From a virus, in the IMG/VR virus record IMGVR_UViG_3300027747_000997, positions 1-53,520 of that record: a stretch of DNA of 53,520 nucleotides. One strand, 5' to 3'. Shown here one piece after another: positions 1 to 53,520 of this stretch. Numbering within the stretch: the stretch's first letter is position 1; each line of letters opens with the position of its first letter. The position numbers and the translations under genes were made by a program. The notes beneath the pieces are model-generated. The model had not been told where the DNA came from, searched no databases, and saw only the letters and a program-made list of their open reading frames with translations.

Positions 1-285
1 AATTAAGAACAATGGTTTATTTCTATCTATTTCTTTTTTAATCCTAGCTTCTTCAACTTCAATCGGATCTCTCAGAGCTACTGCCGCATTAGCATCAGCT
101 ATTGCTTCATTTTTCACTCCCATAACCGGCATAGCTAAGACATAAACACAAAAAATGATACCTGCGCCAATCACGACATACTTCCAAATAAACCCTAGTA
201 TAAAGACGCAAATAACGGCGAACACAGCATACTGGAGAATGCTTGTTGTAATTCCAACAGAGGCTAGATTATCAAAAAGATTCAT
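1..285 (-). CDS. Small membrane protein, 3' end outside window
   Basis: The frame opens at an ATG at 285 and stays open to the window edge, giving 95 visible codons. The N-terminal half has two hydrophobic stretches (about residues 15-32 and 36-55) with a Trp-Lys between them. A charged, Ala/Glu-rich region follows. This suggests two membrane helices and a soluble tail. It sits directly after a lipoprotein gene, so an envelope role is plausible. I do not recognise the family. Confidence 0.7.
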   Translation of the reverse strand, partial: MNLFDNLASVGITTSILQYAVFAVICVFILGFIWKYVVIGAGIIFCVYVLAMPVMGVKNEAIADANAAVALRDPIEVEEARIKKEIDRNKPLFLI

Positions 286-286
286 T

Positions 287-535
287 TTAGTATGGTTCAC
301 AATGCACATTAACTGGAACTAAAACACGGCCACCTGAGTCCACCTTTTGTGCGGTGTATTCAACATTAGGCCGCAAGCGAGCACGGATACATTCACGAGC
401 AGCCTGTACGACCTCATTACGGTGCATTGCTTCCGGGCCAGTATACCCACTTAGTTTATACACAGGAGCTTTTGGTGCTGAAGAACAACCGGAAAGAACC
501 ACGATACCAACAACCAATAATAATTTAAATTTCAT
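287..535 (-). CDS. Small lipoprotein
   Basis: 82 residues from ATG 535, preceded by a good ribosome site (GGAGTTGAAAATG). The N-terminus is Lys-rich, then hydrophobic, and ends in a lipobox (VLSGCSS), so signal peptidase II would leave a lipidated Cys near residue 17. The mature part has two more Cys (in ARECIRA and VHCEPY) that could form a disulfide. It would be exported to the host envelope. I know no specific function. It lies in the early operon read from the promoters at 1172-1298. Confidence 0.75.
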   Translation of the reverse strand: MKFKLLLVVGIVVLSGCSSAPKAPVYKLSGYTGPEAMHRNEVVQAARECIRARLRPNVEYTAQKVDSGGRVLVPVNVHCEPY

Positions 536-537
536 TT

Positions 538-822
538 TCAACTCCATGTACGGTGACGTTCCGCCACCCATTCGTTACCATCGTATTCTTCAATATACCA
601 ATCGACCTCATCTGGAACTTCCACGATTTTCAAATCAGCACAAGCACCGTTTGCCATTCCACCCATTTCATGGACTAGTTGAACCAAAGCCTCATCATTA
701 CGAAGGATCTCACGGTCATAAAAGTGATCCGTGAATTCCATACCTTTCAATTCTAGGTAACGAGCAATTCCCGCATCTGACAAACTAAAACCACCATAAC
801 AATTATTAATTACAACTTTCAT
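538..822 (-). CDS. Conserved phage protein of unknown function
   Basis: 94 residues. ATG 822 was chosen over an upstream GTG because AGGTG lies at proper spacing before it. The ends are distinctive (MKVVINNCYGGFSLSDA at the start, VDWYIEEYDGNEWVAE near the C-terminus). I recall this pattern from many small phage proteins of unknown function. There are no membrane segments. Its position next to the lipoprotein and GIY-YIG genes suggests early expression. Confidence 0.75.
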   Translation of the reverse strand: MKVVINNCYGGFSLSDAGIARYLELKGMEFTDHFYDREILRNDEALVQLVHEMGGMANGACADLKIVEVPDEVDWYIEEYDGNEWVAERHRTWS

Positions 823-831
823 AATATTCAC

Positions 832-1143
832 CTAAAAAGTATTAAGAGTAGGTTCCAATTCCGCAATCAACTCACGTTCCCGTTGATGAGCAGGTTTTCG
901 ACCACGAACAATTTCCAAAACTTCATACCGATAATCAGCCTCGATATTGTCACGGAGAAAACAACAGAAAGACCAATCCTTGTTTTCTTTCATAGCACGG
1001 CTGACGTGCTTCTGCCAGCGAACCTTAACTGACCGAACAAACGCTTGACCCTGTGCAACGGTTAGACCGATATACGAATCACCGGTATCCTCGCAGATAA
1101 CACGATATAAAACATGGTTACGGTCAGACCGTTTTTTTCTCAT
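832..1143 (-). CDS. GIY-YIG domain protein (putative nuclease)
   Basis: 103 residues. The N-terminal half has the GIY-YIG core in altered form (VLYRVICEDTGDSYIGLT, residues 11-28), followed by a basic stretch with Arg (VRWQKHVSRA) and a conserved Glu in QRERELIAE near the C-terminus. GIY-YIG domains cut DNA using Tyr, Arg and a metal-binding Glu. It lacks an obvious DNA-binding module, so it may be a stand-alone nuclease rather than a homing enzyme. It is the first gene after the promoter at 1172-1199. Confidence 0.7.
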   Translation of the reverse strand: MRKKRSDRNHVLYRVICEDTGDSYIGLTVAQGQAFVRSVKVRWQKHVSRAMKENKDWSFCCFLRDNIEADYRYEVLEIVRGRKPAHQRERELIAELEPTLNTF

Positions 1144-1171
1144 AAAATTCTTTTCTCATTCAACAGGTACC

Positions 1172-1199
1172 ATTATACACTAATCACGGTATAAGTCAA
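1172..1199 (-). promoter_or_regulatory. Early sigma70 promoter
   Basis: On the minus strand the -35 is TTGACT (1199-1194) and the -10 is TATAAT (1177-1172), with a 16-bp spacer. The shared GGTACCTGTTGA follows the -10. It reads leftwards into the GIY-YIG, unknown, lipoprotein and membrane protein genes. A second promoter of the same family lies 99 bp upstream with no gene between them. Confidence 0.85.
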
Positions 1200-1203
1200 G
1201 GAC

Positions 1204-1220
1204 TGTGCTAAAATACAACA
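1204..1220. repeat. Degenerate copy of the 18-bp inverted repeat
   Basis: Matches the TGTTGTATTTAAGCAACA family when read on the minus strand, but one arm is damaged (GTGC instead of GTTGC). It lies between the tandem promoters. Confidence 0.5.
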
Positions 1221-1226
1221 CTTTAA

Positions 1227-1244
1227 TGTTGCATAAAAACAACA
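1227..1244. repeat. 18-bp inverted repeat (early cassette stem-loop)
   Basis: TGTTG and CAACA arms separated by 8 nt. It is in the opposite orientation to most copies. It lies between the tandem promoters at 1172 and 1271. Confidence 0.7.
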
Positions 1245-1270
1245 CTATTCCCTCTCACTCAACAGGTACC

Positions 1271-1298
1271 ATTATACACGAACCGTGACCAAAGTCAA
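1271..1298 (-). promoter_or_regulatory. Early sigma70 promoter
   Basis: Minus-strand TTGACT (1298-1293) and TATAAT (1276-1271) with a 16-bp spacer, followed by GGTACCTGTTGA. It is the upstream member of a tandem pair. The roughly 65 bp between its start point and the next promoter hold only inverted-repeat copies. Confidence 0.85.
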
Positions 1299-1300
1299 GG

Positions 1301-1522
1301 TCATTGTTGTATAGGGACAACACTATCAGACCATCTGATCCTAAAGAGGGTCATCATAAAAGAGTCCTCAAAATCCATCCATGGGTAATAGGCATCACGG
1401 TCTTTGATTATTGTGCCTTGTTCTTTCATCCATGCATTGAATTCTTCAATATCATGGTTTTTGTTTTCCAGCCACCAAATGGCTGCATTAAAATAATAAG
1501 GGTCAACAGGAAGTTTGTACAT
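1301..1522 (-). CDS. Hypothetical protein
   Basis: 73 residues, acidic and rich in aromatic residues (MYKLPVDPYYFNAAIWWLE at the start). No recognised domain. The last codons (VVPIQQ and stop) are formed by the 18-bp inverted repeat at 1305-1322, so the cassette junction supplies the gene's 3' end. It is the last gene of the long early operon that starts near 5.9 kb. Confidence 0.65.
   Translation of the reverse strand: MYKLPVDPYYFNAAIWWLENKNHDIEEFNAWMKEQGTIIKDRDAYYPWMDFEDSFMMTLFRIRWSDSVVPIQQ
1305..1322. repeat. 18-bp inverted repeat overlapping a gene end
   Basis: TGTTG-TATAGGGA-CAACA. It overlaps the last codons of the 1301-1522 gene and lies 6 bp upstream of the -35 of the promoter at 1271-1298. 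Confidence 0.7.
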
Positions 1523-1525
1523 ATA

Positions 1526-1978
1526 TCACCATGAGGAACTGTAGTAGAAATTGATATTGTGTTCCTTGACCTGAGTTAAATCAAGGAGAACATCCAGACG
1601 TTCCACAGTATACTTTAATTGCTCTAAGTACCATTCATCAACCTCTGTAGAACCAAAAAAGAATCCAGATTGTGGAGGAAGCAGCTCATCTGCTCTGGAT
1701 GGATCAGCTAAAACCTTATTGCAGATATCTCGCAATTCCACCAAATCTTCGGTACTAACATGATACTCAGCACAGTTATCCACACCATCTTGGATTTTAC
1801 TTACGAACCAACGGTGGATAGCATTCGCCTTGCGCCAATACATAGCTTCAAAGCTAATCTGTTCAACTTCACCAGAGAAACCAAAATCAATGGCTGAAAC
1901 TAATTCACGCAGCTTAGCATCCTCAGGATTATACTTTGAGAGGTACCGCTTGGCTGTCAAATACATATCTAAACCCAT
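1526..1978 (-). CDS. Conserved phage/bacterial protein of unknown function
   Basis: 150 residues from ATG 1978 with AGGAG upstream; the start overlaps the previous stop (TGATG). Recognisable conserved blocks are MGLDMYLTAKRYLS at the start, FEAMYWRKANAIHRWFV in the middle and LPPQSGFFFGSTEVDEWY near the C-terminus. I recall this family from many phages and some bacteria, sometimes mislabelled as phosphoglycerate kinase; nothing here supports a kinase. No membrane segments. Confidence 0.8.
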   Translation of the reverse strand: MGLDMYLTAKRYLSKYNPEDAKLRELVSAIDFGFSGEVEQISFEAMYWRKANAIHRWFVSKIQDGVDNCAEYHVSTEDLVELRDICNKVLADPSRADELLPPQSGFFFGSTEVDEWYLEQLKYTVERLDVLLDLTQVKEHNINFYYSSSW

Positions 1979-2298
1979 CACTTACTCCTAATATCAATAA
2001 CTTCAATAGTTGCAACTCCTTCAAGGTCTTTCTTAAAGGACTCAAGAACACCACTTGCATAACCACTTAGACCAAACGAATTCTTACCACACTTGTAGAC
2101 ACTACCAGAATGGTTAATAAAGTCATAATGATCCTCATGCTCAATCGTTTCAGTAATCCCGGAACTTAACTTCCAAGAATCACTTCCAAGATAACCACCG
2201 TACCATGAAGCCATCACCTTGCGGTTAACTTCTCCATCATTAGTTCTAAACTCCACAACAATCCATCCATCTGGAGTATATGTTCTTTCACCCATCAT
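1978..2298 (-). CDS. Hypothetical protein
   Basis: 106 residues if ATG 2298 is used; ATG 2295 is equally possible because two ATGs follow AGGTGAA. Gly/Ser/Asp-rich, with the block ASWYGGYLGSDSWKLSSGI near residues 30-48 suggesting a small beta-rich domain. No known function. Its stop overlaps the next start. Confidence 0.7.
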   Translation of the reverse strand: MMGERTYTPDGWIVVEFRTNDGEVNRKVMASWYGGYLGSDSWKLSSGITETIEHEDHYDFINHSGSVYKCGKNSFGLSGYASGVLESFKKDLEGVATIEVIDIRSK

Positions 2299-2299
2299 T

Positions 2300-2620
2300 T
2301 CACCTATCTAATTGACTCAACGCTTCACAGATACAAGAATCTGCACAGGACATTTGATCCTCAATCTCCGTCAGACCAGCTTCACAGGCCTCATGGTATA
2401 CATCAGAAAGTAAACCCTGAGCATGGTTAAGTTTTGTAATCATACCGTCACGGTCGTAGGAGGATTCCAAAGGTTTCCCCAAGCACAACTCAAGCATACG
2501 AGCTCTCAAATCTAGAATCGTTTTCTCTTGTTCCTCCATAACCATACCATACCGTTTAACGATATTTTTAAGGGACTCATTTTCTTTCAATAATTGTTTT
2601 TCACTCACTTTAAATCCCAT
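2300..2620 (-). CDS. Coiled-coil protein with C-terminal cysteines
   Basis: 106 residues from ATG 2620. Residues about 5-50 have a heptad pattern rich in Leu, Glu and Lys, predicting a coiled coil. The C-terminal part has several Cys (MSCADSCICEAL). The start lies inside the preceding gene, so it is probably translationally coupled. Function unknown. Confidence 0.65.
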   Translation of the reverse strand: MGFKVSEKQLLKENESLKNIVKRYGMVMEEQEKTILDLRARMLELCLGKPLESSYDRDGMITKLNHAQGLLSDVYHEACEAGLTEIEDQMSCADSCICEALSQLDR

Positions 2621-2834
2621 AATCACGTTTAATCAAGTAGCGTATATAATCAATGTCACCAGAACCATCATTAATGGTTTGCAGGATATCTTGGACAACC
2701 AGCTCACCGAATAACGCAAGGTCACCATCAGTACCTGGTTCTTTTGTATGAACCAAAGTAACATTATCTCCAGTTCTCTCAAACTTAATAAAGTAACCAG
2801 CTTGTTCCGCAAGTACTGCTAATCTACCGTTCAT
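2610..2834 (-). CDS. Hypothetical protein, MNxRxxxLAxQAG family
   Basis: 74 residues. The N-terminus (MNGRLAVLAEQAGYFI) and the FGELVVQDIL block match the proteins at 4791-5066 and 11457-11735, so this looks like a diverged paralogue that lost the Cys-containing segment. Function unknown. Confidence 0.7.
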   Translation of the reverse strand: MNGRLAVLAEQAGYFIKFERTGDNVTLVHTKEPGTDGDLALFGELVVQDILQTINDGSGDIDYIRYLIKRDYGI

Positions 2835-3028
2835 TCGTGTCCCTCTTTAATCAAACCGTTTACAAGGTTAAGGTCAAACTGTAAATTACCAATAATGTCT
2901 TTGAGTACCTGATACTCATGGCTATGCACATCACGGTCATTGATAACAATATCAAGGTACATTTTGGCAGCCTTAGATTGTGCTTTCGCCAATTCAGCCT
3001 CTAACAAAACTCGTCTATCTTTTAACAT
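2831..3028 (-). CDS. Small helical hypothetical protein
   Basis: 65 residues, mostly charged and helix-forming (LLEAELAKAQSKAAKMYLDIV). Overlaps the next start by 4 bp and the previous stop by a few bases. No recognised domain. Confidence 0.65.
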   Translation of the reverse strand: MLKDRRVLLEAELAKAQSKAAKMYLDIVINDRDVHSHEYQVLKDIIGNLQFDLNLVNGLIKEGHE

Positions 3029-3192
3029 TCTTCATCCTCATAATGTTCATCTTCAGGGTGACCCTGATCCGGGCCAGTATAATGAGGGTTGCGTTCCCAT
3101 GTATCATAATCGGAAAGAACCCATTGCTGGTCTGCTCTATCTTGACCAACATTCCACACCCACTCACGAACGGCTTCTCGCATAAAACTCAT
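3022..3192 (-). CDS. Small acidic conserved phage protein
   Basis: 56 residues, ATG 3192 to TAA 3022-3024. The sequence runs MSFMREAVREWVWNVGQ, then YDTWERNPHYTGPDQ and a Glu/Asp-rich tail. I recall very similar small proteins from other phages, none with a known function. It overlaps both neighbours by a few bases. Confidence 0.75.
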   Translation of the reverse strand: MSFMREAVREWVWNVGQDRADQQWVLSDYDTWERNPHYTGPDQGHPEDEHYEDEEC

Positions 3193-3461
3193 TTTAACAT
3201 CCTTTTAAACACGGGAACCAAACGGCGCCGTAGACGCTCTTGACGAGCTTCCGAATCATTACGCCAATCTAAAGTATTGCGCCAACTATAACAATCGTAG
3301 TATTCATTATTAGAATGCTCTGCATAAAACTTAGCAGCCTGGTGTGCTGATTTAAATCGTTTGGTATACAGATATTCTTTGTTGAGGTAATAATCTTTCA
3401 ATTGCCAATTAATTACAATTTGTTTAACACTCTCAACTTTAACAGGAAGTCTTTCACTCAT
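3189..3461 (-). CDS. Basic hypothetical protein
   Basis: 90 residues with an Arg/Lys-rich C-terminus (SEARQERLRRRLVPVFKRM) and an aromatic middle. Stop and next start overlap as ATGA. It could bind nucleic acid, but there is no recognised motif. Confidence 0.65.
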   Translation of the reverse strand: MSERLPVKVESVKQIVINWQLKDYYLNKEYLYTKRFKSAHQAAKFYAEHSNNEYYDCYSWRNTLDWRNDSEARQERLRRRLVPVFKRMLK

Positions 3462-3685
3462 TTCTGTTCCTCCATAGACCTAACGAATGCTGCGAATTGC
3501 TCAAGGTTCAGATTATCCTTCAACTCTCTGGCAGCTGCTAATGCCTTCACAGCAATACAATCATCCAAATGGTCAAACTCAATATCAGCACCACAGCAGG
3601 CCATATAGTCAACACCATACTGGTCAGTATCTCTGCATTCCGTATACTCTTTAAGAGCTGCTACGATTAGATCCAATTGCTTCAT
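3458..3685 (-). CDS. Hypothetical protein, ALAAARELK family
   Basis: 75 residues. The start MKQLDLIVAALKE and the segment VKALAAARELKD match the proteins at 4310-4564 and 11073-11315. It differs in an inserted acidic region with three Cys (ACCGADIEFDHLDDC). Function unknown. Confidence 0.7.
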   Translation of the reverse strand: MKQLDLIVAALKEYTECRDTDQYGVDYMACCGADIEFDHLDDCIAVKALAAARELKDNLNLEQFAAFVRSMEEQK

Positions 3686-3975
3686 AATTCAATCCTTGCT
3701 GATGGTTTATATACTTCAAAATCTGCTGAAAATTCTTCATTGTATTTCTTGATACTTGTCCAGTACCCATTATCCCAATCGGAACTGTTTATGTAAAATA
3801 TCACAGAAAAATTATCCGTTAGCTTTAATACTACTTGATTATCTTCTAATGTAAACCCTTGCTCAATCCTATCACCAAGATAGAACACATGATAACCTTT
3901 CTTGAGGTACCGATTAATCTTAGCAGCCTTCTTTAAGGCATTCAAGTAGCGGCGCTTGTGAATGGTTAAAATCAT
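3682..3975 (-). CDS. Hypothetical protein
   Basis: 97 residues, basic N-terminus (MILTIHKRRYLNALKKAAK) then a probable beta-rich region. Overlaps both neighbours by 4 bp. No family recognised. Confidence 0.65.
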   Translation of the reverse strand: MILTIHKRRYLNALKKAAKINRYLKKGYHVFYLGDRIEQGFTLEDNQVVLKLTDNFSVIFYINSSDWDNGYWTSIKKYNEEFSADFEVYKPSARIEL

Positions 3976-4313
3976 TCCGTCACCTCCATATTTTTGCCAA
4001 TCTCTGCCGCTGCTCGCACGATCGCTCGTCTTGTGGCTGCGTAGGGATCATCGTTAGTTACTGGCTCAATTGATTCAATATCAAAAAGCCACACACAAGC
4101 TTCTTCTCCGTTAAACACAACTCCAAGAGTCAATTTCACCGCCAGTCGCAGAGCATCACCATCATCGGTTAATGGATTCCAAAACTTCTTTTCTTTTGTG
4201 TGTTTTTCTCCAATGATTAGGCCAATCCAAAGGTCGTCTGCGTTTACTGATTGCGCCTTTACGTTTAAGCCAGCAGACTTAGCTGCAAGTTCTAGCAGTT
4301 CTTGGTCTGTCAT
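3972..4313 (-). CDS. Conserved phage protein of unknown function
   Basis: 113 residues. The block WNPLTDDGDALRLAVKL (about residues 46-62) after MTDQELLELAAKSAGL is a pattern I recall from many phages. The C-terminus has an Ala/Arg-rich helix (ATRRAIVRAAAEIG). No known activity. Confidence 0.75.
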   Translation of the reverse strand: MTDQELLELAAKSAGLNVKAQSVNADDLWIGLIIGEKHTKEKKFWNPLTDDGDALRLAVKLTLGVVFNGEEACVWLFDIESIEPVTNDDPYAATRRAIVRAAAEIGKNMEVTE

Positions 4314-4564
4314 TTCGTCACCTCGTCTAGTGCGTAGAGTGGTCGGTATCTTAAATAACTAGGCAAATCATTTGGTTCTAAGTATGAAAGCGCTTGTCCA
4401 CTTGCAAACTTCAAAGCAAATGTTTCCCACGCCACAGGCTTCAACTCCCGCAACTCACGGGCTGCGGCAAGGGCTTTTTCTACAATGTGATACTGAAAGT
4501 TTGCTTTATCAGAATTGTCTGACGCAAACTCTAAAGCTGCGATAATTGTTTCAATCTTGTTCAT
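4310..4564 (-). CDS. Hypothetical protein, ALAAARELK family
   Basis: 84 residues from ATG 4564; an open frame continues upstream but only this ATG aligns with the paralogues. MNKIETIIAALEFA and EKALAAARELRELKPVAW match 11073-11315 and 3458-3685. Function unknown. Confidence 0.7.
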   Translation of the reverse strand: MNKIETIIAALEFASDNSDKANFQYHIVEKALAAARELRELKPVAWETFALKFASGQALSYLEPNDLPSYLRYRPLYALDEVTK

Positions 4565-4794
4565 GTGTTTTTTCCCATCAATCCTTTGCCAAGTCGGGCT
4601 TTTTCCATTCCACGCCTGTCCTGTTTGATGCGCCGTTCGGTAGCCCAATGTTCTTTCATTGTGATACCACTGCGATACATTTCCCCGTAACCATTCAAGG
4701 TGTCTTTACGTTTGTTCACTTCGCCACCTTTGTTAATGACTCTAGCAGTACCAACGTGCCTGTCATCACCTCGTAAATATTTTCCAACATTCAT
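4561..4794 (-). CDS. Basic hypothetical protein
   Basis: 77 residues, strongly basic (TERRIKQDRRGMEKARLGK) and Gly-rich. Overlaps both neighbours by 4 bp, which supports it being a real gene. It might bind nucleic acid; no motif is recognised. Confidence 0.6.
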   Translation of the reverse strand: MNVGKYLRGDDRHVGTARVINKGGEVNKRKDTLNGYGEMYRSGITMKEHWATERRIKQDRRGMEKARLGKGLMGKNT

Positions 4795-5066
4795 TTAGAA
4801 CCTCTTGCTCTGATTAAATCAGCCAGTCTATAGCATTGTTTATGTAAAATTTCGTTTTCAGTAACTGGCGCTACCCGGCCTGCATCATCGCATAATTGAG
4901 CACAGGCCTCCCGTTCTCTTGCCACAGCCTCAGCTGTTACTAGTTCGGCAAAGCGATCCAGTTGATCCAGAAGCATTGCATTTTCATGTGCATAGTCCCG
5001 TTCATTGTGAAATACAAACCATGCTTTTTCAGCCATACGTTTCAATTGCTCGTATCGTTCGTTCAT
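4791..5066 (-). CDS. Hypothetical protein, MNERxxxL-REREAC family
   Basis: 91 residues. MNERYEQLKRMAEKA, then FAELVTAEAVAREREACAQL, then a second Cys and a helix ending in DLIRARGSK. The same order occurs in 11457-11735 and, reduced, in 2610-2834. These modules are common in accessory regions of phages; I know no function. Confidence 0.75.
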   Translation of the reverse strand: MNERYEQLKRMAEKAWFVFHNERDYAHENAMLLDQLDRFAELVTAEAVAREREACAQLCDDAGRVAPVTENEILHKQCYRLADLIRARGSK

Positions 5067-5067
5067 T

Positions 5068-5184
5068 TTAATCCTTTGAGATTAGTGAAGCTAACCAATA
5101 GATAATTAAAGTTGTACCAGTACCGGTAACCGTACCGATACAGAGACCAAGAAAAACAGCTGTTGAAATTTCAGACACATCCAT
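5068..5184 (-). CDS. Small single-span membrane protein
   Basis: 38 residues from ATG 5184, preceded by GAGGT at good spacing; a longer upstream frame overlaps the previous gene and is less likely. A hydrophobic Gly/Thr-rich segment (VFLGLCIGTVTGTGTTLIIY) fills most of the protein. Function unknown. Confidence 0.6.
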   Translation of the reverse strand: MDVSEISTAVFLGLCIGTVTGTGTTLIIYWLASLISKD

Positions 5185-5185
5185 C

Positions 5186-5380
5186 TCATTTACCTCTAAT
5201 AGTTTTAATTTTTTCCATGCGCTCATATTCATCACGACAGTCCGCGGAACAGAATGCACCTTGCGTAGGTTCTTCACACTCTAAGCACTTACCAGTCTTT
5301 TCTGGTACAGCTAAGCGATTCTGCCTAAGCTCATTAATATAAGCCTCGACCTCAACGCTACTATCTCTAAAGGTTGACAT
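5186..5380 (-). CDS. Small zinc-finger-like protein
   Basis: 64 residues. Four Cys in the order CLEC then CSADC (residues about 32-49) form a likely zinc knuckle, similar to the one at 9465-9740. The N-terminus is a charged helix. I recall many phage accessory proteins of this layout; function unknown. Confidence 0.75.
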   Translation of the reverse strand: MSTFRDSSVEVEAYINELRQNRLAVPEKTGKCLECEEPTQGAFCSADCRDEYERMEKIKTIRGK

Positions 5381-5383
5381 ATC

Positions 5384-5503
5384 TTAACCCTCAAAGTAAT
5401 CAGAATAGAGTTCCACCAAGCGCTCGCTAGGGAGACCAGAGAGCATATCGGTAGTGAAACCGGGAACAAAGCTAAGAACCTCAATCAATTCAGGGCGAGT
5501 CAT
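5384..5503 (-). CDS. 39-residue hypothetical protein
   Basis: ATG 5503 with GGAGA nine bases upstream, stop TAA at 5384-5386. Sequence begins MTRPELIEVLSFVPGFTTDM and ends in an acidic helix. It fits tightly between neighbours. Function unknown. Confidence 0.6.
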   Translation of the reverse strand: MTRPELIEVLSFVPGFTTDMLSGLPSERLVELYSDYFEG

Positions 5504-5505
5504 AT

Positions 5506-5796
5506 TTAATCTCCAGAATAACCGTAATCTTCATCGGTACCATAACCGGCAGAAGCCATACCAGAATCAAAGTCACCATCCATCGAATCATCAAAGTCCG
5601 ATTCATCTTCTAAGAGCTCATCGGTATCAATATCACAGGAATCCATGTAATCACTAAAATTAACATCATAAGCAATTGGATCCATCTCTTTCAGAATAGC
5701 AGAGGGAGAGAATTCAATACCTGCAATAATGACAGGGCCAGATTCATCTAGCATATCATCGAAGCTCTCATAGGCTTCTTCCATAGTCTTAATCAT
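5506..5796 (-). CDS. Acidic conserved phage protein
   Basis: 96 residues from ATG 5796, whose ATGA overlaps the stop of the upstream 30-residue gene; ATG 5784 is an alternative. The block ESFDDMLDESGPVIIAGIEFSPS followed by LKEMDPIAYDVNF is one I recall in many phages. The C-terminal third is Asp/Ser/Gly-rich and probably disordered. Function unknown. Confidence 0.75.
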   Translation of the reverse strand: MIKTMEEAYESFDDMLDESGPVIIAGIEFSPSAILKEMDPIAYDVNFSDYMDSCDIDTDELLEDESDFDDSMDGDFDSGMASAGYGTDEDYGYSGD

Positions 5797-5885
5797 ACAA
5801 TGCTCGCTAAAAAGAGGTAAGAGACAAAAAAGGCCACAGTACAGAGTACCAGGCAAATAACATCTTCCACAAAACTGTATTTCAT
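5793..5885 (-). CDS. 30-residue membrane peptide
   Basis: ATG 5885 preceded by AAAGGAAAG, stop TGA at 5793-5795 overlapping the next ATG. After MKYSFVEDV nearly all residues are hydrophobic (ICLVLCTVAFFVSYLFLA), giving one membrane span. It is the first gene after the promoter at 5916-5943 and may couple translation of the next gene. Confidence 0.55.
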   Translation of the reverse strand: MKYSFVEDVICLVLCTVAFFVSYLFLASIV

Positions 5886-5915
5886 AATCTTTCCTTTAGT
5901 GATTCAACAGGATCC

Positions 5916-5943
5916 ATTATACACGAACCAAGGCAGGTGTCAA
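5916..5943 (-). promoter_or_regulatory. Early sigma70 promoter
   Basis: Minus-strand TTGACA (5943-5938) and TATAAT (5921-5916), 16-bp spacer, then GGATCCTGTTGA. It heads the longest early operon, about nineteen tightly packed genes from 5885 down to 1301. The -35 overlaps the stop codon of the upstream gene. Confidence 0.88.
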
Positions 5944-6185
5944 GCTAGACTGTTGTTTTTAGGCAACACAGATAACTCACGATTATCGGACACATAATCC
6001 ACATAATGGTTTTCAAGACTAACCCGCTCACGAACTGCACCGTAAACCACGATTGGGTGATCTAGAACCACACCGTGTTCGACTTCTCCACCGTATTTGA
6101 CACGGCTGTATTCTACACGACCGGTAATGGGAAACTCTCCCATGTAATGACCTGAAACGAACATACCTTCAAGATTCCAATTCAT
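5940..6185 (-). CDS. Conserved phage protein of unknown function
   Basis: 81 residues from ATG 6185 with AAAGGAAAG upstream; the longer open frame was rejected because it overlaps the 6196-6390 gene. MNWNLEGMFVSGHYMGEF and VEHGVVLDHPIVVYG mark a family common in phages. The C-terminal codons PKNNS come from the inverted repeat at 5951-5968 and the stop lies in the next promoter's -35. Function unknown. Confidence 0.78.
   Translation of the reverse strand: MNWNLEGMFVSGHYMGEFPITGRVEYSRVKYGGEVEHGVVLDHPIVVYGAVRERVSLENHYVDYVSDNRELSVLPKNNSLA
5951..5968. repeat. 18-bp inverted repeat within a gene end
   Basis: TGTTG-TTTTTAGG-CAACA, coding for the last residues of the 5940-6185 gene and lying 7 bp upstream of the -35 at 5938-5943. 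Confidence 0.7.
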
Positions 6186-6195
6186 AATCTTTCCT

Positions 6196-6390
6196 TTAGT
6201 TACTGCACAAGTAGCAATCACCGTTTTCGGCATCAACATCAACGACCTGGTACCAGACATATTTAAAACCATAGTGTGATGCCTTGATGAAGTCACAACG
6301 ATCCTCTGCCTGTGCTTCGGTTGGGTACACACCCAAGATGACACCATCTCCGTTCTCAAATTCACCACGGACAATGTGTATTAAATTCAT
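6196..6390 (-). CDS. Conserved small phage protein
   Basis: 64 residues, ATG 6390 with GGAAG upstream. MNLIHIVRGEFENGDGVILGVYPTEAQAEDRC with a C-terminal YLCSN. I recall this as a common phage accessory protein without known function. Read from the promoters at 6421 and 6516. Confidence 0.7.
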   Translation of the reverse strand: MNLIHIVRGEFENGDGVILGVYPTEAQAEDRCDFIKASHYGFKYVWYQVVDVDAENGDCYLCSN

Positions 6391-6420
6391 TTAACTTCCT
6401 TTCTTAACTCAACAGGATCC

Positions 6421-6448
6421 ATTATACACGAACCAGTGGTGGTGTCAA
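6421..6448 (-). promoter_or_regulatory. Early sigma70 promoter
   Basis: Minus-strand TTGACA (6448-6443) and TATAAT (6426-6421), 16-bp spacer, then GGATCCTGTTGA. Drives 6196-6390 and 5940-6185. Confidence 0.88.
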
Positions 6449-6466
6449 GGACTATCTTAGCACTAA

Positions 6467-6484
6467 TGTTGTATTTAAGCAACA
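6467..6484. repeat. 18-bp inverted repeat, consensus copy
   Basis: Exact TGTTGTATTTAAGCAACA, lying between the tandem promoters at 6421 and 6516, 18 bp upstream of the nearer -35. Confidence 0.8.
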
Positions 6485-6515
6485 ATGTAATAATCTCAAA
6501 GGAACGACACCGTCC

Positions 6516-6543
6516 ATTATACAGTACCCTTTAAAGGTGTCAA
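6516..6543 (-). promoter_or_regulatory. Early sigma70 promoter, tandem copy
   Basis: Minus-strand TTGACA (6543-6538) and TATAAT (6521-6516), 16-bp spacer. The sequence after the -10 (GGACGGTGTCG) differs from the shared CCTGTTGA. The roughly 60 bp before the next promoter contains no gene, only an inverted repeat. Confidence 0.8.
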
Positions 6544-6563
6544 GCCCTATATTAGGTAATCTT

Positions 6564-6581
6564 TGTTGTATTTAAGCAACA
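6564..6581. repeat. 18-bp inverted repeat, consensus copy
   Basis: Exact TGTTGTATTTAAGCAACA directly after the stop codon of the 6584-6784 gene and 20 bp upstream of the -35 at 6538-6543. Confidence 0.8.
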
Positions 6582-6583
6582 GT

Positions 6584-6784
6584 CTACCGCCAGTCAAAGG
6601 CATATTCATGCCCCACCAAAGATACATCGACCTTGCCATTGTAGTCCTTAAACAACTTGGAGAACACCTGGCGAGCTTGAGGTTCACTTGCAAGGACAAA
6701 CAGAGTACCATTCACAAAGTAAGCCTGACGTTCCTGTTTAAGAACCTTTGCTACTTTGTCCAAAACGATTTTCTCGAAACCCAT
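6584..6784 (-). CDS. Hypothetical protein
   Basis: 66 residues, ATG 6784 with GGAAT upstream. Charged and helix-rich in the first half (MGFEKIVLDKVAKVLKQ). No recognised domain. Cotranscribed with 6794-6961 from the promoter at 7002. Confidence 0.65.
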   Translation of the reverse strand: MGFEKIVLDKVAKVLKQERQAYFVNGTLFVLASEPQARQVFSKLFKDYNGKVDVSLVGHEYAFDWR

Positions 6785-6793
6785 TTTTATTCC

Positions 6794-6961
6794 TTATTCT
6801 GACATACTAAAGTAAGCCTGTGCCACCGACTGAAGCATACTGTCAGAGAGACCCAGCTTATGCTTGATGACTTCAGGTGGTAAACGGAGGTGTAGCAGAT
6901 TAGCAAACTGCCAAACCAAGTCCTCTGAAACGGTATTGCCTAGTTCTGTATAAGTTTTCAT
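6794..6961 (-). CDS. Small hypothetical protein
   Basis: 55 residues from ATG 6961 with GGAAT upstream. A longer frame starting at 7003 would begin inside the promoter, so it is excluded. MKTYTELGNTVSEDLVWQF then LRLPPEVIKHKLGLSDSML, a helical layout that might be a small HTH-like fold, though not clearly. Confidence 0.65.
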   Translation of the reverse strand: MKTYTELGNTVSEDLVWQFANLLHLRLPPEVIKHKLGLSDSMLQSVAQAYFSMSE

Positions 6962-7001
6962 TCTGTAATTCCTTATTAACTTTATCAACTCAACAGGATC
7001 C

Positions 7002-7029
7002 ATTATACACTAACCGAGGCAGGAGTCAA
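7002..7029 (-). promoter_or_regulatory. Early sigma70 promoter
   Basis: Minus-strand TTGACT (7029-7024) and TATAAT (7007-7002), 16-bp spacer, then GGATCCTGTTGA. Drives 6794-6961 and 6584-6784. A 10-bp perfect palindrome (GCGCTAGCGC, 7044-7053) lies 15 bp upstream of the -35. Confidence 0.88.
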
Positions 7030-7055
7030 GGACTTTCGGCAAAGCGCTAGCGCCT

Positions 7056-7073
7056 TGTTGTATTTTTGCAACA
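7056..7073. repeat. 18-bp inverted repeat
   Basis: TGTTG-TATTTTTG-CAACA, 27 bp upstream of the -35 at 7024-7029, in a stretch with no convincing gene. Confidence 0.72.
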
Positions 7074-7125
7074 TAAAAGAGGTTGAGTATCCGCCACGTC
7101 CATCCCCTTTCGTTCGACAGGTACC

Positions 7126-7153
7126 ATTATACTCGGTACCTGTCTGGTGTCAA
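7126..7153 (-). promoter_or_regulatory. Early sigma70 promoter with no clear gene downstream
   Basis: Minus-strand TTGACA (7153-7148) and TATAAT (7131-7126), 16-bp spacer, followed by GGTACCTGTCGA. Only about 95 bp separate its start point from the next promoter; the best frame there is a 16-codon GTG-started peptide (about 7051-7098), which I do not call. Confidence 0.82.
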
Positions 7154-7156
7154 GGG

Positions 7157-7381
7157 TTATGTGGAGACTTGTTGCTTGGAAACAACAGGCATAACAGGGT
7201 GAGACCGAACAAAGTACAGAGTACAGTCCTCAGAGTTATCCTGTTCCATCTGCTTAGCGACCAACTCAGCATTACCAAGGTCTGCAAAGGCAAATCGAAC
7301 CTGCTCTGCATACTCGCCCCCATCATCTAGAGGTGAATTGTCCATGGTATAACGCAGCATCACAAGGTGGACTTCATTCAT
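7157..7381 (-). CDS. Hypothetical protein
   Basis: 74 residues, ATG 7381 with AAGGAAT upstream. MNEVHLVMLRYTMDNSPLDD, then a region with alternating strands and helices (FADLGNAELVAKQME, CTLYFVRSH). The C-terminus VVSKQQVST is encoded by the inverted repeat at 7170-7187. Function unknown. Confidence 0.68.
   Translation of the reverse strand: MNEVHLVMLRYTMDNSPLDDGGEYAEQVRFAFADLGNAELVAKQMEQDNSEDCTLYFVRSHPVMPVVSKQQVST
7170..7187. repeat. 18-bp inverted repeat within a gene end
   Basis: TGTTG-CTTGGAAA-CAACA, opposite orientation to most copies; it codes for the last residues of the 7157-7381 protein and lies 16 bp upstream of the -35 at 7148-7153. Confidence 0.68.
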
Positions 7382-7383
7382 CT

Positions 7384-7497
7384 TTATTCCTTATTCATAC
7401 GCATAAGTTTAGCCATGAGCATGGCTGTTTCCAGTTTAGCTTTCAACTCAGCACGAACCCTTGCCAGGTCAGCACTCATTTTCTCGGTTTCTTTCAT
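7384..7497 (-). CDS. Small helical protein
   Basis: 37 residues, ATG 7497 with AAGGAG at good spacing, stop TAA 7384-7386 just before the next start. MKETEKMSADLARVRAELKA then a Met-rich end. It is probably one amphipathic helix or short coiled coil. Function unknown. Confidence 0.6.
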   Translation of the reverse strand: MKETEKMSADLARVRAELKAKLETAMLMAKLMRMNKE

Positions 7498-7515
7498 AAC
7501 AACTCCTTTGTTTAC

Positions 7516-7629
7516 CATATTGAAGTACACTACAACTCTGGCAAGGATGATTTACGCCTCTAAATTTGGCAACATCATCGGGCTTTCCTAGGAACCCTTT
7601 CCAGTCATAAGGTAGTGTACTTCAATATG
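7516..7629 (-). ncRNA. Candidate structured RNA element with an 18-bp terminal stem
   Basis: Arms at 7516-7533 (CATATTGAAGTACACTAC) and 7612-7629 are perfect reverse complements, closing 78 nt. On the minus strand the enclosed part can fold further, for example GGGTTC-CTAG-GAA with a closing CCC. It is transcribed from the promoter at 8042 between two coding genes and has no convincing frame of its own. It might be a stable small RNA, a leader for 7384-7497, or a DNA recombination site. No known RNA family recognised. Confidence 0.4.
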
Positions 7630-7630
7630 A

Positions 7631-7650
7631 GGTCTGGTATCCGCCAGACC
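7631..7650 (-). terminator. Hairpin after the Ala/Lys-rich gene
   Basis: A perfect 7-bp stem (GGTCTGG/CCAGACC) with a 6-nt loop, located 15 bp after the stop of 7665-7985. There is no T-run on the minus strand, so it is either a weak terminator or an RNA processing/stability hairpin adjoining the element at 7516-7629. Confidence 0.4.
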
Positions 7651-7664
7651 TTGCGGTCAACAAC

Positions 7665-7985
7665 TTATGCTGCGAGCAAGTCAGGCATAACCATCTTAGT
7701 CACAACGACCTTAGAAGGCTTCTTAACTGCTTTGCGAACAGCTTTGAGCCCGACAGGTTTTGCCATCAGCGCATCGAGGCGTGCCTGTGCCTTAGCGATA
7801 GCGTTAGCACGTTTCACTTGCACGAGGTCAGCCTTGACCTGTTTAGTGAGTGACTTCTCAGCACGAGCCTGTTTAACTAAAGCGCTGACAATCAGTTTAG
7901 CTTCAGCGGTTTTCTGACGAGCTGCAACAAGAGCGGCACGAGCGGCGACCAATTCGGTCTGCGAGGGGGTGAGAACTTTTGACAT
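7665..7985 (-). CDS. Ala/Lys-rich helical basic protein
   Basis: 106 residues from ATG 7985 with AAGGAAG upstream; the frame extends upstream but that part is untranslated leader. Ala, Lys, Val and Gln dominate (ALVAARQKTAEAKLIVSALV; LKAVRKAVKKPSKVVVTK). It is a long helix or coiled coil with a histone-like basic C-terminus. It may bind DNA or RNA nonspecifically. First gene after the promoter at 8042. Confidence 0.7.
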   Translation of the reverse strand: MSKVLTPSQTELVAARAALVAARQKTAEAKLIVSALVKQARAEKSLTKQVKADLVQVKRANAIAKAQARLDALMAKPVGLKAVRKAVKKPSKVVVTKMVMPDLLAA

Positions 7986-8041
7986 TTTTACTTCCTTAAA
8001 AAAGAGAATCAATTAACAGCGTTAGCACTACTACAGGAACC

Positions 8042-8069
8042 ATTATACACGAACCACTACCAAAATCAA
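8042..8069 (-). promoter_or_regulatory. Early sigma70 promoter (TTGATT variant)
   Basis: Minus-strand TTGATT (8069-8064) and TATAAT (8047-8042), 16-bp spacer, then GGTTCCTGTAG. The -35 differs from consensus at two positions. Drives 7665-7985, the RNA element, 7384-7497 and 7157-7381. Confidence 0.83.
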
Positions 8070-8083
8070 GCATTATCTGGTAT

Positions 8084-8101
8084 TGTTGTTTTTTAGCAAC
8101 A
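8084..8101. repeat. 18-bp inverted repeat
   Basis: TGTTG-TTTTTTAG-CAACA, part of the 94-bp repeat, 14 bp upstream of the -35. Confidence 0.75.
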
Positions 8102-8108
8102 GCAGATA

Positions 8109-8126
8109 TGTTGTATTTAAGCAACA
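8109..8126. repeat. 18-bp inverted repeat, consensus copy
   Basis: Exact TGTTGTATTTAAGCAACA at the end of the 94-bp repeat, directly after the stop codon (8127-8129) of the upstream gene. Confidence 0.8.
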
Positions 8127-8264
8127 CTAAACAGGACTCATTTCCGTTAACATTTCGGAAATATTCATCAAGAGGTCAGCATAGGCGTCCTCATCCAACG
8201 CAAGAGCATCAGCATAGGACTCGATCAATTCAGTAATGAGGGACTTCAATTTCGATTCAGACAT
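8127..8264 (-). CDS. 45-residue acidic helical protein
   Basis: ATG 8264 with AAGGAAG upstream, stop TAG 8127-8129 at the edge of the 94-bp repeat. MSESKLKSLITELIESYADA followed by an acidic helix and ISEMLTEMSPV. It is the only gene between the two copies of the repeat, so it forms a one-gene cassette. Function unknown. Confidence 0.65.
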   Translation of the reverse strand: MSESKLKSLITELIESYADALALDEDAYADLLMNISEMLTEMSPV

Positions 8265-8294
8265 TTTTACTTCCTTATCAACTCAACAGGAACC

Positions 8295-8322
8295 ATTATA
8301 CACGAACCACTACCAAAATCAA
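8295..8322 (-). promoter_or_regulatory. Early sigma70 promoter (TTGATT variant)
   Basis: Minus-strand TTGATT (8322-8317) and TATAAT (8300-8295), 16-bp spacer, then GGTTCCTGTTGAG. Drives only the 45-residue gene before the next promoter. Confidence 0.83.
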
Positions 8323-8336
8323 GCATTATCTGGTAT

Positions 8337-8354
8337 TGTTGTTTTTTAGCAACA
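8337..8354. repeat. 18-bp inverted repeat
   Basis: Second-copy counterpart of 8084-8101. Confidence 0.75.
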
Positions 8355-8361
8355 GCAGATA

Positions 8362-8379
8362 TGTTGTATTTAAGCAACA
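8362..8379. repeat. 18-bp inverted repeat, consensus copy
   Basis: Second-copy counterpart of 8109-8126; its GCTTAA includes the stop codon of the 8370-8558 gene. Confidence 0.8.
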
Positions 8380-8558
8380 TCAAAAGGTACTGGAAACTTC
8401 TTTGCATGGAACTCGATCAAGTCAGCATCGGTCATGCAAGCAACCACAATTGAGTGCAACCCAACCGAGGTATCAATTAAATCAAACGCCAGCTTACGGC
8501 GCATTTCAGCACTCAGAGGAGCTGTCCTCTGGGTCACCAAGAAATCATCTAAATTCAT
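8370..8558 (-). CDS. Hypothetical protein
   Basis: 62 residues, ATG 8558 with GGAAG upstream. MNLDDFLVTQRTAPLSAEMR, then a helical middle and an acidic C-terminal region ending FPVPFDVA. The stop codon TAA lies inside the inverted repeat of the downstream cassette. Function unknown. Confidence 0.65.
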   Translation of the reverse strand: MNLDDFLVTQRTAPLSAEMRRKLAFDLIDTSVGLHSIVVACMTDADLIEFHAKKFPVPFDVA

Positions 8559-8588
8559 TTTTACTTCCTTTCTTATTCAACAGGATCC

Positions 8589-8616
8589 ATTATACACGAA
8601 CCATTGCCGGTGTCAA
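8589..8616 (-). promoter_or_regulatory. Early sigma70 promoter
   Basis: Minus-strand TTGACA (8616-8611) and TATAAT (8594-8589), 16-bp spacer, then GGATCCTGTTGAA. Drives 8370-8558. Confidence 0.88.
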
Positions 8617-8635
8617 GGACTTTCGAGCATTTGGC

Positions 8636-8653
8636 TGTTGTATTAAAGCAACA
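8636..8653. repeat. 18-bp inverted repeat overlapping a gene end
   Basis: TGTTG-TATTAAAG-CAACA; it contains the last codons and stop of the sigma-region-4-like gene and lies 19 bp upstream of the -35 at 8611-8616. Confidence 0.75.
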
Positions 8654-8906
8654 TATTGGCACGGATGGTATCACGAGCCATCCGCATGGTTTTGGCATGA
8701 ATTGCCTGTACCCTTTGGGTGCATATACCATGCTCTTTTGCCAACTCAGCAAAGGTCATGCCGTGAACCTCATGGCCAACTATGATATCAAGCGCACGAG
8801 CAGCGAGCTCTTTAGTGAATTGGTGGTCATGCGGGCCACGATGGTAGACTATACGTTGATATACCAATCCAAGAGCTTTCTTTTGGTCTATGATATCGTC
8901 AAGCAT
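8643..8906 (-). CDS. Small protein with a sigma70 region 4-like helix-turn-helix
   Basis: 87 residues from ATG 8906, which follows the previous stop directly. Residues about 47-76 (MTFAELAKEHGICTQRVQAI, then HAKTMRMAR) match the layout of sigma70 region 4: a first helix, a Gly turn, and a recognition helix with R-V-x-x-I. The rest of a sigma factor (regions 2-3) is absent. It could bind -35-like DNA or compete for RNA polymerase beta flap, so a regulator of the early-to-middle switch is one reading. This is inference from one motif. Confidence 0.65.
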   Translation of the reverse strand: MLDDIIDQKKALGLVYQRIVYHRGPHDHQFTKELAARALDIIVGHEVHGMTFAELAKEHGICTQRVQAIHAKTMRMARDTIRANMLL

Positions 8907-8907
8907 A

Positions 8908-9222
8908 TTACACACCAACCCAGCGGACAGTCTTGAAATTAAACTTAGGGTCAAGGATGTTACCACGAGCGAAGTTGGTGGCAGGTGCCTTGTAGGACTT
9001 GGCCATCAAGATATCACCGACCTTAAACTTAGGTGTCTCCCGAGCAACGATAAACGAGTGGACAGAACCTTTGATAACCACTTTGAGGTACTTACTGCCA
9101 GCCATCACGACCACACCCTCATTGAACCGCTTCACCATCTCTTGGTGTGCTGATAGAGGTGCGCTAATGTCAGCATAACTTGCCTTGATGGCCTCTAGGT
9201 ACTTCTGAATCTGTTCTTTCAT
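8908..9222 (-). CDS. Hypothetical protein
   Basis: 104 residues from ATG 9222 with AAGGAT at good spacing. N-terminal helix (MKEQIQKYLEAIKASYADIS), then a likely beta domain (VVVMAGSKYLKVVIKGSVHS; KVGDILMAKSYKAPA) ending VRWVGV. This resembles phage proteins with a small barrel, but I cannot name the family. First gene after the promoter at 9253 and probably cotranslated with the HTH gene. Confidence 0.7.
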   Translation of the reverse strand: MKEQIQKYLEAIKASYADISAPLSAHQEMVKRFNEGVVVMAGSKYLKVVIKGSVHSFIVARETPKFKVGDILMAKSYKAPATNFARGNILDPKFNFKTVRWVGV

Positions 9223-9252
9223 CTTTATATCCTTAATCATTCAACAGGTACC

Positions 9253-9280
9253 ATTATACACGAACCCTGGTAGGTGTCAA
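9253..9280 (-). promoter_or_regulatory. Early sigma70 promoter
   Basis: Minus-strand TTGACA (9280-9275) and TATAAT (9258-9253), 16-bp spacer, then GGTACCTGTTGAA. Rightmost of the eleven minus-strand early promoters in the cluster. Drives 8908-9222 and the HTH gene. Confidence 0.88.
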
Positions 9281-9295
9281 GGTGGTAAAGATGGA

Positions 9296-9362
9296 TGTGC
9301 TTAAATACAACAGTTTTTATGTTGTATTTAAGCGACAGATACAGTGTTGTATTTAAGCAACA
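9296..9362. repeat. Cluster of three 18-bp inverted-repeat copies
   Basis: A degenerate inverted copy at 9296-9312, a near-consensus copy at 9320-9337 (one change, GCGACA) and an exact consensus copy at 9345-9362. They fill the space between the leftward promoter at 9253 and the rightward promoter at 9389. Confidence 0.75.
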
Positions 9363-9388
9363 AACAGCAGCTTTTTTGGATTTATCGC

Positions 9389-9416
9389 TTGACTTTGGGG
9401 CTGGTTAGCGTATAAT
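9389..9416 (+). promoter_or_regulatory. Rightward copy of the early promoter, antisense to 9465-9740
   Basis: Plus-strand TTGACT (9389-9394) and TATAAT (9411-9416), 16-bp spacer, followed by GGTAGGTGTCGA, so it belongs to the same family as the eleven leftward promoters. All nearby genes are on the other strand, so the product would be antisense RNA. A 7-codon GTG frame (9439-9462) with AAGGA upstream follows. Confidence 0.7.
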
Positions 9417-9464
9417 GGTAGGTGTCGAAGGAAACGGGGTGGACACGGAGAGTGGGCGATAGTT

Positions 9465-9740
9465 TTATAATCTATAACCATCGTCATCATCGTCCAAATT
9501 CGGTATATCCACCCAATAATCGTCAGCCAATAATGTCCGAAGTGGAGTATTAATTACCGATTGTCTCGCAATAGCCTCAGGTGTCTGATTATATTCGGTG
9601 GCAACTTCACGCATGGCCTCCCGCATTCTCTCTGTGGGTTCTCGGTCGGTACTCGCACAGGATTGTGAGCAATATGGCCCACGTTTCCTGTGTTTTTTCT
9701 CGCAAAATTTACAGTTCTTTTCTTTGTATATTCCGGGCAT
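9465..9740 (-). CDS. Small zinc-finger protein
   Basis: 91 residues. An N-terminal Cys cluster (CKFCEKKHRKRGPYCSQSC, residues 10-28) is a likely zinc site. A helical middle and an Asp-rich C-terminus follow. I recall similar small proteins in other phages. Its 3' end would be covered by antisense RNA from the promoter at 9389. Confidence 0.75.
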   Translation of the reverse strand: MPGIYKEKNCKFCEKKHRKRGPYCSQSCASTDREPTERMREAMREVATEYNQTPEAIARQSVINTPLRTLLADDYWVDIPNLDDDDDGYRL

Positions 9741-9790
9741 TTTACTACAGGCTGGTTGTTACCTGTTTCCGCAGTATATTATTCTGTTTA

Positions 9791-10039
9791 TTATATATAT
9801 TGCAGCATATTATTCTGTGTTGAAAATGATATAGCATCTTGCTCACTAGCAAATGAGAATGTAAATGTAGTCCACATATGGTGCCCATCCTCAAAGAAAC
9901 AATGCCAAACTTTATTAGTATCAAGCCCTTGCCGCATCTCACCATGTTGTTCTCGGCACCAATCCACCATTCGTTCGATATCATTCAGGGATCTATTATG
10001 ATCCAATACTATGATAACTTTATGCATTAGTTCTATCAT
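9791..10039 (-). CDS. Hypothetical protein
   Basis: 82 residues (ATG 10039; ATG 10027 is an alternative start giving MHKVIIVLDHN). A strand-helix start, then CREQHGEMRQG and HHMWTTFTFSFASEQDAISF, consistent with a small alpha/beta fold. An overlapping frame on the same strand looks random. Ribosome site weak. Function unknown. Confidence 0.6.
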   Translation of the reverse strand: MIELMHKVIIVLDHNRSLNDIERMVDWCREQHGEMRQGLDTNKVWHCFFEDGHHMWTTFTFSFASEQDAISFSTQNNMLQYI

Positions 10040-10055
10040 TCTGTTACCATCATAT

Positions 10056-10061
10056 TATACA
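10056..10061 (-). promoter_or_regulatory. Possible -10 element
   Basis: Minus-strand TATAAT within TTGTATAATATG, about 17 bp upstream of ATG 10039. No -35 of the early type is present. It could be a middle-type promoter but is unsupported by an activator box. Confidence 0.25.
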
Positions 10062-10089
10062 ATACAACATAAACTGGTTTCATTCTGAT

Positions 10090-10287
10090 TTAATCTTTAT
10101 AGAATTTTTTTAAATCGCTTATCTTCTTATCCATCATCTCTGGAGTGACAGGAATAGTACATTCTCGTTCCTTTCTTTTCTTGATGATATATGAATTGTA
10201 TGGTGAGGTAATAGCCGCCCATAAAACGAATAATATCCATTGAGTGTAGCCAATAATATAATCAAGGTACTCTTTAATTGTTTTCAT
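10090..10287 (-). CDS. Small membrane protein
   Basis: 65 residues. MKTIKEYLDYIIGYTQWILF begins one hydrophobic span (IGYTQWILFVLWAAI), then a basic segment (IIKKRKERE) and a charged tail, suggesting the C-terminus stays in the cytoplasm. Function unknown. Confidence 0.65.
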   Translation of the reverse strand: MKTIKEYLDYIIGYTQWILFVLWAAITSPYNSYIIKKRKERECTIPVTPEMMDKKISDLKKFYKD

Positions 10288-10297
10288 TCTTTATCCT

Positions 10298-10558
10298 CTA
10301 TGCACGGAAGAAATAGGCTAACACTAGCATACCAACAATGACTAGCACAACCTTACCAATAACTAACCATTTCTCAATTGGATCAGGAGTATGGTGACTT
10401 TCTATAACTTTATATTCATCTGACATATTACTTCCCTTTAATTGTTTTAATACCTGATGGTCAATATACTTGGCTATCTCTTTTGATTTCTCAGTTAATA
10501 CTCTCTCCGGTCTCATAGGCGGACAGGTATGTACTTTATTACACCGTGGGCATATCAT
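10298..10558 (-). CDS. CxxC protein with C-terminal membrane span, possible internal start
   Basis: 86 residues, ATG 10558 with GAGGGAAT upstream. N-terminal MICPRCNKVHTCPP may bind zinc; the C-terminus is a hydrophobic anchor (WLVIGKVVLVIVGMLVLAYF). A second ATG at 10426, in frame, has its own strong site (AAAGGGAAGTAAT), so a 42-residue membrane form could also be made. Function unknown. Confidence 0.65.
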   Translation of the reverse strand: MICPRCNKVHTCPPMRPERVLTEKSKEIAKYIDHQVLKQLKGSNMSDEYKVIESHHTPDPIEKWLVIGKVVLVIVGMLVLAYFFRA

Positions 10559-10748
10559 TTATTCCCTCTATCCATGCTCGGATAATCTTACCATCATGTC
10601 TAATTACTCTATTCTCTACCCACTCCATATACCCAACTTTAGGGTCATTTGAATTGCTAGGACGATATTCATGGCATTCTTTACGCTCAACTTTCAATAA
10701 CTTAGGTCGGCGTAGGGTTTTCTTAATTACTCTGATTGGTCTCATCAT
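10539..10748 (-). CDS. Basic hypothetical protein
   Basis: 69 residues, ATG 10748 with AGGAAT upstream. Very basic start (MMRPIRVIKKTLRRPKLLKV) then a more acidic tail with IIRAWIEGIND. Overlaps both neighbours by about 20 bp. Possible nucleic-acid binder; no motif. Confidence 0.6.
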   Translation of the reverse strand: MMRPIRVIKKTLRRPKLLKVERKECHEYRPSNSNDPKVGYMEWVENRVIRHDGKIIRAWIEGINDMPTV

Positions 10749-11064
10749 TTATATTCCTAATCATTTCTGCATATTCTTTTTTAAGTATACTGGCATAGGC
10801 ATTGTCTAGCTCATACTTACCATACTTTTGTTCTGATAATACTCTAATAAGTAAATCTTGCTCTCTTACTCTGGATTCCAATTCTTTCAGTCGGTTCTGA
10901 GCGGCCTCAGCCTTTTTGTGTGATTCATAATCTCTTTTAATATATGGGTGTAGTGATAGCATACTATTGCACAAGGTATTCTGTTCTTTGAAATGGTCAC
11001 GCTGCTTCTGTAGCTTTAATATCTTTTTCTTCAGTCGGCCTATGGTTACAGATTCTTCAGTCAT
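10723..11064 (-). CDS. Coiled-coil protein
   Basis: 113 residues. Heptads rich in Lys, Leu, Glu and Arg over about residues 8-80 (RLKKKILKLQKQRDHFKEQ; QNRLKELESRVREQDLLIRV). No signal or membrane segment. Structural partner or regulator; not identifiable. Confidence 0.65.
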   Translation of the reverse strand: MTEESVTIGRLKKKILKLQKQRDHFKEQNTLCNSMLSLHPYIKRDYESHKKAEAAQNRLKELESRVREQDLLIRVLSEQKYGKYELDNAYASILKKEYAEMIRNINDETNQSN

Positions 11065-11072
11065 TTCGTCAC

Positions 11073-11315
11073 CTAATCAAGAATGTAAACAGGTATTGCG
11101 CCATACTCATCGGAGTCGCACGTTAAAAATCCGTCTAGCACATCACCCTCGCTAGTTGTGCGCCGACCAATCCACGCAACAGGATTCAACTCTTTCAACT
11201 CACGGGCTGCGTCGAGTGCTACAGTGTGGCGTAATTTTGTTAAACCCATAATGCTTGTGTCGTTTGTATGATGAGCAGACTCAAGAGCATCAATAATCAG
11301 ATCAAGTTTGTTCAT
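11073..11315 (-). CDS. Hypothetical protein, ALAAARELK family
   Basis: 80 residues, ATG 11315 with GGAGA upstream. MNKLDLIIDALESA and ALDAARELKELNPVAW pair it with 4310-4564 and 3458-3685, 7 kb away. The C-terminal part after PVAW is unique here. Function unknown. Confidence 0.7.
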   Translation of the reverse strand: MNKLDLIIDALESAHHTNDTSIMGLTKLRHTVALDAARELKELNPVAWIGRRTTSEGDVLDGFLTCDSDEYGAIPVYILD

Positions 11316-11409
11316 TTACTATCTCCACCGGTGGTAATTGTTCTCTCTGACTCTTGATATTGTCCATTATACCTTTCACCTCACCTCTGATTGGGTTATC
11401 ATGTGGCAT
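11302..11409 (-). CDS. Possible 35-residue gene
   Basis: ATG 11409 to TGA 11302-11304, sequence beginning MPHDNPIRGEVKGIMDNIKS. It overlaps the next start by 14 bp and fills a gap, but there is no convincing ribosome site. Confidence 0.4.
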   Translation of the reverse strand: MPHDNPIRGEVKGIMDNIKSQREQLPPVEIVNEQT

Positions 11410-11422
11410 ATAGCAATATATT

Positions 11423-11521
11423 CTATTCAATAGTCTTAATAGGTTGTTCGGATCCATCAGTCATTGTCACATATATCTTTTGAATTTTTTGTTCTATTAG
11501 CGGCTCTTGCTCTGATTGCAT
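11423..11521 (-). CDS. Possible 32-residue gene
   Basis: ATG 11521 to TAG 11423-11425, starting MQSEQEPLIEQKIQKIYV. It overlaps the 3' end of 11457-11735 in another frame and has no clear ribosome site. Confidence 0.3.
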   Translation of the reverse strand: MQSEQEPLIEQKIQKIYVTMTDGSEQPIKTIE

Positions 11522-11735
11522 TTGCACAATACCAAGCACCATCTGCGCCGCTAACATCATCACCCACAAGCCCTTCTGCCTCGTCCTCGCAAACTCTAGC
11601 ACAAGCCTCACGCTCATCCTGTCTGATTAACTCAGTAAATCGTGTTAGGTTTAATGTCCCCGACATGAAACACCCCCAGTCTTCCGACCAAACGCCACCC
11701 GCTTGCACCGCTAACTCTTTTAATCGTTCGTTCAT
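11457..11735 (-). CDS. Hypothetical protein, MNERxxxL-REREAC family
   Basis: 92 residues. MNERLKELAVQAGGVWSED, then FTELIRQDEREACARVCEDE and ANAIRARA. Same order of motifs as 4791-5066. The spaced Cys residues could bind metal. Function unknown. Confidence 0.75.
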   Translation of the reverse strand: MNERLKELAVQAGGVWSEDWGCFMSGTLNLTRFTELIRQDEREACARVCEDEAEGLVGDDVSGADGAWYCANAIRARAANRTKNSKDICDND

Positions 11736-11941
11736 TTTTTATCTCTCAATTTACCAATAAACCCTAGATTCTTACCGCATTGACGGCATATCGCATCACA
11801 GGCCTGTGTCTCATTATACCCACCGTCATGCTTACACCTTGATTCTTTGTACCATTGTATAACACTAATGATTGTAATTGTGGCAATAGCTAATACTATT
11901 GCCAACACAGTCAATATATCACCAATTGTATAGATAAACAT
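11732..11941 (-). CDS. Membrane-anchored Cys-rich small protein
   Basis: 69 residues. An N-terminal span (ILTVLAIVLAIATITIISVI) leads to a Cys-containing domain (CKHDGGYNETQACDAICRQC) that probably holds zinc. I recall similar phage proteins of unknown role. Start overlaps the previous stop (TAATG). Confidence 0.72.
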   Translation of the reverse strand: MFIYTIGDILTVLAIVLAIATITIISVIQWYKESRCKHDGGYNETQACDAICRQCGKNLGFIGKLRDKK

Positions 11942-12117
11942 TAGTATATACTCCCCTCTTGATTAGGTTCATTACTATTGGTACACTCAAGCTTATGGTC
12001 GGTGGCCTTTGGGCATCGTTTGTTCCCGCAGGTCGGACAGAGGCGCATACGCATAGTGAATGGTTTAAATGCAGTTAATGGTGTGCAAGTATGGCACCAA
12101 CATTCAAGTTGTTTCAT
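11941..12117 (-). CDS. Zinc-ribbon-like conserved phage protein
   Basis: 58 residues, ATG 12117 to TAA 11941-11943, ribosome site GGAGA. CWCHTC and CPTCGNKRCPKATDH-x-LEC give several Cys/His pairs for one or two zinc sites, followed by TNSNEPNQEGS. This second block is well conserved in many phages by my recollection. Function unknown. Confidence 0.78.
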   Translation of the reverse strand: MKQLECWCHTCTPLTAFKPFTMRMRLCPTCGNKRCPKATDHKLECTNSNEPNQEGSIY

Positions 12118-12377
12118 AATAAATCTCCAACGATGTTACTATATTTTTTAAGTTTCTCTAGTTTACGGGACATGGCCAGTTCTATGCCTGTCTCAGATAT
12201 AAACCCTTGTTGCTCCAATAATACCACAATGCATAGCATATCACCAATCTCCTGTTCAAGGTCTAATCGGTTATTACCATTATCACCAAACCTACGGTAT
12301 TTGGATACTGCCTGAATTACCTCGGCACATTCTTCCTGCAATATACCGAGGGTCTCCATTAATTTGTTATCACTCAT
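12114..12377 (-). CDS. MazG-like nucleotide pyrophosphohydrolase
   Basis: 87 residues, about the length of the single-domain MazG-like family. The metal-binding pattern is present: EECAEVIQAVSK (residues 15-26) and EQEIGDMLCIVVLLEQ (about 41-56), matching EExxE and ExxD. Such enzymes hydrolyse NTPs or (p)ppGpp-like nucleotides. In phages MazG is proposed to adjust the nucleotide pool or the stress alarmone; that role is inference here. Confidence 0.75.
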   Translation of the reverse strand: MSDNKLMETLGILQEECAEVIQAVSKYRRFGDNGNNRLDLEQEIGDMLCIVVLLEQQGFISETGIELAMSRKLEKLKKYSNIVGDLL

Positions 12378-12535
12378 TTAATATTACACACAGCCCGAAT
12401 CTCTGATGCATCAAAACCTGCCATCATACCGGCAACGGTGCATTTATATTGAGTTTGAGTATGATACGCCGCAACACCAATCATCATAGCAATAAATAAT
12501 AGGCCTGTGATACAGGCTAAAATTCCTTCTTTCAT
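12374..12535 (-). CDS. Small membrane protein
   Basis: 53 residues, ATG 12535 to TGA 12374-12376 (ATGA overlap with mazG). An N-terminal span (ILACITGLLFIAMMIGVAAY) then a tail with two Cys and DASEIRAVC. The two C-terminal Cys may pair outside the membrane. Function unknown. Confidence 0.65.
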   Translation of the reverse strand: MKEGILACITGLLFIAMMIGVAAYHTQTQYKCTVAGMMAGFDASEIRAVCNIK

Positions 12536-12924
12536 TTTACTTCTCCATTGTTAATATCATTTTTTAAATCGTAAATCTGCCATGCACCAGCATTTTTAAG
12601 CATTATACTAGTTGGTGCAACACCCATGCCGGCATTTGGATCCATGCCATTACTATTAAAGGGTGTGGTCGGCATATGAGGCGGTAATGTCTGTGAAGCT
12701 GACGCTTTGTGTACCTTACTTTTGTGTTTGATTATCTGTATCAATTCATTGATTTGGTTGAGGTCAGGTCTATCTTTATATGACCCGAGATAGAACCCTT
12801 CAATATTTTCCACCCCACGCAATTGTATGGGATCACTCACATAAACATATTCATTCGGGTTGTATCCCATCTTATCAATATGGTGGTTATATTCATGCCG
12901 ATTACCAGCAACAACGAATTTCAT
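12532..12924 (-). CDS. Hypothetical protein
   Basis: 130 residues. MKFVVAGNRHEYNHHIDKMG begins a possible alpha/beta fold (strand, His/Arg loop). The C-terminal half is Pro/Met/Asn-rich and probably flexible, ending in a short helix (AWQIYDLKNDI). I recall related phage proteins of unknown function. Overlaps both neighbours by 4 bp. Confidence 0.7.
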   Translation of the reverse strand: MKFVVAGNRHEYNHHIDKMGYNPNEYVYVSDPIQLRGVENIEGFYLGSYKDRPDLNQINELIQIIKHKSKVHKASASQTLPPHMPTTPFNSNGMDPNAGMGVAPTSIMLKNAGAWQIYDLKNDINNGEVK

Positions 12925-13187
12925 TCTTTATCCTCTATGCATTTCATATATTCCCGCTGCTCAAATTTCTGCTCTTGCATGGTCTTTTCACCCCAAGCCT
13001 TGCGAGGGTTCATGCAAGCAATACAATTTTTATTACCACAACCAAACATAGAACGCTTTGCATACTTGTGTGGATTGTCTACCACATTATCATAACCATA
13101 GGCCTTGGCTATCTTTACCTTTCTTACCACTTTCTTGGACTTTTGCTGTAAACGCTCTGAATGCTTGAGTTTATCATCTGTACTCAT
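12921..13187 (-). CDS. Cys-containing conserved phage protein
   Basis: 88 residues. A basic N-terminus (LQQKSKKVVRKVKIAKAYG) and a short Cys motif (CGNKNCIACMNPRKAWGEKT) that likely binds zinc. The motif is familiar from other phages' accessory regions. Function unknown. Confidence 0.73.
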   Translation of the reverse strand: MSTDDKLKHSERLQQKSKKVVRKVKIAKAYGYDNVVDNPHKYAKRSMFGCGNKNCIACMNPRKAWGEKTMQEQKFEQREYMKCIEDKE

Positions 13188-13366
13188 TTCTTAATCAATC
13201 TCTCTATCATTCTTTGTGTTTTACTAACCAATTGGCCACCATGTAATTGGTAGGCTAATATTTCAATTAAATCAACTGAATTAATTTCACCATCATAATC
13301 ATCATCAAACCATTTTTGAATCTTGTATAAACCATTTTCTTGTGTAATTTTGTATCTAACATTCAT
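13184..13366 (-). CDS. Small hypothetical protein
   Basis: 60 residues. MNVRYKITQENGLYKIQKWF, then an acidic loop DDDYDGEINSVDLIEIL and a basic C-terminal helix. DxDxDGxI resembles a half EF-hand but the context is too short to claim calcium binding. Confidence 0.62.
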   Translation of the reverse strand: MNVRYKITQENGLYKIQKWFDDDYDGEINSVDLIEILAYQLHGGQLVSKTQRMIERLIKK

Positions 13367-13980
13367 GATTTTAGCTCCGTAAGTTCACCTGTGTTACCAA
13401 TATCACCACGAATAAAGGTATTGAAGGCAAGGCTAGTTCTAAGGTTTTTGCCTTCTTTTTGTTCAACCATATGCTGCAGCTCAGATGGAAACATAACAAG
13501 GGCACCTGTACCGACAGGGAACCACCATGATTCTGAATTGTATAGATTCCATGTGGCTATATCAGGTTTGATTCTTTTGTATGCATCGGAACTATAGAAC
13601 ATGATCTTGTCTTTGTCCTTATTAGAATCAAGGTACAATACACCTGAGACCAGACTATTTGGGTGTGCATGGCGATGGTGGTATTCACCAGGTTTTGTGT
13701 AATTGATCCATGATTGTGTGATATATGGTTTAACCTTATCTTTCACACACATAATATTGGTATAATATTCGGTAACATATTCATCCAATACCTTTTTGAT
13801 ATTAGCCATCACAGGTTGATTCAAAATGTAAGTATCAACTGTGTTAACATTACCATTATTCTTTACAGTCTTGGATTGTTGTTGTTTAAAGAACGCCAGT
13901 TCTTCTTTAGTGTATGCTCGACCCATTTCACCAAACATAACAGGTGTCGGGAATAGGCCATGTACGATTGGTGTAATCAT
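13363..13980 (-). CDS. 2-oxoglutarate/Fe(II) oxygenase superfamily protein
   Basis: 205 residues. SWINYTKPGEYHHRHAHPNS and VSGVLYLDS (middle) followed by LVMFPSELQHMVEQ and an Arg-containing strand (RTSLAFNTFI) fit the double-stranded beta-helix of 2OG oxygenases, with metal ligands in the HxH region and the distal His of LQHMV. These proteins are common in T4-type phages of aquatic bacteria. The substrate is unknown. Start overlaps the previous stop. Confidence 0.8.
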   Translation of the reverse strand: MITPIVHGLFPTPVMFGEMGRAYTKEELAFFKQQQSKTVKNNGNVNTVDTYILNQPVMANIKKVLDEYVTEYYTNIMCVKDKVKPYITQSWINYTKPGEYHHRHAHPNSLVSGVLYLDSNKDKDKIMFYSSDAYKRIKPDIATWNLYNSESWWFPVGTGALVMFPSELQHMVEQKEGKNLRTSLAFNTFIRGDIGNTGELTELKS

Positions 13981-14261
13981 ATAAGTTTCTCTAATCTAAG
14001 TGTTTTGACTTGATTATCGGGTAGAACAAAGGCTCTTGCTCTGAATGATGCTGTACCTGAAAGTATATCTTCAGATTTAGTAAACTCAACGAGTTTGAGC
14101 TCAATCATAGCTTCAGCTATTTTATGTGCAAGTCTTTGTTTGATTTCATTTTCGGTCATGGTTCGACCAATTGTATCATAGTCACGAAGTTCCCATTGGC
14201 AAACTAAGGCCTTGCCGATGAGGTCAAACGATTTGATTTCTATTTGAGGGAGGTTGTTCAT
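13977..14261 (-). CDS. Hypothetical protein
   Basis: 94 residues. It has an N-terminal strand region (IEIKSFDLIGKALVCQWEL) and a middle helix (EIKQRLAHKIAEAMIEL). No family recognised. It overlaps the oxygenase gene by 4 bp. Confidence 0.65.
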   Translation of the reverse strand: MNNLPQIEIKSFDLIGKALVCQWELRDYDTIGRTMTENEIKQRLAHKIAEAMIELKLVEFTKSEDILSGTASFRARAFVLPDNQVKTLRLEKLI

Positions 14262-14294
14262 AATATAGTCCTAATGTCACCAGTATATCATAGT

Positions 14295-14909
14295 CTATAA
14301 AAACTTGCGGCAAGGATGAAAGAACATTGCCACAAATTTCTTACCGTCTTTAGATGCAGCATCTAATTTGTACCCAATGTTGATTACTACCGCACGATCA
14401 ATTGTATAGAACCATTTCATCTTGTACCACCAACCAATCTGGCCTTTTGAATTGGTTACTTTCCAAAAACTAGAGTGACTAGTCTTAGTACCCCATAATT
14501 CATTGTTATCTCTTGCAACCAAATATACCATGTCGTTTGAATCATAACCAAGGCTCTGACCGAACCCATATGCAGGGTTGCGACACAACCATAATATACG
14601 ATAGGCATAACGCACCAACCAATTTGTATCATAATCATACCTGCGTAGGAATTTTATTACACCACTCTGAAGTTCATAGTCGGCATAGTACATTTCATCA
14701 GCAGGTGCATCCGGTGTACTGAACCCTTTGAATATAGGCAATAGAAAGTCTCTCTTGAGGCCTGGATGTAATGATGGGAAACCTGTAACTTCTGATTCTT
14801 CTGCCTTGTATGTAAACAAAGCGATGATAGGTGAAAATACAATTGTCACCAGATCCAATAATAATAGTGCAGGCACCTTCAGTACCCATAATAGGATAGA
14901 TAATAACAT
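14295..14909 (-). CDS. Membrane-anchored phage protein
   Basis: 204 residues. A long N-terminal hydrophobic region (LLSILLWVLKVPALLLLDLV, continuing to about residue 32) anchors a globular domain rich in Tyr and Trp (YRILWLCRNPAYGFGQSLGY; SKGQIGWWYKMKWFYT). I recall a phage family of this shape with unknown function. Possibly an envelope-located protein. Confidence 0.72.
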   Translation of the reverse strand: MLLSILLWVLKVPALLLLDLVTIVFSPIIALFTYKAEESEVTGFPSLHPGLKRDFLLPIFKGFSTPDAPADEMYYADYELQSGVIKFLRRYDYDTNWLVRYAYRILWLCRNPAYGFGQSLGYDSNDMVYLVARDNNELWGTKTSHSSFWKVTNSKGQIGWWYKMKWFYTIDRAVVINIGYKLDAASKDGKKFVAMFFHPCRKFL

Positions 14910-14928
14910 TTTTTATTCCTTTTCTTGG

Positions 14929-14934
14929 ATTATA
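14929..14934 (-). promoter_or_regulatory. Possible -10 element
   Basis: Minus-strand TATAAT in AGTATAATCC, 20 bp upstream of ATG 14909 and downstream of two hairpins. No recognisable -35, so the promoter class is unknown. Confidence 0.35.
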
Positions 14935-14942
14935 CTATTGTT

Positions 14943-14964
14943 CCATTACTTATAGTGGTAATGG
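14943..14964 (-). terminator. Second hairpin after the 15006-15224 gene
   Basis: CCATTAC and GTAATGG arms (7 bp) with an 8-nt loop. It follows the stronger hairpin at 14968-14990 in the direction of leftward transcription. Confidence 0.4.
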
Positions 14965-14967
14965 TAC

Positions 14968-14990
14968 AAACCCACCAGAAAGGTGGGTTT
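14968..14990 (-). terminator. Intrinsic terminator
   Basis: Perfect 9-bp stem (AAACCCACC/GGTGGGTTT) with a 5-nt loop, 15 bp after the stop of 15006-15224. The minus-strand stem ends in GGTTT-like bases, a short T-run; the plus strand has TTTATTT, so it may work both ways. Confidence 0.75.
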
Positions 14991-15005
14991 ATTTGAGACA
15001 ATTGC

Positions 15006-15224
15006 CTATACTGACAATTCTTCTTGTGGATCTTTTGAGGTCACAAAATTGACATACTCTACTGCATCATCTTCCTCTGTAAAATACCGAACGATGGTCT
15101 GTCCGGTATATAATGAGGTGAACAACAATAAAATATTACAATTTCGATATACGGAAAACTTAATAGCCCACCCGTTGCGGGATACAGGGCTAAAACTTTT
15201 TGATTTAGCCTTTATTTCCAACAT
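15006..15224 (-). CDS. Hypothetical protein
   Basis: 72 residues from ATG 15224, which overlaps the end of the preceding gene; the ribosome site is weak. MLEIKAKSKSFSPVSRNGWA, then a beta-rich stretch (NILLLFTSLYTGQTIVRYF) and an acidic helix. Last gene before the terminator. Function unknown. Confidence 0.62.
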   Translation of the reverse strand: MLEIKAKSKSFSPVSRNGWAIKFSVYRNCNILLLFTSLYTGQTIVRYFTEEDDAVEYVNFVTSKDPQEELSV

Positions 15225-15462
15225 AAGCAAATGACTTGAGTTTTCCGGTTTTGACGATTTCTTTTGCATTTTCGCTACATTCTTTAACAATATCTATTAC
15301 CTTACTGGTGTATGTAGTAAATGTAGAATTTGTAAGTTGGTCAAATGATTTGATGTTGGACACCTGAAATGCTTCAATAGTATTTAATACTGATTCAGCA
15401 TATGATTTAATTTTGGCGTCAAATTGACTGACCATTGATTGTGGGTTAAACATATTAAACAT
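15205..15462 (-). CDS. Helical, phasin-like small protein
   Basis: 85 residues. Pattern MFNMFNPQSMVSQFDAKIKS followed by amphipathic helix residues (NIKSFDQLTNSTFTTYTSKV) resembles phasins that coat polyhydroxyalkanoate granules. This is a loose similarity; a generic helical protein is equally possible. Confidence 0.55.
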   Translation of the reverse strand: MFNMFNPQSMVSQFDAKIKSYAESVLNTIEAFQVSNIKSFDQLTNSTFTTYTSKVIDIVKECSENAKEIVKTGKLKSFAYVGNKG

Positions 15463-15463
15463 A

Positions 15464-15559
15464 TTATTTTCCTGTTTTAGTGTAGTATTCGATTCGTTGC
15501 AATCTGGCTTCTACGATTGCTGTAAATAGAACGGTGAAATATTTTGAAATTGTTTGCAT
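15464..15559 (-). CDS. 31-residue small protein
   Basis: ATG 15559 with AGGAAT upstream, stop TAA 15464-15466 just before the next gene. MQTISKYFTVLFTAIVEARL then a basic end. It is amphipathic and may associate with membrane. Confidence 0.5.
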   Translation of the reverse strand: MQTISKYFTVLFTAIVEARLQRIEYYTKTGK

Positions 15560-15567
15560 GGCTATTC

Positions 15568-15699
15568 CTAATTAAATTTGGTTTGCGTATAGATTCTCAT
15601 TAAATTCTCAACTTCTGAAATAGTCTGAGGATTATTCTTTAGAATAAATGCCTCAAACTGACACTTTGGTTTTAAATAAGATAAAAGTTTCTTAATCAT
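15568..15699 (-). CDS. 43-residue small protein
   Basis: ATG 15699 with AAGGAC upstream, stop TAG 15568-15570. Basic start (MIKKLLSYLKPKCQFEAFIL), then NNPQTISEVENLMRIY, a pattern I recall in short phage proteins. First gene leftward of the homing-endonuclease insertion. Confidence 0.6.
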   Translation of the reverse strand: MIKKLLSYLKPKCQFEAFILKNNPQTISEVENLMRIYTQTKFN

Positions 15700-15761
15700 A
15701 AATTGTCCTTACTAAGTATTTTAATAGGTATCGTTTGTACTAATACTTTTATTTAGACAAT

Positions 15762-15767
15762 ATTATA
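15762..15767 (-). promoter_or_regulatory. Possible -10 element for the small-gene operon
   Basis: Minus-strand TATAAT in GCAGTATAATATTG, 63 bp upstream of ATG 15699. No early-type -35; it could be a middle promoter. Weak evidence. Confidence 0.35.
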
Positions 15768-15812
15768 CTGCAAACGCACATTTTTTTAGGTATATTTGAA
15801 ATTAACAACTGT

Positions 15813-15820
15813 TATAAATA
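15813..15820 (+). promoter_or_regulatory. T4-type late promoter
   Basis: TATAAATA on the plus strand, exact match to the T4 late consensus. A start point about 15826-15828 would fall at the base of the hairpin at 15824-15853. It serves the homing-endonuclease-like gene. Confidence 0.72.
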
Positions 15821-15823
15821 GGT

Positions 15824-15853
15824 GTAGGTCACCGAGCTGTAACTCGTACCTAC
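15824..15853 (+). promoter_or_regulatory. Leader hairpin of the homing-endonuclease-like gene
   Basis: Outer stem GTAGGT/ACCTAC and inner stem CGAG/CTCG with loop CTGTAA, 25 nt before the start codon and upstream of the ribosome site TAAAGGA (15864-15870). It may stabilise the mRNA or limit translation. Confidence 0.5.
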
Positions 15854-15878
15854 TCTAACATTGTAAAGGAATGCCAGC

Positions 15879-16505
15879 ATGAATATTTATAAATCGCCAA
15901 CACAGCGACAAATTGACAATTTCAAACCAACATTTTTATACTTAAAACGCCATAAGGATACTAAACTTTATTATTTTGGAAAAACTGCTACATCCGATCC
16001 TGTAAAATACAACGGTTCTGGTAAATATTGGAAAAACCATTTGAAAAAATATGGCAAAAATATTGAAACTGTTTGGTACCAGAAATTTTACGACATACAG
16101 AAGTTAATTGGTTTTGCTTCAGCGTTTTCAGAAATTTTTGATATATCAAATTCAGAATTGTTTGCAAATTTATGTGAAGAAAATGGTTTAGATGGTGGAG
16201 ATCCAGGTAAAGCCGCATCAAAAAAAACTAGTCTTGCTCTGAAAGGCAGAAAACAGCCTCAATCTAGTATAGATAAACGAAAGAAAACCCTTTCAGAGAA
16301 TCCTATCATTTTTACAGAAAGTCGTAAACAAAAAATATCAAAATCTTTAACTGGTAAAAAATTATCACAAAAACACATTGAAGCTATGAAACTTGGTTCA
16401 AAAACTGAAAAAAGCGTAGAATCTAGGAAACTTAATTTTGACAGAACCGGTAAAATACCTTGGAATAAAGGTATTAAAACCGGTAATAAAAACTTAATCT
16501 CCTAA
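15879..16505 (+). CDS. Putative homing endonuclease with NUMOD-like tail
   Basis: 208 residues, the only convincing plus-strand gene. An N-terminal domain with YLKRHKDTKLYYFGKTA and NGSGKYWKNHLKKYG resembles Seg/GIY-YIG-type enzymes of T4-like phages, though the classic GIY-YIG residues are altered. Two later blocks, GRKQPQSSIDKRKK and GKKLSQKHIEAMKLG, and an end with WNKGIKTG, look like repeated NUMOD3-type DNA-binding modules. It has its own late promoter and its 3' end overlaps the convergent phoH by 12 bp, as expected for an inserted selfish gene. Confidence 0.72.
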   Translation: MNIYKSPTQRQIDNFKPTFLYLKRHKDTKLYYFGKTATSDPVKYNGSGKYWKNHLKKYGKNIETVWYQKFYDIQKLIGFASAFSEIFDISNSELFANLCEENGLDGGDPGKAASKKTSLALKGRKQPQSSIDKRKKTLSENPIIFTESRKQKISKSLTGKKLSQKHIEAMKLGSKTEKSVESRKLNFDRTGKIPWNKGIKTGNKNLIS

Positions 16506-17237
16506 TTTTTCGCAAGCTATAATCCAAGATTTAACCAATGAAGATCGGCAGATATCTTCAGGAGTAAAATGAATCCTACTGAATTCAGGCATGGTTTCAG
16601 CAACCCTAAGAAAATCACCTAATCCGGAAATATCGTGTTTATTCTTAATTAGATCATTTTGTTTTGTGTCACCACAGAAAATTATCTTGGATCTGTAACC
16701 AACTCTAGTCACAATAGAAGATAACTCGTGGAATGTCATTGATTGACATTCATCAACTACTACAATAGCATCATCAAAAGTACAACCTCTAAGAAAACTT
16801 GTACTTACAAATTGAATAAAATCCTGTTCACAAAGTCTCTGGTAAGCATCTTTGCGACCAAATAGAGTTTCGCAAATTTGGTGATAAGGTTGTTCATATA
16901 AACTCATCTTATCTTCGACCGATCCTGGAGTAAATCCCATGTCTCGGCCTTGAACAGCTGACCGCACAATGATAACCTTTTTGAAAGGATTGGACTTATC
17001 CAATACTTCTTCTAAAGCTTTGTATAAAGCAATAAAAGATTTACCCACACCAGCTGATCCTGACAACATCATAAAGTAGTCTTGTCTCTTGTATGCATCA
17101 AAAAATAGTTTCTGATTCTCAGTCAATGGGTCAAATGTCTTTAGGTCATCTATCCTGATCTTCAGTTGTGTACCAGGTCGTGGTGTTGTAGGTTTAGGTT
17201 CTACAAAGGTGTCGGTTGTTTGCTGCTTTCTGGCCAT
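16494..17237 (-). CDS. phoH: PhoH-like ATPase
   Basis: 247 residues from ATG 17237, which has TAGGA upstream; an upstream in-frame ATG lies inside the GIY-YIG gene and is not used. Walker A is GSAGVGKS (about residues 60-67) and Walker B is AIVVVDECQ. Later motifs SKIIFCGDTKQND fit the PhoH/RNA-helicase-like P-loop family. PhoH is widespread in phages of aquatic bacteria; its exact role is unsettled. The gene overlaps its neighbour's 3' end. Confidence 0.9.
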   Translation of the reverse strand: MARKQQTTDTFVEPKPTTPRPGTQLKIRIDDLKTFDPLTENQKLFFDAYKRQDYFMMLSGSAGVGKSFIALYKALEEVLDKSNPFKKVIIVRSAVQGRDMGFTPGSVEDKMSLYEQPYHQICETLFGRKDAYQRLCEQDFIQFVSTSFLRGCTFDDAIVVVDECQSMTFHELSSIVTRVGYRSKIIFCGDTKQNDLIKNKHDISGLGDFLRVAETMPEFSRIHFTPEDICRSSLVKSWIIACEKLGD

Positions 17238-17647
17238 TTTAGTTTTCCTAATACATGGGTTTTGTGAATCTTGCAAGTTACCCAAGAGTTATAATACTGG
17301 TCACTCAATAGGGCGTGCCTGTTAAAAATCTCAAATGTTTCTAAATAATTACATTCGGATCTAGTCTTACAAAGGTGTAGTATCTCTCTAGTAAATTTGT
17401 CCTCTCCTTCATGTTTAACTTCTGCTTGCAATTCTGTATTGCTTCCCCAATACTCTAGCCAATCACTGGCCTTCCGTACCTTTTTCTTTTTACCCTTGAT
17501 TTGACGATAACCAGCCTTAGTGAACAATTTCTTGCCCACATACCGTTTACCTGTTTGAATATTGGTGATAAGATACACATAGCCAATGTTATCGGCTATG
17601 TGTTCTTCTTTGAATTCTTCTGCTGTATTATGATAAAACCAAGTCAA
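17201..17647 (-). CDS. GIY-YIG endonuclease-like protein
   Basis: 148 residues with a TTG start at 17647, supported by GAGGA seven bases upstream. The GIY-YIG core is clear (GYVYLITNIQTGKRYVGKK, residues 22-40) with later basic residues, EYWGSN, and ETFEIF supplying the Glu region. I recall this gene in T4-type phages of aquatic hosts, where it may be a resident nuclease rather than a mobile one. The last 13 codons overlap phoH. Confidence 0.82.
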   Translation of the reverse strand: MTWFYHNTAEEFKEEHIADNIGYVYLITNIQTGKRYVGKKLFTKAGYRQIKGKKKKVRKASDWLEYWGSNTELQAEVKHEGEDKFTREILHLCKTRSECNYLETFEIFNRHALLSDQYYNSWVTCKIHKTHVLGKLKWPESSKQPTPL

Positions 17648-17649
17648 TA

Positions 17650-17796
17650 TTATTCCTCGTCTTGTTCCAACTCATTCTCTAGTATATATTCTGCACAGAA
17701 GGGACAAAACTTTGGATCATCTTCACATAACAACTCATCATAATCAATTGTAAATTTAGAATCACAATTTGAACAATGGTGCTTTAAACTTTTCAT
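17650..17796 (-). CDS. 48-residue zinc-ribbon protein
   Basis: ATG 17796 to TAA 17650-17652. Two CxxC pairs (CSNC and CPFC) separated by an acidic stretch form a classic zinc ribbon; the C-terminus is Glu/Asp-rich. Similar small proteins occur in T4-type phages. It may bind nucleic acid or RNA polymerase, but that is a guess. Confidence 0.72.
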   Translation of the reverse strand: MKSLKHHCSNCDSKFTIDYDELLCEDDPKFCPFCAEYILENELEQDEE

Positions 17797-17910
17797 TTAT
17801 TTACCAAAATATGATTTAATTTTTGCCTGTGCGGCTACAGCCCAAAATGGTTGCGGAAAATTCCACCCAACAAAAACACCAACTGCGGACCAAAATAGAA
17901 TTTCTAGCAT
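17797..17910 (-). CDS. 37-residue membrane peptide
   Basis: ATG 17910 with GGAGA upstream, TAA 17797-17799 abutting the next start. MLEILFWSAVGVFVGWNF then PFWAVAAQAKIKSYFGK; one hydrophobic segment. Function unknown. Confidence 0.6.
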   Translation of the reverse strand: MLEILFWSAVGVFVGWNFPQPFWAVAAQAKIKSYFGK

Positions 17911-17926
17911 TTAAATCTCCTTGTTA

Positions 17927-18730
17927 TCATTTACATTTACTATGTTTTTCTTTGAGTGCTGCATCAAAATTGACAGGCCATAGTGGCAATTTTGAGTTCT
18001 TATTTGCATTGGACGGCACAGGTATTACCATACCGGCATACTTCTCAATCTCCGCAACCGTTGTTTGTACAGATGATATATTAGAACCTAATCCATTCTT
18101 ATGTGGAAATAGAAAAGCGAAAGTCTCTCCTGTTTGAGTATCTATAACAACTTTGAAAAACGCTTTAGGAACAACAACTTTATTCACACCTATGGATGGG
18201 TCTCCGTATGCATATATTGGTCCAGTCGTAATTTGTAATGTGTGATTGCGCTGCCAAGCCCATACACGAACATCAGTTTCTAATACCTTCCAAATACCAC
18301 GATTAAGGTTTGGTAATTGTGGAGACATATTGGTCATTAAAAATGATTCTAACTGAATATATTGGTCATATGATAAATCACCATCAGGAACATTATGTCC
18401 CTTATCATATCCTGTATCTGCATAGTCATCTGGTGTAGACCTTTTGTCTTTAGGTAAGGACACATCAGTAGCAAATGAATTAGTGCGTGGCCAACAACCC
18501 AACGCATTCTCAGGTTTTAGTGTGTATACTACATAAACAGGAATCTTTGCAATATTATCATATACAGTATAGTAACCGTGCCGACAAATGGATGTTGTGT
18601 CTTTCTTTTGTATCACTGGTGCACCATAAGGTACAAACTGAGCACATGATTGGACAGGCAATGGTGCCTGTTGATCCCAACCAAACGCTGAAGGTACCAC
18701 AAATAGTAATGTTAATAATAGATGTTTCAT
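17927..18730 (-). CDS. Secreted DNA/RNA non-specific endonuclease
   Basis: 267 residues from ATG 18730 with AAGGAT upstream. An N-terminal signal peptide (MKHLLLTLLFVVPSAFGWDQ) predicts export. The catalytic core is visible as GYDKGHNVPDGD, a DKGH version of the DRGH motif of the bacterial EndA/NUC1 family, with Asn in MTNMSPQ downstream as a metal ligand. It could degrade DNA in the periplasm, for example from competing phages or for nucleotide salvage. The role is inferred. Confidence 0.8.
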   Translation of the reverse strand: MKHLLLTLLFVVPSAFGWDQQAPLPVQSCAQFVPYGAPVIQKKDTTSICRHGYYTVYDNIAKIPVYVVYTLKPENALGCWPRTNSFATDVSLPKDKRSTPDDYADTGYDKGHNVPDGDLSYDQYIQLESFLMTNMSPQLPNLNRGIWKVLETDVRVWAWQRNHTLQITTGPIYAYGDPSIGVNKVVVPKAFFKVVIDTQTGETFAFLFPHKNGLGSNISSVQTTVAEIEKYAGMVIPVPSNANKNSKLPLWPVNFDAALKEKHSKCK

Positions 18731-18731
18731 T

Positions 18732-19730
18732 TTAATCCTTATTAGCACTACCCCACACATCATTCCATGTACCACTCAATGCACCCTTCGCATAGTCGGT
18801 AGCACGATTCTCAAAGAAATTGGTGTGAGTCGGTGCGTTAATCATTACTTCCACCCACGGTAATGGGTTGCGTTTGACTTTGAAAATGCCTTTCATGCCT
18901 AGGCCAATCAATCGTCTATCTGCTATATATCTAATATATTTCTTTACATCTTCTTTAGTGAGGTTTTCACCTTCTACAATACCAAAGGCTAGGTCAATAA
19001 ACCTATCTTCTAGTTCAACCATTTTCTCTGCAATGGCGTATATACTTGATTTCAGTTCATCATTCCAAATCTCTGGGTTCTCGTTAATATAGGTCTTAAA
19101 CAACTTCATCATGTTCTCAGCGTGCATTGTTTCATCAACAATAGACCAAGTAATGATTTGACCCATGCCCTTCATCTTACCGTGACGAGGAAAGTTTAGT
19201 AACATAATAAAGGAACTAAACAACTGCATACCCTCTGTGAATGCTGAGAACACCGCAATGTGACGAGCTGTGTTCTCTTTTGTGCCATTCTTGTCTGAAA
19301 TATCTAGAACATAATCATGTTTGTCTTTCATCTCCTGATACTGTAGAAATTCATTGTATGTGGTATCAGGCAAACCAAGTGTTTCAATCAGGTGTGAGTA
19401 TGCAGCAATATGTAATGCCTCACGAGCCGCAAAGCCCATCAACATCATACGAACCTCTGGTTGTGGGAAATATGGTAAATAGTTCTTTACATAACCACCT
19501 GCTACATCAATATCACCTTGAGTAAAGAATCGGAAGATATGTGTTAGAAATTGTTTCTCACCTTCTGTTAGTTTCTTTTTCCAATCTTTAACATCTTCAA
19601 GCATTGGTACTTCTGAGTGAATCCAATGCGACTGCTCATGTTTTAACCATGCATCATATGCCCAAGGATAGTTAAATGGCTTAAAACTATCTCTTGCATC
19701 TGTAATTTTACTTTCTATTTTCTTAATCAT
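18732..19730 (-). CDS. nrdB: Ribonucleotide reductase small subunit
   Basis: 332 residues from ATG 19730; an earlier in-frame ATG at 19742 overlaps the neighbour more. Class I beta subunit: the di-iron ligands sit in REALHIAAYSHLIE, EGMQLFSSFI and VDETMHAENMMKLF. It generates the radical for NrdA to reduce ribonucleotides to deoxyribonucleotides. Somewhat shorter than the T4 protein. It follows the unknown gene 19723 and ends beside the secreted nuclease. Confidence 0.93.
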   Translation of the reverse strand: MIKKIESKITDARDSFKPFNYPWAYDAWLKHEQSHWIHSEVPMLEDVKDWKKKLTEGEKQFLTHIFRFFTQGDIDVAGGYVKNYLPYFPQPEVRMMLMGFAAREALHIAAYSHLIETLGLPDTTYNEFLQYQEMKDKHDYVLDISDKNGTKENTARHIAVFSAFTEGMQLFSSFIMLLNFPRHGKMKGMGQIITWSIVDETMHAENMMKLFKTYINENPEIWNDELKSSIYAIAEKMVELEDRFIDLAFGIVEGENLTKEDVKKYIRYIADRRLIGLGMKGIFKVKRNPLPWVEVMINAPTHTNFFENRATDYAKGALSGTWNDVWGSANKD

Positions 19731-20358
19731 CTTTTTTCTCATACATTGTGGTGTTTGTATCTCCTAGTGCCCATTTAGCATCAGTCTCTACAGACCATCG
19801 CTTCGTTGCTACTCTGAAATCAGGGAGTTTTAATTCTTTGGGATTGCTACTTGGTTCCAAGATTATCATTCTATTGTTTGGTTGTGCTGCGTATTGACCA
19901 TTATCACATTTAATAAAGTTATATGACTTATGATCTTCAACATCTTCACTAAAACCAGTATCAATTATATTAAAATCAGGGTGAGCCGAATCAACTGTAA
20001 ACATATACTCACCATATCTCCAATCACCGACTTTCGTTTTAAACTTACACTTCATAGATTGCAATTGTGCCTTTTTAATTACTGTAATATCATATGACAA
20101 ACAATCCCACAATTGTAAATAATCTAAAGGCATTTCATTTTCAACTTTTTTCCAACAAAATGCATGAAGTGGTAACTTATCATACAATGCACCATATTCA
20201 TTAAGATAGGCTTCAATACGGAAGGCCTGACCTCTTAATGATTTGATTGATACCCACCAACAAGGAACTAATTCACCAAATCCTTTTTGAAAATCATAAA
20301 GAAACTCTTTACGAACAAAACATTTTACTGGTGGTAGATTTGCAATAATATGTGCCAT
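19723..20358 (-). CDS. Conserved protein between nrdA and nrdB
   Basis: 211 residues from ATG 20358, just after nrdA. MAHIIANLPPVKCFVRKEFL at the start; many aromatic residues (LVPCWWVSIKSLRG). The first half resembles phage proteins I have seen beside nrd genes. No catalytic motif is clear. Location suggests a role linked to nucleotide metabolism, but that is only context. Confidence 0.68.
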   Translation of the reverse strand: MAHIIANLPPVKCFVRKEFLYDFQKGFGELVPCWWVSIKSLRGQAFRIEAYLNEYGALYDKLPLHAFCWKKVENEMPLDYLQLWDCLSYDITVIKKAQLQSMKCKFKTKVGDWRYGEYMFTVDSAHPDFNIIDTGFSEDVEDHKSYNFIKCDNGQYAAQPNNRMIILEPSSNPKELKLPDFRVATKRWSVETDAKWALGDTNTTMYEKKDD

Positions 20359-20362
20359 GTTG

Positions 20363-22153
20363 CTAGCCTTCGCAAGCAATGCAAATTTCACCGGCAGCAA
20401 TTGCTGACATATCCAATTCTTTAATAATTTCTCTTTCTATTCTTTTTGATACCTTATCAGCTTTAGCTAATTTCTCTGAGCGAGCATAGTAAAGCGTTTT
20501 TACTTTTCTTTTCCAGGCCATAAAATGAACAGCATGGAGATACTTCACATTAACATCTGGCCTAAAGAATAGATTTAACGATTGAGCTTGGTCAATATGT
20601 TGTTGGCGATCAGCAGCGTGTTCAATTACCCAAAATTGGTCAATTTCCATTGCTGTCTTGAATACAAACTTTTCATTTTCATCAAGCATCGTTAGGTGTT
20701 GTACTGAACCATCATTAGCAATGATACTAGACCATGTATCGGCCATCTGGTCATCAGTTAAATTTTTACTGCGAAGCAATGCATCAAGAAATTTATTCTT
20801 ATTCAGGTGAGAACCTGACAAAGTATCTTGACGGTAAGCATTAGCCCGATAAGGTTCAATACTAGGGCTAGTATTACCCATGATAATGGAACTGGATGCA
20901 TTTGGTGCTATCGCCATAACATGACTAAAACGAAAACCAGTGCCCACAGCGTCAGGAGCTTCACCCCGTTCTTGGCCAAGTTGAATATTAGCATCATTTA
21001 ATCCTTTTCTAATATGACTAAACATTTGATTGTTTGCGATTTTAGCCATCACACCTTCAAATGCCAAGTTTTTCTTCTGTAGGTAGGCATGGAAACCTAA
21101 TGCACCAACACCAATCGACCTCTCACGCATTGCAGAGAATTTAGCACGAGCAATACCATCATGTGCATGGTCAATGAAATACTGTAATACATTATCTAGC
21201 ATCTCAGCTATGTCTTTTAGAAACAATGGATTATCTTTCCATTCATCATAGTATTCTAGGTTGACTGATGATAAACAACACACCGCGGTGCGGTCTTTGT
21301 CAGTAGGTAGAATAATCTCGGAACAGAGGTTTGATTGCTTAATTGATAGACCAAGTTTCTTTTGAAACTCAGGCATGGCACGGTTGCTTGTGTCGATGTA
21401 ATGAATATATGGTTCACCTGTTAACATACGAGTTTCAAGTATGCGTTGCCATAATTCACGAGCAGGAATGGTATCACGCACTTCACCAGAAGCGGGGTCT
21501 TTTAGTTCCCATGTATCGTCCACATTGGCATCCAACATAGAGGCCTCAACCAATTGCATGAAGTCATCGGTGATATTAACACCGTGATGCAGGTTAAGTG
21601 TACGCATATTCTGGTCACCCGTTGGTTTACGCATCTCTAAAAACATTAGAATGTCTGGATGATTGATATCAAGGTATGCAGCATAACTACCACGGCGTGT
21701 GCGGCCTTGACGATATGCCAATGACGATGCATCATAGGTTCTAAGGTGAGGCATAACACCGGTTGATTTATCACCTGCACTACGAATGCCTACACCAATA
21801 CCAATGCCACCACCCAACATTGATAACCAGTTTACTTCCGAGAGACAATCGACCAAACCTTCTGCGCTATCATGAAGATAAGGTAAGAAGCATGATATAG
21901 GAAGGCCACGAGCACTACGCCCAAAAGAAAGAATGGGAGTAGAATAACTGAGCCAATGGTTACTGCTGTAGTCATATAATCTCTGCGAATGTTCCAAGTT
22001 TGACCCGAACGCTTTCGATACATATGCAAACCTCTCCTGTGGTGATTTTTCTTCTTCTTTCATGTACGATTCTTTCAATCGTAAAATACCTAATTCATCA
22101 AACAAACCATCACGAGAATAGTCTACCATAATACCGTTAACGATATCTTGCAT
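20363..22153 (-). CDS. nrdA: Ribonucleotide reductase large subunit, short form
   Basis: 596 residues. Class I alpha features: NLCSEIILPT with the active-site Cys, PHLRTYDAS, GGGIGIGVGIRS, and a C-terminal CIACEG tail that can shuttle electrons. The usual N-terminal ATP-cone regulatory domain is absent: the protein begins directly near the catalytic core, so dATP feedback inhibition through that cone would be lost. It is clearly shorter than T4 NrdA. It works with NrdB downstream. Confidence 0.93.
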   Translation of the reverse strand: MQDIVNGIMVDYSRDGLFDELGILRLKESYMKEEEKSPQERFAYVSKAFGSNLEHSQRLYDYSSNHWLSYSTPILSFGRSARGLPISCFLPYLHDSAEGLVDCLSEVNWLSMLGGGIGIGVGIRSAGDKSTGVMPHLRTYDASSLAYRQGRTRRGSYAAYLDINHPDILMFLEMRKPTGDQNMRTLNLHHGVNITDDFMQLVEASMLDANVDDTWELKDPASGEVRDTIPARELWQRILETRMLTGEPYIHYIDTSNRAMPEFQKKLGLSIKQSNLCSEIILPTDKDRTAVCCLSSVNLEYYDEWKDNPLFLKDIAEMLDNVLQYFIDHAHDGIARAKFSAMRERSIGVGALGFHAYLQKKNLAFEGVMAKIANNQMFSHIRKGLNDANIQLGQERGEAPDAVGTGFRFSHVMAIAPNASSSIIMGNTSPSIEPYRANAYRQDTLSGSHLNKNKFLDALLRSKNLTDDQMADTWSSIIANDGSVQHLTMLDENEKFVFKTAMEIDQFWVIEHAADRQQHIDQAQSLNLFFRPDVNVKYLHAVHFMAWKRKVKTLYYARSEKLAKADKVSKRIEREIIKELDMSAIAAGEICIACEG

Positions 22154-22170
22154 TAAAAACTCCGTTATTA

Positions 22171-22851
22171 TTATTTTGTTACAAACTCTGACGCCATCGG
22201 GAATACTTTGGCAATTACTTCAGCACAGGCTCTTGCGACCTGCATATGTTCTTTTTGCGTACCGTTACCTGAACGCACTTGAATAAAGTGTAGCCAACTT
22301 CTGAGAGTGCCATTAACATATAAACGACTTACTGTTAGACCTTCTGGTAATACAACACGAGCTTGTTCTTTTGCAATACCATGTGTTACTGCCCACTCAT
22401 AAGCTTTCTTTGAAGAATTGATTACGTCTTGTTGTAACCATTTCCATTGTTCTTTAAGATTTTCACCAAATAAAGTATCTTCAATCTCTACACTATTCTG
22501 ACGATTCTTTGTGTCTTGCAACCTTGCTTCTCTCAATACGAAATCCAAATCTTTGGTTGGGTCAGCATATCGTTGACTAAATTCCTGGAAGGAAAAACTT
22601 CGGTGTCTTAGTATTTGTCTAGCAATATCCCTGGTGGTGGTAACCTCTAGACACACACTCACAGTTTCCAATGGACTCCAATGAGCATTCTTTACCAAAT
22701 AATTGATAAGTTTTTCTGAGGTTTCTGTATTGAGTTGGTTACTAGGGTTTGATACACGAGCGCAGAATGCAACCAAGTCTTGCATATTTTCTAAGCCTTC
22801 ATTACGCATTTCTTCTGTTGGCTGACTATAGCTTATAATTTTCACGTTCAT
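22171..22851 (-). CDS. thyX: Flavin-dependent thymidylate synthase
   Basis: 226 residues from ATG 22851. The ThyX signature RHRSFSFQEFSQRY (RHR-x7-S) is intact near residues 80-93, and VLPEGLTVSRLYVNGTLRSW provides further FAD/dUMP contacts. It makes dTMP using a flavin, in place of the T4 td enzyme. Start overlaps the primase stop by 4 bp. Confidence 0.95.
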   Translation of the reverse strand: MNVKIISYSQPTEEMRNEGLENMQDLVAFCARVSNPSNQLNTETSEKLINYLVKNAHWSPLETVSVCLEVTTTRDIARQILRHRSFSFQEFSQRYADPTKDLDFVLREARLQDTKNRQNSVEIEDTLFGENLKEQWKWLQQDVINSSKKAYEWAVTHGIAKEQARVVLPEGLTVSRLYVNGTLRSWLHFIQVRSGNGTQKEHMQVARACAEVIAKVFPMASEFVTK

Positions 22852-23876
22852 ACTTTTTTCCATTGATTAAATTTTATTTGAGCTTGCAACCCTCTGAAGG
22901 TGTTACTACTTATAATACTTTCTATTTCATCCGGTGAAATACCAGACATTATCACCTCATTTATATCTTTACCTTGCAACGTATCAGGCCAAATCACAAT
23001 GTTATGTCCTAATGTAATTGCAGATTGCATCATTCTCACAATATCCTTGTTTCGGTTTTCATTGTCATAAATTAAAACCTTATTAACGGCAGAAATTTTA
23101 TCTGCTACTTGTATAAGGTTTGCATCAGCAGCTGCAAGACAGTTATTTATGAATAAACTATCTATAGGACCCTCTACAATCTTTACCGTATCATGTATAT
23201 TTAATCTATCCATACCGAATATAAGTTTATTATCACTAGTATCTGTCCGCACAGTAACATATCTCAGAGTCTTGTCCGAAGTCTCCAATGCACGGCCAGA
23301 CACAGCTACAAGACTGTTGTACTCATCATAGAACGGTATAACTAGTCGTGCATCATCAAACAATACTTTGCCGTGATCTGGTACCAAGGCATCAATAAAC
23401 TTCTTATAGTGTTGGGTGAACAATAATTTGCCATGTACACTATTGGGTATCTTTCTCTTAGTTAGGTATGTTAGGCAGAAATGACCAGTAGGCAACTTGT
23501 CACACCATTCGGCGTGTTCAAATGTTTTTTCTTTATCAACCTTATCAAATCTAGGTGATGGTACATTAAAGGTTGGTTGTTTGGCATTAGTATGACCACT
23601 ATTGCCAGACCTATATCGTTCAAGGATATATTCCTTGTATAGTGTACTATCAACGTGCTCAAGTAACTTACCTAGACTAGTGCCTAGGCCACAGTTTTTA
23701 CATGAGTAGAAGAGGTTATTGCCTTTTTTGTAGACGTAACCGCGAGCCTTGGTAAGGTTCTTGGTTGAGTCGCCACAAACAGGACAGGAAAAGTTCCAAA
23801 GGTAATCATTTTTACGTTTGAAATTACGGAGACGGTGGGACAAGAGTCCCACAAATTTTGTTTCAATATGTATCAT
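22848..23876 (-). CDS. DNA primase, gp61-like
   Basis: 342 residues. N-terminal zinc finger (CPVCGDS and CKNCGLG, about residues 31-64) followed by a TOPRIM catalytic region with KIVEGPIDSLFI and the acidic VLIYDNENRNKD. This is the layout of T4 gp61, which primes lagging-strand synthesis with the gp41 helicase. The helicase gene lies 25 kb away. Confidence 0.92.
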   Translation of the reverse strand: MIHIETKFVGLLSHRLRNFKRKNDYLWNFSCPVCGDSTKNLTKARGYVYKKGNNLFYSCKNCGLGTSLGKLLEHVDSTLYKEYILERYRSGNSGHTNAKQPTFNVPSPRFDKVDKEKTFEHAEWCDKLPTGHFCLTYLTKRKIPNSVHGKLLFTQHYKKFIDALVPDHGKVLFDDARLVIPFYDEYNSLVAVSGRALETSDKTLRYVTVRTDTSDNKLIFGMDRLNIHDTVKIVEGPIDSLFINNCLAAADANLIQVADKISAVNKVLIYDNENRNKDIVRMMQSAITLGHNIVIWPDTLQGKDINEVIMSGISPDEIESIISSNTFRGLQAQIKFNQWKKV

Positions 23877-23913
23877 AATATAAGTATAACATAAAAACTA
23901 AGGCAATGCAAAC

Positions 23914-24411
23914 TTATTTTAACAATTTCTCTACAATATCTAGATGCCCAAACAACCATCCACCAATACCGATGGCACCAACAATCATCCATTTCCACTT
24001 TTCTATTTCAGCAACCCTGTCACCAATTTTGCCTTTGTCCACATCTTTCTCGACAACCTTGTTTTGATTTTCATCTTGAGGTTTATGGTTAATCAAATCA
24101 GATCGTAATGCATCAATCCTTTCGGTAATGCGATGCTCAACTTGGTCTATCCTATCATGAATTTCACGGTTGATTGTTGTAATTCTAGAATGAAGCTCTT
24201 TATAATCTTGCTTCAAATCATATTCTGCTCTCTCATGTTGCTCATGTTTATTATCATGCAAAGCGATCATCCTTATAAGGTTCATATTCATTTCTTGAAT
24301 CTTTTCGATAGATTCGGATAGCTTGTCACATAACAAGCTGGTGTGCTGAATGTCTTTGTTCAACAAACCGACTTGTAATTTGACTTCATTGAATTCTTGT
24401 TCGATAGCCAT
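23914..24411 (-). CDS. Coiled-coil protein with C-terminal membrane anchor
   Basis: 165 residues. A long heptad region (about residues 5-100; LLNKDIQHTSLLCDKLSES and later RIDQVEHRITERID) and a C-terminal span (WMIVGAIGIGGWLFGH). A late promoter lies upstream and it adjoins the lysis genes, so a membrane-linked lysis or virion-assembly role is possible. Family not recognised with certainty. Confidence 0.68.
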   Translation of the reverse strand: MAIEQEFNEVKLQVGLLNKDIQHTSLLCDKLSESIEKIQEMNMNLIRMIALHDNKHEQHERAEYDLKQDYKELHSRITTINREIHDRIDQVEHRITERIDALRSDLINHKPQDENQNKVVEKDVDKGKIGDRVAEIEKWKWMIVGAIGIGGWLFGHLDIVEKLLK

Positions 24412-24483
24412 TGTTTGATTCCATGTTTCTATATACCTTTATGATTGTTATTGCCCTATAAAGGCCTTTGGTATAAGTATTCT

Positions 24484-24491
24484 TATTTATA
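24484..24491 (-). promoter_or_regulatory. T4-type late promoter
   Basis: Minus-strand TATAAATA (read from 24491 to 24484), exact consensus. It would start an RNA about 67 nt before ATG 24411. Confidence 0.68.
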
Positions 24492-24539
24492 TTGATCTTA
24501 CCATGGTAATCTATAGACTATCAAAAGCATACACCACCA

Positions 24540-24548
24540 ATTATAACA
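24540..24548 (-). promoter_or_regulatory. Possible extended -10 promoter
   Basis: Minus-strand TGTTATAAT fits the extended -10 form (TGnTATAAT). It reads towards 23914-24411 and then the primase. The 185-bp gap between 24411 and 24598 otherwise holds only the late promoter at 24484. Confidence 0.45.
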
Positions 24549-24597
24549 TCGTCAAGAGGGTTAAAGTGGTAATGTTATCAATTTATTTTAAGAATAC

Positions 24598-24852
24598 CTA
24601 CAATGGTGGTTGGTGTGCAGGTGGTTGTGTGAAATTAGAAGTTATTTGAGTATTGTTGTTTTCACTAGAACTTATATCATCCATCGTTGCAAAACCCATA
24701 TACGAACCAACCACAGCAGATACAAAGAGATAAAACGGCATTGCAATTGTACCAAGTGTGGGTGATTCAGATACTAAAATAAGTAACGGAAACACCAATC
24801 CAGCAAGCATTGATAGCCATGCCATTCTGCGCCTGTTTTTCCAACGATCCAT
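24598..24852 (-). CDS. Probable holin
   Basis: 84 residues with two hydrophobic segments (LSMLAGLVFPLLILV and FYLFVSAVVGSYMGF), a basic N-terminus (MDRWKNRRRMAW) and a hydrophilic tail. This two-span layout directly after the endolysin gene is typical of a phage holin; identity rests on context. Start overlaps the endolysin stop (TAATG). Confidence 0.6.
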   Translation of the reverse strand: MDRWKNRRRMAWLSMLAGLVFPLLILVSESPTLGTIAMPFYLFVSAVVGSYMGFATMDDISSSENNNTQITSNFTQPPAHQPPL

Positions 24853-25496
24853 TACACACCTAATATTCGTAATGCGTTTTCATAATATTTCTTTCTTTCT
24901 TCAAGACCATTATAACCACCATTGATGGCTCTTGTCAATCCTACTATATCACCGATATCAGCAAATCTATTTAGATTATTAATTTTCCAGAACCAGCAGG
25001 CAGATTGTACAGCTAAATTTGGTTGTGAAACCAACTCAGGTTTAAGTAACGCTTCGTTATCTTCAGACATGGAAAAGGATGCATAGTTATCTTTACCTGT
25101 TAACTGAATTAAACCACGACCACGATATTTGTAGCCATCACCAGAAGCTTCATCACCGTTACCTAAATCAGCACGGTTACCATATGCTCTGTTTGCAATA
25201 GCCTCTTGTTTGTTAGGCATTGCAACATAACGTGCAGCCACATCAGGAGGAAATCGAGTTGGCCATAGTCTTGTCAATGTTTCAGCACGATAATTCAAAT
25301 TCTCTTCTAGTACCGTAAACTGACCAGACTCATGTGAACATTGTGCAATAAAGGCAGCAATGCGTAATGGTGTGGTTATATCGTAATTTGGCAATACCGA
25401 CAACAGAGCTTCATGCCATTGAGCAACATAGTGGTTATTTGGAATCATTTGTTGCAATTGTTCCCGTGATAAATCCATGTTATTTAACCAGTTCAA
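24852..25496 (-). CDS. Endolysin, glycoside hydrolase 19 (chitinase-like) family
   Basis: 214 residues. The catalytic Glu lies in CSHESGQFTVLEENLNY and the conserved GRGLIQLTGKDNY block is present, as in GH19 lysozymes of phages. It would cut peptidoglycan. No signal peptide, so it depends on a holin. The gene overlaps the lipoprotein gene upstream by 17 bp. Confidence 0.9.
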   Translation of the reverse strand: MNWLNNMDLSREQLQQMIPNNHYVAQWHEALLSVLPNYDITTPLRIAAFIAQCSHESGQFTVLEENLNYRAETLTRLWPTRFPPDVAARYVAMPNKQEAIANRAYGNRADLGNGDEASGDGYKYRGRGLIQLTGKDNYASFSMSEDNEALLKPELVSQPNLAVQSACWFWKINNLNRFADIGDIVGLTRAINGGYNGLEERKKYYENALRILGV

Positions 25497-25746
25497 ATAT
25501 TTGTTTTTGTTTATTATACCAATTAATCCATGACTCTGATTTTATCAAACACTCTTGATATAAACCATAATTTACAGAAACAACCCTAACAACATCGCTG
25601 AATTTTTTTGTGTTAGGATCAATTTCCATTAGATCTGGACATTTTACTTTTAAGTAACTAGGTACTTCAGGGAATTTACGCTCGACGGGTGTTGCTACAC
25701 ACCCAGTTAAAACCATAATAGATAAGACCATAAGTATTTTTTTCAT
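25480..25746 (-). CDS. Outer-membrane lipoprotein, o-spanin-like
   Basis: 88 residues. Signal peptide and lipobox (MVLTGCVATP) predict a lipidated outer-membrane protein. It follows the two-span coiled-coil gene and precedes the endolysin, the position of an o-spanin (Rz1-like). Pro is not enriched as in lambda Rz1, so the assignment is by order and lipobox. Confidence 0.68.
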   Translation of the reverse strand: MKKILMVLSIMVLTGCVATPVERKFPEVPSYLKVKCPDLMEIDPNTKKFSDVVRVVSVNYGLYQECLIKSESWINWYNKQKQIFELVK

Positions 25747-26186
25747 TTCTTGTTTCTCGCAGCATCATTTAAAATTGAAATAGCTTCAGGTGGTACAACA
25801 CAAACAGAATCAAGTTTTACAATCTCTTTAAGTATTCTATCTTGTATTGCAATTTGCACATCTTTTATTTTTTGATTATTATCGTCTAACAATTTTTGTA
25901 ATTCTTTATTAGCATTGTCAGATTGTAGTTGACTAACTTTAACTTTTTCTTCTAAGACCAAAACTCTTTCTTTCCAAACCTTCTCATTATATAATGTGCC
26001 CTCAAAAAACACACCCACAACAAAAAATATCGCACAACCTATACGCAATGGTAAATTATATTGTGTGATAAATGGAATATTTTTGATGAAATAAGTGGCA
26101 ACACATCCAGCCATGCCAATTAAAACCATTAAGTGGATTAAAGATGCCCATATAGAATGAAATAAATCTGTTATGAAAAACATCAT
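25743..26186 (-). CDS. Inner-membrane coiled-coil protein, i-spanin-like
   Basis: 147 residues. Two N-terminal spans (LIHLMVLIGMAGCVATYF and LRIGCAIFFVVGVFFEG) then a coiled coil (about residues 70-125; VLEEKVKVSQLQSDNANKEL). A periplasmic coiled coil paired with the following lipoprotein fits an i-spanin, but the extra N-terminal span is unlike lambda Rz and might add a holin-like function. ATGA overlap with neighbours. Confidence 0.62.
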   Translation of the reverse strand: MMFFITDLFHSIWASLIHLMVLIGMAGCVATYFIKNIPFITQYNLPLRIGCAIFFVVGVFFEGTLYNEKVWKERVLVLEEKVKVSQLQSDNANKELQKLLDDNNQKIKDVQIAIQDRILKEIVKLDSVCVVPPEAISILNDAARNKK

Positions 26187-26362
26187 GCAACCTCCTGTGG
26201 GATTTTCCTACGAAAAAATGATTTAAAAGGTATAGGTTTCTTGCGCTTACCAACACCAGGTTCGCCTTTCGGGCCAACACCGAGGCCTGCAATTTCACCA
26301 TCACCAGTATTGTTTACAGGTATACCACCTACCATTACAACACCATCTTCTTTTAATTTCAT
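26183..26362 (-). CDS. 59-residue Gly-rich basic protein
   Basis: ATG 26362 with AAGGAC upstream, stop TGA 26183-26185 overlapping the next ATG. MKLKEDGVVMVGGIPVNNTG, then GVGPKGEPGVGKRKKPIP and a basic end. The Gly/Pro pattern suggests a small virion or tail-associated protein. Not recognised. Confidence 0.65.
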   Translation of the reverse strand: MKLKEDGVVMVGGIPVNNTGDGEIAGLGVGPKGEPGVGKRKKPIPFKSFFRRKIPQEVA

Positions 26363-26751
26363 TTGATAGTCCTTAATGCATTTGCAATACTTGTATCAAC
26401 CGGTATTTCCGATGATAGTATATCTTTACCTTTAATACTCCTCACGGTATCTGGCATACAACTTAGGAATACCAAATAGGTTTTTAATGATGAATAATCT
26501 TCTTTTGCCATCTTATAGAACAATAACCTAGTAGCAGGTTCTGGACCAAATACATTACAGAGTACAACAAGGTGATTCAATATCAGACGCTCTCTTATTT
26601 CACCAGTCTTACGGTGTCTAAAGAATAATCGTTTAAGATAATTGAATCGTTTCATGTCCTCTTTAAATTCACTCATTATACAATTAGGTTTGTCGTAAAC
26701 TTTCATTGCGTAAATCAAGATATTTTCACTACTCAAGTCATCAAAGGACAT
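26359..26751 (-). CDS. Conserved T4-type phage protein
   Basis: 130 residues. MSFDDLSSENILIYAMKVYD, then FKEDMKRFNYLKRLFFRHRK and LILNHLVVLCNVFGPEPATR. I recall a close match in T4-type phages of aquatic bacteria, in the virion gene area, with no known activity. Overlaps both neighbours by 1-4 bp. Confidence 0.75.
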   Translation of the reverse strand: MSFDDLSSENILIYAMKVYDKPNCIMSEFKEDMKRFNYLKRLFFRHRKTGEIRERLILNHLVVLCNVFGPEPATRLLFYKMAKEDYSSLKTYLVFLSCMPDTVRSIKGKDILSSEIPVDTSIANALRTIK

Positions 26752-27116
26752 TAATCTTCTTCTTCTAAACCCTCATCCTTAGATAGCATTTCTTCTACAC
26801 CAGCTTCATCTGTCAATTTAGCATAGAAATCATAATTACCATCATCGGTGAGATAATATAAAACATACAATAAAGAACCATCATGCAAATCAAAAACCGA
26901 CTCATCTCCTTCTTCTTCGATATCATAAAGCACTGGCAAGTCAAAACCATACCTATGCAACACTTTACGCATCTTATAGAAACCAATTTCAGGAGACAAT
27001 ATGATATCATCAAGTTCCATTTCCAAATCGTGATTGACAGCGCCAGCAACAACCAAATCTAAATCTGGTACTGTTACTGGCATAGCCAATTCTTTAAGAA
27101 ACTCGGTGAATTTCAT
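26751..27116 (-). CDS. Acidic virion-region protein with a capsid-targeting-like start
   Basis: 121 residues if it begins at ATG 27116 (MKFTEFLKEL); the frame runs to 27137 (MAIQYSN) but that is inside the previous gene. The MKFTEFLKE start resembles the T4 internal-protein targeting peptide MKTYQEFIAE. The rest is acidic (DIEEEGDESVFDLHDGSLLY) and ends in Glu/Asp. Start choice is the main uncertainty. Confidence 0.62.
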   Translation of the reverse strand: MKFTEFLKELAMPVTVPDLDLVVAGAVNHDLEMELDDIILSPEIGFYKMRKVLHRYGFDLPVLYDIEEEGDESVFDLHDGSLLYVLYYLTDDGNYDFYAKLTDEAGVEEMLSKDEGLEEED

Positions 27117-27117
27117 A

Positions 27118-27678
27118 TTAGAATACTGGATCGCCATCGCCAGTCATTGAACCCATAGAAACTATAGTTTCAGTTGTTACACGATTAGCACGGCCACCCA
27201 TTGTTACTGTGAACACAGCATTACCTGTATTTGGTGTAGCGATTGGTGTATTTGCATATGAACCACCGCTAACAACAGTAATTGATGTAATATATCCAGC
27301 GGTATTAACGGCTACGTTTGCAACAGCAGCTGTGTTACCTGTACCACCGGCACCATTACCTTGAGTGATAGTAATAAAACTATTAACTGCAACGGCACCT
27401 GAGTTAGCTGTGATAGATACAATCGGACCAGTTCCAACTTTACGAACAACCCAACCTGCGTGCTGCGGTTTGCCAGATAATCCAGTTGCATTGGTTTGTT
27501 CTGTTGTATCTACACCAAAAATACCTAGTGCAGAGTTGGCCATGAAAGCGTTAATTCTTGTGTTCGCAAAATAGACTTGGCCATTTTGCGATACTTGTGG
27601 TGTATTGCCGCCGTAGCCAACCATTTCTGATTGCTTTGGTACATTGTTAGCAGCATCTAGGTTCCCCCATAAACTCAT
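27118..27678 (-). CDS. Virion structural protein, probable
   Basis: 186 residues, ATG 27678 with AGGAGA upstream. Starts MSLWGNLDAANNVPKQSEMV; most of the rest is Gly/Ala/Thr/Val-rich with repeated short strands (ITSITVVSGGSYANTPIATP), typical of beta-rich structural or fibre proteins. A CATAAATA late promoter lies upstream. Exact role not known. Confidence 0.7.
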   Translation of the reverse strand: MSLWGNLDAANNVPKQSEMVGYGGNTPQVSQNGQVYFANTRINAFMANSALGIFGVDTTEQTNATGLSGKPQHAGWVVRKVGTGPIVSITANSGAVAVNSFITITQGNGAGGTGNTAAVANVAVNTAGYITSITVVSGGSYANTPIATPNTGNAVFTVTMGGRANRVTTETIVSMGSMTGDGDPVF

Positions 27679-27707
27679 TTTATTTCTCCTAAAATTCTGT
27701 TATATTC

Positions 27708-27715
27708 TATTTATG
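27708..27715 (-). promoter_or_regulatory. Late promoter variant
   Basis: Minus-strand CATAAATA (27715 to 27708), one change from the T4 consensus, overlapping the end of 27711-29660 and giving a leader of about 24 nt before ATG 27678. Confidence 0.55.
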
Positions 27716-29660
27716 TGTTTTTTGTTATACTGGAAGTTAACTCAGGCTCTGATTGAAACTTATCATCTCCACCTGGAGTAACCTTTTGTTCTTTTTTTTT
27801 AATTGCATCTTTTTTCTTTGCATCAGCCATGGCTTCACGAACAATCTGTAATTGACGAGATTCATATACGAGAGTTTCTAGTTTCTTTGGTGTTGCCTTC
27901 AACGACAATTGTGCAGGTGTTCCAATGTCAGCAGGCATATTAGCCGTAGTTTTAGAAACTTCTTCTTTAGCTAATTTTCTAGTTGCTTTGATAATACCAT
28001 TATATCTTTTTTCAAAATGGTCACCGTATTCTTTTGTTACTCCAGGTTTACCAGATTTAGCCTCAATACCAGCATTAATACCCTTTTTACTTAAATCTCT
28101 GGCTGCAGCAGGAATATAACTTTTTAAAGTATTCTTGCTCAATTCTTCGATTGGTTCTACTTCTTCTTTCATCTCGGAGTACATATAGTCAGCTGCGGTT
28201 TGAATGTAATCAGTAGCAAGAGTAATCTTAGACTGCACCCACTCTGGCATATCTGTATCAGGCTTCAATAATTCTTTAATCATATCAGCACAACGAGTTA
28301 GCGTTGCTAATTGATTCAAAGCCATATCGCCTTCATAGCCATACTCTTGCTCATCTTTGGATTCTTTGATGTGACCATACTTCTTTTTATACCATTCAGG
28401 CATTCCATTCTTTTGACGGAAATATCTAACGGTTGCAGAATCATTGGCTTGGTCACGATATTTGTTTTCTGCGGTTGTGTTATGACTCTTCATTGCTTCA
28501 GCAGCTGCATGAGCATCTTTAGCAATATGAATCAAGGCCTCATTAGATTTTTTATGATACTCATGGCCTTCAAGTGGGTGTCTTTGTGAAGGACGGCCTT
28601 CTTGAACGAATTCTTCTTTAACTGAAGATTTTTGTGGTGTGACTGAGTGGATGTTAATGTTCTTTTTACCACGCTTCTTCAAATCACTTTCTGCATAACG
28701 TCTTGCTGAATCTTTATCCGGTGCGTGTAGTGATAAATTACCAGAAGCAATACCATTTCCACTTGAGGAATCGTGACTATATCGAACACGATGTAAAGTT
28801 CCTTTAGCAGCTTCATCAACAAGTTCTGATTCTTCCGATACAGATTTCCAACCACCACCCATTTCTTTATATTTTTTTGATGCCCAACCATTAGCATAGG
28901 CAGATGGATATACATCAAATTTAGATTTTGCTTGAGCAATTGCTCTTGACCATAACTCAGGGTTAGTTGGTTTATTTTTTTCGTCTAATTGTTTCATATT
29001 TTCATTTACCTTACTTTTAACATTGATTGGTGCGCCTTGTCTTTCGGCATTTGGATCTTGTTGCCTTTTTCTTCTCACAGCAGATGCTCTTTCTTTTTTA
29101 CTTAAAGATGCTCTTTGTGCTTGTGACATACACTTAGGTTTAGGTTCACCAGGTTCTCTTGCACAAGGACCAATTGCTTCACCCTTACTATTAATTCTTT
29201 TCCAATCGCCTTTTGGATCGGTCTTACTAAACCATTTTCGTAAATCTTCTTTGAGTTCTGCTCTTCTCTCAGCATTAGATTTACGATTTGGGCTATCTGG
29301 ATTCTTATAAGGAGTTTTTCTCATTCCTTCTTTGTCGTAATCACCTGATTTCTGTTTTGCGATTGCAGTAGCAGCAGCAATTGCAGCCGCAGCAGATTCA
29401 TTCACAGCACCGTGAATTTTACACATACCACAATCTGGACAAGTCATTTCCATAACCTCATGACTCTCGTTGTGTTTATTTTTGCCAGCACAATGAGCTT
29501 TTTGACTGAATCCTTTAGGATGTGAACAGTTAATTGAACTCTTATATTTCTGACTCCAACTTTCTTTCATGCAAGAGCCAGGAGAGAATGCTTTTTTGCC
29601 TGGCTTTGGTTTATAACCAGGCCAGCATCTTCCCTCTAAGAACTCAGACCACTTTTTCAT
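27711..29660 (-). CDS. Modular virion or prohead protein with targeting-like start
   Basis: 649 residues. It begins MKKWSEFLEGRCWPGYKPKP, a T4-internal-protein-like start followed by a Cys/Lys-rich segment with several Cys pairs (CPDCGMCKIHG). Then come basic low-complexity regions (KERASAVRRKRQQDPNAE), a block LWSRAIAQAKSKFDVYPSAY with NGWASKKYKEMGGGW, and modules joined by acidic linkers such as EEVEPIEE. The block ELSKNTLKSY to ATRKLAKEE is shared with 29660-31114. Likely a scaffold/internal protein cut by the prohead protease; this is inference. Confidence 0.68.
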   Translation of the reverse strand: MKKWSEFLEGRCWPGYKPKPGKKAFSPGSCMKESWSQKYKSSINCSHPKGFSQKAHCAGKNKHNESHEVMEMTCPDCGMCKIHGAVNESAAAAIAAATAIAKQKSGDYDKEGMRKTPYKNPDSPNRKSNAERRAELKEDLRKWFSKTDPKGDWKRINSKGEAIGPCAREPGEPKPKCMSQAQRASLSKKERASAVRRKRQQDPNAERQGAPINVKSKVNENMKQLDEKNKPTNPELWSRAIAQAKSKFDVYPSAYANGWASKKYKEMGGGWKSVSEESELVDEAAKGTLHRVRYSHDSSSGNGIASGNLSLHAPDKDSARRYAESDLKKRGKKNINIHSVTPQKSSVKEEFVQEGRPSQRHPLEGHEYHKKSNEALIHIAKDAHAAAEAMKSHNTTAENKYRDQANDSATVRYFRQKNGMPEWYKKKYGHIKESKDEQEYGYEGDMALNQLATLTRCADMIKELLKPDTDMPEWVQSKITLATDYIQTAADYMYSEMKEEVEPIEELSKNTLKSYIPAAARDLSKKGINAGIEAKSGKPGVTKEYGDHFEKRYNGIIKATRKLAKEEVSKTTANMPADIGTPAQLSLKATPKKLETLVYESRQLQIVREAMADAKKKDAIKKKEQKVTPGGDDKFQSEPELTSSITKNT

Positions 29661-31114
29661 TACTCGCCTTTAGCCTGTTTGGTTGCTGTTGCATACATCA
29701 CAGACTTAGCATCTTTACCGTAACGATCTTTGAAACCAGATAATCCTTTTTTCATTGATTTAACAATTTCTTCTTTCTTATCCGTTTCTGCATCAGTCAA
29801 CTTACGTTCTGTTAAATCAATCTCAGCATACTTAACACCATTCACATCATTGTAGTCAATGAATTCTACGGTTGTGTGAGTTTGTTCTTCAACTTGTTCA
29901 ACACCTTCTTTAGCTAATCTATCAACTGCTTTTTTAACTCCAGCATCTCTATTTTTGAGAGTTACTGATGCCTTTTGGTATGCTTTTTTACCTTCAGCAC
30001 CATCTGGTATGTCATTTGCTTTACGTGCTATCGAATCATACGACTTAAATGCTTTTTTGGCATATGATCCTAGTGTTTTCTTTGACAATTCATCCAACTG
30101 CTCATACTCTTCAGTCTGCATAAATTCTTCAAGTTCTTCTGGTGTGAAATCTTCCAAAGTTAACTCAATTTCTTCATTCTGAACAGCCTGAACAGCAGCC
30201 TTTGCAACTTCTGGTTGCTTCTTTGTACCAGCAGCACGTTGCTTTGCATCATCCAATTGAGCATCAAACTCAGCACTTGTTGGTTCTTCTGCTAATACTC
30301 TAAAAAGACCCTTAACACCACCTTCTGTGTAAGATTCAATCATCTCTGAGAATTTACGGCGGTGTACAACACCCTTACCTGTTTTCTCCATTTCACCTTG
30401 AGTAGTTTTCTTCTTCTCGCCTTTCTTCATATCTTGTGGTGCCTTACCATATTTCTTTTCGTATTCTGGAGTACCTGGAAACATTTCTTCAATTTCTTCT
30501 ACTTCTTCTTTTCTCATTGAAGCCATAGCTCTTTGCGCTAATGATTTAGCACGATCCATTTCTTTACCTTTTTGTACAGGCTTCTTGAAATTGCTTGGGT
30601 CATAATGTGATTTAGGTTTACCATATTCTTTATGGAAATCATTATGACTTAAATCTTTTAAGTCAGCATCTAATTGTGCCATTTTACTTTCATCTAAATC
30701 AACTTCTTCTGGTAATTTACCTTTTGGGCCATGTGTACCTAAAGCCGCTTTGATAGCTGGCTTAAGTTGCTTTGCTCTATCTTCACGGCGTTTTTTGGCA
30801 TAAGCATCAGTTTCTTTACTATTACCTGGAGTATTCATTGCTGGAATATTTTCTAGATTGGTTTGACCCGACCGAGGAAACTTATGAGGCAAGTTCATAC
30901 CTGTGCGGGCAAGCAAGGTATCAGCTTCTTCAACACTTTCAACTTCTTCTTTCTTCATTGAGCGAAGCTTCTTAAAGTCCTGAGCAGTCAATTCATCTTT
31001 TTCTGGTTCATGTACATCTAGTTTTTGTTGATTTGCGGTTAATGCTTTCTCACCCATCATAATGCGAGCAGCAGCTTCAGCAACACTTCTCAGTTTTTTA
31101 TTTTCGAATTCCAT
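29660..31114 (-). CDS. Lys/Glu-rich modular protein, probable prohead core
   Basis: 484 residues, ATG 31114 with AAAAGGAAA upstream. Highly charged and helix-rich. It begins MEFENKKLRSVAEAAARIMM and contains repeated acidic linkers (KKEEVESVEEAD, KEEVEEIEEM, GVEQVEEQ). The segment ELSKKTLGSYAKKAFKSYDS to VDRLAKEG pairs with a module in 27711-29660. Composition is like T4 scaffold/core proteins. No enzymatic motif. Confidence 0.65.
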   Translation of the reverse strand: MEFENKKLRSVAEAAARIMMGEKALTANQQKLDVHEPEKDELTAQDFKKLRSMKKEEVESVEEADTLLARTGMNLPHKFPRSGQTNLENIPAMNTPGNSKETDAYAKKRREDRAKQLKPAIKAALGTHGPKGKLPEEVDLDESKMAQLDADLKDLSHNDFHKEYGKPKSHYDPSNFKKPVQKGKEMDRAKSLAQRAMASMRKEEVEEIEEMFPGTPEYEKKYGKAPQDMKKGEKKKTTQGEMEKTGKGVVHRRKFSEMIESYTEGGVKGLFRVLAEEPTSAEFDAQLDDAKQRAAGTKKQPEVAKAAVQAVQNEEIELTLEDFTPEELEEFMQTEEYEQLDELSKKTLGSYAKKAFKSYDSIARKANDIPDGAEGKKAYQKASVTLKNRDAGVKKAVDRLAKEGVEQVEEQTHTTVEFIDYNDVNGVKYAEIDLTERKLTDAETDKKEEIVKSMKKGLSGFKDRYGKDAKSVMYATATKQAKGE

Positions 31115-31130
31115 GTTTTTTCCTTTTGAA

Positions 31131-31436
31131 TTAACAATTCCATTTTCTTAGTGCTTTATTAATACGGCTATCAGGATCTCTGGCGGTTTCAGCAGATGTG
31201 AGTTTTGATTTCATGCCACCCATTCTGGCACAAAATGATTTGCGGCGATTTGCTGATTTAGAACCTGGTTTCAACTTAGAAGGTTTAGTAGTAACTGCCA
31301 TTGAAAGTTTTGAACCTGGATTATCACGGCGATATGATTCAATACCTTTACGATTCAAACCACCTGCCTCTGATTTACCTTCTTTGCGAGTCCATGCAGG
31401 AGAGGCCTCAGCAATAAAATCTCTTAGTCTTTTCAT
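31131..31436 (-). CDS. Small basic protein with capsid-targeting-like start
   Basis: 101 residues. MKRLRDFIAEAS matches T4 internal-protein starts (MKTYQEFIAEA) at the key FIAEA. The following AWTRKEGKSEAGGLNRKGIE, then RRDNPGSKLSMAV, is a block I recall from aquatic phages (DUF6321-type). The C-terminus is basic (RINKALRKWNC). Likely packaged in the head and possibly delivered with the DNA. Confidence 0.7.
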   Translation of the reverse strand: MKRLRDFIAEASPAWTRKEGKSEAGGLNRKGIESYRRDNPGSKLSMAVTTKPSKLKPGSKSANRRKSFCARMGGMKSKLTSAETARDPDSRINKALRKWNC

Positions 31437-33571
31437 GCTGCGTAATTCCTTTTACGGAAAGAAGTTAGGTTGATACCAACTTTCTTTAGTTCATCTTCTT
31501 TTTGGTCACCAATAGATGCCGTAGTTTCATCACCTTGTATTTCTTTAAATGGTTTCAGTTTGCCATTCTTGTCATAATTATCACCACCACCACGACCAAG
31601 ACTTTCTCCAGATTGTGCCATCGAAAGTCCTGGTTCAATACTCATATCTATAGCTTCGGTAATGGCTTTTTCTTTTTTGGCCCGGATTTGTGCGAGGGTG
31701 ATTTTGGTTTTGGACTTGGAGATTTCTTCGGTGATGGTTTCGCTTGAACCACTGGCTCTTCCACCGGTACTATTGGTATGACGTATACTGGCGCCGACAC
31801 TTCCAAAACGGTCGGTGATTGAACTTCTTTCTTCTTGAATAGACTCATTAGTTTCTTTAGCATTTGGATTTCCTTTGATTTTGATAACATAAACTTTACC
31901 CATTGGATAAACAACACCATCATGTGTATGGGCTTCTTTAGCAGCAGAACGGCGTAAAATGAATGTTCTTACTTTACCGGTTTTATCTTTCAATAGCTGA
32001 CTATAATTTGAGTTAGAATATTCATTTATTTCTTCAAATGATTCATTAAAGAAACTTTCAAATTCTTCGTTAACTTTCTTAGTCACAGGTGCTTGCACTG
32101 GTTGTAGTTTATCATGTACTGAACGGTGTGTAACTTTATTGTCTTTACCGTAGCGACCAAAACCATAATAGTCCAAACCTAGTTTACGAGCTTCTTCTGC
32201 GGCCTTTGAATCTGGATGTGGTGAGGTCTTTGCGTCTTTCTTTGATACGGTAAGACTGTCTTTCTTTTGCAATTCAGCAGAAACCCACTCTCTAGCCTGT
32301 TTGCTTTTTGGTGGTGTACTTACAAACTTTTGTATTTGTTTGTAAAGGTCCAGCATTTCTTTCTTTTTAGCCTTAACAATATCAGGGTGTGCTGAGCGCA
32401 AATCTTCTGAATTATCAAACTCAGTATAATTTTCACCAAATATTTTTGCTAAATCTGGTCTTGCATTTTGCACAGACTGCCATTTCTCTCTTCTAAGGTT
32501 CTCTGGTACTGTACGACCACCACGTTGTCCACGTTCAACATTACGCATGGATGATACATCATCTTTAGTATTAATTAAAACCATTGAAGTATCATAACCT
32601 AATTCTTCTAGGCGACCTTTGATTTTCTTAATTTTCTCTGGATCATCACCAGTACCATTGATGATAACACCATTACGACCATGCAAAGCAAGACGCTCTC
32701 TCAATTCGGTTATACTCTTTGCTCTACCACGAGTAATATCACGTTCAGTTTTTTCAGAATCAGGCATGGTTTTATTCAGACCCTGCTTGTCCATAAGATA
32801 TTCAAGTGCTTTATCTGAATTGATTTCTGTTAGACCATGACCTGAAAGTGTGTTATCAAGAATATAATCTTTACCTGAACCTGGACCACCCGCTAAGAAT
32901 ACAGCCTTAAAGATGGCCTTATCATGTACACCTTCAACCAACAATTCTTCAAATGATGCATCAACATCTTCTTTAACACCCATGTGGTGACGTACATCAT
33001 TGTACAATTCTTTTGCATGGTGTTCTGGTACATGACTAGGAACACCCTTCTTGAATTCATTGAAGTTACCACTAGAAGCGTGTGCTCGCATTTTCGAAGC
33101 AGACATACCTTCTGCACCTTCGGCATCAGGGTCTCTCTCACCTGCGGAGTGTACTTTTATGTGTTTAAAATTAAACAATGCACCTTCGTGGGTGCCATTG
33201 TATTTGTGTAACAACTTGTGATATTCTCCAGTGCGGTCTGAACCAGCAACCATGTGTAGGTGTGTCACACCTTGTTTGTGGAGTTTTGCAGCTTGTGTTA
33301 GGAAGTTTGGATGTTCTTTGTTCGATACTGTAATATTAGTTTTCGGAAAGAATCTTTTGGCGTGTTTGAATTTTGTTTCTGATGATAGAGGATTCTTCGT
33401 CTTATCCTGCGAATGCGATAAGACTACATGATGTGAAGCATTATGCTCTTTGGCAATTTCTTTTACTTTATCAACCAGTTTACCGTGACCGATTGTTGGA
33501 GGATTCATACGACCAAAGGCCAATACAGCGTGATTGTCCTTTGATTCTCTAATAAATTCTTTAAACTTCAT
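31433..33571 (-). CDS. Fused nucleotidyltransferase and P-loop kinase, virion-associated
   Basis: 712 residues. Residues 1-9 (MKFKEFIRE) resemble a capsid-targeting peptide. Residues 15-165 are a cytidylyltransferase-like domain: GRMNPPTIGHGK carries the HxGH-type motif (TIGHG, 26-30) and SASKMRAHA (157-165) is the second nucleotide-binding motif. A P-loop (GGPGSGK, 228-234) starts a kinase-like domain running to about 430. The rest is low-complexity with short modules (DYYGFGRYGK; EPGLSMAQSGESLGRGG). A late promoter lies 35 bp upstream. Substrate unknown. Confidence 0.78.
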   Translation of the reverse strand: MKFKEFIRESKDNHAVLAFGRMNPPTIGHGKLVDKVKEIAKEHNASHHVVLSHSQDKTKNPLSSETKFKHAKRFFPKTNITVSNKEHPNFLTQAAKLHKQGVTHLHMVAGSDRTGEYHKLLHKYNGTHEGALFNFKHIKVHSAGERDPDAEGAEGMSASKMRAHASSGNFNEFKKGVPSHVPEHHAKELYNDVRHHMGVKEDVDASFEELLVEGVHDKAIFKAVFLAGGPGSGKDYILDNTLSGHGLTEINSDKALEYLMDKQGLNKTMPDSEKTERDITRGRAKSITELRERLALHGRNGVIINGTGDDPEKIKKIKGRLEELGYDTSMVLINTKDDVSSMRNVERGQRGGRTVPENLRREKWQSVQNARPDLAKIFGENYTEFDNSEDLRSAHPDIVKAKKKEMLDLYKQIQKFVSTPPKSKQAREWVSAELQKKDSLTVSKKDAKTSPHPDSKAAEEARKLGLDYYGFGRYGKDNKVTHRSVHDKLQPVQAPVTKKVNEEFESFFNESFEEINEYSNSNYSQLLKDKTGKVRTFILRRSAAKEAHTHDGVVYPMGKVYVIKIKGNPNAKETNESIQEERSSITDRFGSVGASIRHTNSTGGRASGSSETITEEISKSKTKITLAQIRAKKEKAITEAIDMSIEPGLSMAQSGESLGRGGGDNYDKNGKLKPFKEIQGDETTASIGDQKEDELKKVGINLTSFRKRNYAA

Positions 33572-33605
33572 TTTATCCGCCTCTATAGCGTTATTGTTTA
33601 TGATC

Positions 33606-33613
33606 TATTTATA
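33606..33613 (-). promoter_or_regulatory. T4-type late promoter
   Basis: Minus-strand TATAAATA, exact consensus, giving a leader of about 29 nt before ATG 33571. Drives the fused transferase-kinase gene and those below. Confidence 0.75.
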
Positions 33614-33618
33614 CAATT

Positions 33619-34398
33619 TTAAATTCTATAAACCTCAGCAGAAGTCTTAGAATTAGACCTTTTTTTAATCAAATCCAAAACAACCGGGTCATTCATTTGG
33701 TCACCATAAGGTGCAAAGAATGCTCTATCGTGCTGTTCTGAATTGACTCTAGGCTCACATAGGTAGTATATCGCCAGACTCTTACGATACACATTTTTTG
33801 GACAATCAATAGCCTCTGGCAATCCATGCCATGAGTTTTGTGTGGTATCAAACAACACAGCACGATTGAATTTATTATGGACTTTGGTTACACATTCTTT
33901 TGGCAAATTGGTATCAGGGTCATGTGACCAAAATTCAAGTCCACCACCCCATTCTTCTTTCCAATTCGGTGTCAAGTAAATAATAACATTGATTCTTCTT
34001 TCCATTCCTAATTTAGGATGTATAGAATAATCCTTGTGCATATTCAATTTACCACCACGTTGATGCATATGCCAACCACCACCATGCATACCATAATCAG
34101 CCACCAGATCATTAATACCCGTAAGTAACCTAATCTTGTGTACATATTCTGGTGTGTTCATTAAAGAAAATGCCTGATATGTGGTCTTTGGAAACAAATC
34201 CCAATTTGGTGTCAGTTTCTTATCTTCAATAGCATTCTTATACACAGACCAAATTTTTGGGTCATTGTAATCTGGAAATTCATCAGATAACTTTAGTGCT
34301 GTTTCTTCATCAAAGAAATTGTCAATTATCACATAATTAAATGGTTTAGCAGTTTTAAATTCATTGTGAAATTTTAAGTAATCAAAGTAATTAATCAT
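33619..34398 (-). CDS. 2OG-Fe(II) oxygenase
   Basis: 259 residues. MHKDYSIHP supplies His121 and Asp123 of the HxD motif, SWHGLPE the distal His191, and YRKSLAIYYL the 2OG-binding Arg205. The fold resembles prolyl-4-hydroxylase-type oxygenases. It is the last gene of the sugar cluster, so it may hydroxylate the sugar, but protein substrates are equally possible. Start overlaps the previous gene by 4 bp. Confidence 0.88.
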   Translation of the reverse strand: MINYFDYLKFHNEFKTAKPFNYVIIDNFFDEETALKLSDEFPDYNDPKIWSVYKNAIEDKKLTPNWDLFPKTTYQAFSLMNTPEYVHKIRLLTGINDLVADYGMHGGGWHMHQRGGKLNMHKDYSIHPKLGMERRINVIIYLTPNWKEEWGGGLEFWSHDPDTNLPKECVTKVHNKFNRAVLFDTTQNSWHGLPEAIDCPKNVYRKSLAIYYLCEPRVNSEQHDRAFFAPYGDQMNDPVVLDLIKKRSNSKTSAEVYRI

Positions 34399-35045
34399 AA
34401 AGGGTATTTTTTGACAGTTATATTTTTATGTAATATGTTATGTAAGGAGAATAACCTTTCTACCACAAATGGAAAGTTTGGCACAAAATGGCCATTATAT
34501 TCTTTACCTTTCACATATATGTATTCGTTCAGAACCGGATCTTCTGCACATATCTTTAAACATTTATCAATAAAATTCATATAATTTGTCCAAAATTTAG
34601 AATTACCTACAAAATAATTACAAGTTGCAAACTCTTCGGCTGTGTACCTGTATTCTCCTACTCTAGTTTCAATACCAAGTTTTGGAAATAATCTGTTACA
34701 GAAATCTATCATTCCAGGACACCACACATCTCCTTGTGTCCAAATATTTGCATATTGATGTGGTAACTCTGGAAATGGGTCAATGTGATATACATCAAAT
34801 CCAGGATTCTCTAGCATCCAATTCTTAAACACCTGTGCAGGTACTCTTGTTTTGTCAAACCATAACCAAGACATAAGACCCCAATAAGCATCAGAGTCTT
34901 TGTGTTTCTCCAATAGTTTTTGCCACATTGGATATTCTCTCAAATGTGGCTGTGCGTTGATTGTATTGTCGTATGTTATGAATGCAGGATCTAAATGTGG
35001 TATTTGTTCCTGTCTATAGTATGCCTGATATATCTCTAGTTTCAT
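34395..35045 (-). CDS. Glycosyltransferase-like protein
   Basis: 216 residues. MKLEIYQAYYRQEQIPHLDP, then DAYWGLMSWLWFDKTRVPAQ and FDVYHIDPFPELPHQYAN. I recall similar proteins in sugar clusters of phages and bacteria; the acidic, aromatic pattern fits a GT-A-like fold but no clear DxD is seen. Function by context. Confidence 0.6.
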   Translation of the reverse strand: MKLEIYQAYYRQEQIPHLDPAFITYDNTINAQPHLREYPMWQKLLEKHKDSDAYWGLMSWLWFDKTRVPAQVFKNWMLENPGFDVYHIDPFPELPHQYANIWTQGDVWCPGMIDFCNRLFPKLGIETRVGEYRYTAEEFATCNYFVGNSKFWTNYMNFIDKCLKICAEDPVLNEYIYVKGKEYNGHFVPNFPFVVERLFSLHNILHKNITVKKYPL

Positions 35046-35863
35046 TTTACCATATCTTCAACTATTTGTCTGATATCATACTTAGGAATGTAACCTAATG
35101 ACTTTAACTTATCGTTTTTCATCCACATTGACTTGACCTGCACCTTCTGATGGAACATAGGGATTTCGATTGGAACTAACTTCCCATCACCACCGATCAG
35201 GTCTTTTGCATACCCAATAATATCTTTGAAAAAGATTCTCTTGCCGTTGCCTATATTGTAGATAGTATCAGTCTCACCCATTTCAATTACCAAATTGATA
35301 GCAGCTGCAACATCTTCCACATGGATGTAATCACGATAAAGGTTACCGCCATCATATACATTCACATCACGACCAGCTTTCAATTCATTAATCATATGTT
35401 GTAGGGCATTCTTCTGTGGTGATGCCTTCTTGTCTCCTTGACCCGCTACATTAGCTAATCTAAGAATTCTATATTTAATATTGAATGTTTCACAATAAGA
35501 AATTAATAATTGTTCAGCACACCGTTTGGTGATAGAATAGAAACCTGTTGGGTTACAGTATGATGTTTCTTTTGCAGGCATCTCAGTATCACCATAGACA
35601 AACCATGAGCTGATGAAGTTGAAGATAATACCTGTATCTTTACATTGCTCAAGTACCCTTATCATAGTAGTTAGATTTGTATCAATATCAACATAAGGGT
35701 CAACCTTAACATTATAATTGGTTACAGTTGAAATGAAATACACAATTTCAGTTGCATCTAAGGACACTCTGTAATCGTTTCGGCCATTTACAATCATATC
35801 ATGTTTTGTTTTAACATACTCAGACCCAACAAACCCTTTACCACCAAATACTTGTATTGTCAT
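35042..35863 (-). CDS. NAD-dependent epimerase/dehydratase
   Basis: 273 residues, extended SDR family. The N-terminal GGKGFVGSE is a Rossmann loop, and the catalytic YxxxK appears as YSITK (about residues 129-133). NVYDGGNLYRDYIHVEDVAA is the common substrate-domain block. It probably epimerises or reduces an NDP-sugar. Confidence 0.85.
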   Translation of the reverse strand: MTIQVFGGKGFVGSEYVKTKHDMIVNGRNDYRVSLDATEIVYFISTVTNYNVKVDPYVDIDTNLTTMIRVLEQCKDTGIIFNFISSWFVYGDTEMPAKETSYCNPTGFYSITKRCAEQLLISYCETFNIKYRILRLANVAGQGDKKASPQKNALQHMINELKAGRDVNVYDGGNLYRDYIHVEDVAAAINLVIEMGETDTIYNIGNGKRIFFKDIIGYAKDLIGGDGKLVPIEIPMFHQKVQVKSMWMKNDKLKSLGYIPKYDIRQIVEDMVK

Positions 35864-36045
35864 AATGCAGCTTTTAATTTTTCAATTTCTGAACTTGACA
35901 TATAAATTTTATTAGTATAAGTTTGAACCTTATCGTCCTTTTTCACCTCACGGCGAAATACCAATTCATATGTATCTGGTATATTAGTTAATTTGTTTTT
36001 TTCCAAAATTAACTTATAATCATTTCTTTCTATAATTACGGACAT
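35860..36045 (-). CDS. 61-residue hypothetical protein
   Basis: ATG 36045 with GAGGT upstream, inside the sugar cluster and overlapping both neighbours. MSVIIERNDYKLILEKNKLT, then basic strands. No recognised domain. Confidence 0.6.
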   Translation of the reverse strand: MSVIIERNDYKLILEKNKLTNIPDTYELVFRREVKKDDKVQTYTNKIYMSSSEIEKLKAAL

Positions 36046-37316
36046 TTTTTTAATACCTCTTCGATATATTCAAAAACTTTATCATTCCAAAATGGTGGGC
36101 ATCCTAAGATAAACACATGAGACAATGCTTTGTTTGCTAGTGGATACTTATTGTAATCATCTAAATGTTTAAAACCTGGATGTAACAGAATATTACCAGC
36201 AAAATAATTGCGTGTTTGGATCTTATTAGCTTCTAAGTATGCAACTAATTTCTCTTTTTCTTGTTGTGTCTCACAAATGATTGGCACACCAAACCAAGAC
36301 GGATCAGATTGAGGTAAAGTATCTGCAATTCGAACATTCAAATATTTTTCTAACAATAGGGACAATCGAGCTTTATGTTCACGGCGTTTTGTATCAATAA
36401 AGTCCACTTTCTCCAACTGAGCAATACCAATTGCTCCTTGCATATCGAGTGGCTTTAGATTGTATCCTGCATGGGAGAAAATATACTTGTGGTCAATGAT
36501 ACCATCATATGTATCTAACCAACGGTCAAATCTATTACCACAAGTACCGCATGGCAATTGGTTATTTGAACCAACACAATAGCAATCTCTACCCCACCAG
36601 CTTAGTGAGCGCACAATGTCAATAAATTCTGGTGTATTGGATGAAACCATGCCACCCTCACCAGTTGAAATGTGGTGTGCAGGATAGAATGATGTTGACC
36701 AACAGAAGTACATATCGGTAAGAAGTTTACCATTCCATTTTGTACCCAATGAGTCACAGTTATCACCAACTAGAATCAAATTATGTCGTTCACATAATTC
36801 TCTAATAAAATCCATGTCAGGTGGATTAGCAAGAACAGGTGATACAACAATAGCCTTTGTTCTAGGTGTAATCTTTGCTTCAATTAGATTAACATCAAAG
36901 TTTAGTGTATCAAACTCAATATCAACGAATACAGGTTTAAGATTGTTCTGCATCAATGGTGCAATCGTTGTTGGGAAACCAACTGGTGATACAATCACCT
37001 CATCATTATCTTGCCATTTGAAATGCTTCTTCAATGCACCAATCATCACCAAGTTGGCTGAACTACCTGAGTTGACCATGTGTGATTGTTTTACATTATA
37101 TTTCTTTGAGAATCTAATTTGAAATTTCTCAACATTCTCGCCAGCAGAAATCCATTTGCCAGTTAGGAACGCCTTGAGAGATAACTCCATCTCCCTTTCG
37201 TCCCACAATTGACCTGAGTACATGACATAATCTTCACCGGGTTTGAAGTTGTCATAGTTCTGTAGGTACTTTGGTTTAGCCAGTTTTGCTAATTCTTTAA
37301 TTTTCTCGTCAATCAT
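36036..37316 (-). CDS. NDP-4-keto-6-deoxysugar 3-dehydrase (E1/RfbH type)
   Basis: 426 residues, DegT/aminotransferase fold. The PLP lysine is replaced by His in SFYPAHHISTGEGG (about residues 214-215), as in the PMP-dependent 3-dehydrase E1. The [2Fe-2S] cysteines are present: Cys187, then 57 residues to Cys245, one residue to Cys247, and Cys256/Cys259 eight and eleven residues on, close to the E1 pattern C-x57-C-x-C-x7-C. It would remove the C3 hydroxyl of an NDP-4-keto-6-deoxyhexose, leading to 3,6-dideoxy sugars. No E3 reductase is evident nearby. Confidence 0.85.
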   Translation of the reverse strand: MIDEKIKELAKLAKPKYLQNYDNFKPGEDYVMYSGQLWDEREMELSLKAFLTGKWISAGENVEKFQIRFSKKYNVKQSHMVNSGSSANLVMIGALKKHFKWQDNDEVIVSPVGFPTTIAPLMQNNLKPVFVDIEFDTLNFDVNLIEAKITPRTKAIVVSPVLANPPDMDFIRELCERHNLILVGDNCDSLGTKWNGKLLTDMYFCWSTSFYPAHHISTGEGGMVSSNTPEFIDIVRSLSWWGRDCYCVGSNNQLPCGTCGNRFDRWLDTYDGIIDHKYIFSHAGYNLKPLDMQGAIGIAQLEKVDFIDTKRREHKARLSLLLEKYLNVRIADTLPQSDPSWFGVPIICETQQEKEKLVAYLEANKIQTRNYFAGNILLHPGFKHLDDYNKYPLANKALSHVFILGCPPFWNDKVFEYIEEVLKKCP

Positions 37317-38029
37317 TAATATCTCTCAATTTGGCCATTGCCTGCCAAAACCCCCTCACAATATAAATTATCAAATTGTACCAAGTATTCTTTCTTAATG
37401 TTACCAAAATGTGCGTGTTCAGTATCCACACCAAACTTATTGATAGTATTATATATCTGTGGTAATGTGTGTAAGTAATCATCCATTAACGATACACAGA
37501 ACGAATACATTCTTGTAATCAATAAGTGGTCACAAGAAGATTCAATTTGTTTATTTGGTGGCAACCAAGACGGAATAGATTTTTTAAATACATACTTACC
37601 ATACAAGTCATCATATGCCTTTGGATCATATCCTTCAAGTATATTTGTTCTACCTGACAATTTGAATACTCTACGAACACCAGCCATCATTTGCTGTAAT
37701 TCAGGATGAAATTTCAAAGAATTTAAAGTTTTAAACAATAACACAATTTCGGCTTGGGATTTAAGACCTGCATTTGCAAGAGACATTGAATCTTCATTAC
37801 CAAAAAGATTGATAAATTTATCAGAATATTGGCAAACACTAGCCATTGTGGCTTCGTCAACCATTCTTGATGAGGCATCTACTAATAAAATTATAGCAGA
37901 AGGTACACGTTTGCGTAAAGATTTTAATCCTAAAATTGTTTGATTCAATCTTGCTTCATCATCAATAACACCAATGCTAGTTTTTAGGGCGGAGGTTACG
38001 ATGAACAAGTCTCTATTAGGTATAATCAT
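37316..38029 (-). CDS. Glycosyltransferase-like protein of the cluster
   Basis: 237 residues from ATG 38029, ATGA-overlapping the SDR gene; ATG 38038 is possible. MIIPNRDLFIVTSALKTSIG, then AIILLVDASSR and EIVLLFKTLNSLKF, a Rossmann-like alternation. No strong catalytic motif. Assigned by context. Confidence 0.5.
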   Translation of the reverse strand: MIIPNRDLFIVTSALKTSIGVIDDEARLNQTILGLKSLRKRVPSAIILLVDASSRMVDEATMASVCQYSDKFINLFGNEDSMSLANAGLKSQAEIVLLFKTLNSLKFHPELQQMMAGVRRVFKLSGRTNILEGYDPKAYDDLYGKYVFKKSIPSWLPPNKQIESSCDHLLITRMYSFCVSLMDDYLHTLPQIYNTINKFGVDTEHAHFGNIKKEYLVQFDNLYCEGVLAGNGQIERY

Positions 38030-38697
38030 TTGTGCCATTCCGTATCAGGAAACATCTTAATCGTTTTATATTCAATGTTGAATTTACTATTATACACGAA
38101 GTCAATCAATTTTACAAGTTCTATTGGTGAAATTGCCTTACTTACATCACCACATGGGTAAGGTATATCTCTATTCCATAATGGTGTATCAATACCGCCT
38201 GGATGAATACTTGTTACTTTGATTCCTCTTGGTCGCAATTCTTGGCCAAGAACACCAGCAAATCCTGTAAGTCCGTGCTTAGAAGAACAGTATGCTGATT
38301 GATTCTCCAGTTCTTCAAGACCTGCAACTGAATTAATAAAGAAGATACGACTGCCTTTTTTCATCTTCTGCAAAGCAAATTTAGTCACATACATAGCTCC
38401 TTTAAGATTGATATCAATCATATCATCAATTTCATCAATACTAGTTTGTGAAAATGGTTTCATCTTAAACACAGCTGCATTGTTAACTAGAATGTCAATA
38501 TTGCCAATCTGTTCAAAAACAACACTTAGTAAATATGGATTGGTGATATCAACCTCAAAGTGTTTATAGTTTTCAAATTGAAATATAGATTCACCACGAG
38601 CAAAACCAATTACAGTCCATCCCTTCTCAATGTAATCATGTGCGATTGCTGCACCAACACCACTGGTTGTACCAGTAATCAAAATAGTCTTATTCAT
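38026..38697 (-). CDS. Short-chain dehydrogenase/reductase
   Basis: 223 residues from ATG 38697; the upstream extension starts with TTG and is less likely. Glycine loop TGTTSGVGAA, NNAAV after the fourth strand, catalytic Ser in INSVAGL, and YxxxK as YCSSK. A classical SDR, likely acting on the ketone of the cyclitol or keto-sugar. Confidence 0.9.
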   Translation of the reverse strand: MNKTILITGTTSGVGAAIAHDYIEKGWTVIGFARGESIFQFENYKHFEVDITNPYLLSVVFEQIGNIDILVNNAAVFKMKPFSQTSIDEIDDMIDINLKGAMYVTKFALQKMKKGSRIFFINSVAGLEELENQSAYCSSKHGLTGFAGVLGQELRPRGIKVTSIHPGGIDTPLWNRDIPYPCGDVSKAISPIELVKLIDFVYNSKFNIEYKTIKMFPDTEWHK

Positions 38698-39832
38698 AGT
38701 TAACTTCTTCAAACAAATCTGAAGCTTTCTTTATCTCTTCATCGGTTACATCATTCAGTATCATATAGTTACCAATGCCAACAGGTACAGGTAAGTATTG
38801 ATTACCGTTTCGATGTTTCATTGTATCAGATAATGATTTTTTAAGCAAGTCAAAATTACAGAAATCTTTATGAAATACAGGCAATTTTAAACTGTGTGCT
38901 GTCTTAAAGATTCTTTCTAAGGTTTCAGTATCAATATAACCACGAACATTAGCAAGACAAGAACTCAACAGGCAATCTAGCACAACAGCCTCACCATGCT
39001 GTAATGTGTCCATATTCTGCATTTCAATAATAGGACTAAATGAATGACCAAAGTCAACGCATCGGTCTAGTTTTTTCTCCCATAGATTTGGTGCTAATTC
39101 TTCAATCATGCCTGTAATGGCAGAATTGATTACTCGAACTGGTACGGCACCAAACTGGAATTTCTCGGTGATTAATTGCTCTGCGCTTGTCTCTAGCAAC
39201 TCAAACAATTCTTTGTCTTTGATTACTGCAAGTTTAAATATCTCCGCAATACCATTAACAATGTTTCTCTCATCTTGTGTAGCAATAAACTTCTTATCCA
39301 ATAATGTTGCAATTGGTGGGTAATATGCACCTATACGATTTCTACGACCAAAGTGGTTAGCCGCAACTTTAACACCAACCGAAGCATCTACAATGGCCAA
39401 TAGTGTAGTTGGCACCTTAACATAAGGAATGCCTCTACGATAGATTGAGCAACAGAAACCAACCAAGTCTAACAGAACACCACCGCCAATAACGATGATG
39501 GCTTCTCTACGCAAAACACCAACTCTTTCAAAGAAACCTAAAATCTGGTCGGTATGATACCAATCTTTGTTTTCTTCTGTGGCATCAACCACAAACAATT
39601 CTAATTCTACCTGAAATGTTTTGAAGTATGTTTCTAATTGTTCGCCATATAGTTTATATACAGTTTCATCTATGACAACCACTCTGCGATTGGACTCACC
39701 AAAACTCAACAGGTCGTGATTGTTTACATTGAATACATCACTAGAGTACTTTAATGTAAACTCAATTGGTAGTTCGGCCTTGACAGACCATGTGCGTTTG
39801 TAATTATCAAATTTCGTTAATACATTTTCCAT
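38690..39832 (-). CDS. Sugar phosphate cyclase, 2-epi-5-epi-valiolone synthase-like
   Basis: 380 residues, in the dehydroquinate-synthase superfamily. GGGVLLDLVGFCCSIYRRGI, then VPTTLLAIVDASVGVK and RRNRIGAYYPP fit valiolone-synthase-type cyclases. The metal-site residues sit in GIAEIFKLA (Glu197), DFGHSFSP (His263) and LQHGEAV (His279). DFGHSFSP, rather than the LGHTFGH of AroB, argues against dehydroquinate synthase. It would cyclise sedoheptulose 7-phosphate to a C7-cyclitol. Kinase and transferase genes follow. Confidence 0.82.
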   Translation of the reverse strand: MENVLTKFDNYKRTWSVKAELPIEFTLKYSSDVFNVNNHDLLSFGESNRRVVVIDETVYKLYGEQLETYFKTFQVELELFVVDATEENKDWYHTDQILGFFERVGVLRREAIIVIGGGVLLDLVGFCCSIYRRGIPYVKVPTTLLAIVDASVGVKVAANHFGRRNRIGAYYPPIATLLDKKFIATQDERNIVNGIAEIFKLAVIKDKELFELLETSAEQLITEKFQFGAVPVRVINSAITGMIEELAPNLWEKKLDRCVDFGHSFSPIIEMQNMDTLQHGEAVVLDCLLSSCLANVRGYIDTETLERIFKTAHSLKLPVFHKDFCNFDLLKKSLSDTMKHRNGNQYLPVPVGIGNYMILNDVTDEEIKKASDLFEEVNYE

Positions 39833-40794
39833 TATTTAAAAACCTTACTCAATAAATGGCAAGCATGGACATAGAAGAACATTGCCTTCTCTGTTTCACC
39901 CGCTGCACATTTGAATGGCAACATACGAATGAATTGTGTTGCCTCTAATACATCAATTGTCTTTTTCTCCCATGGGTCAATTCTATCTTCAAATAGTTTA
40001 TTAAATACAATAAAATTATTTGGAATACTACCGTGATATCCCACCGATGGGCCAACAACTTTTACTCCTCGGTCAGTAATATAACCATAATGACTTCTTG
40101 AGCATTGTAACACCTGTGAATAATCTAAGAGGCGAGAATCAAGACAACTTTCTTCATAAGGATCAATAAACATCACTCTATCCTCTTTAAAGGAATACAT
40201 CATGTTTTCAAGAGTTGGATTACCATGGATAGTTTCTTCTGTTGTAAGATTTAGCTGACTAAAGAAGTTCTCCAGTTCTGGCATAAAGTTCTGAATGCCA
40301 TGTGTAATCTGGCCATTATATTCAAAAGAATCCAACAAACCAGATTCGTAGAAATCAGAAAACTTTTGGTACTTAAAGGCATCATATAGTTTCTGTAAAA
40401 CTTCTTCTTTGAAGTATAATGAACCTGCACCCTTAATTGGCAAATACATTTTACTATGTAGGCTATCAAATGAACACCATACAGATTCGTTTATTTTTTC
40501 TATAACATCATGTGTTATAGTATCTTCGGTCAAAATGGTTTTAATATCTCTATACCCTTCTAGGTATTCAATATCAAAATAAGCCGTTTCTTCTCTCATG
40601 CCAACACGCAAGACTTTAGGAAATAGTCCTGTTGCTTCAAATCTTTGTAGTTTCTTTAATTGAGAATACCAACGAACATAACCATATTCACGATTATCTT
40701 TTGTGCTAACAGATTTACGAATAAATTTATTAGCACCACCTTCATGTAAAGAGGTGTTACTCAAAGAGCCACCTTTCAATTTAGTAATCTTCAT
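39832..40794 (-). CDS. Sugar or cyclitol kinase, APH-like, with altered catalytic motif
   Basis: 320 residues, aminoglycoside-phosphotransferase/choline-kinase fold. The catalytic loop reads IHGNPTLENMM (His190, Asn192, Asn197), so the usual Asp of HxD is Asn; the metal-binding Asp is in FIDPYEES (Asp211). Either catalysis uses another acid or the protein has a different role. In the cluster it would phosphorylate the cyclitol. Confidence 0.72.
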   Translation of the reverse strand: MKITKLKGGSLSNTSLHEGGANKFIRKSVSTKDNREYGYVRWYSQLKKLQRFEATGLFPKVLRVGMREETAYFDIEYLEGYRDIKTILTEDTITHDVIEKINESVWCSFDSLHSKMYLPIKGAGSLYFKEEVLQKLYDAFKYQKFSDFYESGLLDSFEYNGQITHGIQNFMPELENFFSQLNLTTEETIHGNPTLENMMYSFKEDRVMFIDPYEESCLDSRLLDYSQVLQCSRSHYGYITDRGVKVVGPSVGYHGSIPNNFIVFNKLFEDRIDPWEKKTIDVLEATQFIRMLPFKCAAGETEKAMFFYVHACHLLSKVFK

Positions 40795-41513
40795 CTTGCC
40801 TTTAAACTCTGTTTAGTGACTTCAAGACCATATTCTTGTGGACTACCAAGGACAATTGTTTCATATTCATTATTCAGTTCATTTAGACCAATAGATTCAC
40901 CATTCCTAATCATGTGGCCTAGTACATTCGCAATATACAATTCTTTACCTGTGAATCCATTTAATACTAATTCGTAATTATCTTCATATATTTCTGCATT
41001 ACGAAAACCATATAGGCCTGAACTTGCAAAAGGAGAGATAGCGCACTTCTCAACAATCTCGGTTACAATTCCATCTTTTGACCTAACATACGAATACTTT
41101 GGGTTGGTAGCAACAAATACATCAACATAAGCATGAGCCATGTAGCTTTCAATTTCTTTAAAATTTCTACCCGTAAGAATTGTATCAGCATTATGAACAA
41201 AGAATGGTTGTTTTTTGTTTTTAATTAATGAAGCACCGATGTATGCGGTGTGAGCTTGTCCATTAGTATCGCCGATATAATGGATGTTATCTTCTGTTAG
41301 TCCAAGTGGTTTAATTGTTTCAACCAACTCTTTCTTAAAATACACATCACGTTTATTGGCCAATAAAATAACCTCATCAAACTTTCCTAATTCTTTAAGA
41401 ATGTTATGAATGATTGTTTCTTCACCCCAAGGTAACAGATATTTTGGAATATCAAAACCAACATCATGGAATCTGGTGTTTAAACCAGCCATACAAATTA
41501 CTAGCGCACCCAT
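40791..41513 (-). CDS. Sugar-phosphate nucleotidyltransferase
   Basis: 240 residues, ATG 41513 with GAGGA upstream. The nucleotide loop is an altered GxGxR (CMAGLNTRFHDVGFDIPKYL) and HNADTI is the metal-binding region. It would couple a sugar or cyclitol phosphate to NDP. It differs from typical RfbA/RfbF sequences, so the base cannot be told. Confidence 0.78.
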   Translation of the reverse strand: MGALVICMAGLNTRFHDVGFDIPKYLLPWGEETIIHNILKELGKFDEVILLANKRDVYFKKELVETIKPLGLTEDNIHYIGDTNGQAHTAYIGASLIKNKKQPFFVHNADTILTGRNFKEIESYMAHAYVDVFVATNPKYSYVRSKDGIVTEIVEKCAISPFASSGLYGFRNAEIYEDNYELVLNGFTGKELYIANVLGHMIRNGESIGLNELNNEYETIVLGSPQEYGLEVTKQSLKAR

Positions 41514-42208
41514 TTTTCAAAATCCTCACGAATTAAACTATGCCATGTTCCATTATTTTCACCAGGTGGAAATGGATGATTCATATTACAGTAAACCAAA
41601 TTCTCACCAACAAAACCTTTTTCTTTCCAATTGGCACTCATCATATCTTCACACATCATCTGTACACCACTTTCATAGAATCTATCCAAGTGTGTGAATG
41701 TGTCAGCATACTTATCCATATTTTCTGAAGATGAGAATGCGAACTGGTCATTACCAAAATCACGATTAGGAACTTGCCTGCAATTTGGAATATAAAGTTT
41801 AGTGCTATCTAGTTCTGCAAATGGAATTTTAACATTGATTGCAAAATCAAAACGAGAACGAATAACCCAATCAAATTTCATATCGTATAGGATTTCAAAT
41901 TCTGATTTTAGCCAATTGCATTTCTTAATGCTATACAATTGATTCCATGTTGCACGAGCTGGTTCTTTTACTTTCCAGTTTGGTTGTGGTGGTGGAACAT
42001 TGGTGTACTTTGATAAATCATTTGTTAGTGCTGGATCTACTTGCCACGATCTAGCTTCATATTGAATTATAGCCTCATGTGTCTGTTCACTTTCCCATGT
42101 GTGAATAAACACCTCAACATCATGGTCTTTTAATAGATTCTCATAAACAAACTCATAGCCTTGTTTAAAGCTACGAGGTTGTCCTGAAAGGCATAGTGCT
42201 ATCTTCAT
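41501..42208 (-). CDS. Glycosyltransferase-like protein
   Basis: 235 residues. MKIALCLSGQPRSFKQGYEF and DWVIRSRFDFAINVKIP (an acidic pair near the middle) fit a family of capsular/surface glycan transferases that start LCLSGQPR. Family is my recollection; acceptor unknown. Confidence 0.65.
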   Translation of the reverse strand: MKIALCLSGQPRSFKQGYEFVYENLLKDHDVEVFIHTWESEQTHEAIIQYEARSWQVDPALTNDLSKYTNVPPPQPNWKVKEPARATWNQLYSIKKCNWLKSEFEILYDMKFDWVIRSRFDFAINVKIPFAELDSTKLYIPNCRQVPNRDFGNDQFAFSSSENMDKYADTFTHLDRFYESGVQMMCEDMMSANWKEKGFVGENLVYCNMNHPFPPGENNGTWHSLIREDFEKWVR

Positions 42209-42885
42209 AAATCTTTTCCAATATTTTCCTTATTATCTGTAATACCAAACTCTTTATAGGCTTCTTTCTCAAAGACCACAATACTATTGTAAAAAGAAAC
42301 ACTATTCAAACCTTTATACCTTTCAAGGGTTTGTGGCAGAATATAGTTATTACCTTGAAAGTGTTGTTGATTCATAGAGTCGGTAACCTTCTTTGCGTGT
42401 TCAAGAAAAGTTTGTGGCTCTTTGTAACCACCACCCCAATTCTGCCAATAACTTGTATGAGTATCTTCAACAGCAAAGACACCATCATCATTCAAATGTG
42501 GGAACATACAGTTTAATGTGGTAATTTGTTGGTTCATTGTGTGACCACCATCATCAATAATGATATCAAAGGTACCATACTCTTCTGCAAATTGTTTCCA
42601 GAATTCTGGTGAAGATTGGTCACCCATAATGATCTGTACATCACCATCATACTTATAATTTAAGCATTCAGGATTAACATCAACAGCAATTACCGATGTG
42701 TCTTTACCAAAGTACTTCAACCACATTTCAATTGAACCACCACCTAAAACTCCAATCTCCAGAATTCTTGGTGATTTATCAACAAACTTGTTAAGGTGTT
42801 TTTCATACACATCAAAGTAACCAGACCACTTAGTCGAACCTTTCTCTAGGTTCCAAAAGATTTCTTTCAATTTCATCTGAGCCAT
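42205..42885 (-). CDS. SAM-dependent methyltransferase
   Basis: 226 residues from ATG 42885 with GGAG; ATG 42876 overlaps the previous stop and is possible. ILEIGVLGGGSIEMWLKYF is the SAM loop, DDGGHTMNQQ a conserved metal/acid block like macrolide sugar O-methyltransferases (MycE/TylE type). It may methylate the deoxysugar. Confidence 0.82.
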   Translation of the reverse strand: MAQMKLKEIFWNLEKGSTKWSGYFDVYEKHLNKFVDKSPRILEIGVLGGGSIEMWLKYFGKDTSVIAVDVNPECLNYKYDGDVQIIMGDQSSPEFWKQFAEEYGTFDIIIDDGGHTMNQQITTLNCMFPHLNDDGVFAVEDTHTSYWQNWGGGYKEPQTFLEHAKKVTDSMNQQHFQGNNYILPQTLERYKGLNSVSFYNSIVVFEKEAYKEFGITDNKENIGKDL

Positions 42886-43901
42886 TTATCATTCTCCAAA
42901 GACCATTGAACCATACCTTCAATTCTTTCACGCAATGAAATATTTGGCTTCCAACCTAAAGATTCCATATAAGAGCCAGACAAAGCGTAGCGTAAATCAT
43001 GGCCAGGTCTGGATGAATGAAAATCAACCATCTCATATTTTAACTCCTTACCTTGTGCTGCAGCAATTAACCTAGCTAATTCTAGGTTATCAATCTCATC
43101 GGGACCAACAATATTAAATTTAGGAATCTTAGCACCACCAAAATCAGGCACTCTTGCATAATCTTTTGGTAGATTAAGAATGAACATAAGACCGTCTGAA
43201 ACATCTTTAGCATGAACATAGTGGCGTGAACCAGCTTTTGTTTTAGTTGCATCAGAATGGATGGTTAGTGTAAGACCATCACGAGCATAACGAATGGCTT
43301 TAGGAATAAACTTCTCAGGATGCTGACGTTCACCAAATACATTCATCGTATGAGTAACAATAATTGGCATCTTGTAAGTGTTTTCAAATGCTACACACAT
43401 CTCCTCACCGGCTGCCTTTGATGCTGAGTATGGGTTAGTTGCGTTGTAACGATCACGTTCGGTGTAATCAACACCAGCTGGTGCAGGACCAAATACCTCA
43501 TCTGTACTAAAGTATACAAACTTCTCCAGATTAGGAAGTGTACGAGCAAACTGTAATAGGTTAACTGTACCAACTACGTTATCTTGTACAAACTCCATTG
43601 GGAATTCAATAGAACGGTCAACGTGTGAACCTGCTGCAAGATGTAGAACCAATTGACAATCACCAATCAAACCAGAAGTCTGTGGGTTAATCTCAGCTCT
43701 TAAATCGTGAAATACAATCTCAACACGCTTCTTGGTATCACGATCATATTTCTTCATAATATCTTCAAGGCGATTTAGATTGCCAGAGAAATCAAGTCGA
43801 TCAAGTGACACAATTGTCCAGTCAGTTTGGTCAAGGATTGTTTCAATCAAATGGTGTGCAATGAACCCTGCTCCACCGGTAATCAATACTCTTTTAGTCA
43901 T
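42873..43901 (-). CDS. NDP-hexose 4,6-dehydratase
   Basis: 342 residues, extended SDR. GGAGFIAHH (residues 9-17) is the NAD loop, FSTDEVFG the active-site acid region, and NPYSASKAAGEE the YxxxK region. Acts on an NDP-glucose to give the 4-keto-6-deoxy intermediate that the E1-type dehydrase downstream needs. The nucleotide base cannot be deduced. Confidence 0.85.
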   Translation of the reverse strand: MTKRVLITGGAGFIAHHLIETILDQTDWTIVSLDRLDFSGNLNRLEDIMKKYDRDTKKRVEIVFHDLRAEINPQTSGLIGDCQLVLHLAAGSHVDRSIEFPMEFVQDNVVGTVNLLQFARTLPNLEKFVYFSTDEVFGPAPAGVDYTERDRYNATNPYSASKAAGEEMCVAFENTYKMPIIVTHTMNVFGERQHPEKFIPKAIRYARDGLTLTIHSDATKTKAGSRHYVHAKDVSDGLMFILNLPKDYARVPDFGGAKIPKFNIVGPDEIDNLELARLIAAAQGKELKYEMVDFHSSRPGHDLRYALSGSYMESLGWKPNISLRERIEGMVQWSLENDKWLR

Positions 43902-44736
43902 TATATGTTTCCTCTATACGTTCTTTCCATCCTGGTATCCGATCATATTGGTGAGCAATTGTAAAGACATTTCCTTTAGAAGTTGCAACTTCGCCGTTAA
44001 TCATAACAGGTGAAGGTTCTAATAGGAATGGACCGAATTGTTCTTTTTTACTTGGGTCTACCGTTGTGCCAAGTTGTGCTGCCCATCCAGATTCGGATGC
44101 CATATATGCCGATGTTGTGATATATGGATGTTGTGCAACCATAAAATTGAATGTCGATTGGTCAACAATAGGAATCGGGCGATTGATTGACATAACAAAA
44201 ATGTTTGCAGCCAAATCTCTCATACAAGTGGATCTACCAGCAAGCACACCCACATTGAAGATTACATTCTCTTTGAAAATATCATGGAAGAATGGACCAA
44301 ATGTTTCAATTAGATTTTGGTTACCCCAAGGTTCGTCTTTATAGTGCATACTCTCACTGGCAAACATCAGGTTCTTATCACCTAACCTTTCCTCAAGGAA
44401 TGTAATTGGGTTCTTTTGAAAGACAACATCCTTCACATCGGTTGTAATAACATACCGATATTCATTATTTCTTAGGTGATTGTAAATGTGGATGAATCGT
44501 TCAACGTGAACAGGTAAACTAGACTGATAAACATATCGTCTGTTTTCTTCATCCTTTTTTCCTGGCAAGATGACTTCAAAGCCAGATTGAACCAGTTTTT
44601 CGATAGTATCAAAACTGATGTTGAAGGCCACCATTGCTTTGTGACCTTCATAACCACAACGGTTAATAGAATTAACCCAATACTTTAATTTATTCCAATC
44701 GTAATTGGTACAGCATCCTATAATTAAATCTTTCAT
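43894..44736 (-). CDS. Glycosyltransferase-like protein, first gene of the sugar cluster
   Basis: 280 residues. MKDLIIGCCTNYDWNKLKYW, VITTDVKDVVFQKNP (a DxxD near residue 97) and NVGVLAGRSTC resemble nucleotide-sugar transferases of the GT-A type. Upstream lies a hairpin and a 110-bp gap; no clear late promoter was seen. Confidence 0.68.
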   Translation of the reverse strand: MKDLIIGCCTNYDWNKLKYWVNSINRCGYEGHKAMVAFNISFDTIEKLVQSGFEVILPGKKDEENRRYVYQSSLPVHVERFIHIYNHLRNNEYRYVITTDVKDVVFQKNPITFLEERLGDKNLMFASESMHYKDEPWGNQNLIETFGPFFHDIFKENVIFNVGVLAGRSTCMRDLAANIFVMSINRPIPIVDQSTFNFMVAQHPYITTSAYMASESGWAAQLGTTVDPSKKEQFGPFLLEPSPVMINGEVATSKGNVFTIAHQYDRIPGWKERIEETYND

Positions 44737-44760
44737 TTCTCACTCACTTATAATAATGTT

Positions 44761-44797
44761 AATATATCACTCAATTATCAAAAGTGAGTGATATATT
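44761..44797. terminator. 13-bp perfect hairpin before the sugar cluster
   Basis: Arms 44761-44773 and 44785-44797 (AATATATCACTCA and its complement) with an 11-nt loop, in the 109-bp gap between 44736 and 44846. AT-rich, followed on the minus strand by ATTAACATTATT, so it may be a weak terminator or mRNA-end structure. Confidence 0.5.
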
Positions 44798-44845
44798 ATA
44801 TATAATTCAGATAATTCTTAAACGAGGCAAATTTATTAATAACAT

Positions 44846-46288
44846 TTATTTTGCGATTACATATCTACCAGAAGAAGGTGACATAGCAGATGCATACATA
44901 TAAATTTCCATTATAACATTATTTTTTTTAATTTGTAAATTTATATCTTTTTGTGTTACGTTTTCTTTAGTAATATCTTGCACTCTTCTACCTTCAGTAA
45001 AATAAGCCCTTATCAATCCTTCAAAACTGCCAACTATATGTGTAATACTTAATAATATTCTTTCATTTTGATAAGTTTCATATAGTGTTGGTTTTAAATT
45101 CATAATTGAGTTAATATTAGTCATACCAAGTTTTTTTTTATAATCAAATCTACCATTTGATTTTAGAATTTGTTCAATGTGTTCTTTTGTAGCTTCTATC
45201 TTTTTTATTTCAGCTTTTAATTGTAGGCCAGTTGTTTTTTTTCCTGTTTCTTTTTTTACCATATTTGAATACTTTGTATTCAAATTATCAATTCCAGTTT
45301 TATAATCAGTGACACCTTTGTTATAAGAAACAACTAATTTTTTAGCATAATTAGAATCAACCCGGGCCCAAAGGTCAGTAAATCCTGTTGCACTTGAACT
45401 ATTTGTTCCAGTTCCAAAACTAGTTAAAGAACCAAGCCTAGAATTTTTACCCTCAATCTCAACTTTTACTGATAAACTTACTCCTAAATTTTCACTATAA
45501 GGATCATGTCTTATTTTAATAAATGGTTTGGTTTTTGAACTACCAAAATATATTGCAATGTCTCTATCTGTTCCCTTATTTTCAGAAATATCTAGATATT
45601 TAACATTTTCTAATATTTTTTGATTTTCTTCTTCTGTAAAATTAATTCTGTAAATATCAACTTTATCTGGAGCTTTCTTTAAAGAAACTCCTAATAAATC
45701 TCCAGATTCTATTAAACCATTCATAAGTTGATTTAAATTTATAAAATTAAATCCTTGAGGTGGTTTACTAACATAGTCTTGAATTTTTTTCTCTGCATTT
45801 TTAGAAGCAAAATATATATCTGCTGGACTCCATTTATTTACATCTCCAAATAATTTGTCTTGTTTGTTTGCAATCTTAAACAGTTCTTCAATATCTTCCA
45901 TCACAGACCTACCACCTTTAGCTCCACGATAATATAAGAAATCTGTCCATCCTGGTCTTTGAATTTTCTTAAAATCTTCGTCTATTTCATCTATATCGTC
46001 AATGAGTTTTATAGCAACATTTATTGACGATTTATACCAATCAACATCTTTATTTAAAATCTTCTCTATTAATTCCAACCCAACGCCAGTAGTTTTTATT
46101 TTTGAAAATGAATCAGTTACTAATTTTTTATTGTTTGATTTAAATTCACCATATGTTGGATATCCAATTGGACGAGGTTGATAATTTAAAACTTTTTTAG
46201 CTTTTGCTGCTCCAAGAAAGTCAGCCATAGCACAAAATAGTGCTTGAGCACTTTCAAAAGCTTTTGTGTCGCTATCACTCTCTGCCAT
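44846..46288 (-). CDS. 480-residue protein of unknown function
   Basis: ATG 46288 with AGGAGT upstream and a TATAAATA late promoter 27 bp before it, so probably a late or virion gene. Lys/Asn/Ile-rich. Starts MAESDSDTKAFESAQALFCA and has RGAKGGRSVMEDIEELFKI and TEGRRVQDITKENVTQKDIN. No motif or fold is recognised. It lies between a DNA methylase and the sugar cluster. Confidence 0.7.
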   Translation of the reverse strand: MAESDSDTKAFESAQALFCAMADFLGAAKAKKVLNYQPRPIGYPTYGEFKSNNKKLVTDSFSKIKTTGVGLELIEKILNKDVDWYKSSINVAIKLIDDIDEIDEDFKKIQRPGWTDFLYYRGAKGGRSVMEDIEELFKIANKQDKLFGDVNKWSPADIYFASKNAEKKIQDYVSKPPQGFNFINLNQLMNGLIESGDLLGVSLKKAPDKVDIYRINFTEEENQKILENVKYLDISENKGTDRDIAIYFGSSKTKPFIKIRHDPYSENLGVSLSVKVEIEGKNSRLGSLTSFGTGTNSSSATGFTDLWARVDSNYAKKLVVSYNKGVTDYKTGIDNLNTKYSNMVKKETGKKTTGLQLKAEIKKIEATKEHIEQILKSNGRFDYKKKLGMTNINSIMNLKPTLYETYQNERILLSITHIVGSFEGLIRAYFTEGRRVQDITKENVTQKDINLQIKKNNVIMEIYMYASAMSPSSGRYVIAK

Positions 46289-46314
46289 ATAATACTCCTA
46301 TTAATTTATTGAAT

Positions 46315-46322
46315 TATTTATA
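46315..46322 (-). promoter_or_regulatory. T4-type late promoter
   Basis: Minus-strand TATAAATA (46322 to 46315), exact consensus, giving a leader of about 21 nt before ATG 46288. It overlaps the end of the methylase gene region. Confidence 0.75.
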
Positions 46323-47594
46323 CTATTCAAAAAATGATTCTAAGGTAGATTTTTCTGTCTTTGGATATTCTGAATTTCCTCTACGAAATACCCAGACTGG
46401 TTCAATAAACACACCTTTATGCTCTGCCGTATTTGGTCTTGCCATCATACGCATACCTATCTTACCAACATAAAAAGAGTCTTTAAATGACTTAAAATGA
46501 TCGACCATGTCATCACATAGATTGAGTCGTTTAGACCCCTTGGTGCGCGGTTCTATGATGTTTATCATCATGTATCCGTTGTGTTTGATTGTCTTCCAAA
46601 CAGCCTCAGTTACCTTAAAGAAGAAGTCATATTTCCATCCTTTAAACGAATCATACCTTGCCCACGATTGATTATCTACCTTATCATTATCTGTACCATA
46701 TTTCTCTGTTTCAAAATATGGCGGAGAGGTAAAGTAGAAATCAAAGGTATCAACATACAAATCCCAATTCACATCTTCGGATGGTAAGTTCCATATCTTA
46801 ACTGTTTTTAAACCAATGCATTCAAAATAATCTTTCGTTTCAATTAACTGTGGTTTTCCACCAATCATTGTTTCATAAGCTATACATTGTTTTTTATACA
46901 CCTCAAATACATCAGGATTAGGATCACAACCAACGTACAACTTAGTTCCTGGTGTTCCATAGAAACCAGCAAGCCTATCACCCCAACCACAAGATGTATC
47001 TAATACATTTATTGCATTATGTTTTTCATATAATGCCTTTGCAACTGATGGTTTGAATTGTGTTGCGGTATATACACCAAGTCTAAAGGCTTCACGAAAA
47101 GAGATTTCATTTAAATCTTTATCTTGCATAACACCTGGACGCCAAAATGTCCAATTCATCTTACTCAGCTTGTCTTTATTATTCCATATGTCTGACGGTG
47201 CGAATGATGAATTCGATCCACACTTCATTCTATTTTTTTGTTGAAAATAATCACTTACTTTGTTGAAGAAATTAGATTTATCAATAACACCCAAAGGCAT
47301 ATCTGAATATTTGTATTTGTATTCATATCTTTCTTCAACAACATCAAAGTCTTTATATTGATCGTAATGCTGTCGGTGATAAAAATTTCTGAATGAGGTT
47401 TCTATCTCATGATATTCATATTCATTTGTTGGAAAAGGAATATTGTTTCGATGCACATATTCAGCCAAAGATTGACGAATATCATCTTTATCATATTGAG
47501 CTATAAACTCAAGCCAAGCAGAATTACTGATATTAGGAATGCCACGAGCATCACAGTTATCGGCAAAGTATTTTACTATTTCTTCTTTAATCAT
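46323..47594 (-). CDS. DNA methyltransferase-like protein
   Basis: 423 residues. Motif I is VLDTSCGWGDRLAGFYG (about residues 197-213) and motif IV is TSPPYF (289-294), the S/TPPY form of N4-cytosine or N6-adenine methylases. The first 190 residues are unmatched and may select the target. It could protect phage DNA from host restriction, or modify other nucleic acid. Confidence 0.8.
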   Translation of the reverse strand: MIKEEIVKYFADNCDARGIPNISNSAWLEFIAQYDKDDIRQSLAEYVHRNNIPFPTNEYEYHEIETSFRNFYHRQHYDQYKDFDVVEERYEYKYKYSDMPLGVIDKSNFFNKVSDYFQQKNRMKCGSNSSFAPSDIWNNKDKLSKMNWTFWRPGVMQDKDLNEISFREAFRLGVYTATQFKPSVAKALYEKHNAINVLDTSCGWGDRLAGFYGTPGTKLYVGCDPNPDVFEVYKKQCIAYETMIGGKPQLIETKDYFECIGLKTVKIWNLPSEDVNWDLYVDTFDFYFTSPPYFETEKYGTDNDKVDNQSWARYDSFKGWKYDFFFKVTEAVWKTIKHNGYMMINIIEPRTKGSKRLNLCDDMVDHFKSFKDSFYVGKIGMRMMARPNTAEHKGVFIEPVWVFRRGNSEYPKTEKSTLESFFE

Positions 47595-48190
47595 AAGGAT
47601 ATTTTATCTTCAAATTTGTAGCACTTCTTTAAAAATCTATTATACACTATCGAATCATTTTTTGCAAACAATTCTTGGTACTTTTCCATAATACACGAAA
47701 AGCTTAGTAGTCTAAGGTCTATTACTGCCTCTAGAGCATAGGCGTCAATCTCATCATAGTCGCCGTAATATTCCATATCATATTTTAATTCTTCATCAGC
47801 AACCGTGCTTCGGTATTTCCTACAAAATACCTTTCCTCTTTTACGAAATTGATAACGGTGTCTCTTCTCATGTACATAAGTCTTAAACATTTCATCAATG
47901 ATTAGTTTAGCACCACCCTCACAAATGTCAAATTGTATTTTCTTATCATCTTCGTTAAACACAATATACAATTCAATAGAGCTATCACCAAACTGTTTCA
48001 TTGGATCAAAGAAACCACCAATCGTGTAACCACTCAATGCAGCGTTAGACTCATCAATGATTCGACTAACAGGTATGTTATGTTGTTTCATCATCTTACG
48101 AGACCAATACATTATCTGCCCCATAGTTTTAGCACCAACAAACTTTGGAGCAAAGGAATGCATCTTCTTATATAGGGCTTTATACTTCAT
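47591..48190 (-). CDS. HEXXH putative metalloprotein
   Basis: 199 residues. The zinc-binding motif is VHEKRHRYQFRKRG (His107, Glu108, His111) and a third ligand could be in EIDAYALEA (Glu147), a gluzincin-like arrangement. Basic residues surround it. A minimal metalloprotease or structural metal protein; substrate unknown. It ends next to the helicase gene. Confidence 0.7.
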   Translation of the reverse strand: MKYKALYKKMHSFAPKFVGAKTMGQIMYWSRKMMKQHNIPVSRIIDESNAALSGYTIGGFFDPMKQFGDSSIELYIVFNEDDKKIQFDICEGGAKLIIDEMFKTYVHEKRHRYQFRKRGKVFCRKYRSTVADEELKYDMEYYGDYDEIDAYALEAVIDLRLLSFSCIMEKYQELFAKNDSIVYNRFLKKCYKFEDKISL

Positions 48191-49587
48191 TATATCTTAA
48201 CACCGTCAAACTTGGAATTGAATCTACGTTCTCTGTTACCAAATGTGTTCAATGGCTTATCATCATCAGGTACACCAGTATCTACAATACCGGTCTGAGC
48301 AGATGGTTCTGCATCATACAACCGCATCTTGGATCTATCAACACCAACAACAAATCGTTTATACAGGTTTGGATCACCATAGCGATTCTTCAGTTGTTTA
48401 ACCATAATCTGATTCAACTGTTCAAGTTCTTCTGTACTAATCAAAGCAAACATAAAATCGGCCGTTGCAGGCAAACCAAATGACTCTGAAGTATCTTCTA
48501 GACCAACATCGGTGTTACTGAAACCACTACGAGTTGTTTGTGTGGCACTCACAACAGGCACAGCAAACTCTACAGCCAGACCTCTCAATTCTTCTGCAAT
48601 AGATTTAATATAGGCATATGAATTGATACTTGCACCCATCTTAATTCTACTTGAACAACAGATGTTCAGGTAATCAATAAAGATAATATCTGGTGTAAAA
48701 TTCTTCTTCAGTTTTAACTCATTCAACAAAGAACGGAAATGTCCCGCATGAGCAGAAGCTGTTGGATATTCTTTGATGATTAGTTTACCTTGTGTCTTAT
48801 CTTTCAGGACACCAAACTTACGCAGGTAATCTTCACGGGTCAATGTTTGTAATTCACTCAGGTCAACATTCAATAAGTTTGCATCAATACGTTCAGCAAT
48901 TCTTTCTTCTGCCATTTCCATCGTGATATACAATACATTCTTACCTTGACTCAAAGCCGCAGCAGAGCAATGGCACATGAACAAGGATTTACCAACACCA
49001 GTTCCAGCCAATGCGATGTTCAAGGTCTTAACTGGAAAACCACCCTTTGTAATTTTGTTGAACAAGTCAAGGTCAAATCGAATACGAGATTCAACACGGT
49101 GATAGAAATCATACCGTGAATCTGAATCGTTTAAGTAATCATGACCAACAGAGTTATCAAATGAAATGCCAAGAGCATCACTCAATAGTTTTGGGATTTC
49201 ACCTTTAGATTTCATGTGTGTCTTGTCATCTAGAATTGAAACAGATTCCATGATGGCGTTATATATGGCTTTGTCCTGGCAAAACTTTTCTGTTTGCTCT
49301 GTTAACCATTGTTGTTCACTTGGATCTTTATCATCATGTATTTCATTTAGCAAAGTAATTGCATTACGGACTTCTGGTTCTGACAAATTACTTTCGGTGA
49401 AATTGATGACTAGAGCTTCGTGTGTTGGTAGGGTTTTAAACTTGCTTGTGAAATTATATATTGCTTTAAATACATTTCTTTCCGTTAAATCCGAAAAGTA
49501 ATCTTGTTTAATGAATGGTACGACTTTACGAGCATACTCTTCACAATAAATCAGATTCTTCAGGATCGTGGTTTCCAATCTTTTCAT
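48190..49587 (-). CDS. Replicative DNA helicase, gp41/DnaB type
   Basis: 465 residues from ATG 49587; an upstream GTG is less likely as AAGGG lies before this ATG. RecA-like core with Walker A AGTGVGKS (about residues 195-202), IIFIDYLNICCS as Walker B, and SATQTTRSG as a sensor region. The N-terminal helical region matches DnaB-type helicases, so this is T4 gp41, partner of the primase at 22848-23876. Confidence 0.93.
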   Translation of the reverse strand: MKRLETTILKNLIYCEEYARKVVPFIKQDYFSDLTERNVFKAIYNFTSKFKTLPTHEALVINFTESNLSEPEVRNAITLLNEIHDDKDPSEQQWLTEQTEKFCQDKAIYNAIMESVSILDDKTHMKSKGEIPKLLSDALGISFDNSVGHDYLNDSDSRYDFYHRVESRIRFDLDLFNKITKGGFPVKTLNIALAGTGVGKSLFMCHCSAAALSQGKNVLYITMEMAEERIAERIDANLLNVDLSELQTLTREDYLRKFGVLKDKTQGKLIIKEYPTASAHAGHFRSLLNELKLKKNFTPDIIFIDYLNICCSSRIKMGASINSYAYIKSIAEELRGLAVEFAVPVVSATQTTRSGFSNTDVGLEDTSESFGLPATADFMFALISTEELEQLNQIMVKQLKNRYGDPNLYKRFVVGVDRSKMRLYDAEPSAQTGIVDTGVPDDDKPLNTFGNRERRFNSKFDGVKI

Positions 49588-49882
49588 TATCACCCTTAGT
49601 TAAAATTTCAGAAAGTACATCTCCCATTATTGTAACAAATCCCTCATCTTTTTGCAAGAGGTCTATGTCGTGTTTGCCTGGGTTAACTAATGTAAATCCA
49701 AACTCTAACGTGGCAAATTCACCTTGCTCTTTTACTCGGACTTTGCCATAATGGTAGACTACACCAGAATACTCACCTTTGAGTACCATAATGCCTGTAA
49801 GGTCAGAATCGGTGAAGTCTATAAATTTATAGTCCTCACCTTCCTTCGGCACTATCTTTTTCTTGCGGCCGAAATTAAACAT
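49541..49882 (-). CDS. Conserved protein between uvsX and the helicase
   Basis: 113 residues. Beta-rich and acidic at the C-terminus (NEKIGNHDPEESDLL). MFNFGRKKKIVPKEGEDYKF starts it; GIMVLKGEYSGVVYHYGKV follows. I recall this small gene at the same place in other T4-type phages. Its 3' part overlaps the helicase start by about 47 bp in another frame. Confidence 0.75.
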   Translation of the reverse strand: MFNFGRKKKIVPKEGEDYKFIDFTDSDLTGIMVLKGEYSGVVYHYGKVRVKEQGEFATLEFGFTLVNPGKHDIDLLQKDEGFVTIMGDVLSEILTKGDNEKIGNHDPEESDLL

Positions 49883-50976
49883 TACTCATCATCCTCTTGT
49901 AGTAATTGTGATTCAGGTTCTTCTAATTCTTCTTCATCTTGCAACAAACTACCGTATGCAATGCCGTATTTTTGCTTGATGTGTTCTTTGAATTTTTCAC
50001 TCTTCATAATTGGATTCCAAAATTCAGAAGTCTGTGTTTTGTCAAATGGCATCATTTCACCGACTTCACCAGTTTCTTGGTCAACCACAGCATAGCCAGT
50101 TGAACGACTATACTTACCAACTGAAACCATATTTGCTTCGGTTGCTAATTCTAATAGACCAGAATATTTTTGAATACCACCATCAAATGTAACTAAGAAG
50201 GGAAACTTTGACTTCTCTTTTACGAAACGAGATTTCTCAATATTGATTGTAAAATTATAACCAAGCAATTCTTTATCACCAGATGCTGATTTTTCTTGTG
50301 CTTTACCAATAATGAAAACTTGATTAGCAGAATACATACCACCAGTACCACCAGACATGACAGCCTTAGAGTACATCTCCATTGTTTGATAGGTGTGATT
50401 AACCGCAATCATTGGCAGGTCTTTTATAGTCAAGTGTGGCGTAACAATACGCCACAATGATTTCATTACACGAGCTCTTGTCATATCTGCAACAGATTTA
50501 CCATCTAGCGCATCTTCAACTTCTTTTTTGGATGCCAAATTACCAACAGAATCAATAAAAATAATAGCTTTATCACCACGCTCAATAACTTCAAGTCGTT
50601 GTGAAATATCAAACTTCAATTGTTCAAGGTGTTCGATTTGTATATGAATAACACGGCTGGTGTCGATACCATTTGTTTGAATATACTCTGGTGTAATACC
50701 AAATTCAGAATCATAGAATAGACAAACAGCATCTTTGTATTTGTCCATGTAGGCCTTAACAAGAACCAGACCTAGTAATGATTTGAAATGTCGTGATGGA
50801 CCGGCAAGAAAAGTTAAACCGGAAATAAGACCGCCTTCTGGATCAGCAGACATGGCAATATTAATAATTGGCACATCTGTTACGATTGGGTCTTTTTTGT
50901 TGAAGAATGTTGATTCACTCAATACTTCTGCCGATTTGATCGAACCGGACTTTTTTAGTTTGTCTAATAGACTCAT
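49882..50976 (-). CDS. uvsX: UvsX recombinase (RecA-like)
   Basis: 364 residues. P-loop GPSRHFKSLLG (about residues 59-69), Walker B AIIFIDSVGNLAS, and the conserved MSGGTGGMYSANQVFIIGK block. It drives strand exchange in recombination-dependent replication. An acidic C-terminus (DEEELEEPESQLLQEDDE) is typical of UvsX. Confidence 0.95.
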   Translation of the reverse strand: MSLLDKLKKSGSIKSAEVLSESTFFNKKDPIVTDVPIINIAMSADPEGGLISGLTFLAGPSRHFKSLLGLVLVKAYMDKYKDAVCLFYDSEFGITPEYIQTNGIDTSRVIHIQIEHLEQLKFDISQRLEVIERGDKAIIFIDSVGNLASKKEVEDALDGKSVADMTRARVMKSLWRIVTPHLTIKDLPMIAVNHTYQTMEMYSKAVMSGGTGGMYSANQVFIIGKAQEKSASGDKELLGYNFTINIEKSRFVKEKSKFPFLVTFDGGIQKYSGLLELATEANMVSVGKYSRSTGYAVVDQETGEVGEMMPFDKTQTSEFWNPIMKSEKFKEHIKQKYGIAYGSLLQDEEELEEPESQLLQEDDE

Positions 50977-51004
50977 TTGTTTTCCTTAATGTTGATTGTT
51001 TTAA

Positions 51005-51023
51005 AGAGGGTTACTATCCCTCT
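51005..51023 (-). terminator. Hairpin between the hydroxylase and uvsX genes
   Basis: AGAGGG/CCCTCT 6-bp stem with a 7-nt loop, followed on the minus strand by TTTAAAAC. It could weakly terminate the hydroxylase message; the 70-bp gap holds nothing else clear. Confidence 0.5.
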
Positions 51024-51046
51024 ACTAGTATGTATAACAGTTATTA

Positions 51047-51598
51047 CTAATATGGCTTGTTGTTTTTGTGTGGAACATCAAACACAAAGGTAATTCTTGT
51101 ACAATCGCCGACATTAACTGTGCCATGCATCTTCTTATTGTTGAACCATAATAATGTTCCAGGTTCTACAATTGTTACATCGTCTCCACAATGGTATTCA
51201 TACCTTCCCTGTATTGATAGGTGATACCTATCTTTAGTTAAGTAATATGTACCTACATCAATGTGGCTATCTACTACACCACCAATCGGTAGAGACAAAT
51301 AACCGCAACGCCTAAAATTCTTAAAGTGTCTCTGTAAGAATCTAACCATTTCGGTGTGTTTATGGAATGCTGGAGTTGGTACACATATCTCTGTATCACC
51401 AACAAAATCATTCACACTTCTTACGCCACCAACAACCAGTTGCAAAACATCAGCACTTAGTTCTTGGTAGCCATAATTCAATAAAGAATCAACATTATCC
51501 ATTTTAGACTGGCTACCCCAATCTTCTGGATGTTGTTCCAATTGTTTCAACATCTTAGAGACATTGATGCCTGTTTTTATGATTCTAATATCGTTCAA
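51047..51598 (-). CDS. Aspartyl/asparaginyl beta-hydroxylase-like protein
   Basis: 183 residues. SHIDVGTYYL supplies His112 and Asp114, KMHGTVNVG the distal His158, and TRITFVFDV the Arg168 for 2OG. WFNNKKMHG is characteristic of the hydroxylase family. It lies between the DNA polymerase and UvsX; the protein or nucleotide target is unknown. Confidence 0.85.
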   Translation of the reverse strand: MNDIRIIKTGINVSKMLKQLEQHPEDWGSQSKMDNVDSLLNYGYQELSADVLQLVVGGVRSVNDFVGDTEICVPTPAFHKHTEMVRFLQRHFKNFRRCGYLSLPIGGVVDSHIDVGTYYLTKDRYHLSIQGRYEYHCGDDVTIVEPGTLLWFNNKKMHGTVNVGDCTRITFVFDVPHKNNKPY

Positions 51599-53520
51599 TT
51601 AAAGAAATCCTGTAGTGAACTGGTTTTTTCTGTAGTCCAACCAACACAATTTAAAATCACTTTGATTGGCTCGAGAAAGGCCTTCTCAAATTGTAAATCA
51701 TAATCAATATATTCATGCAGACCAAATTCTTTTGGCAGTCTAACAGGATATGAAATCACATTATCTTTAAATTTATTTGGTTGTCTGAGATAAGTATATT
51801 TCAACTTCTCACCTTCTTTAATGTATGGGTATTGTTTATCTAAGCCGAGAGTTTTCAAATAGTGATTGTAAAGAATTGCACCACGAACTTGAATTGGTGT
51901 GCCTTTCTTATACATCATCACTTTGTCTGAGTACTCTTTTATACCATTACATCCACGAGGGAAAGAAACTTCTTCAGGTGGTAATCCCCAAAACTCTATA
52001 CGGAAATCAGCAATGAATTTATGGATATCTTCTTCTGTTCCATTCACAACAAGAGAAATAGTCTTTTTCATCTTGTCACGGATAACCGATGGTGTTGATG
52101 ATTTAACCATTTCAAGACCCATAACTTTCAGGTGTGGTTCATTGTACTGAACGCCTTCGTTATTGTATACGTTTAAGATATACCGTTTCTTGGCAGTCCA
52201 GATACCTTTGTCAGATAGGCCTTCACGTTTCATCTGCATCTTCTGAGCATAGGCATGGACATATTCAGCCAACTCTTCGTATGATTTATCAATGAACGGT
52301 TGAATCTTATCTTCACAGATTTTATCCATGAGAGAAATAACCTTTTGTTTATCGGATGTATCTTTAATAAACTTATCAACAAGTTCGGCCATGCGGAGGT
52401 AAATTGAATCTGTATCAGAAGCAATAACATAATCAGCATCTGTATTCAATAACTTATTCATATACTGATTGATCTTAGCTTCAATCCAACGAATAGACAA
52501 TTGACCGGCACTGGTTACACCAAGAGCCAAACGTAAATCATAGAAACGAAAGTATTGTGAACCAAGAGCACCGTAGGCAGAATTTAACGATAACTTCTTT
52601 GCAAGTTGTAGGTTGTTGAATCTAGCAATACGTTTTTCAATATCATACTTCTTACTTTCATCTTTCTCATTCTCATACTCTTGTTGAGCCTTGAGCATCA
52701 TCTTCTTAAATTTCTTACGATCATCATACATTTCTTCCATCATTTTAGGTAAGAAACCTTGAACATCTGTCCGAAAGAATTGGCCATTAGGTGTTAGTGT
52801 AACACCTTTCAGTTTACTTGTATCAACACTTTTATTCAACACCTTATCAACAGAAACACCATTCATAATAATACTACGCATATCATCGGTGTAATCTGCC
52901 ACTTCGATTAGTGTTTCTGGTGAAATGTTATACTGCATCATCAGGTGTGGATAAAGACTATTCAAGTCAAAACTAGCAACCCAATTGTGCAAACCAACTT
53001 GTGGTTCTTTAACATATGCACCTTCAAATGCAGAGGACTTATCTTTAGTAACTTTAGGTGGAACAACAATGCCTTTTTCCAAAAGATAGGAATAAGTCAG
53101 GGCATCCCACATACGAGTCTGTGCAAAGATATCTTCATAGTTGGACTTTGTATCGTAGGCCAAAGTAAGACCAAGCTCAAGCAACTTCAACTTATCTTCC
53201 AAGCGGATGATAAGGTCAACGTCTTTGATGTTATACTCAATAAACTTTTGAAAATTCTCACGATATAAAGCATGAAGGTTATCATACTCATCATACGAAA
53301 GTTTACTATCACCAAGTTCTGCATTAGCAATAGTCTCAAGTTTATTATCTTCTTGTGACTTGCCATTCGGCGCATACCAACGATATAACTCCATGTAATC
53401 TAATGAAGATACACCAAGGATTTCATATACAATCTTTTCGCTGTTATTAGCAGATACCTTGCGCTCACTAATCATACCCCATGGTGATAGTTTCTTAACT
53501 TCATCTTCACCTACAATTTT
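51595..53520 (-). CDS. DNA polymerase, family B, gp43-like; 5' end outside window
   Basis: 641 visible residues; the frame is open to the right edge, where KLSPWGMISERK continues it upstream. Exo III-type NIKDVDLIIRLE, motif A ASFDLNSLYPHLMMQYNIS (about residue 180 of the visible part), motif B KLSLNSAYGALGSQY and motif C ASDTDSIYL identify a replicative family B polymerase with 3'-5' exonuclease. The missing part is the N-terminal and first exonuclease motifs. Confidence 0.95.
   Translation of the reverse strand, partial: KIVGEDEVKKLSPWGMISERKVSANNSEKIVYEILGVSSLDYMELYRWYAPNGKSQEDNKLETIANAELGDSKLSYDEYDNLHALYRENFQKFIEYNIKDVDLIIRLEDKLKLLELGLTLAYDTKSNYEDIFAQTRMWDALTYSYLLEKGIVVPPKVTKDKSSAFEGAYVKEPQVGLHNWVASFDLNSLYPHLMMQYNISPETLIEVADYTDDMRSIIMNGVSVDKVLNKSVDTSKLKGVTLTPNGQFFRTDVQGFLPKMMEEMYDDRKKFKKMMLKAQQEYENEKDESKKYDIEKRIARFNNLQLAKKLSLNSAYGALGSQYFRFYDLRLALGVTSAGQLSIRWIEAKINQYMNKLLNTDADYVIASDTDSIYLRMAELVDKFIKDTSDKQKVISLMDKICEDKIQPFIDKSYEELAEYVHAYAQKMQMKREGLSDKGIWTAKKRYILNVYNNEGVQYNEPHLKVMGLEMVKSSTPSVIRDKMKKTISLVVNGTEEDIHKFIADFRIEFWGLPPEEVSFPRGCNGIKEYSDKVMMYKKGTPIQVRGAILYNHYLKTLGLDKQYPYIKEGEKLKYTYLRQPNKFKDNVISYPVRLPKEFGLHEYIDYDLQFEKAFLEPIKVILNCVGWTTEKTSSLQDFFN

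Follow-up and report, generated by a model that had tools for sequence, protein, structure and literature searches.

What would a virus of bacteria make with a string of genes for unusual sugars, and do those genes constitute one pathway or two? The question is raised by a cluster at positions 33619-44736 of the window, i.e. the whole stretch of 53,520 nucleotides analysed here (IMG/VR record IMGVR_UViG_3300027747_000997). ORF calling yields 14 ORFs, all on the minus strand (13 of at least 80 aa and one of 61 aa); each of the 13 junctions between them overlaps by 1-23 bases and gaps only flank the cluster (33571/33619 and 44736/44846), confirming the gap-free arrangement described in the initial annotation. 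Coding is maintained, as six genes compared with three relatives gave pairwise dN/dS of 0.03-0.17, and this, together with the order of a core (kinase-cyclase-SDR plus a nucleotidyltransferase) that is syntenic on 82 viral contigs, indicates that the cluster is more than a product of chance. Enzyme classes were assigned by Pfam, NCBIfam and PDB matches, which gave a 2OG-Fe(II) oxygenase, extended and classical SDRs, an E1-type dehydrase, a DHQS-superfamily cyclase, an NTP_transferase, a methyltransferase and a 4,6-dehydratase-like protein. Four of the 14 proteins were silent in the Pfam scan at E<=0.01, and the 235-aa protein showed only a sub-cut-off match to a DUF. The genes are as follows:

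43894..44736, minus strand: 280-aa glycosyltransferase-like protein, whose gene opens the cluster (PF03407, 20.3 bits, below the cut-off of 22; phrog_1579, glycosyltransferase, 2.5e-7)
42873..43901, minus strand: NDP-glucose 4,6-dehydratase-like protein, optional dideoxysugar module (TIGR01181, 235 bits, cut-off 365; best PDB matches 2hun and 6bi4, both dTDP-glucose 4,6-dehydratases)
42205..42885, minus strand: SAM methyltransferase-like protein of 226 aa, optional, found in only some relatives (PF13578, 30.5 bits, above its cut-off)
41501..42208, minus strand: 235-aa protein, possible transferase, usually adjoining the core (phrog_13607, unknown function, 4.7e-27)
40791..41513, minus strand: sugar/cyclitol-1-phosphate nucleotidyltransferase-type protein, core (PF00483, 38.6 bits; best PDB by profile 4evw, 132 bits)
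39832..40794, minus strand: APH-fold kinase-like protein with HGN for HGD, core (AF2 model and Foldseek match to APH(2'')-Ia)
38690..39832, minus strand: sedoheptulose-7-phosphate-cyclase-type protein, EEVS-like, core (ValA 4p53, 306 bits; residues; tree)
38026..38712, minus strand: classical SDR oxidoreductase, core (PF00106, 143 bits)
37316..38038, minus strand: GT-A-fold glycosyltransferase-like protein of 240 aa (AF2 pLDDT 92.2; Foldseek)
36036..37316, minus strand: RfbH/E1-type NDP-4-keto-6-deoxyhexose 3-dehydrase, optional module (NF011936, 371 bits, cut-off 423; PDB 3bcx, 251 bits)
35860..36045, minus strand: 61-aa protein with no function assigned (ORF; no Pfam match)
35042..35863, minus strand: extended SDR epimerase/ketoreductase of 273 aa, optional module (PF01370, 112 bits)
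34395..35045, minus strand: 216-aa protein, optional module (no Pfam or PHROGs match)
33619..34398, minus strand: 2OG-Fe(II) oxygenase of the PF13640 type, optional module (63.9 bits)

Across the viral relatives the kinase partners the cyclase in 73 of 73 cases, the SDR immediately follows the cyclase in 76 of 76 (its YxxxK motif is kept in 77/77), and the nucleotidyltransferase adjoins in 64 of 72; the other eight have a divergent nucleotidyltransferase at a greater distance upstream. The 235-aa protein sits next to the adjacent nucleotidyltransferase in 62/64. A reciprocal search started from the kinase found the cyclase next to it at all 79 loci with room, the best 80 of 109 relatives being considered. 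Of these 79 loci, 16 fall outside the set found by the cyclase, and at two (L262, L263) there is neither a nucleotidyltransferase nor a replacement upstream. The kinase and nucleotidyltransferase are hence tied to the cyclase, as the initial annotation had held. The dideoxysugar module (the RfbH-type E1 and its partners), in contrast, is complete in only 10 of the 40 contigs with enough downstream sequence. Because the core is near-universal among the viral relatives while this module is not, gene order identifies the 14 genes as two modules, a cyclitol core and a dideoxysugar module, and the original picture of a single cluster with two pathway branches does not hold. Separately, a second phage lineage encodes a RuBisCO-like protein between the nucleotidyltransferase and the kinase.

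The core turns on its cyclase, for which the claim of a valiolone-synthase-like enzyme is borne out by matches to solved proteins, residues and phylogeny. Its best solved relative is the EEVS ValA (4p53, 306 bits), followed by 5tpr, which we take to be a DDGS (225), and, for AroB, 132 bits at best; a best alignment to AroB, which the initial annotation had named as telling against its reading, did not materialize. An identity as AroB was also rejected on the curated model TIGR01357 (aroB), which scores 216 bits, under its cut-off of 305, though it is still the top NCBIfam model for the protein, with no EEVS model among the matches. The metal ligands Glu/His/His, assigned by motif, are kept in 18/18 phage cyclases, as are Leu/Asp/His at ValA positions 267/281/360, where 5tpr has E/A/T and the DHQS 3okf V/N/V; we assume these positions, whose numbering was set by matching to those residues, to be the EEVS-type ones. 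The triplet is not exclusive to EEVS: L/D/H also occurs in a protein that falls in neither the EEVS nor the DDGS group (L128), and a further one (L188) has I/D/H. In the tree, the SH7P-cyclase side parts from DHQS at UFBoot 100. The phage cyclases are monophyletic (100) with a Balneolaceae protein as sister (98), and this clade groups with Martelella and one further protein (75), while ValA and its relatives cluster with DDGS (67). The phage cyclase shares with ValA the PF01761 and PF24621 domains, the metal triad and the 267/281/360-type residues, but its clade is not nested beside ValA, and identity to cellular relatives, obtained from a scan of genome contigs, is at most 45%. A fuller EEVS fingerprint of 14 sites (Kean et al. 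2014) is stated in PMC4426668. Taken at the level of sequence, a sedoheptulose-7-phosphate-cyclase type of EEVS-like character is supported.

It might nonetheless be argued that the core makes an activated compound from some other sugar phosphate and that its cyclase has a new specificity within the sugar phosphate cyclases. The generic families of the kinase and nucleotidyltransferase, the placement of the phage clade away from ValA and the non-exclusive residues would accommodate this, and the EboD clade is a precedent for SPC enzymes of unknown substrate (PMC5133447); we hold it unlikely, since ValA is the closest solved relative by a wide margin and L/D/H and the metal ligands are invariant. 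Very improbable is a gadusol-type UV-absorbing product, as made by fish from EEV via MT-Ox (PMC4426668): the EEVS-type cyclase and the SDR are neighbours and many relatives have a methyltransferase beside them, but some relatives lack the methyltransferase and others have it at a different position, whereas the kinase and nucleotidyltransferase, useless for gadusol, are steady partners.

The kinase has no Pfam match at E<=0.01 (Pfam APH is weakly matched in 8/20 members of its family), and its AF2 model (pLDDT 92.9), which Foldseek matches to APH(2'')-Ia (E 1.6e-6, TM 0.54), predicts an aminoglycoside-phosphotransferase fold. The HGD motif carries the catalytic Asp in APH-type kinases; Asn replaces it in 73/73 kinases (72 HGNPTLEN, one LGNPTLEN), while the relative in Bacillus phage G, gp311, retains HGD. 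Lacking the canonical Asp, the kinase could be inactive or catalyse another reaction. The succession of cyclase, oxidoreductase, kinase, nucleotidyltransferase and transferase roles recalls the acarbose and validamycin pathways (AcbM, AcbU, AcbR; ValC, ValB), where AcbM and ValC are described as ROK-family members, AcbU as phosphorylating the valienol 1-OH and AcbR as making GDP-valienol, with the phosphatase AcbJ and the pseudoglycosyltransferase AcbS also employed in the acarbose route (PMC9200736). By analogy, AcbU, the acarbose 1-OH kinase, compared here by its described activity only, is the nearest role to that of the phage kinase. Among the 14 proteins, Pfam detects no ROK match and, at E<=0.01, no match of phosphatase or pseudoglycosyltransferase type (four have none at all). 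Thus, the parallel drawn initially survives for the roles and the cyclase but not for the kinase, whose APH fold with HGN departs from ROK, or for the phosphatase and pseudoglycosyltransferase; the accompanying concern that the kinase might be of an unrelated family was half justified.

The tally of up to four glycosyltransferases likewise stands only in part. The 240-aa protein, with no Pfam match, is predicted to adopt a GT-A fold (glycogenin by Foldseek at E 1.8e-7, besides the Kre2/Ktr4 mannosyltransferases) and is thus glycosyltransferase-like, and the 280-aa protein has the weak matches listed above. The 235-aa protein matches only families of unknown function in Pfam and PHROGs, with no PDB match at E<=1, and the 216-aa protein drew a blank in both family searches.

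In the optional module, the E1-type 3-dehydrase was correctly recognized: His stands for the PLP Lys in 17/17 proteins (motif FYPAHH), and the 2Fe-2S Cys set of the window's protein aligns to 3bcx, apart from four inserted residues ahead of the final Cys. These features it shares with the E1/RfbH enzymes of 3,6-dideoxyhexose pathways (DdhC, AscC), but it falls below the NF011936 cut-off, and a Fer2-domain reductase (a dedicated E3) is absent from 10/10 records, for which reason the reductant is assumed to come from the host. Together with the 4,6-dehydratase, epimerase and 2OG oxygenase, it would supply the window's own clade with a second, 3,6-dideoxyhexose-type block. The RfbH-type gene is matched in cultured Synechococcus phages (54.3%), S-B05, S-H68 and RN05-S among them, and in an uncultured phage record (61.1%). 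Glycosyltransferases and deoxysugar enzymes are reported from genomes of T4-like marine phages (PMC7029224), and the locus resembles such pelagimyophage and cyanophage LPS/O-chain gene sets; it differs in its cyclitol cassette, which was not found in 50,697 phage records. In these, the cyclase matches 14 at 26.5-31.4%, of which four carry the annotation 3-dehydroquinate synthase and ten carry none; the kinase matches only Bacillus phage G (25.0%), and the nucleotidyltransferase nothing above 26.2%.

These observations lead to the proposal that the core probably makes an NDP-activated C7 carbasugar for glycans, with those of the host surface the likelier target. As family and residues suggest, the cyclase would convert host sedoheptulose 7-phosphate to 2-epi-5-epi-valiolone or a close isomer such as 2-epi-valiolone, the EVS product, although none of 10 records holds a transaldolase-family gene, which counts against this; the SDR would reduce the ketone of the cyclase product, giving the 'anomeric-like' carbon a hydroxyl, which the APH-fold kinase, notwithstanding Asn for the catalytic Asp, would phosphorylate, and the nucleotidyltransferase would yield the NDP-cyclitol. 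The neighbouring glycosyltransferase-like proteins may then move it onto a glycan, most likely a host surface polysaccharide during infection, possibly blocking rival phages.

Whether the product goes to virion, DNA or host surface we infer from context. In a Balneolaceae MAG (JAGYJQ010000017.1, L028), genes for the 235-aa protein, kinase, cyclase, SDR and nucleotidyltransferase stand together with 27-45% identity and the same HGN kinase, differing in that the nucleotidyltransferase follows the SDR and a bacterial polysaccharide operon surrounds them. This counterpart, along with general phage precedent, favours a surface glycan by analogy. Decoration of the phage virion (tail fibre, capsid) with the same NDP-cyclitol would suit the glycosyltransferase-like genes encoded with the core, for which the data name no acceptor; we regard it as a minor prospect because the one counterpart found in a cellular genome belongs to a surface-polysaccharide locus. 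T4 phages glycosylate their DNA, and gp311 of phage G, the related kinase, has in its vicinity a HAD protein, a nucleotidyltransferase and a pair of genes annotated as alpha glucosyl transferase, so that modification of phage DNA through glycosylated hypermodified bases deserves mention. It is nevertheless improbable: PF00303 (thymidylate synthase/hydroxymethylase), which should include dCMP/dUMP hydroxymethylases, is unmatched both in the window and in nine related records, the Pfam matches of the cluster include no base-modifying enzyme, and the window encodes ThyX. The PF00303 matches in three divergent-clade records (G693-G695; whole-model cover, 350-363 bits) look like thymidylate synthase.

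Only tentatively, we extend the surface-glycan reading to a pathway from SH7P to NDP-C7 carbasugars through the APH-fold HGN kinase, with the same chemistry in a Balneolaceae polysaccharide and an extra step by the RuBisCO-like protein in the second lineage.

C7 carbasugars (valienol, validamine, gadusol precursors) occur among natural products, and ring-carbon sugar chemistry is known so far chiefly from natural products of antibiotic type and from UV sunscreens; no C7 carbasugar is known to us as a component of surface glycans, whether phage-directed or bacterial. The cluster in these uncultured bacterial viruses looks able to make an activated pseudosugar from a host sugar phosphate, and its fixed HGN kinase motif poses an enzymology question open to direct test. 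At four genes, the cassette would offer a T4-type phage group a compact way to NDP-carbasugars, and its sequences would help to locate bacterial polysaccharides that contain carbasugars. Carbasugar glycans should resist ordinary glycosidases and would add to the means by which phages may hide receptors or block rivals.

The window, an IMG/VR virus record, spans 53,520 bases. Within 33619-44736, ORF calling recovers 14 minus-strand frames, 13 of them 80 aa or longer plus a 61-aa one (35860-36045). All 13 junctions between them overlap, by 1-23 bases, bearing out the gap-free 14-gene cluster of the initial annotation; the 23-base value relies on a TTG start for the SDR gene, and an ATG 15 bases further in reduces it to 8 bases. 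The cluster and its flanks are as follows:

31433-33571, flanking gene for a 712-aa protein
33619-44736, minus strand, 14-gene cluster
38690-39832, minus strand, cyclase gene of the cluster
44846-46288, flanking gene for a 480-aa protein

The 712-aa neighbor combines a cytidylyltransferase-like N-terminus (below the cut-off) with a Zeta-toxin/AAA-like kinase domain. Phage-type genes near the cluster encode a DnaB-type helicase, UvsX/RecA, a family-B DNA polymerase, ribonucleotide reductase, ThyX and PhoH. The same stretch lies, with 100% protein identity, on a 162-kb viral contig (L016) that encodes a T4-type gp23. Contaminating bacterial DNA was ruled out, as the cluster sits beside phage replication genes and recurs on 82 viral contigs. 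The closest cultured relatives are Synechococcus phages (54.6% identity for the window DNA polymerase, 63.8% for gp23 of the 162-kb contig); despite this, a cyanophage identity is unsupported, as a psbA-family gene is absent from 12/12 related records. Elsewhere in the window are a second 2OG-Fe(II) oxygenase, distant from the cluster (13363-13980; PF13759, 73 bits), and a GH19 chitinase-type domain, probably an endolysin (24852-25496; PF00182).

The cyclase contains both DHQS domains and, against solved structures, scores 306 bits with 4p53 (ValA), 225 with 5tpr and at most 132 with AroBs. The 5tpr entry is catalogued as 3-dehydroquinate synthase; we take it to be the DDGS of Anabaena. The curated aroB model remains the top NCBIfam hit, but the protein falls below its cut-off (216 vs 305 bits). 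In a tree of 54 sequences rooted with the DHQS 3okf, one side, supported at UFBoot 100, unites the phage proteins with ValA, 5tpr and uncharacterized bacterial proteins. All 18 phage cyclases form a single clade (UFBoot 100), with the protein of a Balneolaceae MAG as sister (98). The order inside this SH7P-cyclase side is weak: ValA and relatives group with DDGS at 67, and the phage-Balneolaceae clade with Martelella and one other protein at 75. At the columns of ValA Leu267, Asp281 and His360, which we take to be EEVS-type positions and to which the alignment numbering was matched, all 18 phage proteins have L/D/H, as against E/A/T in 5tpr and V/N/V in 3okf. A control comparison shows that this triad is not exclusive to EEVS: a protein outside the EEVS and DDGS groups (L128) has L/D/H and another (L188) I/D/H. 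All 18 phage proteins also retain the metal ligands E/H/H, placed by motif, and the cyclases of two loci (L003, L007) read KHRNSNQ in place of HRNGNQ with the His retained. Thus, score, residues and tree rule out an ordinary AroB, and the earlier description of the cyclase as valiolone-synthase-like is upheld. The section consulted in PMC4426668 identifies 4p53 as ValA, an EEVS, and gives a fingerprint of 14 sites; the comparison here covers the three positions above, and EEVS and EVS are inseparable on these data.

Viral relatives of the cyclase numbered 26 in one search and were taken as the best 80 of 96 in another. Neighbors were counted on 82 contigs after removal of five duplicate loci; these are contigs rather than independent lineages, their 76 full-length cyclases collapsing to 46, 34, 22 and 9 clusters at 98, 95, 90 and 80% identity. 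Wherever there is enough sequence, the cyclase is immediately preceded by the kinase gene (73/73) and immediately followed by the SDR (76/76). The nucleotidyltransferase directly precedes the kinase in 64 of 72, with the 235-aa protein adjoining it in 62 of those 64; all eight loci lacking this adjacent copy have a divergent one (24-28%) further upstream. The 240-aa protein follows the SDR in 62/74. As these loci had been picked by their cyclase, a reciprocal search was run from the kinase: among the best 80 of 109 relatives the cyclase is next to it in all 79 with room, 16 of which fall outside the cyclase-found loci. The SDR retains YxxxK throughout (77/77), as Y..SK in 71 and YCATK in the other six. 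For six genes compared with three relatives, pairwise dN/dS ranges from 0.03 to 0.17. Upstream of the core, a related virus (L053:3693-5626) encodes GT8-like and sialyltransferase-family (PF00777) proteins.

The dideoxysugar genes behave differently. RfbH, the epimerase, the 216-aa protein and the 2OG oxygenase occur together on 10 of the 40 contigs whose sequence runs over 4.5 kb past the SDR; the remaining 30 have none of the four (28) or the oxygenase only (2). Of the 63 contigs that extend over 5 kb upstream of the cyclase, 14 encode the 4,6-dehydratase (>60% identity), and RfbH accompanies it on 11 of them. Both gene sets of the two-branch cluster originally proposed are therefore present, but as a near-constant core and an optional dideoxysugar add-on carried by a minority. 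The 4,6-dehydratase is closest to dTDP-glucose enzymes. The RfbH-type protein aligns to E1 (3bcx, 251 bits) with a matching Cys set and His replacing Lys, a substitution seen in 17/17, so that its assignment as an E1-type 3-dehydrase stands. Since no Fer2-domain partner was found in 10/10 records, the reducing power for this step may come from the host, for which we take SpnQ as a precedent. Among the other cluster proteins, the nucleotidyltransferase profile matches 4evw best (132 bits), and the AF2 model of the 240-aa protein (239 residues, start Met omitted; pLDDT 92.2) has a GT-A glycosyltransferase fold with glycogenin and Kre2/Ktr4-type matches.

The window kinase has no Pfam match at E<=0.01; at E<=1, APH is matched by 8 of 20 family members and fructosamine kinase by 10. 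Its AF2 model, built from 20 sequences (319 residues, start Met omitted), has a pLDDT of 92.9, and the top PDB matches in Foldseek are aminoglycoside phosphotransferases (E 1.6e-6, TM 0.54). The catalytic motif is HGNPTLEN in 72/73 and LGNPTLEN in one. Taking HGD, with a catalytic Asp, to be the motif of this fold, that Asp is Asn in 73/73, and all 73 retain [IV]DxY[ED]E, the second motif, at the metal site. The nearest relative in a cultured phage, gp311 of Bacillus phage G (25.0%), retains HGD and IDPRGE. There (L122:3972-10925), the APH-type gp311, the HAD protein gp310 and the nucleotidyltransferase gp309 lie between two annotated alpha glucosyl transferase genes, possibly another phage sugar-activation cassette. 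AcbM and ValC are ROK proteins in the portion of PMC9200736 consulted, whereas the present protein combines an APH fold with HGN; it is thus either a different solution or a protein that resembles a kinase but catalyzes an altered reaction. The suggested acarbose/validamycin-type kinase accordingly survives in its proposed role, the nearest being that of the 1-OH kinase AcbU (likened by activity alone, not sequence or family), but not in the ROK fold of AcbM and ValC.

In a divergent viral clade, a further gene separates the kinase, which it directly precedes, from a divergent nucleotidyltransferase:

L090:7763-9037, RuBisCO-large-like protein on a phage contig; also on L091, L093, L095 and L097-L101

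It is present in 9 of 10 loci (L090-L093, L095, L097-L101), the tenth, L092, ending there. Against the form III model the protein reaches 206 bits (cut-off 497), and it keeps KPK and KxDE; in the column we take to be the loop-6 Lys position it has Tyr. Since that Lys is apparently lost, we read it as a probable RuBisCO-like protein rather than a carboxylase. Downstream of the core on the large myovirus-type contig L090 (12367-15477) lie genes for two radical-SAM proteins (PF04055; one match falls below the cut-off). Two other loci (L262, L263) have the kinase-cyclase-SDR core with neither a nucleotidyltransferase nor a RuBisCO-like protein upstream; reading of the L262 sequence suggests SDR-epimerase-like and FAD-oxidoreductase-like frames instead.

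A non-exhaustive genome scan with short DNA patterns found the cyclase at 13 loci, eight at 42-45% identity. Only one, on the Balneolaceae MAG contig (L028), adds the kinase, SDR, nucleotidyltransferase and 235-aa protein (27-45%); in the flanks examined at L029-L040 and in two more cyclase-bearing genomes, no kinase or nucleotidyltransferase match was found. The kinase profile gave a full-length match solely in that MAG among 395 sampled genomes of its phylum (8 weak partial matches), and none among 289 sampled genomes of one class (2 weak partial). Around the Balneolaceae core are RmlA-like, two WecB-like, CapD-type (PF02719, 341 bits), RmlD-like, ABC, formyltransferase, DegT and glycosyltransferase genes, where Rml and Wec are labels given on reading the sequences; judged by these neighbors, its context is that of surface polysaccharide.

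No record with the cassette, and no cultured carrier, was found in the phage collection; cyclase matches at 26.5-31.4% occur in 14 records, bacterial WGS entries being among them. Among the open-access matches listed, titles and abstract starts revealed no phage-encoded sugar phosphate cyclase, valiolone or cyclitol pathway, nor one in the carbasugar and lipopolysaccharide literature, and titles no phage RuBisCO-like protein; the passage seen from PMC12360287 concerns aminoglycosides. What is known, then, are the enzyme superfamilies and the phage habit of carrying glycan genes; what appears new are the gene combination and the kinase, neither seen in the records searched.

With families, folds, gene order, selection and linkage as the observations, the most likely scheme is proposed to be as follows. 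The cyclase would convert SH7P to an EEV-type ketone, which the SDR would reduce; the kinase would phosphorylate the hydroxyl newly made by the SDR, the nucleotidyltransferase would transfer an NDP, and the neighboring GT-like proteins would move the product onto a glycan. A transaldolase-family gene, a possible substrate helper, was found in none of 10 records. The kinase and nucleotidyltransferase steps have functional parallels in AcbU, a kinase acting on the 1-OH, and AcbR, the enzyme that produces GDP-valienol (both from the section consulted in PMC9200736). Synthesis of gadusol is disfavored: the methyltransferase is optional, whereas the kinase and nucleotidyltransferase are steady partners. 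Modification of the phage DNA is likewise disfavored, as PF00303 was matched neither in the window nor in nine related records. The surface-polysaccharide context of the Balneolaceae core, together with the published view, in the part consulted of PMC7029224, that pelagimyophage glycosyltransferases alter the host O-chain, leads us to favor use of the product at the host surface.
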